From Candidatus Chloroploca mongolica (GTDB taxonomy: Bacteria > Chloroflexota > Chloroflexia > Chloroflexales > Chloroflexaceae), in NCBI RefSeq assembly GCF_004762035.2, contig NZ_SIJK02000001.1:136501-191334 (forward strand): 54,834 nucleotides of DNA. Direction: 5' to 3'. Shown here in pieces: positions 1 through 54,834 of the stretch (positions are counted from its first letter, which is position 1; each line of letters starts with the position of its first letter). The notes below the pieces were generated by a model, which saw only the letters and a program-made list of their open reading frames with translations, ran no database searches and was not told the DNA's origin. The position numbers and the translations under genes were made by a program.

Positions 1-76
1 CATTTTCAGCGTAACCCTGGTGAGCTATAAGGGTTCCGCATTTTCAGCGTAACCCTGGTGAGCTATAAGGGTTCCG
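1..76. repeat. 38-bp tandem direct repeat, two copies
   Basis: Two identical head-to-tail copies (1-38 and 39-76) with no spacer. Each copy holds 6-bp inverted arms AACCCT/AGGGTT around an 11-nt loop, so it can fold. The array may continue left of the window. It is followed directly by GC-rich sequence with the motif TGCTTCGCCCCTACGA, related to a motif near the right end of the window (54807-54822). The absence of variable spacers argues against CRISPR. Confidence 0.85.
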
Positions 77-100
77 CGGGCGCGGGCGGGTGCTTCGCCC

Positions 101-343
101 CTACGACGGGCCATTTGGTGGCAGGTAGCGGACTTGCACAATCTGATAGCCCCACATGGCAAGGCGGTTCAAGACACCGAGCATAGCGGCTTGATCGGGC
201 AAATAACCTGTAAGGGTGCTGATGGTGCCGCTTTCGGTCTCGGTGTAGGTCAGTTGCAGTTGTAATTCGGCTTGCCAGTGCGGTTCAACCTTGCCTTGGA
301 TCTGGATAACATATGTTGCATCACGATCAGCAACAAGACGCAT
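101..343 (-). CDS. Small conserved hypothetical protein (80 aa)
   Basis: Start chosen at ATG 343 because AGGA lies 8 nt upstream; a longer frame to 394 has no such site. The protein begins MRLVADRDATYVIQIQG, carries a run of beta-strand-like residues and ends with an amphipathic stretch near LGVLNRLAMWGYQIVQVRYL. From memory it resembles short Chloroflexota proteins of unknown function that start with a (Y)VIRIQG strand and a TxLTG turn. It lies downstream of, and on the same strand as, the LuxR-type regulator, separated by 177 bp, so it could be read from that transcript or its own promoter. No catalytic motif, signal peptide or membrane segment is visible, and no function is proposed. Confidence 0.6.
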   Translation of the reverse strand: MRLVADRDATYVIQIQGKVEPHWQAELQLQLTYTETESGTISTLTGYLPDQAAMLGVLNRLAMWGYQIVQVRYLPPNGPS

Positions 344-520
344 ACGGTTTTGTCCTATTGATTCATTTTTATTTGCTGGCCGTTGTGCCAGCAATGATAC
401 ATAGTGCCAGTACTGTCTTTACCCACTCCTAAAAAACCCAAACCTCTGGGGTACGGTTAGTATAAATGAGACAATGCTTCAATGCATCACATAAAATGAA
501 GTAGAAGGTGTAGCGGAGGG

Positions 521-3322
521 TTATTCAGGGGGCAACATACCGAGGGCACGGGCGGCGGCAACCGCTTCACGGCGGCTGCTCACGCCGAGCTTGCTGTAGA
601 TGGTGCTGGTATGTTTGCGGACCGTATTGGGGGCAATGATCAGATGATCGGCAATCTCTTTGCTGGACCAGCGGGCGGCAAGCAGGGCGAGGATCTCGGT
701 TTCGCGGCGGGTAAGGACTTCGGGGAGATCAAGGGGGGGCGTTGTGATCGGCGCAGATTCAGCAATGATCCCTGATCGTTCTGCGGCCATCAGGATGCGC
801 TTGAGATAGCCTGGGGCAACCCCGCGCTGGGCAAGGGTGGTGAGCAACGGAACAAGAGTTGGCCCGAAATCGACAAAGGTGCGTACTAGTCCACGCGACT
901 CGGCACGTTGAATGGCTTGCTGGAGCGAGGTCAGGGCCGCCTTCGTTTGGCCGTGAACCTGATGCAACAGTGCTTGCATGGTCAGGACAAGGATCGCGAT
1001 GCGGGTACTGTGGTTGGTCATCGCATGGTGCTGGACTTGCTCAAGCAGTGCAGCGGCCTGGCGGTGTTCGTCAGCGTTACCAGCCACAATGAACGCATAG
1101 ATCTGCATAAGCTGGGGCTCTTCGAACGAGATGCTCAGGCCAACGTTCGGCTCAGGCTTGATCTGGCGTGCCAGGGCCAGAGCGGTTGAATCATCGTGGC
1201 GCAAGATGGCGAGGCGTATGGCGCACCCCAGGGCTTGATTGCGAAACATTACGCTGCCCTCTTCAATCGCAAATGCATTTGCCTCTTGTTCATAGCAAGC
1301 CGCCTCGGCATGCAAGCCCTGCACGGCGGCAATCACGGCCAGGCCAATTACGGCATTGAGATACATAATTGGATTGGCCTGATATTTTAAGCGCACAAGC
1401 TGGGAAAAATAATCGGCAGCCTGGGCCAGATTCGAGCGTTCATAGGCTTCAAAGCCCAGGGAAATCAGGCCATAGGAGATCCAGGTGGATGCCACCAGGC
1501 TATGCTCTTCAACAACCTCAAGCAAGCACTGGGCGTCGCGCTTGAGCGCTGAAAACTCACCAGCCAGCAAATGCATACCACAGAGAGCCGCGAGGCGTCC
1601 GACGGTCAACCATGGTGAGCGGGGATCAACGTGCTTTGGCTGGAGTGAGGTGATGATCTGCTGGCCTTCGCCATAGCGATTGGTCGCAACATACGCGAGG
1701 CCAAGGTAGATCAGCGTCTGGCGAATCACTGTAAAGGCCGAGCCATGGTGCGCAGCGTATTCCAGCAATTGGCATGCCTCGGTTGTCCTCCCTTGCCAGT
1801 AGCGCAAAATTCCCTTGAGGTTATCGCGGTCGGCGAGGAAGGTCGGCCAGGGCAGGATGGTCTCGTCTGGTGATGTTGCAGCGAGTTGGGCATCAATCTG
1901 CTCTAACCCTGTGGCGAGTTGAGCCAGATTCAGATTGCTGGAACCTTTACGGGCGGTGAGAAAGGTGAGCCCGGGGCGTTGTGCGATCAACGTCGGTGGC
2001 AAGAGATGCAGCAGGCGCGGCGGCATCCAGACTTGGAATTGTTGGATGATCGCCGCGTTGAAATGTTGCTCGATCACGTCGGCGAGCCCAGGCTCGTCAC
2101 CAGCAGCGAGAAAATGGGTGATCGCCTCTTCGAGCGCATCATTGCGGGCAAACCAGTGGGCGGCTTGGCGGTGCAAAGCGCGTACGCCATCTTCGCCGCT
2201 TGCCAGATGCAAGCGACGCAGCAAGAGATCGCGAAAGAGGGGATGAAAGCGATACCAGCGCTGCTCGTGGTCGAGGGGGGCCAGGAACAGGTTGGCCTGG
2301 ACCAACTGCTCAATCTGCTCGGCCATCCAGAGGTGGCCGGGATCGGCGGTGCTCGCCTGTTTGCCTGCAAGCAATGTTTGCCCTTGTGCGGTGTGTTCTG
2401 CTGGTTGATCGGCGGGCCTTGAGTCATCTGCCAATGTGCATCTAGCCAGGGTTGTCGCCAGACCCGCACAGAAACGGCTTGGCAGGGCAAGACGCAACAA
2501 GATCTGTTGCACTTCGTCGGTTTGTTGCGCCAACACTTCATCGGCCAGATATTCGGCAATCTGGCGGTTCGCTTTGACGGGCAGGCGATCATAGCCGGTG
2601 CGCTCAAATTGACTGAGGGCCGCCATGTGCAGCGCAATCGCCCACCCTTCGGTCTGCTGCAGCACCAGGTTCAGGGCCTGATGGCTGGGCATGTGTCCGG
2701 TCATCTTCACCAGAAACGCCCCTGCCTCGGCCTCGGTAAAACGCAGATCATCGGCACGGATGTCGGTAACCTGGTGCTCGGCATAGAGCCGCCCAAGGGG
2801 AAGTGGCGGATCAGTCCGGCTGATCAAGACCACAGAACAACGAGGCGGGAGGTTGCGCACGAGGTAAGCTACACTCTGATGCACCGCCTCGGACGTAATC
2901 ATATGATAATCATCAAGCACCAGCGTCAGCGGCCCGGGGATCTCGCTGAGGTCAACGAGCAGGGCGTGGAGGAGGACATAGAGTGGTGGGGCCGAGGTTT
3001 TGAGCAGCGCAACAGTTGTGGTGCATGCATCAGAAAGAACCCTGGTCACGGCACCGGTGAGATAAGCCAGGAAATGAAACCCATCTTGATCATGTTCATC
3101 GAGGGTGACCCAGGCGACCCCAGGTTGTTGGGACGAGCCACAGGTAAGCCACTGGGCTACGAAGGTCGACTTGCCAAAGCCTGCCGGTGCAACGACCAGG
3201 GTGAGGCGCGTGGAGGGGTGTGGCCCCAGACGTGCGAGCAGATCGGTACGCGGAACAAGCGTATCACGCAACTGCGGCAGCATCAATTTTGTGGGCACGA
3301 GCAAGGGCAGTGCGTATGTCAA
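521..3322 (-). CDS. MalT-like LuxR-family ATP-dependent transcriptional regulator
   Basis: A large one-component regulator of the LAL (MalT) class. Residue numbers use the TTG start at 3322, which has GGAGGA (3327-3332) 4 nt upstream; a GTG at 3358 would add 12 residues but lacks a good site. The N-terminus reads VPTKLMLPQLRDTLVPR, typical of this class. A Walker A loop APAGFGKST lies at about 45-53 and a Walker B-like strand LTLVLDDYH follows. A long helical, TPR-like middle covers about 400-850. The C-terminus is a LuxR helix-turn-helix (LTRRETEILALLA, then SSKEIADHL and NTVRKHTSTIYSKLGV). Length near 930 aa is normal for the class. Such proteins bind an inducer with ATP and activate nearby promoters; the target is unknown. 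It sits just downstream of the PAPS-synthesis gene but behind a strong terminator, so it is probably transcribed separately. Confidence 0.9.
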   Translation of the reverse strand: MTYALPLLVPTKLMLPQLRDTLVPRTDLLARLGPHPSTRLTLVVAPAGFGKSTFVAQWLTCGSSQQPGVAWVTLDEHDQDGFHFLAYLTGAVTRVLSDACTTTVALLKTSAPPLYVLLHALLVDLSEIPGPLTLVLDDYHMITSEAVHQSVAYLVRNLPPRCSVVLISRTDPPLPLGRLYAEHQVTDIRADDLRFTEAEAGAFLVKMTGHMPSHQALNLVLQQTEGWAIALHMAALSQFERTGYDRLPVKANRQIAEYLADEVLAQQTDEVQQILLRLALPSRFCAGLATTLARCTLADDSRPADQPAEHTAQGQTLLAGKQASTADPGHLWMAEQIEQLVQANLFLAPLDHEQRWYRFHPLFRDLLLRRLHLASGEDGVRALHRQAAHWFARNDALEEAITHFLAAGDEPGLADVIEQHFNAAIIQQFQVWMPPRLLHLLPPTLIAQRPGLTFLTARKGSSNLNLAQLATGLEQIDAQLAATSPDETILPWPTFLADRDNLKGILRYWQGRTTEACQLLEYAAHHGSAFTVIRQTLIYLGLAYVATNRYGEGQQIITSLQPKHVDPRSPWLTVGRLAALCGMHLLAGEFSALKRDAQCLLEVVEEHSLVASTWISYGLISLGFEAYERSNLAQAADYFSQLVRLKYQANPIMYLNAVIGLAVIAAVQGLHAEAACYEQEANAFAIEEGSVMFRNQALGCAIRLAILRHDDSTALALARQIKPEPNVGLSISFEEPQLMQIYAFIVAGNADEHRQAAALLEQVQHHAMTNHSTRIAILVLTMQALLHQVHGQTKAALTSLQQAIQRAESRGLVRTFVDFGPTLVPLLTTLAQRGVAPGYLKRILMAAERSGIIAESAPITTPPLDLPEVLTRRETEILALLAARWSSKEIADHLIIAPNTVRKHTSTIYSKLGVSSRREAVAAARALGMLPPE

Positions 3323-3407
3323 CGTATCCTCCGGCCAGACCTCAGACCTAACCGACACGTAGATCAGTATACGTCACCTTGCCATTGGCAAGCAAGAGGA
3401 AGGTTGT

Positions 3408-3466
3408 TTATTGCTTAGATAAAACCTACGCCAGCTTTGCTGGCGTAGGTTTTATCTAAGCAATAA
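3408..3466. terminator. Perfect 28-bp stem hairpin between sat-cysC and the regulator gene
   Basis: The arms 3408-3435 and 3439-3466 are perfectly complementary with a 3-nt TTT loop. The foot of the stem is A/T rich (TTATTGCTTAG), so the transcript ends in U-rich sequence read from either strand. It begins 11 nt past the stop codon of the sulfate-activation gene at 3477 and lies 85 bp upstream of the GTG-proximal end of the regulator. It is most simply the terminator of the sulfate-activation gene and should insulate the two genes. Confidence 0.85.
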
Positions 3467-3476
3467 TGGTGATTTA

Positions 3477-5195
<1,719 letters not shown>

Positions 5196-5235
5196 CTAGG
5201 TCTTCCATCTATAACAGGTTCTTATGCTGACGGCT

Positions 5236-5657
5236 TATTATAGCAGCACGGCGGCGGGGGGCACGGCACCGCCGTGCCCCCACGGGCGGGCGGGGGGCAC
5301 GGCGGGGGGGGGCACACGGCGGCGGGGGCACGGCACCGCCGTGCCCCTACGGGCGGGCGGGGGGCACGGCGGGGGGCATGGCACCGCCGTGCCCCCACGG
5401 GCGGCGGGGCGGCGGCTGTAGGGGCACGGCTTGCCCGTGCCCTTCCTTCCATGGGGCACGGCTATTAGTACGGGCACGGCAGCGCCGTGCCCCCACGGGC
5501 GGCGGGGGCACGGCGGGGCACGGCACGCCGTGCCCCCACGGGCGGCGGGGGCACGGCGGGGCACGGCAGCGCCGTGCCCCCACGGGCGGCGGGGGCACGG
5601 CGGGGCACGGCTATTAGTACGGGCACGGCGGTGCCGTGCCTCTACTAATAGCCGTGC
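5236..5657. repeat. Array of GC-rich palindromic repeats
   Basis: About 420 bp built from reiterated palindromes of the type GGGCACGGC-n-GCCGTGCCC, joined by CACGGGCGGC(G) linkers. A CTATTAGTACGGGCACGGC variant occurs at 5461 and 5610. No convincing gene lies here: the open frames on both strands are low-complexity Pro/Arg/Gly shadows. The array fills the gap between the Sat-CysC gene and the next coding block upstream on the minus strand and runs into the 3' end of that next gene. Related GGGCACGGCGGTG sequence occurs again near 54625. Confidence 0.85.
5605..5657. repeat. Long hairpin overlapping the 3' end of the neighbouring gene
   Basis: Arms 5605-5629 and 5633-5657 pair over 25 positions, with one C-C mismatch and one G-T pair, around a GGT loop. 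The right arm contains the last codons and the TAG stop of the nucleotidyltransferase-like gene ending at 5645. The C-terminal residues of that protein (HGY) are therefore encoded by repeat sequence. It may also serve as that operon's terminator. Confidence 0.8.
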
Positions 5658-6775
5658 GGCAGGGGGAGGCGGGTGGTGAGACGCTGGAGGCTGCGTTTGA
5701 GCGTTGCGCGAAGGGTGTCGGTTGCTAGGCGGGTGCGTAGGTAGGCGTAGAGATGGCCTGGATGCGGGGCAAGGTGCTGCATGGCGGCAGTTTGTTGAAA
5801 GACGGCATAGCTGAGTTGCATGCGCTGCCAGGCTGTGCGTTCCCACGGGCGGATCTGATCAAGGTGCCACAGCGCACGGGCGTAGGGTGGCACCTTGATC
5901 AGCGCGAGTTCTGCCAGAATGGGCGCGGGTACGTCAGTCACGCCGAGTGCGCGCATGGTTGCAAGCTGTTCGTGGAGCACGAAGGCAAGCTGGCTCTGGG
6001 TTGCCATCGCAACAAGCCGGGGCCAATCAATGGGGGCGCGGGCGATGAGCCGGGCACCATCCACCAGCGGGATCAATTCCAGGGCGGGGCCAGTGGTTAG
6101 CGCCTGCAACAACTGATCGGTCGGATCTAGGGTCTGCGCCTGCAAGGAGGCATGGGCCAGGGGAACGGCCCGTTCAAACCATTGGCTGCCCCATGCAGCA
6201 AGGGGGGCATAGGGCAGCGCGTGCCAGCACAGGCGTACCTGATCGACCTCCTGATTGGCCGAGGGCTTGGCAAAGAGATAGCCCGCCTGCCAGCGTGCAA
6301 AGCGGGGTTCGGTGAGGCGAGAGGTTGGAGGGCAAGGCTGCCAACCTGCCGCGCTCAACACCTGGATCGCCGTGCCCCGATCTTCGGTGGGCACCAGCAC
6401 CTGCGGCACCCCAACAGCGCGGAGCGTCTGAGCCTGATCGGCGGCATAGACCGTGAGCGCCAGGGCCGCCGGGCCAATCAAGAGGGCCGCCTGGCCGGAC
6501 GCCTCGAGCATCTGCAACACCTCACTGGCCGCCCTGATCGCCCGCTGATTGGCATACCAGACCCGCCGATAGATGCCCTTGATCCGCGGGAGCCACGGAT
6601 GCTCGGGGGCGATGCGCTGGAGCTGCGAAGCAATGAGCGGGAGCAAGTGAAACTGACCAGGCTCTAGCCGATTGAGCTCGGTGGCTGCCAGCCAAGTCTG
6701 TAGGGCCTGCGGATGCGGCTCGTCTGGGTATAACACCGCTTGGAGCAGAGCCTGGGTTGATGGCGAGAGGTTCAT
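5645..6775 (-). CDS. Degenerate PF14907-like nucleotidyltransferase family protein
   Basis: 376 aa. The start at 6775 is set by an ATGA overlap with the upstream glycosyltransferase stop. The overall plan (helical N-terminus, a strand ALLIGPAALAL at about 97-107, then TLRAVGVPQVLV at about 117-128 and AGWQPCP) parallels the uncharacterised nucleotidyltransferase at 52985-54142. Where that protein has YKGALVAH and RPMGDIDLW, this one has IGPAALAL and RAVGVPQVL, so the Lys-Gly pair and both metal-binding Asp are lost (Val123 and Gln125 in their place). It is probably not catalytic as a nucleotidyltransferase and may be structural or a partner protein. It is the last gene of a glycosyltransferase operon and ends inside a repeat hairpin. 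Family assignment is by eye and moderately sure. Confidence 0.55.
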   Translation of the reverse strand: MNLSPSTQALLQAVLYPDEPHPQALQTWLAATELNRLEPGQFHLLPLIASQLQRIAPEHPWLPRIKGIYRRVWYANQRAIRAASEVLQMLEASGQAALLIGPAALALTVYAADQAQTLRAVGVPQVLVPTEDRGTAIQVLSAAGWQPCPPTSRLTEPRFARWQAGYLFAKPSANQEVDQVRLCWHALPYAPLAAWGSQWFERAVPLAHASLQAQTLDPTDQLLQALTTGPALELIPLVDGARLIARAPIDWPRLVAMATQSQLAFVLHEQLATMRALGVTDVPAPILAELALIKVPPYARALWHLDQIRPWERTAWQRMQLSYAVFQQTAAMQHLAPHPGHLYAYLRTRLATDTLRATLKRSLQRLTTRLPLPHGY

Positions 6776-7485
6776 GGTGTACCAATGTCTGTTGATCCTG
6801 AAGATTGACGGCGTTTGCGCAGCAGCGATTGCCGCATCACCACAAACCACTCACGGCGGAACTGCTCGCGCTGGATCGCGTTATTGGCCTCGTGAATGCG
6901 TTTGTGCAGCAGAACCTCCTCAACCACATCAGATGGCACCTGCATATCCTGAGCGCGGGCAAACCAGTCCACCTCGAAAGCCACAGCAAAAGCAGGATCA
7001 AACAGACCAACGCGATCGAAGACCTCACGCCGGGCTAGCATCGTGCCTGGGAAACGCCCCTCGATCCCTTGGGCAAAGCCTTCTTCCCGAAAACCGGGAC
7101 GTGGCGGACACCCAGGATCATAGAACAAACGCAACTGAGTCGTCGTATACATCAGGTGCGGCTGGGCCTGCATCGCGGCGAGTTGCACCTGCAACTTGTT
7201 TGGTGTCCACAGGTCATCGGCATCAAGAAAAGCGACAAACTCGCCAGAGGCTTGCCGAAGGGCCAGATTGCGCGCATTGGCAATGCCCAGGTCTGGCTGG
7301 AGCAGATAACGAACGCCTGGAAAAGCCTGGGCAAGCTGAGCCGTGCGATCCGTGGACTGATCGTCAATCACAAGGATTTCGTCGGGCGGGCGAAATTGTT
7401 GCGCAAGACTTTGCAAAGCCTCGGCCAGAAAGCGTTCGCCGTTACGGACGACGACGATGGCGGTGATAGTCGTTATGTGAGCCAT
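6772..7485 (-). CDS. Family 2 glycosyltransferase
   Basis: 237 aa GT-A fold enzyme. The N-terminal strand ITAIVVVRNGERFLAEAL is followed by ILVIDDQSTDRT, the GIANARN segment and the metal-binding motif LDADD at 87-91. VDWFARAQ and HKRIH near the C-terminus are shared with its upstream neighbour and with the GT2 at 39746. It transfers a sugar from a nucleotide donor, acceptor unknown, probably at the cytoplasmic face. It sits in a run of five GT2 genes; its stop overlaps the next start (ATGA), giving tight coupling to the nucleotidyltransferase-like gene. No membrane segment is visible. Confidence 0.85.
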   Translation of the reverse strand: MAHITTITAIVVVRNGERFLAEALQSLAQQFRPPDEILVIDDQSTDRTAQLAQAFPGVRYLLQPDLGIANARNLALRQASGEFVAFLDADDLWTPNKLQVQLAAMQAQPHLMYTTTQLRLFYDPGCPPRPGFREEGFAQGIEGRFPGTMLARREVFDRVGLFDPAFAVAFEVDWFARAQDMQVPSDVVEEVLLHKRIHEANNAIQREQFRREWFVVMRQSLLRKRRQSSGSTDIGTP

Positions 7486-7523
7486 AGAGAAAAAGTCTGG
7501 TTAATGGCCTGATAAAATCAGAG

Positions 7524-8210
7524 CTATTCAGCGACACGTTTGCGCAGGACCGAGTGCCTGAGCGCTGACATGATCCATCGGTTCATTTCACGATCCGTGA
7601 TAGACGAATTATCCTGATGGATACGCTTATGCACCAGTACCTGATCGCATACGTGTCCAGTGATACCATGGTCGAAAACTCGTGCGAACCAATCAATATC
7701 TTCAGCGGTTCGGAGTGCCGGATCAAAAAAACCAACCTGGGTAAATACAGAGCGGCGCAGGACCAGCGTTTCCATAATATAGGCAACAGGCTTCTGTTGG
7801 AGCAATTCCACCCGGAAACCCAAGGGCGGGGTATCATCCGGCTCTACAAATGGCTGGATGCGACAGACGGTGTACTGACAATCGGGATGCTCGCGCAGAT
7901 GGCCAACCTGTATAGCCAGTTTGTCTGGCATCCACAGGTCATCGTGGGAAAGGAAGGCGATCAGTTCGCCCTGGGCATGGGCAATGCCAACATTGTAGGC
8001 GTTGGAGATACCGCTGTCGGGCTGGCGCAGATAACGCACATCGCCGAAAGATTGAGCGATCGCGGCCGTTCGGTCGGTGGAGTGACCGTCTACCACCAAG
8101 ATCTCGGCAGGTGGCAGGGTCTGATCCAGGATACTTTGAAGCGCCTCGGCAAGAAAACGCTCACCGTTTTTCACAATCACAATCACACTGACTGAATCAG
8201 GTCGATCCAT
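7524..8210 (-). CDS. Family 2 glycosyltransferase (variant DxD)
   Basis: 228 aa. The start at 8210 is chosen because GAGGA lies about 6 nt upstream; a longer frame to 8249 would overlap the upstream gene by more. It has VSVIVIVKNGERFLAEAL, ILVVDGHSTDRT and GISNAYNVG. The usual DxD is replaced by LSHDD at about 88-92, a form also seen in active GT2 enzymes. Later motifs IDWFARV and VHKRIHQDN match the downstream paralogue. It overlaps the end of the upstream GT2 gene by 14 bp. Probably adds one sugar of the same glycan; specificity cannot be read. Confidence 0.85.
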   Translation of the reverse strand: MDRPDSVSVIVIVKNGERFLAEALQSILDQTLPPAEILVVDGHSTDRTAAIAQSFGDVRYLRQPDSGISNAYNVGIAHAQGELIAFLSHDDLWMPDKLAIQVGHLREHPDCQYTVCRIQPFVEPDDTPPLGFRVELLQQKPVAYIMETLVLRRSVFTQVGFFDPALRTAEDIDWFARVFDHGITGHVCDQVLVHKRIHQDNSSITDREMNRWIMSALRHSVLRKRVAE

Positions 8211-8967
8211 TCTTTTCCTCATCTTGGCGAAAGATTGGCGCATTGGCAAAGATCACCGTTGCTGTCCTCGCATTTGCTTGCGGCGATTGGCGTCGTCTGA
8301 CCACAGCTCGTTGCAAGGCCAGCAGAAACTGGTGACGACTGGTTGCCAGATTGCCCGTCAGGTTTGTCTCGTGACGACGATAGGTCAAGACGACATCCGG
8401 GTGAATGATAAGCTCCACGGGTTGTTCCAGCAAGCGAAGAAACCATTCGACATCTTCATCCCCACGCAGGCGGGGATCAAATGGCCCCACCAAGTCGAAG
8501 AGCTCACGGCGGAAGAGGCTCTCTTGCAGCAAGAGGATCGGTCCAGGTCGGCCATGATTGGTTATGGCGCCGTGATCACGGTGATCCACATAGACAATTT
8601 GAGAGTAGCCAGTCACCGCGTGCGCCTGAGGATACTGGCGCAACAAAGCGACCTGGAGGGCTAGCTTTTCTGCTGACCAGAGGTCATCCGCATCTTGAAA
8701 AGCGATGAGATCCCCCTGCGCCAGGTTTAGACCGCAGTTACGCGCCGCCGCTGGCCCCTGGTTTTCCTGGTAGACATAATGAATCGGTAATCGAGCCGTG
8801 CTTGCCAGCCTGTGCACAAGCGTCGCACTGCCATCTGTCGAGCCGTCGTCCACCACGATGATCTTGTCGGGTGGCAGGGTTTGATCGAGCACACTCTGGA
8901 TTGCCTCGGCGAGGAAGCGTTCGCCGTTGTAGACGGGAATGATGACTGATACGCAGTTCGCATTCAT
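8197..8967 (-). CDS. Family 2 glycosyltransferase
   Basis: 256 aa with VSVIIPVYNGERFLAEAI, IIVVDDGSTDGSA, YQENQGPAAARN and QDADD at 91-95, followed by VEWFLRLLEQ and RRHETN. The first 80 or so codons are close to identical in DNA to those of the next gene upstream (9012-9686), while the C-terminal halves have diverged. That pattern suggests gene conversion or 5'-half shuffling. The ribosome site before ATG 8967 is weak (GAGCG). Likely one transferase in the assembly of the local glycan. Confidence 0.85.
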   Translation of the reverse strand: MNANCVSVIIPVYNGERFLAEAIQSVLDQTLPPDKIIVVDDGSTDGSATLVHRLASTARLPIHYVYQENQGPAAARNCGLNLAQGDLIAFQDADDLWSAEKLALQVALLRQYPQAHAVTGYSQIVYVDHRDHGAITNHGRPGPILLLQESLFRRELFDLVGPFDPRLRGDEDVEWFLRLLEQPVELIIHPDVVLTYRRHETNLTGNLATSRHQFLLALQRAVVRRRQSPQANARTATVIFANAPIFRQDEEKNGST

Positions 8968-9011
8968 ATATCACGCTCGCATCCGCTATAATCATAAGCG
9001 TCATATTGCAT

Positions 9012-9686
9012 TCATTGCTTATGTTCGAGTCTTCGTCTCACGAAAGCAATCAGATCGTGGGCAAACGTATCCTGCCTACCCAGCCACATATTGTTCGCAT
9101 GGTGCCGATACCAGAGTACTGTCTCACGATGCGTAAGCGCGGGTATCCCTAACTCGCTTGAGCGAAGGAACCAATCCAGGTCTTCCCCGTGCCACATGCT
9201 TTCATCATATCTTCCTACCTGTTCAAAGACAGTGCGCTGCATCAGTACTGATCCGACATGTGGGCCAGGATGCGGGGGGCCGAGCATAATCTTCTGCTGG
9301 TTTTCTATCTTAAATTCCTGAATATACCCCCAAACCAGTCGTGCTGTTTTGTGCTCTGTCAGGAGACGAAGCTGGACAGACAACTTATCGCGATCCCAAA
9401 TATCATCGGCATCCAGAAAAGCAATATATGCCCCCAGCGCCAGTTGCACCCCATGATTGCGCGCCGCCGCTGGCCCCTGGTTTTCCTGGTAGATATAATG
9501 AATTGGCAATCGAGAAGTGCTTGCCAGCCTGTGTACAAGCGCCGCGCTGCCATCTGTCGAGCCGTCGTCCACCACAATGATCTCGTCGGGTGGCAGGGTT
9601 TGATCCAGCACACTCTGGATTGCCTCGGCGAGGAAGCGTTCGCCGTTGTAGACGGGGATGATCACGCTGATGGTTGGGGATGACAT
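9012..9686 (-). CDS. Family 2 glycosyltransferase
   Basis: 224 aa. GAGGAG 5 nt before ATG 9686 fixes the start and lies inside the last codons of the sulfotransferase gene just upstream (2-bp gap), implying translational coupling. Motifs are ISVIIPVYNGERFLAEAI, IIVVDDGSTDGSA, the YQENQGPAAARN block and LDADDIW; then GEDLDWFLRSSE and WYRHHANNMW. The first third is shared almost unchanged with 8197-8967 and 10663-11334. The acceptor-binding half is unique, so a different linkage is likely. Confidence 0.88.
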   Translation of the reverse strand: MSSPTISVIIPVYNGERFLAEAIQSVLDQTLPPDEIIVVDDGSTDGSAALVHRLASTSRLPIHYIYQENQGPAAARNHGVQLALGAYIAFLDADDIWDRDKLSVQLRLLTEHKTARLVWGYIQEFKIENQQKIMLGPPHPGPHVGSVLMQRTVFEQVGRYDESMWHGEDLDWFLRSSELGIPALTHRETVLWYRHHANNMWLGRQDTFAHDLIAFVRRRLEHKQ

Positions 9687-9688
9687 GC

Positions 9689-10666
9689 TTACTCCTCTAG
9701 CCAGTGGGTCAGGTTGCGCCCGATCAGATCTTGTGTACGAAGTATATCATCACGATACAGGGCGGTGAGTTCGCGGCGGAGATCTGCATCGAGCGGCGGT
9801 GGCTGGGTTCGCATTAGCTTGCGATAACTTGGTGCCAGGTATCGATGCATTGGCTTTGGGAGTTGTCGAATGATCCGAGAAACCATATGCTCTGCCTTTC
9901 GCATTACCAAGGGGGCAAAGCGCAAACTCGGCCAGGAAGCCGTATTGTGATGGATTGCCATATTTGGAATGAAGCTTTCATCTACACCAATAAAATGAAA
10001 GATGTCTCGCATCAAGCCACGAGCATTTTTTTGGAGATCATCGTATAAGCATATCTGAATTTGATTACGCGGAAAACCTTGAAAATAATGTCGAAGTGCG
10101 TCAAAATAGAAGCCTCCTGCGAAATTATGTCGTGTTTTGCCGTCCATGCGTCGTACCCGATGCTCGGCTTCGTATTGCAGCGCTCGTCGGAAATCTAGCT
10201 CTTCTTCCTGGCGTCTACTTACGTGGTACACATAACTGGAATAGGCTCGATCGGCTGGCTGACGCAGAATTGCGATCAGCTTCGCATCCGGGATATAGGC
10301 TTGAATACCCAGAACGGACTGCTCGGCAAAGGCAAGGTAGCAAGGGGAGACATCGCCGCGAGCTTGCGTTTCTGTTGCTTCGGCAAACAGCGCTTCATAC
10401 GCCTGGAGTGACTTCACAGGCCAGGGGAGCGAGGCAAGGTCGTCTGATGAAAGCGGCGACTGTTGATGCCCTGCATAGGTCAAAAATCGAATCTCTTTGA
10501 TTCGGCTCATGAATACTTGCGGATGCTGCTTCAAGTAATGGTGAAGTGAGGTCGTGCCGGCTTTGTAGGCACCAATCACCAGGAATGTGGGACGTAATCC
10601 ATACTTGGCTGAAGCCATTGCTTGCTCTTCTGAATCAAGAGAGATCGCGTGACGAGGCAAGGTCAT
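9689..10666 (-). CDS. PAPS-dependent sulfotransferase
   Basis: 325 aa. The ATG at 10666 overlaps the upstream GT2 stop (ATGA), which supports this start. The 5'-phosphosulfate loop is IGAYKAGTTSLHHYL (about 31-45), with the catalytic-type Lys before Gly-Thr-Thr. The 3'-phosphate-binding segment is AILRQPADRAYSSYVYH near 155. KEIRFL, ARGDVSPCYL and the C-terminal RDDILRTQDLIGRNLTHWL match the sulfotransferase at 20074, a heparan-type subgroup. It would move sulfate from PAPS to a hydroxyl or amine of the glycan. It sits between GT2 genes, so its acceptor is probably their product. Confidence 0.9.
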   Translation of the reverse strand: MTLPRHAISLDSEEQAMASAKYGLRPTFLVIGAYKAGTTSLHHYLKQHPQVFMSRIKEIRFLTYAGHQQSPLSSDDLASLPWPVKSLQAYEALFAEATETQARGDVSPCYLAFAEQSVLGIQAYIPDAKLIAILRQPADRAYSSYVYHVSRRQEEELDFRRALQYEAEHRVRRMDGKTRHNFAGGFYFDALRHYFQGFPRNQIQICLYDDLQKNARGLMRDIFHFIGVDESFIPNMAIHHNTASWPSLRFAPLVMRKAEHMVSRIIRQLPKPMHRYLAPSYRKLMRTQPPPLDADLRRELTALYRDDILRTQDLIGRNLTHWLEE

Positions 10667-11334
10667 GCGTTTTCCTCTTCTGACGGACGTTGCCTGACGA
10701 CCTGCCGCAACGCACGCAAATAGCTCTGGCGGAGGGCCTCTGGTGAACGACCGCCCCCAGAGTTATGGGCGTGGATGCGGCGTTCAAAGACGACATGGGG
10801 CAAGATGAACGACCGCAAGCCGACGGTCTGCGACTTGGCATACCAGGCGACAATTTCATTGACGCCTGGATCTTCGGTAAAGGTGCCGACGCGCTCACAT
10901 GCATGCCGACGGATCAAGAGCGCACCCCGATGGATCGCGGGGCGAGGCGCTTCGGTGCAGTTCTGATTATCTTGAAACTGGCGCACGTGTCCAAAGACCA
11001 TGTCGAGGGCTGGATCGGCGCTCAACGCTGCGACCTGTCGCTCTAATTTGTCGGGCAGCCAGCGATCATCCGCATCCAGAAAAGCGAACAGGTCGCCGTG
11101 AGCATGGCTGAGGCCCAGATTGAGGGCCGCGCCGACGCCCCGGTTGGTTTGGCGCAACAGACGCACCTCTGCAAACCGAGCCGCAACAAGCGCTGCACTG
11201 CCATCAGTCGAGCCATCGTCCACTACGATGATCTCATCGGGCGGCAGGGTTTGATCGAGCACACTCTGGATCGCTTCGGCGAGGAAGCGCTCGCCGTTGT
11301 AGACGGGGATGATGACGGACAGACGTTCATGCAT
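10663..11334 (-). CDS. Family 2 glycosyltransferase
   Basis: 223 aa. The start at 11334 has GGGAG 8 nt upstream and overlaps the stop of the AAA-ATPase gene in ATGCATGA; an extension to 11376 is less likely. It shares the cassette LSVIIPVYNGERFLAEAIQ and IIVVDDGSTDGSAAL with two nearby GT2 genes, then has FLDADDRW, LIRRHACERVGTF and ERRIHAHNSGG. Its stop overlaps the sulfotransferase start by 4 bp. One glycan-building transferase of unknown specificity. Confidence 0.85.
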   Translation of the reverse strand: MHERLSVIIPVYNGERFLAEAIQSVLDQTLPPDEIIVVDDGSTDGSAALVAARFAEVRLLRQTNRGVGAALNLGLSHAHGDLFAFLDADDRWLPDKLERQVAALSADPALDMVFGHVRQFQDNQNCTEAPRPAIHRGALLIRRHACERVGTFTEDPGVNEIVAWYAKSQTVGLRSFILPHVVFERRIHAHNSGGGRSPEALRQSYLRALRQVVRQRPSEEENA

Positions 11335-12526
11335 TGGCAATCTCCCAGGTAGCGATGGTACGTTGGGCCAGATCAACGCCAGCCGTGCCGATGTCGGCGG
11401 GGGTGAACGCAGCGAGCAGATAGGTCAAAAAGGCGTGCTCGACCTCGTAGTTGGGATAGCCCAACCGATAGAGACGGCTGGTTGGATCGTAGTGCTTGAT
11501 AGTTACATAGCCGGTCTGGTAGAGCAGTGGCACGACCGGCAGTTCATCCAGATCGTAGGCGCTGAACGCCAGATCGTCCAGGTCGAGGTTGTCCAACTCT
11601 CGCACATCGTAGCCGCGCTGCTCGATCAGCTTGATGAGGAAGGTGGGCGTGCCGGTGTCGAACCAGAAATTGCCAAACCGTCTTTGATTGAGCAGCAACA
11701 ACAATGAAAAGGGGTTGTAAACCGATTGGCCGTCTGCTGCAAAACAAAATCCGTTGTACCAGTGGCGTACTCGTGTCAGCAGCGCACCAAACTCGCTTTG
11801 TTCATGGTCGGCCAATCGCTCTAGGTATCCCGCTGCGCCCGCCAGTAACTCGGCTTCGGTCATGCCGAGCAATGTCGCAAAGTGAGTGTCAAAGCTGATA
11901 TCCTCCAGGTTATTCAACCCCGAAAAGACGCCGACCTTGCTGAACTTGCTGACGCCTGTCAGCATCACGAAGCGGATGTGGGCGTCCATACCTTTGATGA
12001 TGCCGTAAAAGCCCCGCAGCACCTCACGCACCCGACGCGCCTCGGCCAGGTCATCCAGTTGATCGAGCAGTGGCTTGTCATACTCGTCTACCAGGATCAC
12101 CACGCGACCGTCGCCTGCCGTCCGCCAGATCAGTTCCCGAAAACGCTTGAGGTAGTTGCCCGGACCCACGTCAATACCGGCGCGTTCGCCCAATTCGCCC
12201 AACATCTCGGCCAGCACGAGTTTGAGGTGTTCGGCGCTCTCAGCGCGGTAGAGGCTAAGATCCATGCGGATGACGGGAAAGGGCCGCCAGTCGTAGGGTT
12301 GGTCGTCGAGCCACAGCCCGTGGAAGAGCGCCCGGTTACTGCGGAAGATCTCCTCCAGCGTAGAGAGCAGCAGGCTTTTGCCAAAACGTCGCGGGCGTGC
12401 CAGGAAATAGACGCCCGATGGATTGCGGATCAGGTCGTAAATCCAGTGCGTCTTGTCCACATAGAGATAGCCGCCTTCGATGAGCTTGCGAAAATCCTGG
12501 ATGCCGATGGGCAGTGGTTTGAGCAT
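11327..12526 (-). CDS. C-terminally truncated AAA-ATPase-like protein (PF09820 type)
   Basis: 399 aa with the N-terminal plan of the AAA-ATPase_like family: LPIGIQDFRKLIEGGYLYVDKT, Walker A ARPRRFGKS (43-51), Walker B VVILVDEYDKP, and the FVMLTGVSKFSKVGVFSGLNN and WYNGF blocks. Family members normally run past 500 aa and end in a DUF1703 PD-(D/E)XK nuclease-like domain with an E-x-K core. Here the frame stops after LLAAFTPADIGTAGV and merges into the next gene, so that domain is missing. AAGGAGATG lies about 7 nt before the start. It is the first gene of the operon that leads into the GT2 series. Likely a relic or an ATPase without nuclease. Confidence 0.8.
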   Translation of the reverse strand: MLKPLPIGIQDFRKLIEGGYLYVDKTHWIYDLIRNPSGVYFLARPRRFGKSLLLSTLEEIFRSNRALFHGLWLDDQPYDWRPFPVIRMDLSLYRAESAEHLKLVLAEMLGELGERAGIDVGPGNYLKRFRELIWRTAGDGRVVILVDEYDKPLLDQLDDLAEARRVREVLRGFYGIIKGMDAHIRFVMLTGVSKFSKVGVFSGLNNLEDISFDTHFATLLGMTEAELLAGAAGYLERLADHEQSEFGALLTRVRHWYNGFCFAADGQSVYNPFSLLLLLNQRRFGNFWFDTGTPTFLIKLIEQRGYDVRELDNLDLDDLAFSAYDLDELPVVPLLYQTGYVTIKHYDPTSRLYRLGYPNYEVEHAFLTYLLAAFTPADIGTAGVDLAQRTIATWEIANA

Positions 12527-12570
12527 AGATGCATCTCCTTACCTGGAGTAGATCATCCCTGGCTGGCTTG

Positions 12571-13048
12571 TCAGCAATTCGAAAAGCGCATTATTGAGCG
12601 GGCATACTTGATCAATGGCCCGAGGTTGCGGCGCAAGCGATAGCGCCGTGTGGGCGGACGCTCAATCAACCAGTTTGTCACCAACTCGCCCCCCAATTGG
12701 CTCTTGAAGTGGGTGACCTTATCAGGATAGGGAGCGCCAGTCAGATCAGTTCCAGTATACCCCAACGCTGCCAGGTCTTTGATGACCATCCAGCGTAAAA
12801 TAGGCGAGCAGAGCACGACGGGTAGCCATCTCGCCCCAGCGGCTCGGTCGAAAATAGAGTGGCATCCCACCCACCAGTTCCTCGCCGTGGAAGACCCCGA
12901 TGATCGTGAAGCGTCCCTTGGTCGCGCGGCACAAGATCGCTAGATAGTCCGTCAGGGCGAAGATACTCCCCGAGGGTGCTGTGCTAACCAGCGCGTTCCA
13001 GCGATCATAGTCGGACGCGGTGAGTGAGCGGGTGGTGGTGGTATACAT
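12571..13048 (-). pseudogene. FemAB-like (GNAT-fold) aminoacyl/acyl transferase pseudogene
   Basis: Two pieces in different frames. The 5' piece from 13048 encodes TASDYDRWNALV, GSIFALTDYL and LVGGMPLYFRPSR, as at the start of FemAB-type proteins. The 3' piece ending near 12571 encodes KDLAALGYTGTDLTGAPYP, VTHFKSQLGGELV and a basic end, as at the finish of such proteins. Only about 150 of some 330 expected residues remain and the junction near 12790-12830 is out of frame. So an internal deletion with frameshift has destroyed the gene. It lies upstream of the truncated AAA-ATPase, another damaged gene. Confidence 0.7.
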
Positions 13049-13151
13049 AGCTTTCTCAGGAGGTAGTAGGCAGTAGGCATCTGTGCTAGAATGAGGCGAA
13101 TGCTCGATGTGTGGTTGTTGGGCAATGCTCGTTGAGAGGAGAGGTCACGCA

Positions 13152-13505
13152 ATGACGATCTTGCTTGAAACCGTTACCCTACCCAAGAGCGGTGCATTTC
13201 AGATCGATTTTTCGGTTGCTGGCGAAATTGTTGTTTCTGCCGACGATGCCCGTCGTTCGGTTGGCGTCTATGTTGGCACGATGCTTGCCGATCTGCTCCA
13301 TGCTGAGGCACCGATCCTGGTGCTGAAGGATCATGGCATCTTCTGGCGCGTCCCTGTGATTTTATCCACGGCATCGCTGGGACGTGTGGGGGCTGTCGGT
13401 GCAATTGATGTCGATACCCAAACGGGCGAACTCCTCCTTGACGAACGAAACCTTCACGAGATCGACCAGAATGCCGAACGTCTTGCTGCCGGTGCCGCAC
13501 TATAG
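13152..13505 (+). CDS. Conserved hypothetical protein paired with a C39-like peptidase
   Basis: 117 aa on the plus strand. ATG 13152 is chosen because GAGAGG lies 7 nt upstream. It begins with an acidic beta-rich segment (LLETVTLPKSGAFQIDFSV), then AGEIVVSADDARRSVG, WRVPVILSTASLGRVG and DVDTQTGELLLDE, and ends in a helix. From memory similar small proteins precede C39-like peptidases in other Chloroflexota, but no function is known to me. It overlaps the peptidase-like gene by 35 bp, so the two are translated together. It could be a substrate, an inhibitor or a partner. Confidence 0.7.
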   Translation: MTILLETVTLPKSGAFQIDFSVAGEIVVSADDARRSVGVYVGTMLADLLHAEAPILVLKDHGIFWRVPVILSTASLGRVGAVGAIDVDTQTGELLLDERNLHEIDQNAERLAAGAAL

Positions 13506-13944
13506 GCAAAGTCGCGACGGTTACTGTCTGCCTGCCTGTGTACGTATGGTGCTTGCCTATTGGGGCGACCTTCGCGACGAAGCAACCCTTGCCCGCCAAC
13601 TTGGCACAAAGCGGTATGGCACTCCGATGACAGCCGTAACCAGATTGGCGCTTAGGCACCGCTACGAAGTTCAACTTACGTCACTGACAGACACGCTCCT
13701 CCAGACCTATCTCGACCGCAGTGTGCCCGTCCTTGCCCGCGTTTGGACGGCTATGTTGCCTGATTGTGATGTTGTGTCATCTCATGTTCTGGTGGTGGTT
13801 GGCTACGATGAGGGTGGCGTTTATGTTAATGATCCGGCCTTTGACGCCTATCCCCTTCATGTGCCATGGGCTGCATTTCTGGCGGCATGGGCTGAATTTG
13901 ATGAGACTGCCGTCATTGTTACGAAGACGGGTGTGAGCAGATGA
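13471..13944 (+). CDS. C39-like cysteine peptidase family protein
   Basis: 157 aa beginning MPNVLLPVPHYRQSRDGYC. The papain-like Cys sits in YCLPACVRMVLAYWG (residues about 18-32), the candidate His in SSHVLVVVGYD and the Asp in VNDPAF. These are the three blocks of the Peptidase_C39_2 group. It has no signal peptide and no ABC transporter domain, unlike bacteriocin exporters, so it probably acts in the cytoplasm. It overlaps the small upstream gene. The next 670 bp downstream contain no clear gene. The role of the pair is unknown. Confidence 0.8.
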   Translation: MPNVLLPVPHYRQSRDGYCLPACVRMVLAYWGDLRDEATLARQLGTKRYGTPMTAVTRLALRHRYEVQLTSLTDTLLQTYLDRSVPVLARVWTAMLPDCDVVSSHVLVVVGYDEGGVYVNDPAFDAYPLHVPWAAFLAAWAEFDETAVIVTKTGVSR

Positions 13945-14613
13945 CGCTGGGGGAGCGCTAGGGCGATTGCATGTTCTGCGGTTGCCGTCAACGGCTCGCG
14001 GCTTCTGGGTGGGGTGCATTATCGATACGCCCGTGGGCGCAGCAGCGATGCTGGGGCGTTTTCGGCAATGGGGGCGCTGGGGCTGCTGCGCCCCTATTTT
14101 TATGCCGCTCACAGGCATGTTACAATTATGCGCATGAAGTTAGTCGTGTGGAACGGAAGTATGCTGGCGTTGTTGGCCGACCACGAATGGGACCACGAAG
14201 AAACGAAGAGCGCCTAGAGCCGCCCCTATTCGTTTCATCGACCACTTGCTCAGATCAACAATGCAGAACAACAGCAGCAGGCGGCGCAGGTGCGCCGCTG
14301 GTACCGCGAGGTATTCAACGATGTCGAAATGGATTGACCTTTGGGAACCCGCCGCAAGCCGCCGCGCTTGAGCGCGTGCGGTTAGGCGGGTTTCTTGCTG
14401 GCTTCAGCCAAAACATTGCCGTCATTGAACTTTTGTGCTATCATGCCCGCAATGTGGGCCTTCGGGCTGCACAGGTGCTCCTTCGGGAGCCGCACCTGAA
14501 CAGAAGGATATGTTGCGGGTTGCCACGCCCAAATCCTGCGTGGCGTCAAACATGTCAGGTGTTCCTTTGCATGGTGCACCACGTTCCTTCGGGAACCGGG
14601 TCGGACAGATCCG
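13945..14613. other. Gene-poor stretch with hairpins
   Basis: No convincing gene is seen. A terminator-like structure has 8-bp arms AACCCGCC (14346-14353) and GGCGGGTT (14385-14392) followed by TTCTTG. Two TTCG-capped hairpins lie at 14472-14498 (nested: CAGGTG/CACCTG outside GCTCC/GGAGC) and 14583-14596 (GTTCC/GGAAC). A third pairs CCACGC with GCGTGG near 14523-14543. Short open frames such as one starting at 14134 lack support. Confidence 0.55.
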
Positions 14614-15228
14614 TTGGTCGTCAAGCTCGCCACGAGGCGGGTTGGGCCAAGAAGCCGCGCGGCTTTCGCCGCTGCGGAGTGTCACACCATCCACTTTGCG
14701 CAGCCACTGATCTGCGTGGCATGCCAGGCCCCGATTGCCTCGACGCAGACCAAGGTGTTCGACTGTGCGCTCGATGACTTTCGCATTGGCGATTGCGTCG
14801 GTCACGCCGAGGAACTGCGCGTGGTGCGCGAGCGGCTCTACTGTACTGCGTGTCGCGCTATTGACCAGCAGTTTGTCTACTTCGTCGTGTATCGCGGCAT
14901 TCTGGTGGATGTTGCGCTGGATCTGGCATCGGCAGAAGCGCAGTTGCGCAGCTTCTCCTTCGAGCGGCTGCTCCTCTGGTATCACGATCTGTACGCCAAG
15001 CGTGAGGCCGAGCGCCGTGAGCGGTGGGAGGTGGAGCGTTTCTTGCGCGACGTGGTGCGGTGGTATACCGAAGGGTACGACCAGATGACGCCCGAGGAGC
15101 GCGAGCAAAAACCGTTGGGCCTGCTCTTCTTCCACAACCGTGACGTGCTCGCAAGCGCAGCCGATCCGGTGGCTGCGGTGCGTGCGTATCTGGAGGCGCA
15201 GGAGAATGACGGAAAGAATAGAACATGA
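14614..15228 (+). CDS. Hypothetical protein with two CxxC pairs
   Basis: 204 aa as framed from a TTG at 14614, but the true start is uncertain; the well-behaved part begins near AQPLICVACQAPIAS. Two pairs, CVAC and CTAC, about 50 residues apart could form a zinc ribbon. Between them is a beta-rich FDCALDDFRIGDCVGHAEEL region. The C-terminal half is helical and charged (FSFERLLLWYHDLYAKREAERRERW), and QMTPEEREQKPLGLLFF follows. It is not recognised as a named family. It converges with the FkbM gene on the other strand across a 35-bp gap. Confidence 0.6.
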   Translation: MVVKLATRRVGPRSRAAFAAAECHTIHFAQPLICVACQAPIASTQTKVFDCALDDFRIGDCVGHAEELRVVRERLYCTACRAIDQQFVYFVVYRGILVDVALDLASAEAQLRSFSFERLLLWYHDLYAKREAERRERWEVERFLRDVVRWYTEGYDQMTPEEREQKPLGLLFFHNRDVLASAADPVAAVRAYLEAQENDGKNRT

Positions 15229-15263
15229 TAAGCACCGTGTCAAGCACCGATTGTGTCGGTTGC

Positions 15264-16028
15264 TCATGTGACAAACCGGACGTAGACATCTCCCCATCCT
15301 CTCGGATTCTTCTCTGCGCTGCTGATTAGGTGGTCAAGCAGTTGATTCACCTCAACCCACTCTTCCATGGCCAACACCATGCTCTCACCGCGTGAATAGT
15401 TGACTATCAACGGCCCGATCTCTAGCAGCCGTTTCAGGCATGTGCCTATCTGCTGCGGAGTTAGGAGATGATACTCGAAAGAGAGCGCCGGCACTAACCT
15501 GGACAACCCGCCAAGAACTTCAAGCTCTCCCCCCTCGACATCAATCTTGATGAAATCCGGCACGCCGAACCGGTCAATTAGCTTATCCAGCGTAGTGACC
15601 GGCACCAGGCGATCTTCCACGACTTTACGCGATGGGAAGCGAGCAGTGCGGTCGGTGATTTCCAGCCATGGGGCAGAGAGGGAGGAGAAACTTGATGGTG
15701 TACAGACCCGCAGTATCGCCGTTGTCTCGCACGAGCCTAGCGCCGCCTCAAGCACCGTCAACTTTGGGTTAGCCGACCAGCGGCGGTACAAGACGGCTGC
15801 CTGCTCGGCGAGTGGTTCTACAGCCACAACCTGTGCCTGTAACCTCAGGAAGCAGGCTGTACGATGACCGACATTCGCACCGATGTCAAAACAGAGCCCA
15901 TTGCACGGGATGAATTGAGAATAGAAGCGGCACATTCTCTGCTTGTGCTGCCAGTTTCGCCAGGATAAGTATCCTTTTCTAAGGTGCTGGTACAGCCAGG
16001 TCGTGCGCAGCAGGCGAGATATTCGCAT
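15264..16028 (-). CDS. FkbM-family methyltransferase
   Basis: 254 aa from ATG 16028, which has GAGGGAG 6 nt upstream; a longer frame to 16094 is unlikely. SAM-binding motif I is CFDIGANVGHRT (46-57). The acidic end of the next strand is VVAVEPL, and DFIKIDVEGGELEVLGGL is the FkbM hallmark. FkbM enzymes O-methylate sugars or small molecules. A close paralogue lies at 34138-34929; both begin with a basic helix and FYxQFIP. The gene is divergent from the plus-strand fucosyltransferase-like gene across 164 bp, where the promoters of both should lie. It probably methylates a sugar of the local glycan. Confidence 0.9.
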   Translation of the reverse strand: MRISRLLRTTWLYQHLRKGYLSWRNWQHKQRMCRFYSQFIPCNGLCFDIGANVGHRTACFLRLQAQVVAVEPLAEQAAVLYRRWSANPKLTVLEAALGSCETTAILRVCTPSSFSSLSAPWLEITDRTARFPSRKVVEDRLVPVTTLDKLIDRFGVPDFIKIDVEGGELEVLGGLSRLVPALSFEYHLLTPQQIGTCLKRLLEIGPLIVNYSRGESMVLAMEEWVEVNQLLDHLISSAEKNPRGWGDVYVRFVT

Positions 16029-16192
16029 GGTGTTCTCCCTCTGGTTCGTGGACTGAGTTACAGTATTGTATACTTCTTCCCATGCCCGACCCAAGGACTC
16101 GGATCCTTCGCCTCGGTATTACAGAACGGTCGGGGGCGTGCAGAATCGAGAGTTGAGGAGATTGGTCAAATAATCACTGATCAAGGAGAAAG

Positions 16193-17152
16193 ATGAGCCC
16201 GCGTATGGATGAGACTCCCGTCCGCACCCTAACTACTGCCTGCACCGCCGGGTTGTGCAATCGTCTCCGTGTCTTGCTCTCAGGGATGGCGCTGGCGGAG
16301 GCGACCGGGAGGCAATTCACGATGTTGTGGCCGCGTACAAACGATTGCGCTGCCAGCTTCGCGGAGCTTTTTGCCAATCCGTGGCCGGTACACAATGTGA
16401 CTTGTGAGGAGTGGGTAAACCGGCGACACACATTCAGCCGTGAACGTGTCAGGTACAATCTGTTGACGGCAGATGTGCCGCAGCTCTCCTTGTGGACGTC
16501 GCATTCGCTGTTGATGCCCCAGCGCTTTCCCGCCCATAAGGTTCTCCAGCATCGGATGGGGGAATTGCTTGCCCTCATGCAGCCAATCGAGACGATCATG
16601 GCTCGGGTTGAGGCTTTTCAGACCCAAGCATTGCGTACTCGGATGATCGGCGTGCATCTGCGCCGCGGTGATTTTCGGGTCATTGAACCGCTCATCGCAG
16701 ACAATACCGCAACGGCTATGCAGGCTGTCGATCTTTATCTAGCGCACTGTCCAGATGCTGGTATACTCCTCTGTACCGATGATGGTGCGCTCAATCAGTA
16801 CGCAGGCACGTCGTTGCCCACCGAAGGTGTCCACGCCAAATTTGTGCAGCGCTATGGCGATCGCGTCGTCTACACGACCCCACAGTCACTCGACCGCCGT
16901 GAGCCGAACGCGATCCAGGATGCGCTTGTAGACTTGTGGTTGCTGCGCCAGACGGATTGCTTTGTCGGAACGGTGGGCAGTACCTTCTCCGGCATGGCGG
17001 TTTTGGGGCGTTCTGTTCCGGTGACGATGTGCCAATTACAGCATCCGTTGCGTTATCTCATCCCGCTACGCTCCTGGTTGCGCGGAGAGCGTCCGCTAAA
17101 ATGGCTGGCCCGCTACTACTGGCGGCTTATCCGTCCTCGCGGCCTAGGATGA
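16193..17152 (+). CDS. Fucosyltransferase-like glycosyltransferase (HxRRGD type)
   Basis: 319 aa with AAGGAG 4 nt before ATG 16193. The donor-binding motif VHLRRGDF (about 154-161) is the mark of alpha-1,2/alpha-1,6 fucosyltransferases and NodZ-like proteins. It also has CNRLRVLLSGMALAEA near the N-terminus (GLGNRLR in its paralogues), GILLCTDD, and VDLWLLRQTDCFVGTVGSTFS. The middle Gly of GLGNR is Cys here. Two paralogues lie on the other strand at 28920 and 32283. The only glycan gene on the plus strand, it is read divergently from an FkbM methyltransferase. The Fcl-like epimerase at 46862 could provide GDP-fucose. The donor is inferred from the motif only. Confidence 0.75.
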   Translation: MSPRMDETPVRTLTTACTAGLCNRLRVLLSGMALAEATGRQFTMLWPRTNDCAASFAELFANPWPVHNVTCEEWVNRRHTFSRERVRYNLLTADVPQLSLWTSHSLLMPQRFPAHKVLQHRMGELLALMQPIETIMARVEAFQTQALRTRMIGVHLRRGDFRVIEPLIADNTATAMQAVDLYLAHCPDAGILLCTDDGALNQYAGTSLPTEGVHAKFVQRYGDRVVYTTPQSLDRREPNAIQDALVDLWLLRQTDCFVGTVGSTFSGMAVLGRSVPVTMCQLQHPLRYLIPLRSWLRGERPLKWLARYYWRLIRPRGLG

Positions 17153-17176
17153 GGAGGGCTGGCACATCATTTGATG

Positions 17177-17926
17177 CTACACATCTGATTTGAAAGACGA
17201 TGCCTCCTCTCCGCTGCATAGTGCATCTCGCAGGAAGCTATTCTCTTCGAAGACTTTGACCAGTTCATCATAATTCGATACAATTTCGCGGTACGATTGG
17301 CTCCAAGGTTTTGTGAGCCTCGTGCGTACTGGCGCGTTCGCTACACCCAGATGTGAACAAATACGTTCTACCGTGGCTGCCCAGCGAGCCTCGTCTTTAA
17401 GGTCAGCTTCGTACAGGATATCCAGGTGTTCAACATTTGTCAGCGCATGGATGCATTGCTCCCGCTGATTATGCCCGTCAAGCAACGAAGCGAGGAAAGC
17501 TTTCGGATCGATGGTGATTATGGGTGGGGTGACGGTTACACCGATGCGGCCATGCCACCATCGCGTCTGACCTGCGACAGCGCCTGACAATGTTTGCTGA
17601 AACAAAGATCGACGTTGAAGGTGAATGATCTTCCAGCCACGTCTGTGCATCTCTCTCACCACTGATGCTGGGGCCGCTACCTGATAGGGAAACAGTTTGA
17701 AGCCATACAATCCTTTTTGTGTGCGTTTGCGCATAAGTCGGCTGCGATAGATAAAATAGGGATACGGTATTCGTTGCCAGAGATACACCAGTGGCCTGAG
17801 AGGGCGTCGCCACTGGCCTAGACGCAGAATCTCTAACTCACAGCAGATGGCAGGATGTGAGTTCAATAAGCTGACCAGCAGTTGACTGCCGCTACGGGCC
17901 GTTCCAAAAATTACGAAATTGGTCAT
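17177..17926 (-). CDS. Sulfotransferase family protein
   Basis: 249 aa. The N-terminal phosphosulfate loop FGTARSGSQLLVSLLNSHP starts at residue 7, with Arg-Ser-Gly-Ser in place of Lys-x-Gly-Thr. This loop form and small size match Stf0-like or related sulfotransferases. KIIHLQRRSLFQQTLS is the likely 3'-phosphate-binding region. ILYEADL and TKPWSQSYREIVSNYDEL fall near the C-terminus and are shared with the paralogue at 21990. Last gene of the long minus-strand operon, converging with the plus-strand gene across 24 bp. Probably sulfates the glycan. Confidence 0.8.
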   Translation of the reverse strand: MTNFVIFGTARSGSQLLVSLLNSHPAICCELEILRLGQWRRPLRPLVYLWQRIPYPYFIYRSRLMRKRTQKGLYGFKLFPYQVAAPASVVREMHRRGWKIIHLQRRSLFQQTLSGAVAGQTRWWHGRIGVTVTPPIITIDPKAFLASLLDGHNQREQCIHALTNVEHLDILYEADLKDEARWAATVERICSHLGVANAPVRTRLTKPWSQSYREIVSNYDELVKVFEENSFLRDALCSGEEASSFKSDV

Positions 17927-17940
17927 CGTGACACCTTGAC

Positions 17941-19005
17941 TTATTCATCCTCACGACGTGCATAGAAGTACTGCTTGACTTCCTGATGAAGCCGAGGCTT
18001 TTCGCTCGCCCATTCCCATAGGCCATCGTCATTGAGGCGCAGATCAGTGGCGGGATCGAAGTGGTGGCGCTTTAGAATAGCATTCCGGCGGCCATACTGC
18101 CGATTGATGGGGGCGCCGTGCCAGAGATGCAGCGCCATGCCTGGCACACAACCGATCCGCCCCTGGATCTCGTGAGCAAACGGTTGCGCCCAACGTAGGT
18201 AGTGGGCAAAGAACGCTTCGTCTGGCGCGGCGACTGGCGACGCGTTGGTGCGGGCCAGATACCATTGCGCTAGCCAGCGCGGCCAGGGGATGCGCAACAG
18301 GCGATTGAGGGCCTTCTCCACAACATACGGACGACGACGCAGATAGGCGCACGCAATCCCTCGAACGCAGCGGCTGCTCAGACTGTCGCCGGCGGCATGG
18401 GCGAATAACTCATCTCCTCCATCAAGGATCGCTGCATCGTACAAGCCATGCGCTGCGATGAGGTCGCGCCGTGCGGCCCAGGCGATGCCTGGCTGTCCGT
18501 GGGCCGCGCCGCCGAGCCGGGCCGACTCGGGGCGACGCTGGAGTTGGCAGGCGAAGCTGCGGCGGGTTCGTCCGCGAAAGACCATCTGCCCTCGCGCCAT
18601 GCGCCCGACCCGATCTTGGGGCTGTACCAGCGGCCAGCGGTCGAGCAGCGCTGAAGTCTGCTGCGCCCATTCCGGGTTGGTGAAGAGGATGTCGGCGTCC
18701 AGCCAGGCAACTTTTGTGACGGAGGAGGGGAGCCGAGCAATAGCCAGATTGATCAACCGTTCCTTCATCCACATCACATCGTGTCCCCGCACCTGGATGA
18801 CATCGGGGCCAGCTGCTAACTCATACGGCTCATCTCCAAACGCACACTCAATCGTAACGAACGGAATGCCCGCTGCTCGAATTGGCGCGGCGAAGCGTTC
18901 GTAGTTGGTGCGCTTCGTCTGATAGCGCACCGGGTTGTAATAGGTCGTCACAACCCACAGATCGTCGCACGGCGCGTAGGACGCAGCAGGGTAAAACGTA
19001 TTCAT
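17941..19005 (-). CDS. GT-A type glycosyltransferase, family uncertain
   Basis: 354 aa. It begins with LWVVTTYYNPVRYQTKRTN and has VAWLDADILF at 99-108, a DxD metal site. It then has RMARGQMVFRGR, GIAWAARRDLI, ILDGGDELFAHA and a late GMALHLWHGAPINRQYG block, where His and Gly could bind donor. This layout is found in galactosyltransferase-like GT-A enzymes that do not fit GT2 neatly. The start overlaps the stop of the GH130-like gene (ATGA). There is no signal peptide. Donor and acceptor unknown. Confidence 0.7.
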   Translation of the reverse strand: MNTFYPAASYAPCDDLWVVTTYYNPVRYQTKRTNYERFAAPIRAAGIPFVTIECAFGDEPYELAAGPDVIQVRGHDVMWMKERLINLAIARLPSSVTKVAWLDADILFTNPEWAQQTSALLDRWPLVQPQDRVGRMARGQMVFRGRTRRSFACQLQRRPESARLGGAAHGQPGIAWAARRDLIAAHGLYDAAILDGGDELFAHAAGDSLSSRCVRGIACAYLRRRPYVVEKALNRLLRIPWPRWLAQWYLARTNASPVAAPDEAFFAHYLRWAQPFAHEIQGRIGCVPGMALHLWHGAPINRQYGRRNAILKRHHFDPATDLRLNDDGLWEWASEKPRLHQEVKQYFYARREDE

Positions 19006-20087
19006 ATCACGGACCCTTGAGGTTCTCTCTCGAGCCCTCCTTCGATCTCCTGGCGGGTGAAGACCCGGAGCGCAGCCCGCTCATCATGAATGCCGTAGGA
19101 GACCAACCAGCGGCCATCGTCCAGGTGAACCAGCCCACACGGGTAGACGACGCGGCGTGGTGCCATGTGGCTTGCGGTCGGACGTTGCCGCCGTCCTTCA
19201 CGTTCCGGCCAGAGGATCGGGGTGGGCCGGATGAACGTGGGTGCGAACGGCGGCTCGGAGGCAAAGGCATAGACGCCGCCGTAATAGCGTACAGGAGCGA
19301 AGTGCTCACGCAGCCAGCGTTTGATCTGGCGCAACCAGGGCAGCCGTTTGAGCGTTGCTACGGCCCGAGGAGGATGAACCGGGGCTAGTCTTTGGGCATG
19401 CGTGCGTGAATGGAAAATCGAGATGTAGTGTTCCCCGACCCGCACCGGCGGCGTGCCGCCGCGTAACTCACCGTAGCGCCGGGCATAGGCTGTCGTGTCC
19501 CATGCTGTGCGATAGACTGGTCGGCAACGAATCGGCCCGCTGCCAGCCAGGTCGACGTGCAATACGATGTGGGGAGCGACCTGGTACATGGCGAAGAGTT
19601 CCCCGTCGTGGGCGAAGAGCAGCCAGTTCTTTTCGCAGGGTTGGCGTGGCCCTTGTAATTCGAGGAGTCGCGCCGGCGACTGTGCCTGCAACGTATCCGG
19701 GTCCAGTTCGACCAGAAAAATCTGATTGGGCACCGTATTCCAGTCATTATTGAAATGGACAAAGAGCCGGTCGCCGAAGACGAGAAACCGTGCATCGTAG
19801 TGGTTGGCAGCCTCACAGCGGATCGTATCAGACAGCGCTACCACAGATCCTGGAACCACCCGCAGGTGTTCGTCGAGCACGCAGATGGCCGTGGCAACCC
19901 GGAACGGCTTCTCGTAACCGAAATCGACACGGTAGGCCATGAGCAGTCGGTTACGGAAGCAGGTGAGGGCGGGGTTGTAGACGGCAAAGCGACTCGACTG
20001 TAGCGTACGTACCCACGCTGGAGGAAGTAACTCAGATATGGGGAATTCGTGTTGGACATGGCTAACGGTGCTTTCAGGCAGGGACAT
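19002..20087 (-). CDS. GH130-like five-bladed beta-propeller protein
   Basis: 361 aa with blade-like repeats: FAVYNPALTCFRNRLLMAYR, DARFLVFGDRLFVHFNN, EKNWLLFAHDGELFAMYQ, RGGTPPVRVGEHYISIFHS and YPCGLVHLDDGRWLVSYGI. NPAL, DAR, EKNW, GGTPP and CGL at blade starts recall GH130 mannoside phosphorylases and related propellers. The substitution pattern does not tell me whether the general acid Asp is kept. In glycan operons such proteins may remodel the chain or act as transferases. It overlaps the upstream sulfotransferase by 14 bp and the downstream GT by 4 bp. Confidence 0.6.
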   Translation of the reverse strand: MSLPESTVSHVQHEFPISELLPPAWVRTLQSSRFAVYNPALTCFRNRLLMAYRVDFGYEKPFRVATAICVLDEHLRVVPGSVVALSDTIRCEAANHYDARFLVFGDRLFVHFNNDWNTVPNQIFLVELDPDTLQAQSPARLLELQGPRQPCEKNWLLFAHDGELFAMYQVAPHIVLHVDLAGSGPIRCRPVYRTAWDTTAYARRYGELRGGTPPVRVGEHYISIFHSRTHAQRLAPVHPPRAVATLKRLPWLRQIKRWLREHFAPVRYYGGVYAFASEPPFAPTFIRPTPILWPEREGRRQRPTASHMAPRRVVYPCGLVHLDDGRWLVSYGIHDERAALRVFTRQEIEGGLEREPQGSVI

Positions 20088-21036
20088 TGGTGTCTCCTGC
20101 TTCGTTCGCTTCTGCCGGGTTGTAGGGCCGTGGGTGATCGGCCAGCCAATGCCTCAGATCCCGTTGGATTAACTCCTCTAGCCGTTGGATGTCCGCTGCG
20201 TAGCTTGCGGTCAGGTCACGGCGCACTGCTGGCAGCAGGGGTGCTGGCCGCACCCACAACCAGGTGTGCAGGCGCGACCGAAGCATAGCTGGTATGCGCT
20301 CGCTCAGTGGCCCGCTCAGGCGCCGAGCTTGACGGAGCATCCGCATAACCGTCAGGCTGCGTGGGCGTAAAGACTCGCGGTGGCGACCATTCAGTTCCAG
20401 CGGTTGCTCTGCCAGCCCCAGGAACCGACAGATTTCCGCGATGACCCAGGCCGGGCTCGTCGTCCATTCCTCGTAGAGAAAGATGCGGATCTGTTGCGCA
20501 CCAAACAGGCGGAAATATGGTGCAAGATGGATGGAGTATCGACCATTGTGCCGGTAGCGGAAATCAGGCGTCCAGTTGGTTCGCTGCGGCCGATCTTCAG
20601 CCGCCAGGGCCGCAGCAAAGTCAGCCAGCGGCTCCAGGCCTTTTTGTCGCATCATGTTGAAGGCCGAATAGGCCCGGTCGGCTGGCTGGCGCAGAATGGC
20701 GATAAGGCGTGCATGCGGGACATAACGATGCATGCAGGCAGCGGTCTGTTCGGGCCAGCAATAGCTGTAATGACTAGAAATGTCCCCCAAAATACGATCA
20801 TTGAGCGCATTAGCATACAGGGCCTCATACGCTTCCACAGTGGGGATCATGCCAAAGCGTGAGGTGGGCGACTGCGGTCCGCCGTAGCTCGGTGCGCCGC
20901 CTTCGAAGGAAAAGAAAGCCGGTTCTGGGAAGGTGGGTAGGTAGACCTGGGGGTGCTGGGCCAGCACATGGCGCAACGCTGTCGTGCCCGCCTTCTGGGC
21001 ACCGAGCACGATGAATTCTGGTCGTCGTAGCATCAT
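20074..21036 (-). CDS. PAPS-dependent sulfotransferase
   Basis: 320 aa from ATG 21036 (GAGGGG about 4 nt upstream, 7 bp after the upstream stop); a frame to 21105 would overlap the GT gene. The phosphosulfate loop is VLGAQKAGTTALRHVLAQHPQV (Lys-Ala-Gly-Thr-Thr), and AILRQPADRAYSAFNM is the 3'-phosphate loop. LYEEW and RRDLTASYAADIQRLEELI complete the fold. It is similar to 9689-10666 across its length, including the RQPADRAYS block. Likely modifies the sugar laid down by the adjacent GT2. Confidence 0.9.
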   Translation of the reverse strand: MMLRRPEFIVLGAQKAGTTALRHVLAQHPQVYLPTFPEPAFFSFEGGAPSYGGPQSPTSRFGMIPTVEAYEALYANALNDRILGDISSHYSYCWPEQTAACMHRYVPHARLIAILRQPADRAYSAFNMMRQKGLEPLADFAAALAAEDRPQRTNWTPDFRYRHNGRYSIHLAPYFRLFGAQQIRIFLYEEWTTSPAWVIAEICRFLGLAEQPLELNGRHRESLRPRSLTVMRMLRQARRLSGPLSERIPAMLRSRLHTWLWVRPAPLLPAVRRDLTASYAADIQRLEELIQRDLRHWLADHPRPYNPAEANEAGDTNVPA

Positions 21037-21043
21037 TGCCCCC

Positions 21044-21988
21044 TCAGCCTTTCCAATCTGGATGCATCGGATGTGGAATCGGCGTCGCCCAAAGCAAGCG
21101 CCCAAGGGTTTTCAGGTTGTCCCCTGTTACGCCGAACAAGGGCACGTGACCGCTGAGCCAGAAGAGCAGACCGACGGTCGCATAGGCCCAGCGCAGCAGC
21201 CACGCGGCGCTGCGGCCCCAATATTTTTGCGTGTAGCAGTAGCGCGAGCGCAGCAAGTGCGTGCCAATCATCCCGTTGAGCAGCGGCGTATCCGGTGGCG
21301 TGCTGGCACCGCGCACATGCGTGATGACAGCATCTGGTACAAGCATAGTTTTCCAGCCCTGTTGATGCGCACGGTAGCAGAAATCGCCATCTTCGCAATA
21401 CATAAAGAAGCGCTCATCCAGGCCACCGAGTTGCTCGAACAACTCGCGCCGCACCAGCATGACTGCGCCGGTGACTGCCTCGACCGTCTGCGGCGTGTCG
21501 GCAGCGATATTCCAGTTGGTGCGACGAAGCATCCATCGCCGCACGCGATGCAGCGGCCCGACGCCAACGCCAAACCAGAAGAAACTCCATGGTGTTTCGA
21601 AGGCGAAGCAGTTGTGGCGGAGGCATCCATCGACAGCAAGCACGCGTGGCGCACAGATGCCGACCGACGGATGGCTGTCTAGAAACGCCACTAGGCGGTC
21701 GATTGCACCCTCGTAAACCTGTGTATCGGGGTTGAGCAGTAACAAATATCGTCCCCCGGCCAGCCGCGTGGCCTGGTTGACGGCAGCGGCAAAACCGACA
21801 TTAGTAGTATTTGTCACTAGCCGCAGGCTTCCTGAGCGCCGTATCGCATCCATAGTGTCATCGGCGGAAGCATTGTCAACCACGATGATCTCGTAGGGCA
21901 CGCGTGTATGCTGCGCCAGCGTATCCAGACACGGGCCGATCTCGTGGGCGCTGTTGTGGGTGATGATGAGAACCGAAACGATATTCAC
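21044..21988 (-). CDS. Family 2 glycosyltransferase, rhamnosyltransferase-like
   Basis: 314 aa from GTG 21988, which follows the upstream TAA by one base and has AGGA 4 nt upstream. The ATG at 22036 would force a 47-bp overlap. Motifs are VSVLIITHNSAHEI, IIVVDNASADDT, NVGFAAAVN, LLLNPDTQVY and VTGAVMLVRRELFEQLGG followed by YCEDGDFCYRA. The NPD and EDGDF signatures are typical of rhamnosyl/WcaA-like GT2. A C-terminal hydrophobic stretch (WLLRWAYATVGLLFWLSG) may anchor it to the membrane. Confidence 0.88.
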   Translation of the reverse strand: MNIVSVLIITHNSAHEIGPCLDTLAQHTRVPYEIIVVDNASADDTMDAIRRSGSLRLVTNTTNVGFAAAVNQATRLAGGRYLLLLNPDTQVYEGAIDRLVAFLDSHPSVGICAPRVLAVDGCLRHNCFAFETPWSFFWFGVGVGPLHRVRRWMLRRTNWNIAADTPQTVEAVTGAVMLVRRELFEQLGGLDERFFMYCEDGDFCYRAHQQGWKTMLVPDAVITHVRGASTPPDTPLLNGMIGTHLLRSRYCYTQKYWGRSAAWLLRWAYATVGLLFWLSGHVPLFGVTGDNLKTLGRLLWATPIPHPMHPDWKG

Positions 21989-21989
21989 G

Positions 21990-22727
21990 TTATCCTGCTG
22001 CAAATGATTGATCCCAAAATGCCTGTAATTCCACACCCTGATTGGTTTGCATCAGCAATTTCAACTCGGCATAGTTGACCACGAACTCGCTATAGGGCCG
22101 TTCCCACGTGCGTTCCCTCGTTGTGGACACCGGATGTGGTGCGAGGTGCAAAGCGTCGAAGATGATGCTGCAAATCCGATTGCGGTCTTCCTCGCCAAGC
22201 AGATCTGCCTCATACGTGACTGTGAGATGAGGCAACCCGCCAAACACCGACAACTCTTCCCGCCGGATACGGACACACTGTCCTGCCTGCTGCATGAATT
22301 GTTCAGATTGAAACTCGATTGACTTTTCGTGTCGGCGGTCTGATGATGAGTATTCACCAGAGTGTCCGGTGTTCACTGTTGCACAGCGCGATAACGCCAG
22401 ATCGAACAAACAGCGGCGTTGGATGTGGATGATCTGCCAATGGCGCCGATACAAGAATGAGAGGACGCGCCGGGGGGCTGCGGCGTGCTGGTACAGGAGT
22501 TTGAATCCATAGGCTAGCTTCGCGCTTCTTGTGGCTGCCCACAGCAAGTAAGGTTCAGGAAACTGTCTGATCCAACGATGTACCCGGCCACGAAGATACC
22601 TTGGGCCTGAAAGCCAGAAGTTGTACCCGAGCAATTCTCCATCACACTGCAACTGAGGGTGCAATTGTAGCAGGTTGACAAATAGGCTGCTACCGGTGCG
22701 TGCCTGACCAAAGATAACAAAGTTCAT
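21990..22727 (-). CDS. Sulfotransferase family protein
   Basis: 245 aa, same class as 17177-17926. The phosphosulfate loop is FGQARTGSSLFVNLLQLHPQ near residue 6, with WQIIHIQRRCLFDLALS as the 3'-phosphate segment. VTYEADLLGEE and RTWERPYSEFVVNYAELK near the end match the paralogue. It sits between two glycosyltransferase genes with 1-20 bp gaps. A sulfation role fits the PAPS gene of the region; substrate unknown. Confidence 0.82.
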   Translation of the reverse strand: MNFVIFGQARTGSSLFVNLLQLHPQLQCDGELLGYNFWLSGPRYLRGRVHRWIRQFPEPYLLWAATRSAKLAYGFKLLYQHAAAPRRVLSFLYRRHWQIIHIQRRCLFDLALSRCATVNTGHSGEYSSSDRRHEKSIEFQSEQFMQQAGQCVRIRREELSVFGGLPHLTVTYEADLLGEEDRNRICSIIFDALHLAPHPVSTTRERTWERPYSEFVVNYAELKLLMQTNQGVELQAFWDQSFAAG

Positions 22728-22747
22728 GCGATGCTCTTCTCTACGGA

Positions 22748-23767
22748 CTACTTGCCCAGTATTGTCGCCAGAACCTCTACCGCTCGTGCTACCTGATCTT
22801 CAATCTCTACATCCAATAAGGCCGGGGGAAGAGTGAGTGCTTCGTCGGCTGCGAGTGCGTCCGCGACCCTGGCAAAATAGGCGGCTAATTGTTGCCTGCG
22901 CTGATCCACACTGCGCTGGACGGGATCCTGCGCCACCTGGTGTAGCACCGCATCGCGATACGTCTGACCGTTCAGCCGGTTGCGGACTCGTCGCAAGACG
23001 GCTTGCGCTAGCCTTTTCCAGCGCGGCACTGTGTGTTGGGCACTCCCAGCGTAGATGCTGTAGCTCCCCAGGTGCAGCAGCGCGGTTGTGTCGTGAACAC
23101 GCAGTGCGCCGCCCTGACGCTGCAAGCAGAGATTGAGCACGCGCCCGGTATCGTAGAAGCGCCGCTCCTGGCCGATCTTCCGCAAAAACTGGCGCGTCCG
23201 TTGGGGCAGTTGCGCCCAATAGCCCCGGTTGAAGCCGTCGGGGGCGGCGGCAAGGGCTTGGGCCAGTGCGGCCCGCTCGTACATGGCAAAGTACGAGCCG
23301 CCCAGACATAGCCCGGCTGTGGTGTGGCTGTGGCGCCCGCCAATGAAGCTACAAACATCCGACAGCATGCGTTCCTCAGCCTTGATGGTGATGGGCCAGG
23401 CCGAAAAGAGGCCCGCAGCACCGGACATCGCCGGGAGCAGTTCCGCCATGAAGTCACCCGTCGCCAGGATGTCGGAGTCCATGAAGCAGAAATAGGGCTC
23501 GTTGCTGGCAGTGAAGAGAAAATTCAGCGCCTGGCCATGCTCGACCTTGCACGGCCAGGGCAAACTGCGCCAACGTAATCGCGGCTCGCCAGCGCAACGT
23601 GTGCGCAACAAGCTCATCTCCTCGTCATCGCAGCCGTTGCCCACCAAACAGTATGCACAATCAGACCAGCGTAGCAGCGTCTCTACAAAGGGCAGCAGGG
23701 TGCGCACGGTATTGGGGGTGTAGATGATGTGAAATAGCAGGGAACGAGCGTTATTCGGCATCGTCAT
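22748..23767 (-). CDS. GT-A type glycosyltransferase
   Basis: 339 aa. It begins LLFHIIYTPNTVRTLLPFVETL, has LVGNGCDDEEM, and then EPYFCFMDSDILA (about 90-102) as the metal site. GRRHSHTTAGLCLGGSYFA-like segments and YDTGRVLNLCLQRQ follow. The C-terminal third is helical and basic. It has the general layout of a family 2-like enzyme but I cannot name a subfamily. The first ATG (23767) overlaps a small relic frame by 17 bp. One of the transferases of the long operon. Confidence 0.72.
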   Translation of the reverse strand: MTMPNNARSLLFHIIYTPNTVRTLLPFVETLLRWSDCAYCLVGNGCDDEEMSLLRTRCAGEPRLRWRSLPWPCKVEHGQALNFLFTASNEPYFCFMDSDILATGDFMAELLPAMSGAAGLFSAWPITIKAEERMLSDVCSFIGGRHSHTTAGLCLGGSYFAMYERAALAQALAAAPDGFNRGYWAQLPQRTRQFLRKIGQERRFYDTGRVLNLCLQRQGGALRVHDTTALLHLGSYSIYAGSAQHTVPRWKRLAQAVLRRVRNRLNGQTYRDAVLHQVAQDPVQRSVDQRRQQLAAYFARVADALAADEALTLPPALLDVEIEDQVARAVEVLATILGK

Positions 23768-23882
23768 CTCGAAGTAGTGTACACGCCCTTTGCTGGGTGT
23801 GAAATTCCATGCGGTAGCGCACGATGTCCCAGCCCAACGAACGAATCGTGCGGCGCAGATGTTTACGTAGGCGCCTCATCAT
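23751..23882 (-). pseudogene. 5' remnant of an FkbM-type methyltransferase
   Basis: A 43-codon frame beginning MMRRLRKHLRR and containing SLGWDIVRYRMEFHTQQR. This is the typical N-terminal leader of one FkbM subgroup, which normally runs straight into the SAM-binding strand. Here the frame ends after LLRDDDAE and the enzyme body is absent. It fills the gap between the two-domain GT2 and the GT at 22748, showing that a methyltransferase once stood here. Confidence 0.5.
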
Positions 23883-23883
23883 A

Positions 23884-25644
23884 TCAAGCATCATAGCGCT
23901 CCGGTCGAAAAGGATCATACGGAATGATCTCTGCCCACTTTTGACGCAAGTATCTTGCCTCGCTTGCTTTGCGCGCTTCGCGCGCTGGCGTATTGTCGCG
24001 GCCGCGGGTTGCCCAGTGGTGATGCGTCAGTTCGGCAAAGGGCGTCCAGAGGTTCCAGTAGCCAGCGGCGTGCAGATTGAGACACAGATCTACATCATTG
24101 AAGGCCACCGGCAGGCGCTCATCGAAGCCGCCAACCTGGGCGAAGGCGGCCCGGCTTACGACCAGGCATGCGCCGGTGACTGCGATCACGTTGCGCACGG
24201 TGCAGAGGGCCAGGGTACGTTGCGCCTGGGCGTAGTCCCGGCCATGGCCGATCAGTTGAGCAGCCCAGGGTTGCTTGAGCTCGATGCCCATGTGCTGGAT
24301 GCGGCCATCGGGATAGCGCAGCAGTGGGCCGACCGCACCGACACCCGGCTGCAGCGCCAACCCGGCAAGTTCACGTAGCCAGCCCGGTTGCGCCACGCTA
24401 ATATCATTGTTGAGGAAGCAGAGCAACTCGCCCGTTGCTGCCCGTGCGCCCAGGTTGCAGAGCGCCGAGAAGTTGAAGGGCGCGTCATCGCGTAGGACAT
24501 GCACGTTGGGCCGCATGGCGAGGTCGGCCAGGTAACGCAACACCTCTGGTGCCTTGCTGCCGTTATCTACGATACGTACTTCCAGTTCAGGAAAATCAGT
24601 CTTGGTCAGCAGGCCATCCAGACAGGGCTGCAACAGATCGAGCCGGTCGCGTGTGGGAATGATCACACTGGCCCGGGCTTGCGCTGGCACGGGATAGCAG
24701 ACATGGTGGATGTAGGGACGGTTTGGTACTGACTCGATCCTGGCGTCAACGCTAACGCGCTGCAAGTGCTCAGCGACAGCCCGGCGTGACACCGCTGCGG
24801 CATAGCGCTTGATCTTGGTTCCTGCCGCCGTCGAATCAGGATGAATGCGCCAGTGATAGAGCACACAGGAAATATGGTGGATATGCTGCGGTGGGAGTTG
24901 TTCGACCGCGCGCAAGATCAGATCATGATCCTGCGCACCCTCCATCCCTATGCGACAGCCTCCTAGCCGGTTCACCAGATTCCGGCGTATGACCAGCAAG
25001 TGTGAGATGTAGTTGTGGCTACGCAGCAGCAAGGGACTGCAGCCAGGCTTGGCGATGGGCCGCACCCGGTGGCCCTGGCGATCCAGGCTGTCCTCGTCGC
25101 TATAGAGGAGGTCGACCTGGGGCTGCGCATTGATCGCCAGCGCCACCTGAAACAGGGCCTCTGGCGCCAGGGTGTCGTCGTGATCCAGGAAAGCCACGAA
25201 CGCACCGGTCGCCGCAGCGAGGGCGCTGTTAGTCGCAGCAGCAATGTGACCGTTTTCAGTGCGATAGACGACCCGAATGCGAGCATCGCGGGCCGCGTAG
25301 GCATCCAGGATCACACGCACGTGGGGTTGGGTGGAGGCATCGTCGGCAATGCACAGCTCCCAGTACGGGTAAAGCTGGTCCAGCACCGAATCGAGGCAGG
25401 CGCGCAGCCAGGCCTCGGGAGTATTGTAGACTGGCACGAGCACGGAGATCAGCGGCTGGTGGGGAAGCGCGGCGGCTTGCTGGCGGATCTGCTCGTGATC
25501 TACAGGTGTGAGGCGATGCGCCTGCACCCAGCGGGTATAGCTATCGCCGCGCAGGCATCGCCGCACAGTGCGGAGTACGCCGACAAGCCCGAATCGGCGC
25601 ACTAGGCTTAGGATCGCTGTGCGGAGGCGACCTCCAGCTTTCAT
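23884..25644 (-). CDS. Two-domain family 2 glycosyltransferase
   Basis: 586 aa with two GT2 domains in tandem. The first (about 65-290) has SVLVPVYNTPEAWLRACLDS, IADDASTQPHV, FLDHDDTLAPEAL and YSDEDSLD. The second (about 340-570) has ASVIIPTRDRLDLLQPCLDG, RIVDNGSKAPEVL, FLNNDISVAQPGW, VTGACLVVSRAAFAQVGG and NDVDLCLNLHAAGYWN. Such double enzymes often add two alternating sugars to O-antigen-like chains. A basic N-terminal 60 aa precedes the first domain. A 6-bp gap links it to the sulfotransferase upstream. It is the best candidate here for a repeat-unit building enzyme. Confidence 0.9.
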   Translation of the reverse strand: MKAGGRLRTAILSLVRRFGLVGVLRTVRRCLRGDSYTRWVQAHRLTPVDHEQIRQQAAALPHQPLISVLVPVYNTPEAWLRACLDSVLDQLYPYWELCIADDASTQPHVRVILDAYAARDARIRVVYRTENGHIAAATNSALAAATGAFVAFLDHDDTLAPEALFQVALAINAQPQVDLLYSDEDSLDRQGHRVRPIAKPGCSPLLLRSHNYISHLLVIRRNLVNRLGGCRIGMEGAQDHDLILRAVEQLPPQHIHHISCVLYHWRIHPDSTAAGTKIKRYAAAVSRRAVAEHLQRVSVDARIESVPNRPYIHHVCYPVPAQARASVIIPTRDRLDLLQPCLDGLLTKTDFPELEVRIVDNGSKAPEVLRYLADLAMRPNVHVLRDDAPFNFSALCNLGARAATGELLCFLNNDISVAQPGWLRELAGLALQPGVGAVGPLLRYPDGRIQHMGIELKQPWAAQLIGHGRDYAQAQRTLALCTVRNVIAVTGACLVVSRAAFAQVGGFDERLPVAFNDVDLCLNLHAAGYWNLWTPFAELTHHHWATRGRDNTPAREARKASEARYLRQKWAEIIPYDPFRPERYDA

Positions 25645-25650
25645 GTCCGT

Positions 25651-26643
25651 CTATCTTCTTCTCTGCTGGCTACGATAGGCCGTTCGCCTGCGCCTGACTT
25701 CTTCCACCAGCCCCGGCCAGGTGCGACGCAGCCAACTCTTCAGTCGCGACTCGGTCCGGCGCAGGGGGATGCGCAGGCGCGGCGCGATACTGTACGTCCG
25801 CTGCGGCTTTGCCCGGTAGCGCGCCCATTGCTGCTCAAATAGCTCGGTGGCGTGGGCATGCAGTTCCAGGTCGTAGCGGTTCAGTTCCTCCAGTCGGGCG
25901 ACTACGTCTGGCGCGAGTTGATCCCGGTAGCGCATGGCCGGATCGGTGCGCTGCGGGTTGACATTGGCCCGGGGCGGTTCGGTGGGCACAGGAATGCCCA
26001 GCAGATCGGCAATGAGCAGCAGCGATTCGGCGTAGCGCTCGGTGAGGCCGACGACGGGCATTTCGTTGAGCCAGGCGCGGGCGTTGCTCAACCGACGAGC
26101 ATGGTCGGATTGGCCGATCTGGTCAGTCAAATGGTACGGACGCAGCATTGAGTTCCCAGCGGCAGCCTGCGCACCGCCTTTCAGAAAAGGCGCATAGTCA
26201 ATCTGTTTACCGAGGCAGGTTGTTTGCACATTTGTCAAATAGTGCCGTACGAACTCCTGGTCAATACAGGCCGTAAGCGGCTGGGCAATAACCGGGGCAA
26301 TCTGTTGATGATACTCCTCGTGATACGTCGCAGGATTGTGTGCAAAAGCGCGCTGCCGCTCATAAAACTCGGAGACGGCGCGTTCTACCGGAGTGCGCAA
26401 CAGAGTGATGACTGGCAGATCGGAGCGGCCAACCAAGTTGAACATGCCGCGCCCGTGGTGCCAGTCATGATAACACGTGAAGCTGTGCAGTGTTTCCTGG
26501 GTCAAGTGGCCCAGCTTAGGTACGCCGAGGTCAATGTAGCTATGCCGACTGTAATTAACGTGCAGCCATTTCCCAAAAGCGGTTCCACCTGTCTTGGGGA
26601 CGTGCATGAAATAGACTGGTTGTGGTTCAAATGATACTCTCAC
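25651..26643 (-). CDS. Sulfotransferase (PKTGGT type)
   Basis: 330 aa. GTG 26643 overlaps the upstream TGA as GTGA. The phosphosulfate loop is FMHVPKTGGTAFGKWLH (about 12-28) and the 3'-phosphate segment is TLLRTPVERAVSEFY. This Lys-Thr-Gly-Gly-Thr form belongs to the Sulfotransfer_2-like carbohydrate enzymes. The part from RAWLNEMPVVGLTERY to the RYRAKPQRTYSI block is almost identical in DNA to its upstream paralogue, while the middle (about 90-190) is unrelated. The C-terminus is strongly basic. Confidence 0.85.
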   Translation of the reverse strand: MRVSFEPQPVYFMHVPKTGGTAFGKWLHVNYSRHSYIDLGVPKLGHLTQETLHSFTCYHDWHHGRGMFNLVGRSDLPVITLLRTPVERAVSEFYERQRAFAHNPATYHEEYHQQIAPVIAQPLTACIDQEFVRHYLTNVQTTCLGKQIDYAPFLKGGAQAAAGNSMLRPYHLTDQIGQSDHARRLSNARAWLNEMPVVGLTERYAESLLLIADLLGIPVPTEPPRANVNPQRTDPAMRYRDQLAPDVVARLEELNRYDLELHAHATELFEQQWARYRAKPQRTYSIAPRLRIPLRRTESRLKSWLRRTWPGLVEEVRRRRTAYRSQQRRR

Positions 26644-27605
26644 CGTCTTTCACCCAATCGTTTAGGGAGTGTGTGAATGATCTGCCGAACCCGCGTCTTC
26701 ACCGGGCGGAGCACCTGGCGAAGGTGTCCTGTAATGCTATACGTCCGCCGGGGCTTGGCCCGGTAGCGCACCCATTGTTGCTCGAAGAGTTCCGTGGCGC
26801 AGGCATAGAGTTCCAGGTCGTAGCGGTTCAGTTCCTCCAGTCGGGCGACTACGTCTGGCGCGAGTTGATCCCGGTAGCGCATAGATGGATCGGTGCGCTG
26901 CGGGTTGACGTTGGCGCGGGGCGGCTCAACGGGCGCAGGGAGGCCCAGCAAGTCGGCGATGAGCAACACCGATTCGGCGTAGCGCTCGGTCAGGCCGACG
27001 ACGGGCATTTCGTTGAGCCAGGCGCGGGCTCGCTCGAAACTATCGGCGTCATCTTTCGGCATGTGCTGATCCAGCCAGGGATAGTCAAGCACCGGGTATG
27101 CCGCGAAAAGAAGTGTACGTGCGTTGGGTTGAGCTACATCTTGGAATAGTGCTGCATAGGTGCGATGGTTGCCCAACACCCGGGTCTGTGCATTCTCAAG
27201 CGGTGCATCTGCCATCCCTGCCTGCACGCACGTTGCGATGTCGGCCGTTCGCCATGGCGGCATCTGGGCCAGGTACGCGGGAGCGATGCGTTCAGGATGA
27301 TCCAGCCCGGTGCGTTGGTGATGACGAACCGCCGACGCGGACCGCTCGATCGGGTTACGCAGCATGGTTAGGCTCAGTAGATTGCTGTGTCCAATCAAGT
27401 CGTACAGCCCTCGTCCCAGGTGCCAAGAGTGAAAACACCTGAAGCCCTTCAGTTCGGCCAGGGTCAGACGATCCAGTTCTTCGGCGCGCAGATCAATGTA
27501 ACTGTTACGAGCGTACCCCATACGCAGCCAGCGGCCCAGGGCAGTGCCACCGGTTTTCGGCAGGTGCATAAAATAGATGGGTGGTGGTTCGAATTGGATG
27601 GCCAT
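26640..27605 (-). CDS. Sulfotransferase (PKTGGT type), paralogue
   Basis: 321 aa from ATG 27605 with AAGGA 9 nt upstream; the frame is open to 27734 without a supporting site. The loop is FMHLPKTGGTALGRWLR, then LTMLRNPIERSASAV. The shared 3' part (about 26755-27035 against 25805-26085) is nearly the same at the nucleotide level as the next gene. The middle differs, so substrate choice may differ too. Both probably sulfate the same glycan at different places. A third, broken copy is at 28664-28933. Confidence 0.85.
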   Translation of the reverse strand: MAIQFEPPPIYFMHLPKTGGTALGRWLRMGYARNSYIDLRAEELDRLTLAELKGFRCFHSWHLGRGLYDLIGHSNLLSLTMLRNPIERSASAVRHHQRTGLDHPERIAPAYLAQMPPWRTADIATCVQAGMADAPLENAQTRVLGNHRTYAALFQDVAQPNARTLLFAAYPVLDYPWLDQHMPKDDADSFERARAWLNEMPVVGLTERYAESVLLIADLLGLPAPVEPPRANVNPQRTDPSMRYRDQLAPDVVARLEELNRYDLELYACATELFEQQWVRYRAKPRRTYSITGHLRQVLRPVKTRVRQIIHTLPKRLGERR

Positions 27606-27702
27606 GGCAACCGTTCCTTGTTTCTGACTTGTGGGCCGTATTTGCCGGATATGCAGAGAGTGTTCGTGAATCTGTATTTGTATCAATAGGCAGATCGCTA
27701 GA

Positions 27703-28332
27703 CTAGCCTGTTTTTCGTAGAACAAATTGACCATTGCGCAGCAGTACTACCGCGACTGCTCGCGCTTGAATGCATTCATCAACTGCCTTTTTTACCCCGC
27801 CTTGCCACCAACCACCATCTGTATAGTCGTCACCGGTGATGTATCCACCCAGCTTCACCTTCTTGAAGCAAAGTGCCAAGTCCTTCCGCACGTATTCATA
27901 AAGATGATTGCCATCAATATAGACCCAATCAAAGAAATCGTCTGGAAACTCCGCCAGAACATCTCTTGAATAGCCCCGATGAATTTCTACTTGTCCGGCG
28001 CGGATAGCATGATCGAATCTGGCGCACACTGCCAGATACCTCTTATCCATTCCTGCCTGCCCATCAGTTACTTGACCGCCGTAACAAGCTGCTTTGTAGA
28101 TATCCGAGTCTTCATATTTCCATGGATCAACGCAGTGCAGGACTTGCGGCTGAACGATTCGTAAAATCCGCGAGGAGAACGCCCCTGTGTGAACGCCAAT
28201 CTCCATGCAGACAGAATGCTTTGGAAGCATCCTCAGCAGGAGCTCTCGCTGGTTACGTTTTCGAGGTGTGAAACCAAGGAGGCGTGCGAGTCTCCGTGCG
28301 TCTGGCATTTGGCGAAGTAGCCTCCTTATCAT
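27703..28332 (-). CDS. Class I SAM-dependent methyltransferase
   Basis: 209 aa with AAGGAG 9 nt before ATG 28332. The SAM motif is CMEIGVHTGAFSSRIL (about 42-57), then HCVDPWKYED and FFDWVYIDGNHLYEYVRKDL with the Asp-Gly-Asn pattern of Methyltransf_24-like enzymes. GYITGDDYTDGGW provides acidic metal-binding candidates. It probably O-methylates a sugar or aglycone. It begins 3 bp from a truncated GT4 frame, so it was likely inserted or exposed by the duplication described for this area. Confidence 0.8.
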   Translation of the reverse strand: MIRRLLRQMPDARRLARLLGFTPRKRNQRELLLRMLPKHSVCMEIGVHTGAFSSRILRIVQPQVLHCVDPWKYEDSDIYKAACYGGQVTDGQAGMDKRYLAVCARFDHAIRAGQVEIHRGYSRDVLAEFPDDFFDWVYIDGNHLYEYVRKDLALCFKKVKLGGYITGDDYTDGGWWQGGVKKAVDECIQARAVAVVLLRNGQFVLRKTG

Positions 28333-28335
28333 TGA

Positions 28336-28593
28336 TCATCTCTCCTTATCGAACTTGCCCTTTGCCAAGAACCAAGCCAAACGACGGGCTTGCTGGAATG
28401 CGCTTTCCCAACGGCTAATGGGCAAGCATACGCTCTTCAAACCAACATCAGCGAGTCGCGCCCACCATTCGCCTTCTTCATAACTGACGACCGTCACCTC
28501 ATGCCCCTGCGCAACGAGATAACCTCCCAGGTTGAGGATCTGCTGACTGATGCCGCCGATACGCATGCTGTCGTGGATCAAAGCAATGTTCAT
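28336..28593 (-). pseudogene. 5' fragment of a GT4 glycosyltransferase (duplicate)
   Basis: 85 codons beginning MNIALIHDSMRIGGISQQIL, nearly identical to the start of the GT4 gene at 31499-32209 (which has HYG for HDS). The match runs from 28349 to 28593 against 31965 to 32209 and then breaks: the frame ends in KFDKER beside the next gene. The donor-binding C-terminal domain is absent, so it cannot be an active GT4. Confidence 0.8.
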
Positions 28594-28663
28594 CTAGCTT
28601 GGCCCCATTCCACCGTCTTACGCTCGTAATTATGGGCGCGGATCTGATCGCGCACCCACTCGT

Positions 28664-28933
28664 TCATCTAGCTCGGCTCCATTCCCCCGTCTTACACTGG
28701 TTCGCCTGCCTGCCCACAGGCAAGCTGTCGCCTAATCGTGGTATCCAGCAGCGCACCCGGGGCTTGCCGCCAGAGGTCTGTAACTGGGTTGCGGCCATGC
28801 TCGGGAGCGTTGCCGCCATCAGATCGAGATAACCGCGCCGACCGTAGAGCATGCGTAGCCAGCGCCCCAGTGCAGTGCCGCCGGTGCGGGGGAGGTGCAT
28901 GAAATAGATGGGCGGCGGCTCAAAACGGAGCGA
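28664..28933 (-). pseudogene. 5' fragment of a PKTGGT-type sulfotransferase
   Basis: It starts at ATG 28933 with MSLRFEPPPIYFMHLPRTGG, matching the first 35 codons of 26640-27605 and keeping the phosphosulfate loop (PRTGGTALGRW). Homology ends after YLDLMAA. The rest of the frame runs through sequence shared with the intergenic region at 32213-32309 and encodes nothing recognisable. The 14-bp overlap with the gene upstream is like that of intact neighbours, so this was once a normal operon member. Confidence 0.7.
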
Positions 28934-29918
28934 CATAATTGATCCATTTCCACTTGCGCCGCAGGCGTTGAGCATAATACTGGATGGACTCCAACAACAT
29001 CACCTCTCTACCACAGCGGCGACAGCCAGAGCGCTGCAAAGAGCCGACGATGCCTGTTTGCATCAGAAGCCATGCCAGCAGTTGATAGCGCCAATCATCG
29101 GGTTCGGCCCAGAAGATGGGGACTTGCCGCTCAAAGCTGGCTACATCCGAGAAACTGCTATCCAGTGTGCCGACGAATGCATCAACGCTGCGCAACAACC
29201 ACAGATCAACGAGCGCTTCTTGTACTCCTCCAACCGTGCTGCGATCGAGACTGCTGGGCCGCCGCACAATCAAGTGTGGGCCGTAGCGCCGCTGATAGGC
29301 CGCATGGACACCCGTCGTAGGCAGAGACTGGCCGCTGTTCTCAGGGGTGATGTCATCGCTGCAGAGGAGAACGCCTGCATCGGGCCAGCGTGCGAGCAAC
29401 TTATCCACGGCGTGAAAACTACTGCCCAGATTGTTAGCCTGCCAGCGTCGCACGACGGTAAAGTCGCCCCGACGCAAATGCACACCGATCATGCGCGGGC
29501 GAAAATGGCTGGCTTGAAACTCCGTGACTTTCCGCGCAATCTCTGGAATCGGTTGAAGTTCGGCCAACAACTCAGCACAGCGTGACATGAGCGCGGGATG
29601 GGCAGGGTGACAGGATGGCGTGAGTAACCAGTAGGGCGTTCGTATCGTTAGCTTCGGCTCGTCGTCCGCCAAGACGTCGGGCAGCCTGGGCCAGGTAGGT
29701 AGTGCATCCACAACCCCAGGGGTGACTTCCTGCACCTGCCAATCATTTTTAAAGAGGTCGTGAAACCCAGCGCCGCACGCAGCAGTCCTTGTCCAGAGGA
29801 AGCTGAAGTGACGTTGACTGGCCTCCGCCAGGACCATCCCTGACAGCAGTGGGCGCAGACGATTGCCCAGACCATGGGGCGACGTGACCACAAGGGTGCG
29901 TTCTGTGACCGTTGTCAT
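28920..29918 (-). CDS. Fucosyltransferase-like glycosyltransferase (HxRRGD type)
   Basis: 332 aa from ATG 29918 with AGGAG 9 nt upstream; the frame is open to 30164, but that part is decayed methyltransferase sequence. Motifs: SPHGLGNRLRPLLSGMVLAEA near the start, then MIGVHLRRGDFTVV, GVLLCSDD, TGVHAAYQRRYGP, LVDLWLLRSVDAFVGTLDSSFS. It is most like the 32283 paralogue and sits in the same order after a methyltransferase. C-terminal CRRCGRE is unusual. Probably uses GDP-fucose or a similar GDP-sugar. Confidence 0.75.
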   Translation of the reverse strand: MTTVTERTLVVTSPHGLGNRLRPLLSGMVLAEASQRHFSFLWTRTAACGAGFHDLFKNDWQVQEVTPGVVDALPTWPRLPDVLADDEPKLTIRTPYWLLTPSCHPAHPALMSRCAELLAELQPIPEIARKVTEFQASHFRPRMIGVHLRRGDFTVVRRWQANNLGSSFHAVDKLLARWPDAGVLLCSDDITPENSGQSLPTTGVHAAYQRRYGPHLIVRRPSSLDRSTVGGVQEALVDLWLLRSVDAFVGTLDSSFSDVASFERQVPIFWAEPDDWRYQLLAWLLMQTGIVGSLQRSGCRRCGREVMLLESIQYYAQRLRRKWKWINYVAPF

Positions 29919-30236
29919 GATTGCGGCTCCTGAACGTCGAGCCAATCTGGGGTAAGGAGTGAGTTTTTCAATGACTGCCGCGCAGCGACAAAAATAGCGC
30001 GTATCAATGGCTCTTGATTGGCATGATCCAGTTCCAAGGAAGTTGGGGATGGGATGGACTGGTTCGGTAAGCGGCGTATAAATAAATGGAACGGGCAGTT
30101 GTAGTTGATTATGAAGCCAGCGGCGAGTAAAGCGCGAACCTGGTCCATGATACGACTGGGCCAAAGCTTGCTGCGGCCCCGGTGTGTGCTTACGCGAATC
30201 GCTATCGATGCGTAGAACCTGTGATGAAACCAGCAG
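29915..30236 (-). pseudogene. Decayed 3' half of a SAM methyltransferase
   Basis: One frame encodes AQSYHGPGSRFTRRWLHNQL and another encodes IRAIFVAARQSLKNSLL followed by WLDVQEPQS. Both match the C-terminal part of the intact methyltransferase at 33371 (QSYYGCGARFTRRW, and ARAIFVAARQPLTNPLL with WLDRQEHQR). So the coding sequence is split by a frameshift and lacks the SAM-binding half. DNA similarity to 33679 and on is visible up to about 30236. It precedes a fucosyltransferase-like gene exactly as its intact copy does. Confidence 0.75.
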
Positions 30237-31040
30237 TTACCTCGGTCGAATTTTGTTGTGGTCACGCATACGTAGCCATAATCGACAGAGATGCTGAATC
30301 CCTGCCGGACCGGTGAGCGCCATGCGATGAAGCATATGGTGGCTCCGCGTAATCAATAGCGCAATATCGGCTTCGATGTCTGCATTGAAATGGCTCCTCC
30401 ATTCACCCTCCTCGCCCTGGCGAAAGCGGTTCAAATCCGAATAGCCATAGCGTTCAGTCAAAGCTGCCGGACTGGTAAGTTGGCGAATCTGCTCAATCCG
30501 TGCTGCTGTCACTGACACATCTAGAAAGTCTCCGATCCGCTGCACTTCGCCGGTAAAATCCGTTCGCAATCCTGTATAGGTTACACAAGTATAACGCGCA
30601 GAACGCACATCCCATATGATTTGATAGTCCAGGACGCGTTGGGCGATCTTTCGTCCCTTTTGCCAGTAATAGGTCGGAAAGTCAGCAAATACTTCGTTGT
30701 CAGCGTGCCCTGTGGTGAGCACCCTATGATAATAGGCCGAAACTACCACATCACGAATCTCGCGTTTGATATTGAGCACCCGTACTTGTGGATGGCTGAA
30801 CAATAGATCGCGCTGGTGTTTCTGGCCGAAGTGATTTTTGAGCAAGACGTTGGCCGATCTGTTGCCGGCATCAGCCAGAAACCTCGCCAGGTGTGCTGGA
30901 GATAGGCCATAGATCGGATGGCTGATCCACTTAGGAGAAGCATATTCGGCGGGTGGTGGCCCGAAATTGGTCAACTCTCGGGCAATATGGAATAGCCAGG
31001 TTGATCCGCTCTTGGGAGCGCCGTTCGCTACGATAATCAT
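30237..31040 (-). CDS. Sulfotransferase (PF00685-like)
   Basis: 267 aa from ATG 31040 with AAGGA 6 nt upstream. The phosphosulfate loop is VANGAPKSGSTWLFHIARE near residue 4. The 3'-phosphate segment is IKREIRDVVVSAYYHR, and FRQGEEGEWRSHFN is the late Arg/Gly motif that closes the PAPS pocket in the classical Sulfotransfer_1 family. It differs in type from the other sulfotransferases of the region, which suggests a distinct acceptor. It is flanked on both sides by gene fragments. Confidence 0.87.
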   Translation of the reverse strand: MIIVANGAPKSGSTWLFHIARELTNFGPPPAEYASPKWISHPIYGLSPAHLARFLADAGNRSANVLLKNHFGQKHQRDLLFSHPQVRVLNIKREIRDVVVSAYYHRVLTTGHADNEVFADFPTYYWQKGRKIAQRVLDYQIIWDVRSARYTCVTYTGLRTDFTGEVQRIGDFLDVSVTAARIEQIRQLTSPAALTERYGYSDLNRFRQGEEGEWRSHFNADIEADIALLITRSHHMLHRMALTGPAGIQHLCRLWLRMRDHNKIRPR

Positions 31041-31067
31041 GTTGTATCCTTCACAGTACAAGTTTGC

Positions 31068-31268
31068 TCAACAGCAAAGAATCTGGCAGAATGTGGCAAA
31101 AGGTTGTACTATCAGTGTTTCATAGCGCGTCTCAAGGATGTGCGGGTCGGCGTAATTCCACGCGGCCATGTGCTCGAAGTAAGCAGCCGAGAATTCCAGT
31201 TCACACAGCTCACGCCCCTGCTGAATGAGCGTCGCAACGTATGGGACGGTATGGTAGTTGATCGGCAA
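31068..31268 (-). pseudogene. 3' fragment of a sulfotransferase
   Basis: About 66 codons with MAAWNYADPHILETRYETLI, which is the segment Trp-x-x-Pro-x-(I/L)-x-x-(R)-Tyr-Glu-x-Leu-(I/V) found in the second half of sulfotransferases. The N-terminal PAPS loop is missing. It ends 27 bp upstream of the intact sulfotransferase start. A remnant of a lost paralogue. Confidence 0.55.
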
Positions 31269-31283
31269 CGTATGCGCAAGTCC

Positions 31284-31475
31284 TCATCCCTTCGGAAGTA
31301 GGGTTGGCGGAAAGGCTTGCGCTTCAAAGATTGAACGTAAGTGAATCCGCATATAGACATGAAACGGCCTTGCCACCAGCGATGCCTGGAGCTTTGGTAG
31401 GCAAAGGTCGAGCCAGCGGCCCTGTTTTGGATCAAGGCCGCCGTTGACGATCAGAATTGCGATCTCAGCGTTCAT
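31284..31475 (-). pseudogene. Chimeric remnant: GT start joined to acyltransferase fragment
   Basis: The frame begins MNAEIAILIVNGGLDPKQGR, like the N-terminus of the GT-sulfotransferase fusion at 43761 (MNAETDTTHV then AILIVNGG). After about 30 codons it becomes IHLRSIFEAQAFPPTLL, matching VQVRSIFEAHAFRQTYF at the start of the acyltransferase part of the gene at 34926. The DNA of 31300-31350 resembles 35800-35860. Two unrelated 5' pieces are therefore fused, probably by recombination. Confidence 0.6.
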
Positions 31476-31498
31476 TCGATCATTCTCTGCAATCACCG

Positions 31499-32209
31499 CT
31501 ATCGCCACAGCCTTCGGCTGGCGTTGATCGCCTGCTCAAGCAGGGAGCGATCCTGTCCGTCACCAATGATGGTAAGGGTGACCGGTAAGCCCGCTTGCGC
31601 GCATATCCTGAGGATTTCTGGCAGCAGCACAATATTCTTGGCACGGTTGGCGAGGCGTCCGACAAAGAGCAAGCGAAGAGGCTTTAACCAGTCTACCCGT
31701 TGCATCAAATGCAGATCTGAAGGGAGTGTTACACCGTTTGGTATGCACCGTACTTCTTTGCATGAGAAGCGCTGAGTCGCGATCTTTTCGATCGCAGGAC
31801 TGACGGCAATCGCCATGTCCCAAACGCCACAGTTAATCGCTGCACGGTCAAAAACCGTAGGCCCAGTGCTGTGCAGAGCCACGAGGCGGATCATTCGCGA
31901 AGGTAAAAAAGGTAGACAGTGCTGTCCAGACAAGTTCCGTGTGGGGAGAAAGACCATCACCACATCGAACTTGCCCTTTGCTAAGAACCAAGCCAAACGA
32001 CGGGCATGCTGGAATGCACTTTCCCAACGGCCAACGGGCAAGCATACGCCCTTCAAACCAACATCAGCGAGTCGCGCCCACCATTCGCCTTCTTCATAAC
32101 TGACGACCGTCACCTCATGCCCCTGCGCAACGAGATAACCTCCCAGGTTGAGGATCTGCTGACTGATGCCGCCGATGCGCATGCCGTAGTGGATCAAAGC
32201 AATGTTCAT
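31499..32209 (-). CDS. GT4 family glycosyltransferase, C-terminally truncated
   Basis: 236 aa. It has MNIALIHYGMRIGGISQQIL, GGYLVAQGHEVTVVSYEEGE, LVALHSTGP, VSPAIEKIA, IPNGVTLPS and LLFVGRLANRAKN, the normal order for GT4 up to the start of the donor-binding domain. It stops after TIIGDGQDRSLLEQAI. The essential E-x7-E donor loop and about 120 residues are gone, so it is likely inactive or a recent truncation. The relic frame at 31284 begins just past its end. The first 80 codons are duplicated at 28336. Confidence 0.7.
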   Translation of the reverse strand: MNIALIHYGMRIGGISQQILNLGGYLVAQGHEVTVVSYEEGEWWARLADVGLKGVCLPVGRWESAFQHARRLAWFLAKGKFDVVMVFLPTRNLSGQHCLPFLPSRMIRLVALHSTGPTVFDRAAINCGVWDMAIAVSPAIEKIATQRFSCKEVRCIPNGVTLPSDLHLMQRVDWLKPLRLLFVGRLANRAKNIVLLPEILRICAQAGLPVTLTIIGDGQDRSLLEQAINASRRLWR

Positions 32210-32246
32210 ATAGCTCGGCTCCATTCCACCGTCTTACGATGGTTCG

Positions 32247-32266
32247 CTTGCCTGCCCACAGGCAAG
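32247..32266. repeat. Intergenic hairpin, also present in the duplicated segment
   Basis: Perfect 8-bp arms CTTGCCTG and CAGGCAAG around CCCA, in the 73-bp gap between the fucosyltransferase-like gene (stop 32283) and the GT4 start. The matching copy near 28704-28727 has one arm mismatch. It could act as a processing site or weak terminator within the operon. Confidence 0.6.
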
Positions 32267-32282
32267 ATGTCGCCTAATCGTG

Positions 32283-33359
32283 TTATCCAGCAGCGCACCC
32301 GGGGCTTGCGCACTCCTCTGCTGGCTGCGCTAGAGGCAGCGCGTGTCGTTGCCAAGCACGCGCATCGTTCATGATAGGTCTTCCACGCCAGCGCCGTCGA
32401 TGGTAATCCATCAGCCGCAACAGCGAAAGCTCTCGGCCAAAGCGCCGCTGGCTATCCTGTCGCAACAGCCAAGCGATCCCAGACGCATTGAGCAGACCTG
32501 TCGCTAGGCGGTAAGGCAAGTTATCTGGCTCGGCCCAGCGGGTTGGAACCGAGCGACCAAAGATTGCCATCTCGGAAAAACTGCTGTCCGGTGTGCCGAC
32601 AAAGCCATTGGTAGCGCGCAACAACCAAAGATCCACCAGGGCATCCTGGATAGCCGCTGGCTGGCTGCGGTCTAAGCTGGTGGGTGTACGCCAGACGACG
32701 CGCTCGCCAAAATGCTGGCGATAGGCGGCGTGGACGCCGGTCACCGTGCGGCGATCCTGGTAGGGGTCGCCGGCACCGTCGTCGCTGCACAGGAAGATGC
32801 CGGCATCCGGCCACTGGCGTAGCAAGCTCTCCACTGCGCGTATACTGCTGGCGTCGTTGTTTGCAGCCCCGGCCCCGTAGAAGAGGAAGTCGCCACGGCG
32901 CAGATGCACACCGATCATGCGTGGGCGAAAATGAACAGCTTTGAACGCGGCAATTTGGTCAGCCACCAGCGATGCCGGTTCCAACGCGGCCAGGAGCGCT
33001 GCACACTTGGGTAGCAGCGCTGCGTGGCGTGGGGAGCGCGTAGGTTCCAGCAGCCAGTGTGGCGTCAGCAGGGCCAGGTGTGGCTCGGGCGAGGTCAACG
33101 CGTCCGGCAGCGGTGGGCAATAGTAGCCAAGATAGGGGGGCAGATCCTTGACCGCCGCCAAGGGCGCTTCTTCTACCGGCCACTCGTTCACAAACAGTTC
33201 CGTAAAGCTGGCGGCGCAATCACGCGTCCGAGGCCAGAGCATGTTGAAATAGCGGTCGCTGGCTGCCGCTGCGGTCAACCCGGAGATTAACACCCGCAGT
33301 CGGTTTCCCAACCCGGCCCAGCACGCTACGGTCAGGCTGCGTTCCGCCAATGTTGTCAC
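32283..33359 (-). CDS. Fucosyltransferase-like glycosyltransferase (HxRRGD type)
   Basis: 358 aa from GTG 33359, which has AAAGGA 5 nt upstream and gives an N-terminus (MTTLAERSLTV) like the paralogue's MTTVTERTLVV. The ATG two codons earlier would leave no spacing. Motifs: ACWAGLGNRLRVLISGL, MLWPRTRDCAASFTELF, MIGVHLRRGDFLFYG, GIFLCSDDGAGD, VDLWLLRATNGFVGTPDSSFS. The C-terminus extends by about 25 residues of low similarity. Function is inferred as GDP-sugar (fucose) transfer. It follows an intact methyltransferase by 11 bp. Confidence 0.77.
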   Translation of the reverse strand: MTTLAERSLTVACWAGLGNRLRVLISGLTAAAASDRYFNMLWPRTRDCAASFTELFVNEWPVEEAPLAAVKDLPPYLGYYCPPLPDALTSPEPHLALLTPHWLLEPTRSPRHAALLPKCAALLAALEPASLVADQIAAFKAVHFRPRMIGVHLRRGDFLFYGAGAANNDASSIRAVESLLRQWPDAGIFLCSDDGAGDPYQDRRTVTGVHAAYRQHFGERVVWRTPTSLDRSQPAAIQDALVDLWLLRATNGFVGTPDSSFSEMAIFGRSVPTRWAEPDNLPYRLATGLLNASGIAWLLRQDSQRRFGRELSLLRLMDYHRRRWRGRPIMNDARAWQRHALPLAQPAEECASPGCAAG

Positions 33360-33370
33360 GTTCATCCTTT

Positions 33371-34138
33371 CTATCGCTGGTGCTCTTGGCGATCCAACCA
33401 GGCTTCAGTCAGCAACGGGTTAGTCAACGGTTGCCGGGCAGCGACAAAAATAGCACGCGCCAGCTCTTCCTGGGCGGGCTGTACCATCCAGTTGGTGGGG
33501 AACTGGGGGTGCGCAGGCTGGATTATGGGCAGGTAGACGTGCGGGAAATGCTGGCGCAGTTGCTGCCAAAGCCACCTGCGGGTGAAACGTGCGCCACATC
33601 CGTAATAAGATTGACCAAGCCGGGCCTGCTGTTCATCTGCTAGGACGAAATCCTCTTCATCGCCATAGATGACCTGGGATGAAACCAGCATCAGGTCGCT
33701 GCAGCAGTCGCTAAGGTAGGCGATGGCCTGGGCCGGGTGCTGCAGGTGATAGAGTACGCCGTAACAGAAGACCACCTCGAAGGGCGCATCCGCAAGTGAC
33801 GTTGGCTGTTCGAGATCCAGGCACCGAATGTCCTGCCCTGGATAGCGACGTTGCAGATAGGTCAGCAATTCCGGGCGCACGTCGGTGATGGTTGTGCGGC
33901 ACGCACGATCAAGGAAGAAGCTCGAAAAGTCGCCCACACCAGCACCAACTTCAAGTACGCTCCTGTTGCGCACAGGCAAATCCATGCTCGCCAGATGCTC
34001 TAGGGTGCGCATCGTCAAGCGCAGGTAGTGATGGGTGTGAAAGGTCTGTTCAATCGTATATGTGGGGTCAAGCCGCTTCACGCTGGTAAGCAACTTTCGC
34101 CAGGCCGAGGTGGTTTTGCGTCTGAGCCGGTTTCTCAT
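33371..34138 (-). CDS. SAM-dependent methyltransferase
   Basis: About 255 aa. ATG 34138 shares one base with the upstream stop (TGATG); a GTG at 34141 is also possible. Motif I is SVLEVGAGVGDFSSFFLDRA (about 61-80), then RTTITDVRPELL and FEVVFCYGVLYHLQHPAQAI, the Methyltransf_23/25 pattern for O- or C-methylation. GARFTRRWLWQQLRQHFP and the ARAIFVAARQ end recur in the decayed copy at 29915. It is probably a sugar or aglycone methyltransferase working with the adjacent fucosyltransferase-like enzyme. Confidence 0.82.
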   Translation of the reverse strand: MRNRLRRKTTSAWRKLLTSVKRLDPTYTIEQTFHTHHYLRLTMRTLEHLASMDLPVRNRSVLEVGAGVGDFSSFFLDRACRTTITDVRPELLTYLQRRYPGQDIRCLDLEQPTSLADAPFEVVFCYGVLYHLQHPAQAIAYLSDCCSDLMLVSSQVIYGDEEDFVLADEQQARLGQSYYGCGARFTRRWLWQQLRQHFPHVYLPIIQPAHPQFPTNWMVQPAQEELARAIFVAARQPLTNPLLTEAWLDRQEHQR

Positions 34139-34929
34139 CACTTATGCCTCATTGAGGTGCGCGCCGCGCCCACCTGGACAAAACGAACATAGATGTCGCC
34201 GAACTGAAGCACATCGCGCTCAATATCCGCACATAGTCTCGGGAAGAACGGGTCAGGTTCCAACCAGTCTGACAACGCCCACGTCAGGCTCTCGCCCCGT
34301 GAATAGTTCAGCATGATTCTTCCCAGTTTCGACAGATGGTTCACACAAGCGATTGCTTGATCCAGCAACTCGGGCGTGTATTCGAAAGAGAGCGCCGCCA
34401 CGGGTTGCGACAGACCCTTGAGCACGTCCAGTTCATAGCCTTCCACGTCGATCTTGATAAAATCGGGGGTTCCATACTCTGCCATCATCTGGTCGAGCGT
34501 GGTCAGAGCAACCCATCGCTGCTCGACAACGCGGCGCGATGGAAAACGCCCGCTCTGCTCGGTCGCGTCTAGCCATGCATCTGAGACACAGGAGAAGACC
34601 GAGGGCTGGCAGATATGCAGAACCACAGCACCTTTCTGCGCCCCTAGCGCCGTCTCCAGAATAGTGAGCGCCGAATGGGCCCCGTGTTGCTGGCGCAAGA
34701 TTGCCGCAGTTTCGGCTACTGGCTCTGCTGCCACGACGTGCGCCCCCAGGGATAGAAATAGGGCAACTCGGTCGCCTATATTGGCCCCGATATCGAAACA
34801 GAGTCCCTCGCGTGGGATGAACTGGCGATAGAAACGCCGCCGCTGACTGCTCCTCCGCCAGGCCATCGCCTGGCGGCGTGCGTGTTGCAGCAAACAACGG
34901 GGTAGCTGCAAGATGCGAATTGGCGTCAT
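34138..34929 (-). CDS. FkbM-family methyltransferase
   Basis: 263 aa. ATG 34929 overlaps the stop of the acyl-ligase gene (ATGA), which decides the start over a frame open to 35034. CFDIGANIGDRVALFL (44-59) is motif I, with VVAAEPVAETAAIL and DFIKIDVEGYELDVLKGL. It is a close paralogue of 15264-16028, sharing RFYRQFIP, the SVFSCVSDAW region and NYSRGES. An O-methyltransferase for the glycan or its lipid. Its neighbour relationship to a fucosyltransferase-like gene is the same at both loci. Confidence 0.9.
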   Translation of the reverse strand: MTPIRILQLPRCLLQHARRQAMAWRRSSQRRRFYRQFIPREGLCFDIGANIGDRVALFLSLGAHVVAAEPVAETAAILRQQHGAHSALTILETALGAQKGAVVLHICQPSVFSCVSDAWLDATEQSGRFPSRRVVEQRWVALTTLDQMMAEYGTPDFIKIDVEGYELDVLKGLSQPVAALSFEYTPELLDQAIACVNHLSKLGRIMLNYSRGESLTWALSDWLEPDPFFPRLCADIERDVLQFGDIYVRFVQVGAARTSMRHK

Positions 34930-37926
34930 GATTCGGTGATGACTGGTTGACGCAGATGTTGGGCCATAATCCCCTTGCTGACCTCCGACGGCATCTGCCG
35001 CCAGGTTTCGGTCTGCACCCGCCCATATGCGCACATGATCGCTTCTATCTCCTTGTTACGGTTGCGGCTATGTTTCCAGACCAATGGCGGCGAGATCAAG
35101 ATACAGATGCGCCCGTCGCGCAACAGCGTTGTGTATATAGGTACAATCGATGCCCCACTAATAAGCGCCAACTCGGCGAAGCCTGGTGTCAAACGGTGGA
35201 GTCGATTGCCGATTGTCACCGGTACGCCCTTTTCGGCATTCTGCTCATCGCCGGCGATAAAGACCAAACCACCTTGTGCTAGGGTTTTTAGCGCGTCCCT
35301 AGCGGCCGTAGATCGTGCTGCACCCCAGACGTGGTTGCCATACAGATGTAAACTTTGTATGCGCCTTTGATAGTCCTGACGACTCAAGGCCGTCTGGGGA
35401 ACAGACCAAAAAGGCAGGTAGTGCCAGATGGCATAGCGTGTCGGCGAGTGTACTCCCACAGCGATTACACCGTTCCCTGTCTGGATGGCTTGCGTTAAGT
35501 GGCCTAACCCATCGACGCTGAAGAATTGACACGATTGGCTGCTTTCAGGTTCACTCTGCAACGCCTCCACCAGTTCTGTAATCAGCACGGATTTCGGCTG
35601 ACCAGTTTTAGCGTGGGATCTGGTTTCTGTTATGTAGCCCCTCAGGATGACATCACTGGCCAAGCTCAACCGGACTTCTCGATCCACCCTCCCCACCGGT
35701 GTCCCCATGCTCTCAGCAAAACGACGCACGAGGCGACTCTCCTGCGGATAGAGCAATGCCTGTACCCAGGATCGCCCGCACCAGTTGAGCAACCACTGTA
35801 TTCCTTCGAAGTAGGTTTGGCGAAAGGCATGCGCCTCAAAAATTGAACGCACCTGCACGCGCATCCGCTGAGGCGTCGCCCGCAGATGTCGTGCCAAGCG
35901 CCGCGCTGGATGGGCGGCTGGCCGACGGGGTACGGTTGGCTGGGCCGGGGCGTCTGTGATCGGGGGAGTGACGGCGGGCGTTGCTGCGGTCAGGTGTTCG
36001 CCTGCCAGCAACCGTACCAGGTGTGCGACTGTCGGCTCCCGAAAAAACTCTGTAGGCACACCAACCTCACATTGCTCTTCCACCGCCAGCACCAAGCGCA
36101 GCATCATCAGCGAGTCTGCGCCGGTCACGAAGAGGTTGTCGTGTGGGCCTAAATTGGACACGCCGATCATCTGCCCAGCCAGCGCCAGCAGTGCCACTTC
36201 CAGCGCAACGGGGTTGGCCAGCAGCGTTGGCGATAGCGCGGTCGTGGGTGGCTGCGGTCGATAGCCGGCGGCCAGATAGTTCTCGCGGGTAGCGCTACGG
36301 GCGACCTTGCCGCTCGTGGTGCGTTCCACCAACCCGCGGGCGAAGCACACGTCGGCCAGGGCAACATCCAACTCGGCCAGCACGCGCTCCCGTACCTGCT
36401 CAGTCAGTCGCGCCTGTTCCTCATCACCCGGGTTACCACGCAGTTCGCACACCAGCACCGGCAACTCGGTGCCTAGCGTCGCGTCAGCCACGCCAAAGGC
36501 AATGACGTGCCTGACCCGCTCGGCCAGGATGTCGCGGGCGATGGACTCGATGCTCTCCGGGAAGATATTTTTGCCGCCGACAATGATCAGGTCTTTGAGC
36601 CGGTCGCAAAGATACAGCTCGCCGTCGGCCAGGTAGCCCAGGTCACCGGTGTGGAACCAGCCGTCGCGCCGCGTCTGGGCCGTGCGCTCGGCGTCGCCGA
36701 AGTAGCCAGAAAAGAGCGACGGGCCGGCGATGACGATTTCGCCTACGTGGCGTTCGGGCAGCGGCTGACCGGTGTCGTCTACAATCCGCACCTCGACGCC
36801 GGGGAGGGGTGGCCCGCAACTAGCGATGGCTTTGCCGCCGGGCTGATCTGGGGCAATCGGCCTGGCATAGCGTTCTGTTTGCAGATCAGAAAAAACAATT
36901 CAATCTGCTTTCGAGAGTTGATCGATTGGCGTTAGCGTAATATCTACGACATTTTCGGCCATGCCGTAGCCGACAGTCAGGGCCTGTGGATGAAGTCTCC
37001 ACGGCGCAAAACGCTCGGCAAAGCGCTGCAACATAGCCGGCTGCACCGGCTCACTGCCGTTGCCCAGGATGCGCCAACTGCTCAGATCCAGCCCGGCTAG
37101 CTGTTCGTCGCGCATCATGCGCAGGCAGTGGTTAAAGGCGAAGTTCGGCATCCAGGTCATCGTGCCCCGGTAGCGATCAATTGCACGAAAAAGCAACTGC
37201 GGTCGGCGCAGCCAGAGAGGAGGTGGCATGGTGACCGATACGGCCCCCGTTAGCAACGGAAGCAGTAGCGCGGTGACTAGTCCCATGTCGTGGAAGAAAG
37301 GGAGCCAGCTGACACTGACATCTTGTTCGCTGAACCGTAAAGCGGCACCAAAGGCTTGCCCATGCGTGAGCACCGCCCGGTGCGATAACATCACGCCCTT
37401 GGGGGTGCCAGTAGAACCACTGCTGAACTGGATGTAGGCGATCTCCTCGCCACTGCGCGGTGATAGCAGCGCTTCAGCGAGCGGCTCGGTCTCCCCCGCC
37501 AGGGCCAGCGCCCTCGTCGCCTGCCCGTCGAACCAATGCGCGACGTCCGCCTGAGCTGTCGGTGGGCAAAGCACAGCCTGCGCATCGGTAAACGCGGCCA
37601 GAGCCACGAGACGCTGCTGCCGTGCTTCGCCGCTACCGGTTGCATCGGGGTACGGGAAGATGGTCGGCACGGCCCCCGCGTAGAGTGCCCCCCCAGAACG
37701 CGGCCACCAACGCATAGCGGTGCTCGAACGCGACGATCACCAGGTCGCCCGGCTGCACGTCGTTCGCCTGGAGCAGGCCCGCATAGCGCCGTGCGTCCAG
37801 GTCAAGTTGGCCGTACGCGATCGTCTCAACCGAATCGTTCGACCCGATGAAGATCAGCGCATCACGCTGCGGATGGCATTCGACGTGGGCGCGCAGCGCC
37901 TCGACAAGAGAGCTTGGTGTTGTCAT
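34926..37926 (-). pseudogene. Fatty-acyl-AMP ligase / ACP / acyltransferase fusion, interrupted
   Basis: If read through, about 999 codons from ATG 37926 (a second ATG is at 37941). Residues 1 to about 555 form an acyl-AMP ligase: SSLVEALRAHVECHPQRDAL, FSSGSTGTPKGVMLSH, GNGSEPVQPAML, VGYGMAENV and GWFHTGDLGYL. About 570-650 is an acyl carrier domain with the phosphopantetheine Ser in GADSLMML (codon near 36113). About 690-999 looks like a lipid A/lysophospholipid-type acyltransferase, though its HxxxxD motif is not clear. Two lesions break it. A run of seven G on the coding strand (37688-37694) shifts the frame by one, where six would restore AFWGALYAGAVPT. A TGA at 36900-36902 interrupts the same frame before FSDLQTERYARP. 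It would activate a fatty acid and pass it to an acceptor. Sequencing error cannot be excluded for either lesion. Confidence 0.75.
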
Positions 37927-37963
37927 CGTTTCCCGGCGCATGCCGTCTTCTTCTTCCACCGCC

Positions 37964-38075
37964 TGACGCAAAGACGCAAAGACGCAAAGACGCAAAGACG
38001 CAACGTTCCACATGCCGATCCATCATCACCCCTCTGCGCCTTTGCGCCTTTGCGTCAAACCCCTCTGCGCCTTAG
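37964..38075. repeat. CGCAAAG inverted-repeat element
   Basis: The left part is a tandem run of (GACGCAAA)n after TGACGCAAA. The right part is the inverse, CCTCTGCGCCTTTGCGCC then TTTGCGTCAAACC. The middle 38 bp are unique. It is one of four related elements in this window. It separates the acyl-ligase gene from the first AAA-ATPase/nuclease gene; its minus-strand frame extends the ligase ORF upstream with a spurious LRLCVFASLR peptide. Confidence 0.8.
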
Positions 38076-38083
38076 CACGAGCC

Positions 38084-39631
38084 TCACGCCCGTATCACGG
38101 TCACTGTCCGCCCGGCGGGACTGACCGCCATGGTGTGGTGGGTACGCTCGCTGATCCGCGGCTGGTCGCGACGCCGGTCGAAGATGACGAGCCAGCCCGT
38201 TGCGAGCCCGAGACCGTTCAGATAGGTGTCTAGTTGGGCCAAGCCTTGCTCCAGCGGATCGCGCTCGCCGTCGCGCCAGACTTTCAGTTCGAGGCCCAGC
38301 GTGACATCCCCATAGCGCAGGCAGAGATCCATGCGTCCGCTGCCGATGGCGTATTCGCGCTCGAGGGTGCCGCCGCCGTTGACGACCCGGTGCAGGAAGG
38401 CCATCAACACCAGGTGCGGGGCGATCTCGTGATAATGCGCGCTACCCAGCAGCGGCTGCCCATGCTGGCGCCAGAAGGCGAGGAACGCATCCAGCAGTGT
38501 GTCCGGGTCAAGACCGCCGTCGGGCCGCAGCCAGGTGGGACGGATGTGCGGCAATGAGGCTTGGGAGGGAAAGGCCAGCACCCGCGGGATTACCTCGCGG
38601 TAGATCGGGTTGGCGATGACCAATCCGCCGGCCGGATCCGCCCGGCACAGCCCCAGGTCAAGCACGAAGCGGATGTCATCGGTTGGCACATCCGTCAAGG
38701 ATTGCCCGGCCAGCAACGGCTCGATGACGTGACGCACGCGTGCCTCGCGCAGCCGCTCGGCCAGGCTATCCAGGTGCGTGTCCTGGCGCTGGATCAGCAA
38801 CTCCTTCGCTTGTTTGATGGCCATCACGTCAACTGGCTGCGCCGGATCGCGGACAACAACCTGCACCGCCTGGCGCGCCAGGGCGTTCACCAACCACGGC
38901 TGCCCCTGGGTCAGGTCGAAGGCCAGCCGCAGCGCCTCCGGCGTGAAGACCTGGCCGGTGTCGGCGGTGTGCTGAGCGTAGAGTTCCGCCACCTCTGGCG
39001 CGGTGAAGTTGCGCAAGGTCAGCGCTTCGACTTTGACGTTGAAGGGACTAGCGGTGTGCAGTCGCTCACTGCCACCGGATGCAACCTTGTAATCACGCAC
39101 GTCGCGTAGACCGATCAGGGCCAATGCCCAGGGGAAGGCCTCAGGCCGCCGCTGAAAGCCAGCCCGCAGTTGGCGCAACGCTGAAATTAGCGCCGCATCC
39201 TGGAGGGCATCAATCTCGTCAACAAACAATACGACGGGCCGGGAGGACGCCATGCACCAGGCGGTGAGCGCCGCACCGAGCCGCCCACCGGCCTCTGCGT
39301 CAGGCCAGGGTGGTGGCTGCAACTCTGTCGGCAACTGCCAGACCAGCGCGGCCCGCCAATCTTCGAGGATCGCCAACTCAGCCGCGCCGGGGTCATCGTT
39401 GAACGCTGCCCCTACCTCCATCGAGACCAGTGCGGCTACATAACGACCGGACGCCGTCACCTGACGGGCCAGTTCAAGCATCGCCGTCGTCTTACCGCTC
39501 TGGCGCGGGCCATGCACGACAAAGTAGGCCTTCTGGTCAAGCAACGTCTGCACATCGGGCAGCCGTGCGGTCGCCGGCAACATGTAGTGATCTTCAGGAT
39601 TGCAGGGCCCGGCAGTATTAAAAAAGCGCAT
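38084..39631 (-). CDS. AAA-ATPase with C-terminal PD-(D/E)XK nuclease-like domain, copy A
   Basis: 515 aa. Walker A is VVHGPRQSGKTTAML (38-52) and Walker B VVLFVDEIDALQD (133-145), followed by a winged-helix-like middle with NPIYREVIPRVL. The C-terminal REYAIGSGRMDLCL and LGLELKVW give Asp435, Glu448 and Lys450, a PD-(D/E)XK core. Such ATPases of unknown function are numerous in Chloroflexota and cyanobacteria and may be linked to mobile or defence functions. It is nearly identical to copy B at 48019. Protein differences are confined to residues 203-381; both ends are identical. It begins MRFFNTAGPCNPEDHYML. No transposase is nearby. Confidence 0.85.
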   Translation of the reverse strand: MRFFNTAGPCNPEDHYMLPATARLPDVQTLLDQKAYFVVHGPRQSGKTTAMLELARQVTASGRYVAALVSMEVGAAFNDDPGAAELAILEDWRAALVWQLPTELQPPPWPDAEAGGRLGAALTAWCMASSRPVVLFVDEIDALQDAALISALRQLRAGFQRRPEAFPWALALIGLRDVRDYKVASGGSERLHTASPFNVKVEALTLRNFTAPEVAELYAQHTADTGQVFTPEALRLAFDLTQGQPWLVNALARQAVQVVVRDPAQPVDVMAIKQAKELLIQRQDTHLDSLAERLREARVRHVIEPLLAGQSLTDVPTDDIRFVLDLGLCRADPAGGLVIANPIYREVIPRVLAFPSQASLPHIRPTWLRPDGGLDPDTLLDAFLAFWRQHGQPLLGSAHYHEIAPHLVLMAFLHRVVNGGGTLEREYAIGSGRMDLCLRYGDVTLGLELKVWRDGERDPLEQGLAQLDTYLNGLGLATGWLVIFDRRRDQPRISERTHHTMAVSPAGRTVTVIRA

Positions 39632-39745
39632 GGCAGGTTTCCTTGGTGGCTGACCTGATAACGTTGGCGTCTGGCTCAGTGCTCGGATTATAGCATAGCG
39701 CCATGGGCGATCCTTGTTGCCCTGCTCTGCCTTCCAGGGCTATGC

Positions 39746-40423
39746 TCAGATAACCCCTCGTCGTTGCAGTGATCGTCGTGCTACGGTCAGTAACTCGCGC
39801 TGGTACGCGGCGATGCTCGCCGATAGGTTGCTGGTGTGGATGCGTTTGTGCAGCACAAGCTGTGGGACAAAGCTCAGCACAGCACCGGTGTCCTGGGCAC
39901 GGGCCAACCAGTCGCTGTCGCAGCCGATGCGTAACTGTTCGTCGAAGGGGCCAACTGTTTCGCAAAAGCTGCGGCGCACGAGCACGGCTCCTGGGGTGTA
40001 GCCAGGGACAGGTTGGTCGAGCCAGCCGTTGGCATAGGCGGCTGGCTCGGGTGTGCCTGGCTCGACAAAGCGTTGGACGTACCCGCTGACGTAGGGCGCG
40101 TCGGGATGCGCGTGCAGATAGGTGATCCGCATCGAGAGGCTGTCGGCAGGCCAGTGATCGTCGGCATCGAGGAAGGCGATTAGGTCGCCTCTGGCGGCAG
40201 CGAGGCCACTGTTGCGGGCAGCACCTAAGCCTGTGCCCGCCTGTTCGATCAGGCGCACCTGCGGGAAGGCGCTGGCAACTTCGCGACTTCCGTCGGTCGA
40301 AGCACCATCGACCACTAAGATCTCCAGGTGGGGGTATCCCTGCGCCATGATGCTCGCTAGTGCCTCTGGCAAGTACGGCATTGCGTTGCGCGTCGGGACG
40401 ATTACCGAGAGCAGGTTGTGCAT
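39746..40423 (-). CDS. Family 2 glycosyltransferase
   Basis: 225 aa. The ATG at 40423 shares a base with the GT4 stop (TGATG). It has LSVIVPTRNAMPYLPEALAS, ILVVDGASTDGSREV, GLGAARNSGLAAARGD and LIAFLDADDHW. VLHKRIHTSNLSASI near the end matches the GT2 genes at 6772 and 7524. Last gene of the PqqD-containing operon, so its product may act on the same substrate as the PqqD system or the glycan. Confidence 0.87.
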   Translation of the reverse strand: MHNLLSVIVPTRNAMPYLPEALASIMAQGYPHLEILVVDGASTDGSREVASAFPQVRLIEQAGTGLGAARNSGLAAARGDLIAFLDADDHWPADSLSMRITYLHAHPDAPYVSGYVQRFVEPGTPEPAAYANGWLDQPVPGYTPGAVLVRRSFCETVGPFDEQLRIGCDSDWLARAQDTGAVLSFVPQLVLHKRIHTSNLSASIAAYQRELLTVARRSLQRRGVI

Positions 40424-41823
40424 CAGGTTGCCTCCTCTTGAGGTTGCCCGTCAAACAGCGTTGGTCGAAGCACCCCGCCTGCCGCTGCGGCCTGAAATTC
40501 CATGGCGGCACGCGCTGGTTGCCCACGGTGCGCCAGCACAAGCCCCGCCCACAGGCGCAGGTAAGGGTCGTCAGGATAGGTGTTGCGGTAGTGGAAAATG
40601 CCGCCTTCGCCAGAGACGAGCAGATCAGCGGAAGCCGCGATTGCTGCTTCTGCGGTGTCACGCTGATCCCCAGGGGTGCCGCTGCGACTGATGGCAAAAG
40701 GGGTGGCATGCTTCCCCAGAGAAACAATAAATTGGGCAGCCGGATTAAATGTATATTCAGACGTATTTTCAGGCCATAGAGGGATGCGTTTGGGGTGTGC
40801 CATTTGCATCGCGAAGAGGTCGGCGAACTGTTGTGACAACCGCTCGGGGGCGAAGGTGCGGCGGGCATAGGCCTGTGCATTGCGCCCGAGTCGCTCGCGT
40901 TCGTCAGGGTGCTGATATAACCAGGTGATAGCGGCAGCGTAGTCGGCTTCGCGCTCGACGACAAGCCCGGTCACGCCATCTTCCACCAATGCGCGAACGC
41001 CAGGGTGGGCCAAAACGACGGGTGGCACACCGACCCACATGGCCTCTTGCAGCACCTTTTCACTGGTGGCATAGGTTGTGGGGTTGAGGGGATAGCCAAA
41101 GACATCACAGACTTCGAGCACAGTACGAATGTTTTCCACATACCCGTGAAACGTGAAGCGATCACCAAGCCCGTGGGCCTCGACTTGCTGGCGGATCTCT
41201 TCACCGCCCCCGCCGCAGATGATAAAGTGGGCCTCAGGCAGCTGCACGGCCGCACTCATCGCAACAAACGAGGGGTGCAGCTTCGTGGCATCAAGCGAAC
41301 CACCAATTGTGCCGATGTTAAAGCCCTCGTGAGGTCGGGGCGCGAAACCTGCCAGGCGGTCGAAGTCGGCCATCCCATATATGACAGGCATACCTCGCTT
41401 GGCAAACTCAGGCAGATCCAGCGTTGCGGAGGTGGTGGCGACGACCAGATCCGCCATATCCAACAAGGCCGCAGGCACGACCTGAGGCGGGTATGCACCA
41501 AGGATCTTGAGCCAGATGATTAACCGCAGCGGCGGCAAAGGGCCGCGCAAGAATTGCCAGAGCGCCGGGTTGTTCCAGAAATGGATCAGCACGATGTCGG
41601 CCTGGGTCAGCAATTCCGTGCGGAGCGTCGGATCTGGCCCTAGCAGCACCCGTACGCCGGCCTGCCGCGCCATAATGACCGCTACGGGCGAGCCAGACTT
41701 CTCCAGCGTGCAAACCAGATGCTCCTGCTCCAGACCAAGCTGCGCGGCATATTTTGCTGCCGCAATGAGCGATCGCTCTGGTCCGGCGCTGGAAAAGCGC
41801 TCGATGATGTGGACGATCTTCAT
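40423..41823 (-). CDS. GT4 family glycosyltransferase with C-terminal extension
   Basis: 466 aa. The start at 41823 overlaps the upstream stop (ATGA); the frame is open further, to 42015, but over repeat-like sequence. Motifs: MKIVHIIERFSSAGPERSLI, VLIHFWNNPALW, VVATTSATLDLP, NIGTIGGSLDATKLHPSF, IICGGGGEE, TFHGYVENIRTVL and EKVLQEAMWVGVPPVV, which carries the donor-binding Glu residues. About 100 extra C-terminal residues, ending LRLWAGLVLAHRGQPARAA, look TPR-like. A complete GT4, unlike the truncated one at 31499. Confidence 0.87.
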   Translation of the reverse strand: MKIVHIIERFSSAGPERSLIAAAKYAAQLGLEQEHLVCTLEKSGSPVAVIMARQAGVRVLLGPDPTLRTELLTQADIVLIHFWNNPALWQFLRGPLPPLRLIIWLKILGAYPPQVVPAALLDMADLVVATTSATLDLPEFAKRGMPVIYGMADFDRLAGFAPRPHEGFNIGTIGGSLDATKLHPSFVAMSAAVQLPEAHFIICGGGGEEIRQQVEAHGLGDRFTFHGYVENIRTVLEVCDVFGYPLNPTTYATSEKVLQEAMWVGVPPVVLAHPGVRALVEDGVTGLVVEREADYAAAITWLYQHPDERERLGRNAQAYARRTFAPERLSQQFADLFAMQMAHPKRIPLWPENTSEYTFNPAAQFIVSLGKHATPFAISRSGTPGDQRDTAEAAIAASADLLVSGEGGIFHYRNTYPDDPYLRLWAGLVLAHRGQPARAAMEFQAAAAGGVLRPTLFDGQPQEEAT

Positions 41824-42962
41824 GGGTGGGCCACCAAGGCAGCGAGATCGGCCTTGAGCCGGTGAAGCCGGGGATTGTCGGTCATAAACGGTGTAACATA
41901 GTCGAGGATCGCCAGGAGTTCGGTGGGACGTTGCAGTGGGGACAGGAGTGTGCGTGTGTAGGGAGGCATGCCTGGTATCATGAGATTTGGCGTCCGTTCG
42001 AGGGCGCGCTGCCAAAGACTGAGGGCGCGGATGTTGCGATAGGCGTTCAGCACTTCCATAAGAAAAAGACTGCGGTCGAATTGCTCGTCAACTTTGCTTT
42101 CGCCTGGGTTGGCCTCATACGCCGGCCTTTGCGGTGCGCAGCCGCGCTTTATATATTGACGTAGATCATCTTGGAATCTCGTGTGCGTGGCAGTCTCGCC
42201 GAAGCCTAGGTTCGTGATCAAATTGACGCTAGGGCTGATCCAAAGCCCGCCAATGTGGTTGCAGGTGACTGCCCAGTGAATGTCCCAGGGCATGGTATCC
42301 TGTGTAGCGCAAACTGCAAAGGTTCGAGTGCGATAGTCAATATGCTGGGGATCAGAGAGGCGCAAACTCAACCTGCTTGCCAAACTCATTGCGCGTATGG
42401 GATCACGCCAATGCTCAAATTGTTGCCAAGCTCGTCGCCATGTCGCCCAGCCCCAAGTGGCGGTCCAGCGATGCAGGAAATGGTCACTGTCCTCAGAGCG
42501 CCACTCACCCGCAGTGTTGAAACCACCGACACCCATCACCCGTTCATCATCCCGGTAGCGAGCCAATAAGGTCTGACAGAAGGGAAAGAACGAAGGATCG
42601 GGCAGGATATCATCTTCCAGAATAATCGCTTCTTCGACCTGAGTAAAAACCCATGTGATCCCGCTGGCAATCCGTGGGTCGCAGCCGAGATTGCGTTCGG
42701 CATACTCGCGCTCGACCTAACAGGGCCAATCCACCTGTTCAACGATGGCGCGGCATGCGGCACAAAGCGCCGCATCTTCCGGGTGATCGAGACGCGGGCC
42801 GTCGGCAATGATAAAGAGACGGCTCGGGCGCACCGCGCGGAGCACCTGCCACACCTGTTGCACAAGTTCGGGGCGATTAAAGATGATCAGAACAACAGGG
42901 GTCGTGAGTCCAACGCCCCCTTGTGCTTCCGGTTGCTCAAGCACGACGCGGCCAGCCTTCAT
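41820..42962 (-). pseudogene. HlpA-like glycosyltransferase interrupted by an in-frame TAG
   Basis: One frame of about 380 codons from ATG 42962. It has PVVLIIFNRPELVQQVWQVL and FIIADGPRLDHPEDAALC, then VDWPC, a TAG stop (42717-42719), and continues VEREYAERNLGCDPRIASG, EAIILEDDILPDPSFFPF and RYRDDERVMGVGGFN. The blocks belong to the HlpA/GT2-like family, in which the residue after the Pro-Cys segment is variable. CAG or GAG to TAG would explain the stop. The catalytic EDD lies after the stop. The gene overlaps the PqqD gene by 26 bp and the GT4 by 4 bp. Either a nonsense mutation or a sequencing error. Confidence 0.75.
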
Positions 42963-43365
42963 CGCTCACGTCGTGAATGGGATCCATCAGCAACAGGTCG
43001 TTCATATCGGTAAACTTTTCCAGCACCGGTGGTACATAGCCCTCGCCGTCAGCAAAAACAAGCGCAGCAACTGCGCCGGGAGCCTCCTCGGTCGGTACGA
43101 TCATCTCTTCGGTCAGGAGTTGCGCCACAAAGTCCTCGACGTGTGGGCGCAGCAAAGCCGCGTCGATGCCGAACGTGGCTGCTACCTGTGCGGCCAGATC
43201 TGCGATATGTGCGCCCTGATCCAGCATCTGCATGATCAGATAGCCGCTACCGGTGATACTGAAATAAATGCCAGTTTCGGTGTCAATCACCACCGTTTCT
43301 TTTTCAATAGTCTCATGGATCATGCGAGGCGCGTTAAATTTATAGACGACTTGGGTCATAGACAT
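42937..43365 (-). CDS. PqqD-like protein with conserved C-terminal tail
   Basis: 142 aa. GGAAAGGG lies about 5 nt before ATG 43365. Residues 1-90 have the PqqD winged-helix pattern: an N-terminal beta hairpin, ETVVIDTETGIYFSITGSG, MLDQGAHIADLAAQV and DFVAQLLTEEMI. PqqD domains bind peptide leaders in RiPP pathways and also occur as single proteins. After a variable linker (91-109), residues 110-139 form a tail (PPVLEKFTDMNDLLLMDP, then IHDV and GWP) nearly identical to that of 54161-54607. It is the first of three tightly overlapping genes with two sugar transferases. The tail, more conserved than the linker, points to a specific function. The substrate is unknown. Confidence 0.8.
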   Translation of the reverse strand: MSMTQVVYKFNAPRMIHETIEKETVVIDTETGIYFSITGSGYLIMQMLDQGAHIADLAAQVAATFGIDAALLRPHVEDFVAQLLTEEMIVPTEEAPGAVAALVFADGEGYVPPVLEKFTDMNDLLLMDPIHDVSDEGWPRRA

Positions 43366-43505
43366 CGATACCCTTTCCTGATGTTTTCATCCTCGGAATG
43401 TGACGGAATTGTATCACAAAGCTGATCGTCCGACCTGAGGCGCATCATGAGGCCCCGTCCCTGGCTGTACCGGCCAGAAGCGCAACACCAGTGCAGTGAG
43501 GCATT

Positions 43506-43625
43506 TCAGGTACGCCGTAAGATTTTTGCAGATTTGGTAGCCAGCCGTCTTGCAAGCTGCAACAAATTCCATCCGACGATAATAAGGCCTGCCAGAAACT
43601 TCTCACGAAGAGTGATGACCTTCAT
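43506..43625 (-). CDS. 39-aa basic hydrophobic peptide
   Basis: Start at ATG 43625 with GAGGA 8 nt upstream; the frame is open to 43721 without support. The peptide MKVITLREKFLAGLIIVGWN continues LLQLARRLATKSAKILRRT. It has one hydrophobic helix of about 18 residues followed by a strongly basic end. It could be a membrane-inserted peptide, or, from its place 140 bp upstream of a PqqD gene, a peptide substrate. It shows no Cys, Ser/Thr-rich core or Gly-Gly cleavage site, and nothing similar was recognised elsewhere in the window. Confidence 0.45.
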   Translation of the reverse strand: MKVITLREKFLAGLIIVGWNLLQLARRLATKSAKILRRT

Positions 43626-43760
43626 GTTCGGCTTCCTCGGTGTTGTGTTGGAACACCTCCGTTGGGGCCAGAAATCAGGCGATGCCAGGTCGCGTTCATA
43701 AACAAGATGTAGATGGGGCACACTGGCTGCAATTTCTCGGCAACGCTGTGCGCCCTGTTC

Positions 43761-45656
43761 TCAATTTCCCTCTATCCCGATAAAATCCGGCCAAAGGTTG
43801 AGATCGATCTCCGGGCAGAGCGCGACGACCCGTTGCACATCCGCTTTGAGATACGCAGCCAGCCGCGCCCGCTCATCGGCATCTGGTTTGGGAACGAGGT
43901 AGCTGCCCTGGTTGACAGGTTGGTGATACGTTTTGGGATGAAAGCGGTCATCTATATCCAGAAACCGGTAGGTGCAGGCCAACTCTGTTTCAGGCGATTG
44001 CACCATCTGCTCGAATTGCAGCACCAGCACCTGTTCGCGGTCGAAATACTCAAACAGCCTGGACAGCCCGAGGCCATAGAAACTATGGAGCATGGCTTCT
44101 GTATACAGCGAAAAAGTGTTGTAGCTATAGCGTTGCTGTGGACTCAATGTTCCAAACAACATTTTCCCCCGGTTGCTCATCAGGTGATTCCAGTGGGAGA
44201 TAAAGCGATCAATTGGATTACGTAGGACTACCAGGATCTTGGTCTCTGGTGCTGCGATAGCAAGATGTTCCAATAGGGTGGGATAGAGAAGATACAGAAC
44301 GGAGAACTCACCACAGATTGTGCCCGGTGGTGTAGAAAAAGCGCTGCGATAAAGGTTCAACGCCTCGGCACTCATGTTGTGATACTGAAAGTGTAAAAAG
44401 TAGTACGTCTCCTTGTTGTACCGGTTGTCCAGATGAACCCGATGGGGGACAACCTGGGGGTGTTCTGTTAAGAGCGAAAACCACCAAGTAGTGCCACTTT
44501 TAGGTGCGCCGATGCCCACAAAATCGGGAGGCCGCACCTTCCAGCCGTGCGCTGTCGCAGGGTAAAGATTCTGCGGGCCGAAGGAGTGCGCCAAAGTTTT
44601 ACATGGAGGTACTTCGTCCACTTTGCGGTTGGGATTCACGGAACGCGTCAGCTTCCTCCCCCTTTGTACAACTTTGGCGATGAGCCGATGTCGTTTTGCT
44701 GCAGCTTGGAGCCGTTTCTTGATTCGCTGCCGCACGTCTGCGTGCAGATGTCCTGAACGCACCCGCCGCAACCACCAGGCAAGGCTGCGAGTACCTTCCG
44801 CCCGTTCCATCAATTGCCGCATCTTTTGTTCAAAAGTGCTCTCAACTGCCCGCCCCTGCAGCCAATCCATATAGGCGTCGTACTGGTTGAACAGAATTTC
44901 TGCGGCTGCATCCCGCAACTGCCGATGCTGATCGCTTTGCGCCTGTCCCTTGGCGCTGTTGTGAAAGACGACGGTGCTCCGGCTAGCAGCCGCGTGATGA
45001 TAGATCAGGTTGCCATAGATGCCGCCCATCCAGTAGTGGAACGCTCGCTGATTGCTCCGTGTTACCTTATGGATAGGCAAGCCCTGGGCCTCGGCTACCC
45101 AGGTGAAATGGGACAGGGTGTCGGTACGTTCTAGGCTGTGGGTGTTATCGAAGTCAAGGCGGAGTTGGTAGCGCTCGATGAAATCCACGGTTGTACAGAG
45201 ACAACTGGGGTGAACATGGGGACGGATCGCCGGAACCATCTCGTCACGCCAGACCCCGGCCAGGGCTGATCCCGCCTCCAACGCGGCCAGTAAAATGGTC
45301 AGCCAACCGGAACATAGGGGGTGGGCATCGCTGTCCAGGGTAACGACATACATCGCCCCTTCTTCTCTGGCCAGGTGATAGAGCCGCTGTAGAGGCGTCC
45401 GGTGCAGGTGATGCAGCCGCTCATAAGCGGCGGCCGACAGCAAGGTCAAGCGGGGCTGCGCCAGGAGCCACACTTCCAATGTCGGCGCGCCAAGCCGGTT
45501 GTTCCAAAGATAAATATGATAATCCGGATAGTCGGTGTACCTGGCGATTCGATCCAGGCACAGACGTATCCAGCGGTCGTCCCTGGGTGTCTCGCCGCCA
45601 TTGACGATCAGGATGGCGACCCGGCCAACATGTGTTGTATCAGTTTCAGCATTCAT
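43761..45656 (-). CDS. Glycosyltransferase-sulfotransferase fusion protein
   Basis: 631 aa from ATG 45656 (AAAGG 8 nt upstream, ATGA overlap with the FkbM stop). Residues 10 to about 280 are a GT-A domain with VAILIVNGGETPRDDRW, LWNNRLGAPTLEVW and MYVVTLDSDAHPLCSGW (DxD at 108-110). About 280-375 is a basic helical linker. Residues 376-631 are a sulfotransferase with VGIGAPKSGTTWWFSLLTEHP (from 380) and LVVLRNPIDRFISHWNHL. Both halves look complete. One chain could place a sugar and sulfate the growing glycan. This pairing is unusual to me. The first 20 codons recur in the chimeric relic at 31284. Confidence 0.88.
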   Translation of the reverse strand: MNAETDTTHVGRVAILIVNGGETPRDDRWIRLCLDRIARYTDYPDYHIYLWNNRLGAPTLEVWLLAQPRLTLLSAAAYERLHHLHRTPLQRLYHLAREEGAMYVVTLDSDAHPLCSGWLTILLAALEAGSALAGVWRDEMVPAIRPHVHPSCLCTTVDFIERYQLRLDFDNTHSLERTDTLSHFTWVAEAQGLPIHKVTRSNQRAFHYWMGGIYGNLIYHHAAASRSTVVFHNSAKGQAQSDQHRQLRDAAAEILFNQYDAYMDWLQGRAVESTFEQKMRQLMERAEGTRSLAWWLRRVRSGHLHADVRQRIKKRLQAAAKRHRLIAKVVQRGRKLTRSVNPNRKVDEVPPCKTLAHSFGPQNLYPATAHGWKVRPPDFVGIGAPKSGTTWWFSLLTEHPQVVPHRVHLDNRYNKETYYFLHFQYHNMSAEALNLYRSAFSTPPGTICGEFSVLYLLYPTLLEHLAIAAPETKILVVLRNPIDRFISHWNHLMSNRGKMLFGTLSPQQRYSYNTFSLYTEAMLHSFYGLGLSRLFEYFDREQVLVLQFEQMVQSPETELACTYRFLDIDDRFHPKTYHQPVNQGSYLVPKPDADERARLAAYLKADVQRVVALCPEIDLNLWPDFIGIEGN

Positions 45657-46522
45657 CTCGAAAACCTTTGCGATCGCCAGGGTGCATTTTCTATCAAACC
45701 CGGGCGGGCTACAATAACGTGCTCTCCGGAATGACATTCACACTCAAAGCCGTGTGTCGCGGTGTAGAAATTCAAGGCGCAGCCCCGCACATAACGATCA
45801 TGTAATTCGATGATGATGACTCCGACGCGTTCAATCCACGCTGTCGGCGAGGCAAACACCTCCCTTTCTGCGCCTTCGATGTCCACTTTCAACAGATCCA
45901 CAACATCAAGGTTGTAATCGGCCAACAGTTGGGGCACGGTAACAGAATTCACCTGTCCAACAACCGGGAAACGGCCATCCGCTTCGAGAGGTTGAACGCA
46001 AAAAGCGCCATAGATCCCAGAACTTTTGGCCGGGTTAGCTAACGCCAGTATAATGGGTGTATCCCACAGCGCCGCCTGGAGAGGGATGATCTGGGGATAA
46101 GCGGCGACATTTTTGCGTAGCTGGCTGAAATTGGAGGCTTCTGGTTCCAGGGCCAAAATGCGCGCCGCCGGGTATCGATTGGCATAATAGATCGCCGTCA
46201 AGCCAATATTGGCGCCCGCATCAATGATCACCCCGGGTGGGCGGCTCAAAGGTAAAGTATACTCTTCCCGCGCGATAACCTGGCCGTAGATCCGAAAATC
46301 TGATGTCCCCAGGCGCAAGGTGAGGGGCGCACGAAGCTGACGGGGATGGACGGTCACCTCACCCCGAGGGTTCAACAGCGAAGCGACAAAAACACGCAGC
46401 CCTTCACGCCGGCCAAACCATCGCATGTATTGGCGCAGCAAAGAGATGAAATGGGCGGCGCGCTTGGAAGATCGTGCTGCCCGCGCCCGCAGCGCTACAA
46501 CAAGAGCATTGAAAACCATCAT
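45653..46522 (-). CDS. FkbM-family methyltransferase (distinct subgroup)
   Basis: 289 aa. ATG 46522 has GGGGA 8 nt upstream; ATG 46519 and a GTG at 46537 are alternatives. Motif I is GVIIDAGANIGLTAIYYA (97-114), then ILALEPEASNFSQL and DLLKVDIEGAEREVF. It is longer at the N-terminus than the two other FkbM proteins and not a close paralogue. The ATGA overlap with the fusion gene suggests that methylation, glycosylation and sulfation act on one product. Confidence 0.9.
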   Translation of the reverse strand: MMVFNALVVALRARAARSSKRAAHFISLLRQYMRWFGRREGLRVFVASLLNPRGEVTVHPRQLRAPLTLRLGTSDFRIYGQVIAREEYTLPLSRPPGVIIDAGANIGLTAIYYANRYPAARILALEPEASNFSQLRKNVAAYPQIIPLQAALWDTPIILALANPAKSSGIYGAFCVQPLEADGRFPVVGQVNSVTVPQLLADYNLDVVDLLKVDIEGAEREVFASPTAWIERVGVIIIELHDRYVRGCALNFYTATHGFECECHSGEHVIVARPGLIENAPWRSQRFSR

Positions 46523-46529
46523 ATTTACA

Positions 46530-46865
46530 TTCCCCACACCATGATCGCCAACCCATCCTACTGCTCCGCCCGCGTCCGTCCCGTGCGCCAGTCGAAGACC
46601 ACCAGGTGCGCCGCTCTGCGGTGCAGCGGTCGGCGTATTCCCACGTCTGCGCCAAACCCTTCATCAGGGTGGCGTCCAGCGACTTGTGCAATACTTCGCC
46701 CCCAAACGGCCAGAGCACGAGCAAGTCCGTCCGCCGTCGGCCCAGGCCATCCTCCCGTTCGACCCGTCTCCTGGTGTTGATGCTGTCGGTCAAGAAGTCA
46801 ACTCCTGCAGCAGGATCTCGCGGTAGATCGGGTTGGCTCCCTGACAAAGCAATGTGGCATCTCAC
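46530..46865 (-). pseudogene. 3' relic of an AAA-ATPase/PD-(D/E)XK gene
   Basis: In one frame: VEREDGLGRRRTDLLVLWPF, HKSLDATLMKGLAQTWEYAD; in another, AHLVVFDWRTGRTRAEQ then stop. This is the nuclease end of the AAA-ATPase family also seen at 38084 and 48019 (REYAIGSGRMDLCL, GLAQLDTYLNG, GWLVIFDRR) but of a different subgroup. The ELK strand is deleted or garbled and the frame is broken. It sits in the gap between the epimerase and the FkbM gene. Confidence 0.65.
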
Positions 46866-47842
46866 CCTTGCTCATACCACCTGACCGTCTCCGCCAGCCC
46901 CTCGGCAAAGCTGGTCTGCGCCCGGAAGCCAAATAGCCGCTCGGCCCGCGAGGTCTCTAGGCAGCGGCGGGGTTGCCCATTGGGGCGCGCGGTGTCCCAG
47001 ACGATGCGGCCTTCGTAGCCCGTCAGGCGGGCCAGGAGGGTGGCGAGTTCGCGGATCGCAATTTCTTGCCCGCTCCCCAGATTGACCGGTTCCGCTTCGT
47101 TGTAGTGCTCAGCCGCCAGCAGGATGCCCTCGGCGGCGTCGGCCACATAGAGAAATTCGCGGGTTGCGCTGCCGTCGCCCCACAGCGTGACCTCGGGCTG
47201 CCCCGTTGTACGCGCCTCGACAAAACGTCGGATCAGCGCCGGGATGACGTGCGAAGAGGTCGGGTCAACGTTGTCGCCAGGGCCGTAGAGGTTGACGGGC
47301 AGCAGGTAGATCGCATTGAGGCCGTACTGTTGTCGGTAGGCTTGCGCCTGCACCAGCAGCATCTTTTTGGCAAGCCCATACGGGGCGTTGCTCTCTTCGG
47401 GATACCCGTTCCACAAATCCTCTTCCCGAAAGGGCACCGGCGTCACCTTTGGATACGCGCAGACCGTGCCGACAATGACACATTTGTCGATCGCCCATTG
47501 CCGCGCCGCCTCGATCAACTGCGTGCCCATGATCAGGTTGTCGTAGAGCAGTTCACCTGGCCGTTCGAGGTTGTAGCCGATGCCGCCAACATTGCCTGCC
47601 AGATGGATGAGCAGCACCTGGGATGGATCCGCCGCCTGTGTCGCGCAGGTCTCAGCCAGCAGCGCCTGGATCGCCTCCCAGCGGCGCAGATCATACTGAG
47701 CGCGCCGCGGAACAACGATCTGCGCCTCGGCCACCCCGCGCCCTCGCAGCGCTGCCACCACCGCACACCCCAGAAACCCCGCGCCCCCGGTGACAATCAC
47801 CGTCTTGCCGTGCCAAAAATCAGCCGCCGGTTGCGTTGTCAT
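46862..47842 (-). CDS. NAD-dependent epimerase, GDP-L-fucose synthase-like
   Basis: 326 aa. ATG 47842 has GGAGGAG just upstream (GGAGG 4 nt away). [11 protein letters not shown] (15-25) is the nucleotide-binding loop, [20 protein letters not shown] (125-144) the substrate loop, and YGLAKK with Tyr155/Lys159 the SDR catalytic pair. [26 protein letters not shown] and NLGSGQEI complete a Fcl/WcaG-type pattern: epimerase-reductase making GDP-L-fucose from GDP-4-keto-6-deoxymannose. No Gmd is in the window. It could equally act on another NDP-sugar. It is the first gene of the PqqD/GT operon, and GDP-fucose would suit the HxRRGD proteins. Its 5' end is duplicated at 49704. Confidence 0.8.
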
Positions 47843-47874
47843 AGCTCCTCCGCGCCGCTGTGTTACACATAAGA

Positions 47875-47990
47875 TTGACGCAAAGGCGCAAAGGCGCAAA
47901 GCTGCGCATGCTTCATTCAACCCTCTGCGCCTCTGCGCCTTTGCGCCTCTGCGTTAAAACCCTCTGCGCCTTTGCGCCTTTGCGTCAAAA
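47875..47990. repeat. CGCAAAG inverted-repeat element
   Basis: It begins TTGACGCAAAGGCGCAAAGG, has a unique middle containing ATGCTTCATTCAACC, and ends with two rounds of CTCTGCGCCTTTGCGCC and a GCGTCAAAA. It lies between the epimerase start and AAA copy B. With the preceding epimerase 5' end it forms a direct repeat of 49704-49911, which has the same ATGCTTCATTCAACC middle. Confidence 0.82.
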
Positions 47991-48018
47991 AAACCGGCCT
48001 CATTCAGCGGCACAAGCC

Positions 48019-49566
48019 TCACGCCCGTATCACGGTCACTGTCCGCCCGGCGGGACTGACCGCCATGGTGTGGTGGGTACGCTCGCTGATCCGCGGCTGG
48101 TCGCGACGCCGGTCGAAGATGACGAGCCAGCCCGTTGCGAGCCCGAGACCGTTCAGATAGGTGTCTAGTTGGGCCAAGCCTTGCTCCAGCGGATCGCGCT
48201 CGCCGTCGCGCCAGACTTTCAGTTCGAGGCCCAGCGTGACATCCCCATAGCGCAGGCAGAGATCCATGCGTCCGCTGCCGATGGCGTATTCGCGCTCGAG
48301 GGTGCCGCCGCCGTTGACGACCCGGTGCAGGAAGGCCATCAACACCAGGTGCGGGGCGATCTCGTGATAATGCGCGCTACCCAGCAGCGGCTGCCCATGC
48401 TGGCGCCAGAAGGCGAGAAATGCTTCCAGCAGTTTGTCCGGGTCAAGACCGCCGTCGGGCCGCAGCCAGGTGGGACGGATGTGCGGCAGGGAGTCTTGGG
48501 GGCCGCTGGCTAAGACACGTGGGATTACCTCACGGTAGATCGGGTTGGCGATGACCAACCCGCCGGCCGGATCGCGACGCACCAACCCCAGGTCAAGGAC
48601 AAACTGCCGGTCGTCTGCGGGCACGTCAGCCAATGCACGCCCGGCCAGTAGCGGTTCGATGACGTGACGCACGCGTGGCTCGCGCAGCCGCTCGGCCAGG
48701 CTGTCGAGGTGCGTGTCCTGGCGCTGGATCAGCAACTCCTTGGCCTGATTGATCTCCGCCACATCCACCGGTTGGGCCAGGTCAGGGACGACCACCTGCA
48801 CCGCCTGGCGCACTAGGGCGTTCACCAACCATGGCTGCCCCTGGGTCAGGTCGAAGGCCAGCCGCAGCGCCTCCGGTGTGAAAACCTGGCCGGTGTCGGC
48901 GGTGTACTGAGCGTAGAGTTCCGCCACCTCTGGCGCGGTGAAGTTGCGCAGGGTTAGCGACTCGACTTTGACGTTGAAGGGACTGGCGGTGTGCAGTCGC
49001 TCACTGCCACCGGATGCGACCTTGTAATCACGCACGTCGCGTAGACCGATCAGGGCCAATGCCCAGGGGAAGGCCTCAGGCCGCCGCTGAAAGCCAGCCC
49101 GCAGTTGGCGCAACGCTGAAATTAGCGCCGCATCCTGGAGGGCATCAATCTCGTCAACAAACAATACGACGGGCCGGGAGGACGCCATGCACCAGGCGGT
49201 GAGCGCCGCACCGAGCCGCCCACCGGCCTCTGCGTCAGGCCAGGGTGGTGGCTGCAACTCTGTCGGCAACTGCCAGACCAGCGCGGCCCGCCAATCTTCG
49301 AGGATCGCCAACTCAGCCGCGCCGGGGTCATCGTTGAACGCTGCCCCTACCTCCATCGAGACCAGTGCGGCTACATAACGACCGGACGCCGTCACCTGAC
49401 GGGCCAGTTCAAGCATCGCCGTCGTCTTACCGCTCTGGCGCGGGCCATGCACGACAAAGTAGGCCTTCTGGTCAAGCAACGTCTGCACATCGGGCAGCCG
49501 TGCGGTCGCCGGCAACATGTAGTGATCTTCAGGATTGCAGGGCCCGGCAGTATTAAAAAAGCGCAT
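48019..49566 (-). CDS. AAA-ATPase with C-terminal PD-(D/E)XK nuclease-like domain, copy B
   Basis: 515 aa, the twin of 38084-39631. Walker A GPRQSGKTT (41-49), Walker B VVLFVDEID and the D435/E448-x-K450 nuclease residues are all kept. Residues 1-202 and 382-515 are identical to copy A, while about two dozen substitutions cluster in between (for example AHT/YT, VMAIK/VAEIN, AFPSQ/ASGPQ). This mosaic is best explained by gene conversion of the ends or selection on the middle. Sequence identity continues about 10 bp past both ends. Copy B is bracketed by repeated epimerase 5' ends and CGCAAAG elements, suggesting it was inserted there. Confidence 0.87.
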   Translation of the reverse strand: MRFFNTAGPCNPEDHYMLPATARLPDVQTLLDQKAYFVVHGPRQSGKTTAMLELARQVTASGRYVAALVSMEVGAAFNDDPGAAELAILEDWRAALVWQLPTELQPPPWPDAEAGGRLGAALTAWCMASSRPVVLFVDEIDALQDAALISALRQLRAGFQRRPEAFPWALALIGLRDVRDYKVASGGSERLHTASPFNVKVESLTLRNFTAPEVAELYAQYTADTGQVFTPEALRLAFDLTQGQPWLVNALVRQAVQVVVPDLAQPVDVAEINQAKELLIQRQDTHLDSLAERLREPRVRHVIEPLLAGRALADVPADDRQFVLDLGLVRRDPAGGLVIANPIYREVIPRVLASGPQDSLPHIRPTWLRPDGGLDPDKLLEAFLAFWRQHGQPLLGSAHYHEIAPHLVLMAFLHRVVNGGGTLEREYAIGSGRMDLCLRYGDVTLGLELKVWRDGERDPLEQGLAQLDTYLNGLGLATGWLVIFDRRRDQPRISERTHHTMAVSPAGRTVTVIRA

Positions 49567-49620
49567 GGCAGGTTTCCTTGGTGCTAGCCTCTATCCCTTG
49601 CCAAAAAAGATTGCCTCGTG

Positions 49621-49697
49621 TTGACGCAACGGCGCAAAGACGCAAAGCTGCGTATGGAGATGGATCAAACTGTAGCGCCTTTGCGCCGTTGCGTCAA
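49621..49697. repeat. Short CGCAAAG element with perfect 19-bp inverted ends
   Basis: Arms 49621-49639 (TTGACGCAACGGCGCAAAG) and 49679-49697 are exact inverted repeats around 39 bp of unique sequence. It looks like a minimal MITE-like form of the element. It stands between AAA copy B and the duplicated epimerase 5' end. Confidence 0.85.
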
Positions 49698-49703
49698 ACA
49701 ACC

Positions 49704-49794
49704 CGTCTTGCTGTGCCAAAAATCAGCCGCCGGTTGCGTCGTCATGAGCTCCTCCGCGCCGCTGTGTTACAAACAATACCTTGCACATAAGGTT
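49704..49794 (-). pseudogene. Duplicated 5' end of the epimerase gene
   Basis: It matches 47801-47875 almost base for base: the ribosome site GGAGGAGC, ATG and the codons for [14 protein letters not shown]. Reading then runs into the CGCAAAG element, so only about 14 codons remain. It has a small insertion (AACAATACCTTGC) in the leader. With the element next to it, it forms one flank of the segment that contains AAA copy B. Confidence 0.8.
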
Positions 49795-49911
49795 GACGCG
49801 GATTGACGCAAAGACGCAAAGGCGCAAAGTTCCATATGCTTCATTCAACCCTCTGCGCCTTTGCGCCTTTGCGTCAAAAATCCTCTGCGCCTTTGCGCCT
49901 TTGCGTCAAAA
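49793..49911. repeat. CGCAAAG inverted-repeat element overlapping the ABC gene end
   Basis: It starts TTGACGCGGATTGACGCAAAG and closes with two CTCTGCGCCTTTGCGCC blocks and GCGTCAAAA. The last bases supply the TGA stop codon of the ABC transporter gene at 49906-49908. It shares its middle with 47875-47990. Confidence 0.82.
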
Positions 49912-51777
49912 CCCCTCCGCCGACACCTCCCGCATCTGCATGTTCCACGAGCTCGCATAATGCCCCCCCAGCGCCACAAGCTCGCTGTGGGTTCCCGATT
50001 CGATCACCCGCCCGCCAACCATCACATGGATGATGTCGGCTTGCATCGCGGTGGTAAAACGATGCGTGATGATCAATGCGGTACGTCCGGCAATCAAATC
50101 GCGGAACCGCGTCATCCACGCATGCTCGGCCCAGCTATCCATTGCGCTCGTTGGCTCATCAAGGATCACCAGGTCGGCCTGGCGCACAAAGGCCCGCGCC
50201 AACGCAAGGCGCTGCCATTCGCCGATGCTCAATTCGGTGTACCCAAACCAGCGCCCCAGGATCGTTGCGTACCCCTCGGGTAGCTTGTCAATGATCTCGG
50301 CGGCCCCGCCAGCGTGCGCTGCCGCCTCGATCGCCGCCTGCGTGGGCTCGCTCCCCATGTCACCAAAACGGATATTGTCGCCCGCGCTGTCGTGGTACGG
50401 GAACGGCTGTTGAAAAAGCACGCTGATCCGTCGGCGTAGCTCGTCCTGGGCGAGTTCGCGTAGGTTAACGCCATCCCAGGTAATCCGGCCCTCCTGCGGA
50501 TCATAGAAACGGCAGAGCAATTTGATCAAGGTGCTCTTGCCCGCCCCGTTCTCCCCCACAATCGCCACAATCTGACCCGCCGGGATCGTCAGATTGAACT
50601 TCTCCAGCGCGTTCCGCTCGCTATCCTCATAGCGAAAGGTCACCTCTTCCATCCGAATGCCTTCACCTAAACCCGGGGCCAGCGTCGTTGGTACCGCCGG
50701 ATCGACGATCTGGGGCTCGAGTTCGAGAAAGGTGAAGAGATCCTCCAGGAAGAGCAGGTTGCGATAGATGTCGCCGACCCCGGTGAGCAAGCTGCGCATC
50801 AGACGGAGACCCTGGTTCATGGCTTGCCAGAACATCGCTAGGTCGCCCAGGTTAAAGCGCCCGCGCATCGTCTGCAAGCCCATCCAGCCGAGCCCTCCTG
50901 CCAGGGCTACTAGCCCAACCAGTGCCGCTCCGATCTGGGCCAGCATCTGTTGACGCGCAAGCCCGAGCCGCTCTGCGTGCAATTGGCGACTCAGTTGATC
51001 GTACGACTGCTTGAAATAATCGCCCAGGCCAAAGATGCGCAACTCCATCGCCGCATTCACCAGCGTCACTACTCGCTGGAAATAGACCAGCCGGCGTTGA
51101 TGCATCGTATTCTTTTGTCGCCAGCGATGAAAGATCCAGGTCGACCGCAACGCCACCCAGAGCGCCGGCAATGTACCGGCCAGCAGAACGAGCGGCATCC
51201 ACCATGCAAAGATGAAGAGCACGCCGCCCATCGCAACCAGGGTGATCGTGTGCTGCAACAGGCCATTCAGGTTCTCCAGCAGGGCCAGCGGACGATCAAT
51301 CGCATCCACGCTTGCCCGTTGCAACTGGTCATAGTAGGTCGGCGACTCGTAGAAATGGAGATCGAGGGTGATCGCTTTGCTGTGGATCAGGTTATTCATA
51401 TAATCGCGGGTACGCTGGGCCAGCAGCATGCGCACATACTCCTGCACACTGCCCAGCAATTCCCCGGTCACCAGCACCAACCCCATCAGCACAAAGATTG
51501 GCACCACCGCCTGGATCGCCTCAGACGTGCCGCCACGCTCTACGACTGCGACCAGCCCATTGACGAGTTCACGCGTCAGATAGACCGTCACCACCGGCAG
51601 CACGCCCTGGATCACCAGCAACACCGTCGAAGCGAGGGTCCAACCCCGCGCCGCTTGCCAGACGAGGCGCAACGCTTGGGGCACATAGCGCAACTGCCGC
51701 AGTTGACTGCGCACGCTAAGCAACCGCTTCAGACGCTGATCCTGTACAGGCGGGCCACGGTGTCGGTGCATACTCAT
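49906..51777 (-). CDS. ABC transporter, fused membrane and ATPase domains
   Basis: 623 aa half-transporter of the exporter type. About 45-330 has five or six membrane spans (LASTVLLVIQGVLPVVTVYL, IFVLMGLVLVTGELLG, VAMGGVLFIFAWWMPLVLLA, ALVGLVALAGGLGWMG). The ATPase has Walker A VGENGAGKST (407-416), signature LSIGEWQRLALARA (516-529), Walker B LVILDEPTSAMD (536-547) and switch His in IITHRF. The signature departs from LSGGQ in a way common to peptide/lasso-type exporters. A C39 domain is absent. It follows the HprK-like gene by 3 bp, so it probably exports the product of that set. It likely works as a homodimer. Confidence 0.9.
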   Translation of the reverse strand: MSMHRHRGPPVQDQRLKRLLSVRSQLRQLRYVPQALRLVWQAARGWTLASTVLLVIQGVLPVVTVYLTRELVNGLVAVVERGGTSEAIQAVVPIFVLMGLVLVTGELLGSVQEYVRMLLAQRTRDYMNNLIHSKAITLDLHFYESPTYYDQLQRASVDAIDRPLALLENLNGLLQHTITLVAMGGVLFIFAWWMPLVLLAGTLPALWVALRSTWIFHRWRQKNTMHQRRLVYFQRVVTLVNAAMELRIFGLGDYFKQSYDQLSRQLHAERLGLARQQMLAQIGAALVGLVALAGGLGWMGLQTMRGRFNLGDLAMFWQAMNQGLRLMRSLLTGVGDIYRNLLFLEDLFTFLELEPQIVDPAVPTTLAPGLGEGIRMEEVTFRYEDSERNALEKFNLTIPAGQIVAIVGENGAGKSTLIKLLCRFYDPQEGRITWDGVNLRELAQDELRRRISVLFQQPFPYHDSAGDNIRFGDMGSEPTQAAIEAAAHAGGAAEIIDKLPEGYATILGRWFGYTELSIGEWQRLALARAFVRQADLVILDEPTSAMDSWAEHAWMTRFRDLIAGRTALIITHRFTTAMQADIIHVMVGGRVIESGTHSELVALGGHYASSWNMQMREVSAEGF

Positions 51778-51780
51778 CGT

Positions 51781-52863
51781 TTACCTATTGGCTCTATCTA
51801 TCAAGGCATCTTGATGTTCCGCCAGCAACGCCGCAATCGCCGCGACATTCTTCCCTGGGTCGCTCGCCAGTTCCAGGTGATAACAGGGCAAACGTCGGGT
51901 TAGTTCGGCACTCAGCCGATAGCTCTCTGCTTCAGCCCCGGGCAACCAGATCACCGTGCTGGGGCCTAGCTGACGAAAGAGCTCGCCTGGGGCCGCCGGC
52001 CGAAGCCTGGCCTCGGCGCGGTGCGTCACCTCGGGCAAGAGCAATGCCTTGATCGGGAATGAGGCCACCATCTGCGCAGCGTAGGTCGGATACAAAAAGG
52101 CGAGCCCTTTGCTCGCCTTGTAGACATCGTCCCACCTGTCAAGCAGCGGGCGCAGGTAGCTCAGCCGGTCGAGCATATCAACTTTGAGCTTGGCCGAATT
52201 GAAGAGCATTGCCGCCCGCGGCTCAGGTTCCACCCGCACCAGGCATTTATCATCGCTCAACAGGCGCAACGCTGGATAGGCCAGACAGCTCAGGGCCGTC
52301 GAGGACTTGCCCGCCCCCGAGTTGCCAATCAGCAAGACGCCACCCTCATCAGTGCCAAGCGCCGCTGCATGGATGACCTGCCAGCCCGTTTCGGCCAGTG
52401 CCCAGTGGAACAGGGTCTGGAGTGGCGCAGCGCGTTCGTAAATCGAAAGCTGCGCAGCCTCATCAACCCACCAGAAACCCTGGCGCGTGCTGCGATCATA
52501 CGCAAAGAGTTGCCCTGACGTCGGCGCATGCATCAATGCAAGCGTCCCGGCATACAGCACCGCACGTTGCCCATAACGCCGATAATCCGTGGGAGCAAAG
52601 GGAGGCGCTGGCGGGCGCACCCCCGTGGTTGCCCCGTCCCACAGATGAAAGCTCATCGCTTCACCTTCAGCCGGTGCGCCAGGCTCCCCCAGCAAATGGG
52701 CCAGCGCTGGCAGCACAACCCCCTCGAGTGCTGCGCCAGCCATGCGCAGTTCAAAGGCAACCCCTTGTACCTGCACCGAGCGCACCTGCCCATCCACAGA
52801 TGCCCACGCCTTCGCAAACGCCGCTTCCAGTTGGATCAAATAATCGCCAGCCATTGCGCTCAT
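51781..52863 (-). CDS. HPr kinase-related protein
   Basis: 360 aa; ATG 52863 or 52854. The P-loop VLLIGNSGAGKSSTALSCL (176-194) and the acidic strand LRLLSDDKCLVR (199-210) match HprK-like kinases. WQVIHAAALG (161-170) supplies the conserved His before the P-loop. The N-terminal 150 residues are unrelated to the regulatory domain of true HprK. Related kinases occur with PqqD and nucleotidyltransferase proteins: in some lasso-peptide clusters they phosphorylate the peptide, and in exopolysaccharide regions they form the so-called HPr-rel-A set. No HPr or PTS gene is nearby, so a carbon-control role is unlikely. The substrate is not known. Confidence 0.82.
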   Translation of the reverse strand: MSAMAGDYLIQLEAAFAKAWASVDGQVRSVQVQGVAFELRMAGAALEGVVLPALAHLLGEPGAPAEGEAMSFHLWDGATTGVRPPAPPFAPTDYRRYGQRAVLYAGTLALMHAPTSGQLFAYDRSTRQGFWWVDEAAQLSIYERAAPLQTLFHWALAETGWQVIHAAALGTDEGGVLLIGNSGAGKSSTALSCLAYPALRLLSDDKCLVRVEPEPRAAMLFNSAKLKVDMLDRLSYLRPLLDRWDDVYKASKGLAFLYPTYAAQMVASFPIKALLLPEVTHRAEARLRPAAPGELFRQLGPSTVIWLPGAEAESYRLSAELTRRLPCYHLELASDPGKNVAAIAALLAEHQDALIDRANR

Positions 52864-52865
52864 CT

Positions 52866-52998
52866 GCCTACACTTTCCCCGTGCCCGTCTTCTTTCGCGG
52901 CGGGGTGCGGGGGAACCGGGTTCCCCCGTATTGCTACCCGTTCCCTCGCGGCGGGGTGCGGGGGAACCCGGTTCCCCCGCTTACCTACACTTTCCCCT
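52866..52998. repeat. Paired GC-rich hairpin repeats between kinase and nucleotidyltransferase genes
   Basis: Two direct copies of GCGGCGGGGTGCGGGGGAAC each form a strong hairpin (52908-52928 and 52958-52980; CGGGGGAA paired to TTCCCCCG). They are bracketed by two copies of CCTACACTTTCCCC (about 52867-52880 and 52983-52997). The right-hand copy encodes the last codons of the nucleotidyltransferase gene. The rest of the 121-bp gap holds no gene. Confidence 0.82.
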
Positions 52999-54142
52999 GC
53001 AACACCCCAAGCGTATGCTGCAACCGCGTCCGCAGATCACTCGACCCATAACGCCTGCTGAGCCAGCCAGTCTCAGGCCAGAGTGCCCCACGCAACAGGC
53101 GGAGGGTGTCACCTGGGCGGTCGATCAACGCCAGTTGAAAAAGCAGCCGCTGCGGCGAGGCCGAGAGATCGTAGCCTTCCAGGATGCGCTGCGCGTCGGT
53201 AAAATGGGTAATCAGCCGTTGGTGCCGTACCGAAAGCGGGAGCAAGGCCAGCCCGGGCAAGATCTCGGGAACATGGTAGATCTCCGCGACGAGCATACAG
53301 ACAAGGCCAACCGTTGTTGCCAAACCCCACGCTCGTGTACGCTGCGCAAGCACGTCCCAATCGATCCCCTGCCGCGCCAGCAAGGCCACATCAAGCAGCG
53401 AGCGCAGCGCATTGCCCGAGAGTTGATGATTGATCACGGCATGCACCGCAAGCTGGATCAGCGCATCTTCGTTGGCAAGCCGATAGACCGGGTGCCCCAC
53501 CAGGGTGATCGGCTCAATCCGCTCGCGCACACTCGCCCGATCGACCGACGAGGCCCAGCGCAACCACTCGCCCGCAAAGACGCCCCAGTGCAACTCGATC
53601 AGCCCGTGTCCTGGCGCATCGCTATAAAACTGGATCTCGCCATCGCGCTCGCGTTGCAACGCCAACGGACGCCGCGACTTCGAGCGCTGCTGATAGCCCA
53701 GCCCCTCCATTGCTTGCCACGCAAGGGGGACCTCATCGTCAGTGATCCAGAGATCAATATCCCCCATCGGGCGACAACTGGGCTCGGGGTAGAGCGTATG
53801 CGCCACCAGAGCCCCTTTGTAGACGACCGGTTGCACCCCGACCGCGCCGAGGGCACGCAACACCCGATGCAACTCAGCCTGATGGATAAGACCCCGCACC
53901 GCAGCCATACGCTGGATCCGGCTCACCTCTGCCCGCACATGCGCGGGCACAACATCCGCCAGGGGAGACTGCTTGAGCCGCCAGACCAGCATGCCAACCA
54001 GATTATGCCGCGCCGCCGCCGCGATCAATGCCGACCAGGCCACGGGCGTCATTGTTTCCAGCGATGCCAAAACGTGGCGATCATCCTCTTGCGGAACCAA
54101 CCAGGCGGGCCAGGTCGCACGCGGATTCAAGGTAGGTTGCAC
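52985..54142 (-). CDS. PF14907-type nucleotidyltransferase family protein
   Basis: 385 aa from GTG 54142 with GAGGA 9 nt upstream. VQPVVYKGALVAHTLYPEP (103-121) and CRPMGDIDLWITDDE (123-137) give the Lys-Gly pair and the metal-binding Asp128/Asp130 of a pol-beta-like fold. GLIELHWGVFAGEW adds the third acidic strand. The C-terminal 150 residues are helical. Family members accompany RiPP and exopolysaccharide genes; in at least one lasso pathway such an enzyme modifies the peptide. All catalytic residues are here, in contrast to the relative at 5645. The gene lies 18 bp after the PqqD gene. Confidence 0.85.
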   Translation of the reverse strand: MQPTLNPRATWPAWLVPQEDDRHVLASLETMTPVAWSALIAAAARHNLVGMLVWRLKQSPLADVVPAHVRAEVSRIQRMAAVRGLIHQAELHRVLRALGAVGVQPVVYKGALVAHTLYPEPSCRPMGDIDLWITDDEVPLAWQAMEGLGYQQRSKSRRPLALQRERDGEIQFYSDAPGHGLIELHWGVFAGEWLRWASSVDRASVRERIEPITLVGHPVYRLANEDALIQLAVHAVINHQLSGNALRSLLDVALLARQGIDWDVLAQRTRAWGLATTVGLVCMLVAEIYHVPEILPGLALLPLSVRHQRLITHFTDAQRILEGYDLSASPQRLLFQLALIDRPGDTLRLLRGALWPETGWLSRRYGSSDLRTRLQHTLGVLQGKV

Positions 54143-54160
54143 GATAGGGTTTCCTCACCG

Positions 54161-54607
54161 TCAATGACGCTTTGGCGCAGGTTGTGGCCAACCAGTTTCC
54201 GCATCAACTTCATGGATCGGGTCAAGCAAGAGCAGATCGGCCATATCGGTATACTTCTCAAGCAGAGGAGGAGTGAAGGTTTCATCAGGTGGGAGATCAA
54301 TCGATAAAGGGGGCATAGCCTCAGGCGGGTTCGCGGCGGGAACAACCAGTTGCTCAGCAAGCAATTGATCAATGAAGGCATCTACCTCATGTGCAACCGC
54401 CGCTACCGGCACCGCGTAGACCTCACCGAGCAGGGTGGCAATTGCCTGCGCATCCTTGCCGTGAAGCAGGGCCGCCCAGATCACCCCGGCAGTGGCGCGC
54501 ATACTATAGTACGCACCACTTTCGAGATTGACCACAATCGCCTCGCCATCAACGATCTCACTAATCACTGCTGGCTGATTAAGACGTAAATGCATATGCT
54601 TTTCCAT
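54161..54607 (-). CDS. PqqD-like protein with conserved C-terminal tail
   Basis: 148 aa from ATG 54607 with AGGAG 7 nt upstream; the open frame further upstream is repeat-derived. PqqD-like core: AVISEIVDGEAIVVNLESG, YYSMRATAGVIWAALLHG, AQAIATLLGEVY and VDAFIDQLLAEQLVV. A Pro-rich linker follows (92-110), then the tail FTPPLLEKYTDMADLLLLDP (111-130), IHEV, GWP and a basic end. The tail matches residues 110-139 of the other PqqD protein except for conservative changes. It reads like the Y-x-P-P-x-L leader of lasso precursors followed by an acidic amphipathic segment, but a separate peptide is not visible. It leads the set nucleotidyltransferase, kinase, exporter. Confidence 0.85.
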   Translation of the reverse strand: MEKHMHLRLNQPAVISEIVDGEAIVVNLESGAYYSMRATAGVIWAALLHGKDAQAIATLLGEVYAVPVAAVAHEVDAFIDQLLAEQLVVPAANPPEAMPPLSIDLPPDETFTPPLLEKYTDMADLLLLDPIHEVDAETGWPQPAPKRH

Positions 54608-54834
54608 AATGCTTCTCCTGTACGGGCACGGCGGTGCTGTGCCACCGCCGTGCCCACCGCCGTGTCGTCGCGTCCCGTGTCCATCGTCGTGCCCCGCGCC
54701 CGTCCCGTGCCCATCGTCGTGCCCCGCCGTCGCGCCCGTCCCATGGCCGTAAGGCCGAAGCACGCGCCCCGTACCTGTGCTGTCACCCCACGTATGGGTG
54801 GGCGCGTGCTTCGGCCCTACGATATCGTTGTGTT
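54608..54834. repeat. GC-rich repeats and long inverted repeat at the right edge
   Basis: 54625-54750 is a degenerate series of CCGTGCCC and CGTCGTGCCCCG motifs related to the array at 5236. A perfect 17-bp inverted repeat has arms 54753-54769 and 54800-54816 (GGCCGAAGCACGCGCCC and its complement) with a 30-nt loop. The right arm continues into TTCGGCCCTACGA, close to a motif at 92-105. Open frames here are shadows. This is also the only room in the window for a promoter of the PqqD operon, but none can be read. Confidence 0.75.

Follow-up and report, generated by a model that had tools for sequence, protein, structure and literature searches.

Two PqqD/RRE proteins with the same C-terminal tail are encoded in a stretch of 54,834 nucleotides from Candidatus Chloroploca mongolica, hereafter referred to as the window. 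P0003 (148 residues, 54161..54607) was characterized through PF05402, an AlphaFold model and fold comparison, P0002 (142 residues, 42937..43365) through PF05402 and an AlphaFold model. Both open reading frames exist at the coordinates given in the original prediction; they lie on the minus strand, as do all features given below. Directly downstream of P0003 is a PF14907 nucleotidyltransferase of 385 residues (52985..54142, E 7e-52). The window also encodes an HprK-like kinase of 360 residues (51781..52863) scoring 22.1 bits against Pfam Hpr_kinase_C for a cut-off of 33.3, and an MsbA-like ABC exporter of 623 residues (49906..51777). This cluster of a discrete RRE, an HprK-like kinase, an NTP transferase and an MsbA-like exporter (49906-54607) is common in relatives but not always complete. 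The kinase profile built from 13 relatives matches the HPr kinase 1ko7 (E 1.2e-5, positions 157-219 of 362), and in these 13 rows the G-x-GKS motif is invariant and the DD motif nearly so. Other genes of the window code for an NAD-dependent sugar epimerase/dehydratase (46862..47815), an FkbM methyltransferase (45653..46537), a sulfotransferase-domain protein of 658 residues (43761..45737), a GT4-type glycosyltransferase (40423..41838) and a GT2 glycosyltransferase of a type that recurs beside the kinase (39746..40423).

The PqqD core is recognized by PF05402 with 49.5 bits in P0002 and 48 bits in P0003, for a Pfam cut-off of 23.4. The best NCBIfam matches of both proteins are lasso PqqD chaperone models, below their cut-offs (36.8 versus 70 bits and 42.5 versus 80 bits). 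The model for PqqD of PQQ biosynthesis, TIGR03859, gives 17.3 bits for P0002, below its cut-off of 46, and is not among the matches listed for P0003. The two proteins are the sole copies in their genome (E <= 1). Pairwise identity amounts to 24/91 in the core, 4/17 in the linker and 21/31 in the tail; when one tail was shuffled 100,000 times, 21 identities were never attained, the maximum being 10. The tail motif was correctly described in the original prediction, whereas the match called almost exact is one of 68% identity.

AlphaFold predicts a lasso-type RRE fold for both proteins. When the P0003 model was compared with VIA, lasso B1 structures were recovered with Z 11.2-12.6; complexes of B1 with leader ranked first (Z 12.6, for the TbiB1-leader complex, and 12.5), and 6jx3 scored Z 11.2. 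Foldseek also placed a lasso B1-leader complex first (5v1v, E 1.8e-5). The nearest solved folds are lasso RREs crystallized with their leader peptide, which supports the earlier comparison with lasso systems. The leader-like segment of P0003, F111-L128 (54224..54277, computed from residue numbers), contains a predicted strand at 117-119 and a helix at 122-127; that of P0002, Y110-M127 (42985..43038, likewise computed), a strand at 114-118 and a helix at 121-125. In tail numbering the strand covers positions 7-9 in P0003 (pLDDT block 93) and 5-9 in P0002 (block 90), a confident strand at the tail start that agrees with the proposed likeness to a leader acting in cis. The lasso leader PbaA pairs through positions 7-9 (PMC13381572). 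In the models, the tail strand looks like a lasso leader in register on its RRE, and the RRE groove would be its binding site. pLDDT blocks fall to 49-63 after the strand, and the DPIHEV..GWP part has low confidence in both models. This conserved, predicted disordered segment corresponds to D129-P141 of P0003 (DPIHEVDAETGWP, 54185..54223) and to D128-P139 of P0002 (DPIHDVSDEGWP, 42949..42984). The original prediction had held burial in the core against a special role of the tail; its second half is predicted to be disordered, not packed.

Although PqqD proteins with this C-terminal tail occur in several phyla, they are uncommon. It had been considered that the tail might be an ordinary part of most PqqD proteins; in one cyanobacterial sample it was found on 24 of 102 PqqD matches, and at 26 loci examined the tail-less PqqD proteins stop 2-8 residues past the core. 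Twenty-eight genomes of the cyanobacterial phylum matched, of which three (G543, G564 and G580) were dropped as weak and not PqqD. Of 66 pattern matches, 34 failed tblastn confirmation. A 20-position leader profile matched 4 of 239 genomes in the phylum of the gammaproteobacterial locus, i.e. the centre genome, one new type-1 protein (L152) and two weak matches outside PqqD frames. It matched the centre genome alone among 159 in the phylum of the Acidimicrobiia locus, and the centre genome plus one weak match among 171 in the phylum of locus L021. The full tail profile found the centre genome alone among 150 of the family of the Lachnospiraceae genome. The tail is therefore rare outside cyanobacteria and Chloroflexota in the samples scanned. 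Viral contigs scanned with P0003 and with the tail gave no relative, and plasmid searches gave one tail-bearing record, from Crinalium. An ordinary structural extension of PqqD, devoid of any special role, would account for the strand in part of the tail, whose partner in the models has to be the core. This reading is very improbable given the restricted distribution, the conservation that runs on into the part left loose by the models and the link of the tail to a kinase.

In a 35-row alignment, whose rows were collected by means of the tail itself, the invariant tail columns are D11, L15, D19, P20, H22 and the G, W and P of GWP; most of them lie in the low-confidence part of the models. Beyond these rows, D11 is replaced by E in L066 and the P of GWP is absent from the small-genome forms of the tail. 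Many of these small-genome relatives have lost the proline of YxxP and kept DP[I/V]H and GW. The tail begins with F/Y-x-x-P-x-L, the spacing of the leaders of lasso and LPP (linear polyphosphorylated peptide) systems, in line with the likeness to lasso leaders noticed earlier. The general leader spacing [Y/W]xxPx[L/V/I/F/A] is present, position 1 being Phe in 36 of 62 rows, versus Tyr or Trp in leaders acting in trans. As DP[I/V]H or DPP[M/L]P served to select these 62 rows, their column counts are no proof that those residues are invariant. Not one position of the conserved segment holds an invariant Ser, Thr, Tyr or Cys. Position 10, mostly T, N or S, directly precedes the predicted helix, as fits a helix cap. 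It was considered as a phosphosite and dropped because some relatives carry E or M there and because of its place before the helix. Five tails searched alone matched no NCBIfam model, the tail profile found a single PDB chain at chance level (E 1.9), and the string DPIHEV was absent from the literature searched.

A separate precursor was sought among 783 small ORFs near tail genes. Homologous sets were confined to at most three loci of one genus, [YWF]xxPx[LVIFA] occurred in 39 of the 783 with no recurring family among these, and no recurring precursor of the LPP type, with an N-terminal YxxPxVLxHQ leader, emerged from this set. The leader-like motif sits inside the PqqD protein itself. The tail could also be an autoinhibitory pseudo-leader, filling the RRE groove until the true precursor displaces it and thereby gating the pathway. 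Both the confident strand and the frequent Phe at position 1, which could mean weaker, displaceable binding, are consistent with such a role. Since no precursor was found among these ORFs and the high conservation past the strand is left unexplained, we consider it improbable. With two cyclase-type tblastn queries, a macrolactam cyclase was found at 0 of 54 tail loci (E <= 1e-3, partial contigs); one B2 leader protease query also gave 0 of 54, a search that a diverged B2 could escape. The control locus L149 was recovered by the cyclase and B2 queries. A leader peptidase was not found either: SpI (SipW-like) peptidase is outside the 25 commonest Pfam/NCBIfam families in the 107 neighbour ORFs scanned, out of 377 called, which matched 105 Pfam and 595 NCBIfam families, a ranking that single cases would escape.

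The kinase, nucleotidyltransferase and glycosyltransferase partners put forward by the original prediction are backed by the neighbourhood, one fusion and genome co-occurrence. For 40 of the 55 tail genes, a match to the kinase model lies no more than 9 kb away. Among 13 searched genomes with a tail gene and no nearby kinase, 12 encode the kinase elsewhere (E <= 1.9e-36); of 13 tail-less relatives from the same families none reaches this value, one giving a partial match at 8.8e-6. The kinase model was derived from the tail loci themselves and the link is a statistical one. One frame of 661 residues joins the PqqD-tail protein to the kinase model; Pfam finds PqqD alone there, the kinase part being recognized by our own model. 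As the tail is internal in this fusion, it does not have to be released as a peptide. PqqD-kinase fusions lacking the tail occur beside tail proteins, showing that it is not required for joining the RRE to the kinase.

These data also accommodate a tail that is a docking motif and not a substrate, the PqqD protein serving as scaffold while the substrate is encoded elsewhere. The leader-like half would stabilize the RRE, and DPIHEV..GWP would bind the kinase, the nucleotidyltransferase, a glycosyltransferase or the exporter. The strong conservation of a segment modelled with low confidence, the hydroxyl residues that are never invariant in it, the internal position of the tail in the kinase fusion and the strong kinase co-occurrence argue for this possibility; the lack of a recurring separate precursor near tail genes and the tail-less PqqD-kinase fusions argue against it. 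We regard it as quite possible, a pure docking motif being nearly as likely as a substrate-presenting RRE. The tail might instead be an export or localization signal that brings the RRE or a cargo to the membrane through the MsbA-like transporter. At six loci (L014, L017, L018, L030, L033 and L038) the ABC model is indeed the sole one of five partner models within 9 kb. However, it lies that close to just 24 of 55 tail genes and the kinase is encoded elsewhere in all six ABC-only genomes, making such a signal highly unlikely.

The reading that we prefer, at slightly less than even probability, is an LPP-like pathway that unites RRE, leader and acceptor in one polypeptide. An RRE of the lasso/PqqD type would carry, fused to its C-terminus, a leader of the lasso type and a short acceptor segment. 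The leader part, F/Y-x-x-P-x-L-E-K-Y/F, would add a beta strand to the RRE in the manner of lasso and LPP leaders acting in trans, and the short helix [T/S/N]DMxDLLL would hold out the DP[I/V]H[E/D]V..GW segment. This segment would be presented to the HprK-like kinase, the PF14907 nucleotidyltransferase and the GT2/GT4 glycosyltransferases. These enzymes may add phosphate and sugars to it, or assemble a glycan on it, ahead of the step carried out by the MsbA-like exporter. We infer the modification, its site and any cleavage or export. The absence of an invariant Ser, Thr, Tyr or Cys from the segment, the internal tail of the kinase fusion and the proline of YxxP lost in many small-genome relatives speak against the preferred reading. 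A more speculative version, which we think rather unlikely, is that this self-presenting RRE serves in several phyla as a reusable protein-bound acceptor for phospho-glycan assembly. The conserved Asp would then serve as an acceptor of an unusual kind, acyl-phosphate or glycosyl, or else stand in for phosphoserine as a built-in mimic, and a second tail class (DPPMPD...PW) another acceptor on the same leader. If the preferred reading is true, an RRE and its substrate can be encoded by a single gene, and in cyanobacteria, Chloroflexota and other phyla this system would escape searches for precursors that rely on a small ORF close to an RRE. With the tail sequence, a phosphate/sugar peptide pathway could be traced outside Bacilli, where the function of LppN-type nucleotidyltransferases is at issue. 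Because the tail is paired with a single kinase family, one protein and one kinase would suffice for a direct test of the substrate question.

Among known systems, HPr-rel-A (TIGR04352/TIGR04353) also combines a PqqD protein with an HprK-related kinase, the matches here being weak and below the curated cut-offs (35.8 versus 200 bits, and 23.9 and 16.4 versus 35 bits). Borosins carry the substrate in cis, their precursor being fused to its own modifying enzyme. Their fusion is to the catalyst, that of the tail proteins to a recognition domain. A borosin binding domain is named in PMC12710340. Paeninodin-type phosphorylated lasso peptides and pseudomycoidin (PadeK, PsmK, PsmN) share with the tail loci an RRE with a YxxP/WxxP leader, an HprK-like kinase and a nucleotidyltransferase, there tied to hexose addition (PMC9266682). 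In contrast to them, the 54 tail loci gave no macrolactam cyclase or B2 protease match, and the tail proteins have neither a separate precursor nor a conserved C-terminal Ser acceptor.

The LPP RiPPs of Bacillota (LppA/B/K/N/D/S) were published in 2026 (PMC13381572). LPP systems and the window share a discrete RRE, an HprK-like kinase, an NTP transferase and an MsbA-like exporter; LPP and tail loci share a cyclase-free gene set and polysaccharide-type surroundings. The LPP leader motif YxxPx[V/L] (PMC13381572) is found in the tail as well. On this account the present gene set is the LPP core set minus the peptidase and the separate precursor. Leader and acceptor are separate from the RRE in LPP systems, while both are fused to it in the tail proteins, which occur in other phyla. 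The HprK-like RiPP kinases described in the literature phosphorylate Ser; LPP peptides carry phospho-Ser3, whereas the tail has an Asp in that register, at position 19 from the YxxP start, in 35 of 35 rows. LPP C-termini are described as highly variable (PMC13381572), while the putative acceptor of the tail proteins is strongly conserved.

P0002 (42937-43365, 142 aa) and P0003 (54161-54607, 148 aa) are PqqD/RRE proteins encoded on the minus strand, each with a PF05402 core. The original prediction held that they differ in core and linker and share their tail; pairwise identity bears this out, with 24/91 in the core and 4/17 in the linker against 21/31 in the tail. A tail identity of 21 was reached in none of 100,000 shuffles, and their own genome holds no copies beyond these two (E <= 1). 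With the F/Y of F/Y-x-x-P-x-L numbered as position 1, the tail consists of a leader-like segment (1-9), [T/S/N]DMxDLLLL (10-18) and, from position 19, DP[I/V]H[E/D]V..GW(P). D11, L15, D19, P20, H22 and the G, W and P are invariant in 35 aligned proteins. A second tail class keeps the leader and continues with LALDPPMPD...PW or a near variant (loci L046, L105 and L116 of relatives; that of L115 ends early). In the PqqD proteins of these loci, DPPMP or DPPLP replaces DPIHEV..GWP after the leader-like segment.

Across 339 genomes of the cyanobacterial phylum there are 102 matches to a PqqD model, spread over 68 genomes; 24 of them carry the tail. Among 30 fetched PqqD loci, 26 were tail-less, ending 2-8 residues past the core. 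The tail therefore marks a subset of PqqD proteins, and the possibility that it is ordinary in most of them does not hold in this phylum. The tail profile matched 28 of the 339 genomes, 25 of them real, and four of the 28 tail matches had no PqqD-model match at that place. Sixteen of the 25 are small genomes (1.6-2.5 Mb), which we take to be gut Vampirovibrionia-like, most with a diverged tail such as LKEYNDAQELLLADPIHEVKEETGW. In the window's phylum the profile matched 6/400 genomes, three of the window's genus and one (G349) with the second tail class. A class-level search matched 5/158, of which three were convincing, namely the window's own genome and two of the same genus (Candidatus Chloroploca). 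In the other groups sampled, the tail was nearly lacking apart from the genome serving as search centre. Tail-derived patterns gave 66 matches in a species-genome collection, 32 of which were confirmed as loci, in Cyanobacteria, Chloroflexota, Thermoleophilia, Acidimicrobiia, anammox planctomycetes, Verrucomicrobia, a gammaproteobacterium, Lachnospiraceae, Clostridia and one other bacterium. All 32 tails form the C-terminus of a PqqD-type protein and none stands alone; conservation of the tail in this set is partly due to selection, because the search itself used the tail.

AlphaFold models of P0003 and P0002, built with 34-row alignments, are confident in both cores and over residues 111-120 (mean pLDDT 93 and 90, respectively). 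They place a strand at tail positions 7-9 (P0003) and 5-9 (P0002), followed by a short helix. Folding of the tail on its core in cis is predicted with confidence for the early strand and poorly from residue 121 on, where pLDDT blocks are 49-63 in both proteins. DSSP assigns a strand only if it is hydrogen-bonded to another strand, so the tail strand must pair with the core in the models, probably with the strand at the edge of the RRE groove. Among solved structures, the P0003 model is most like TbiB1 and a second lasso B1 protein, each crystallised together with a leader peptide. In the PbaB1-PbaA lasso complex, as outlined in passages of PMC13381572, the leader pairs via positions 7-9 in the tail numbering, the same positions as the predicted P0003 strand. 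The paeninodin-family precursor of the control locus L148 (MKKEWKKPELEVLDV...) starts with W-x-x-P-x-L-E, like the tail. The proposed likeness to lasso leaders is supported by start spacing, predicted strand and fold match; the tail may bind in the RRE groove. Titles and abstract beginnings in the open PMC literature, a scope outside subscription journals, revealed no paper on this tail or on a natural RRE-leader fusion, and neither appears in the passages concerned of PMC12710340 and PMC7470986.

Two cyclase-type queries for a macrolactam cyclase and one for a B2 protease matched a control lasso locus (L149) but had no hit in the 54 tail loci. The 783 small ORFs in the vicinity of tail genes contain no recurrent family that could represent a separate precursor: homologous sets extend over three loci at most, and those three belong to one genus. 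In a family scan of 107 of the 377 other neighbour ORFs called, epimerases, glycosyltransferase 8, permeases, methyltransferases, dTDP-sugar enzymes and sulfotransferases were the most frequent, and the 25 commonest families include no peptidase.

P0003 is adjoined by a PF14907 nucleotidyltransferase, an HprK-like kinase and an MsbA-like exporter, and further out by an epimerase, an FkbM methyltransferase, a sulfotransferase and GT4/GT2. P0002 has no kinase of its own within the window. Directly downstream of P0002, a gene (41820-42962, minus strand) resembling a glycosyltransferase by eye is broken by an in-frame TAG near 42717-42719, both pieces lacking a Pfam match; L032, L036 and L107 have related ORFs, that of L036 being an open frame of 380 aa. 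Near-identical 515-aa ORFs (38084-39631 and 48019-49566, minus strand) flank P0002 and its neighbours; the latter has AAA-ATPase matches, and a relative adjoins the tail gene in L018.

Five neighbour-family models, built from tail loci L008-L040 and the window, were scanned against 54 loci with 55 tail genes (that of L116 placed by hand), near relatives from Chloroploca and Oscillatoria included. Within 9 kb, on contigs many of which are shorter, GT2 accompanies 45 tail genes, the kinase 40, the nucleotidyltransferase 38, ABC 24 and GT4 16; kinase, nucleotidyltransferase and GT are the partners originally suggested. The gene directly downstream is the kinase in 18 cases, the nucleotidyltransferase in 11, ABC in 8, GT2 in 8 and another in 10. 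Within 1.5 kb, the kinase, nucleotidyltransferase, GT2 and ABC occur at 32, 25, 27 and 8 of 55 tail genes, and at 3, 2, 0 and 1 of 26 tail-less PqqD loci, a control drawn from the best-scoring matches of one phylum and scanned with models partly trained on tail loci. No kinase lies within 9 kb of 15 tail genes. For 14 of these (13 genomes, that of L028 left out), it was found elsewhere in 12/13 genomes (E <= 1.9e-36), mostly adjoining GT2; it lies beside a second tail gene in G198 and apparently on the same contig, just past the flank, in the genome of L018. The genome of L022 has only a weak match (4.6e-11). Tail-less family relatives gave 0/13 at E <= 1.9e-36 and one partial match (8.8e-6). 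In L103 (7174-9156, minus strand), our models find PqqD core, tail, a second partial PqqD-like match and HprK-like kinase in one 661-aa frame, in which Pfam finds PqqD only. In the small-genome loci L100 (6398-7939), L101 (6293-7897) and L102 (6430-7944, all plus strand), an HprK-like kinase fused to a tail-less PqqD lies directly upstream of the PqqD-tail gene. Several tail genes in Chloroflexota (L017, L026, L030 and L038) have a different accessory set next to them, made up of a BPD-type permease, an NMT1-like binding protein and a protein of the AMP-ligase type, the last of which in L018 also has carrier and acyltransferase domains.

The simplest account is a precursor fused to the RRE that presents itself to enzymes of the type serving linear polyphosphorylated peptides (LPPs). 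The precursor part, joined to the RRE in one chain, would keep itself docked there and offer DPIHEV..GWP to the kinase, the nucleotidyltransferase and the other partner enzymes. The main difficulty is that the tail lacks a conserved hydroxyl acceptor. A docking role of the tail accounts for the same data nearly as well as the fused precursor.

For comparison with the fused precursor, passages of PMC13381572 (May 2026) describe the LPP gene set as a discrete RRE, an HprK-like kinase, an NTP transferase, an MsbA-like exporter and an SpI peptidase, often near polysaccharide genes. Deletion of lppN caused no change there, and passages of PMC9266682 connect the nucleotidyltransferase PsmN with hexose attached to phospho-Ser. 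The separate precursor LppA carries YxxPxVLxHQxIxFETxxS, and its core Ser3 takes several phosphates (PMC13381572, same passages). As the Tyr of LppA is at -16, Ser3 corresponds to position 19, which in the tail is an Asp with Pro next to it; the match is a coincidence of register and proves nothing. As far as these passages go, the LPP gene set, leaving aside the peptidase, is that of the tail loci, whereas LppA is a separate precursor and the tail is fused to the RRE.
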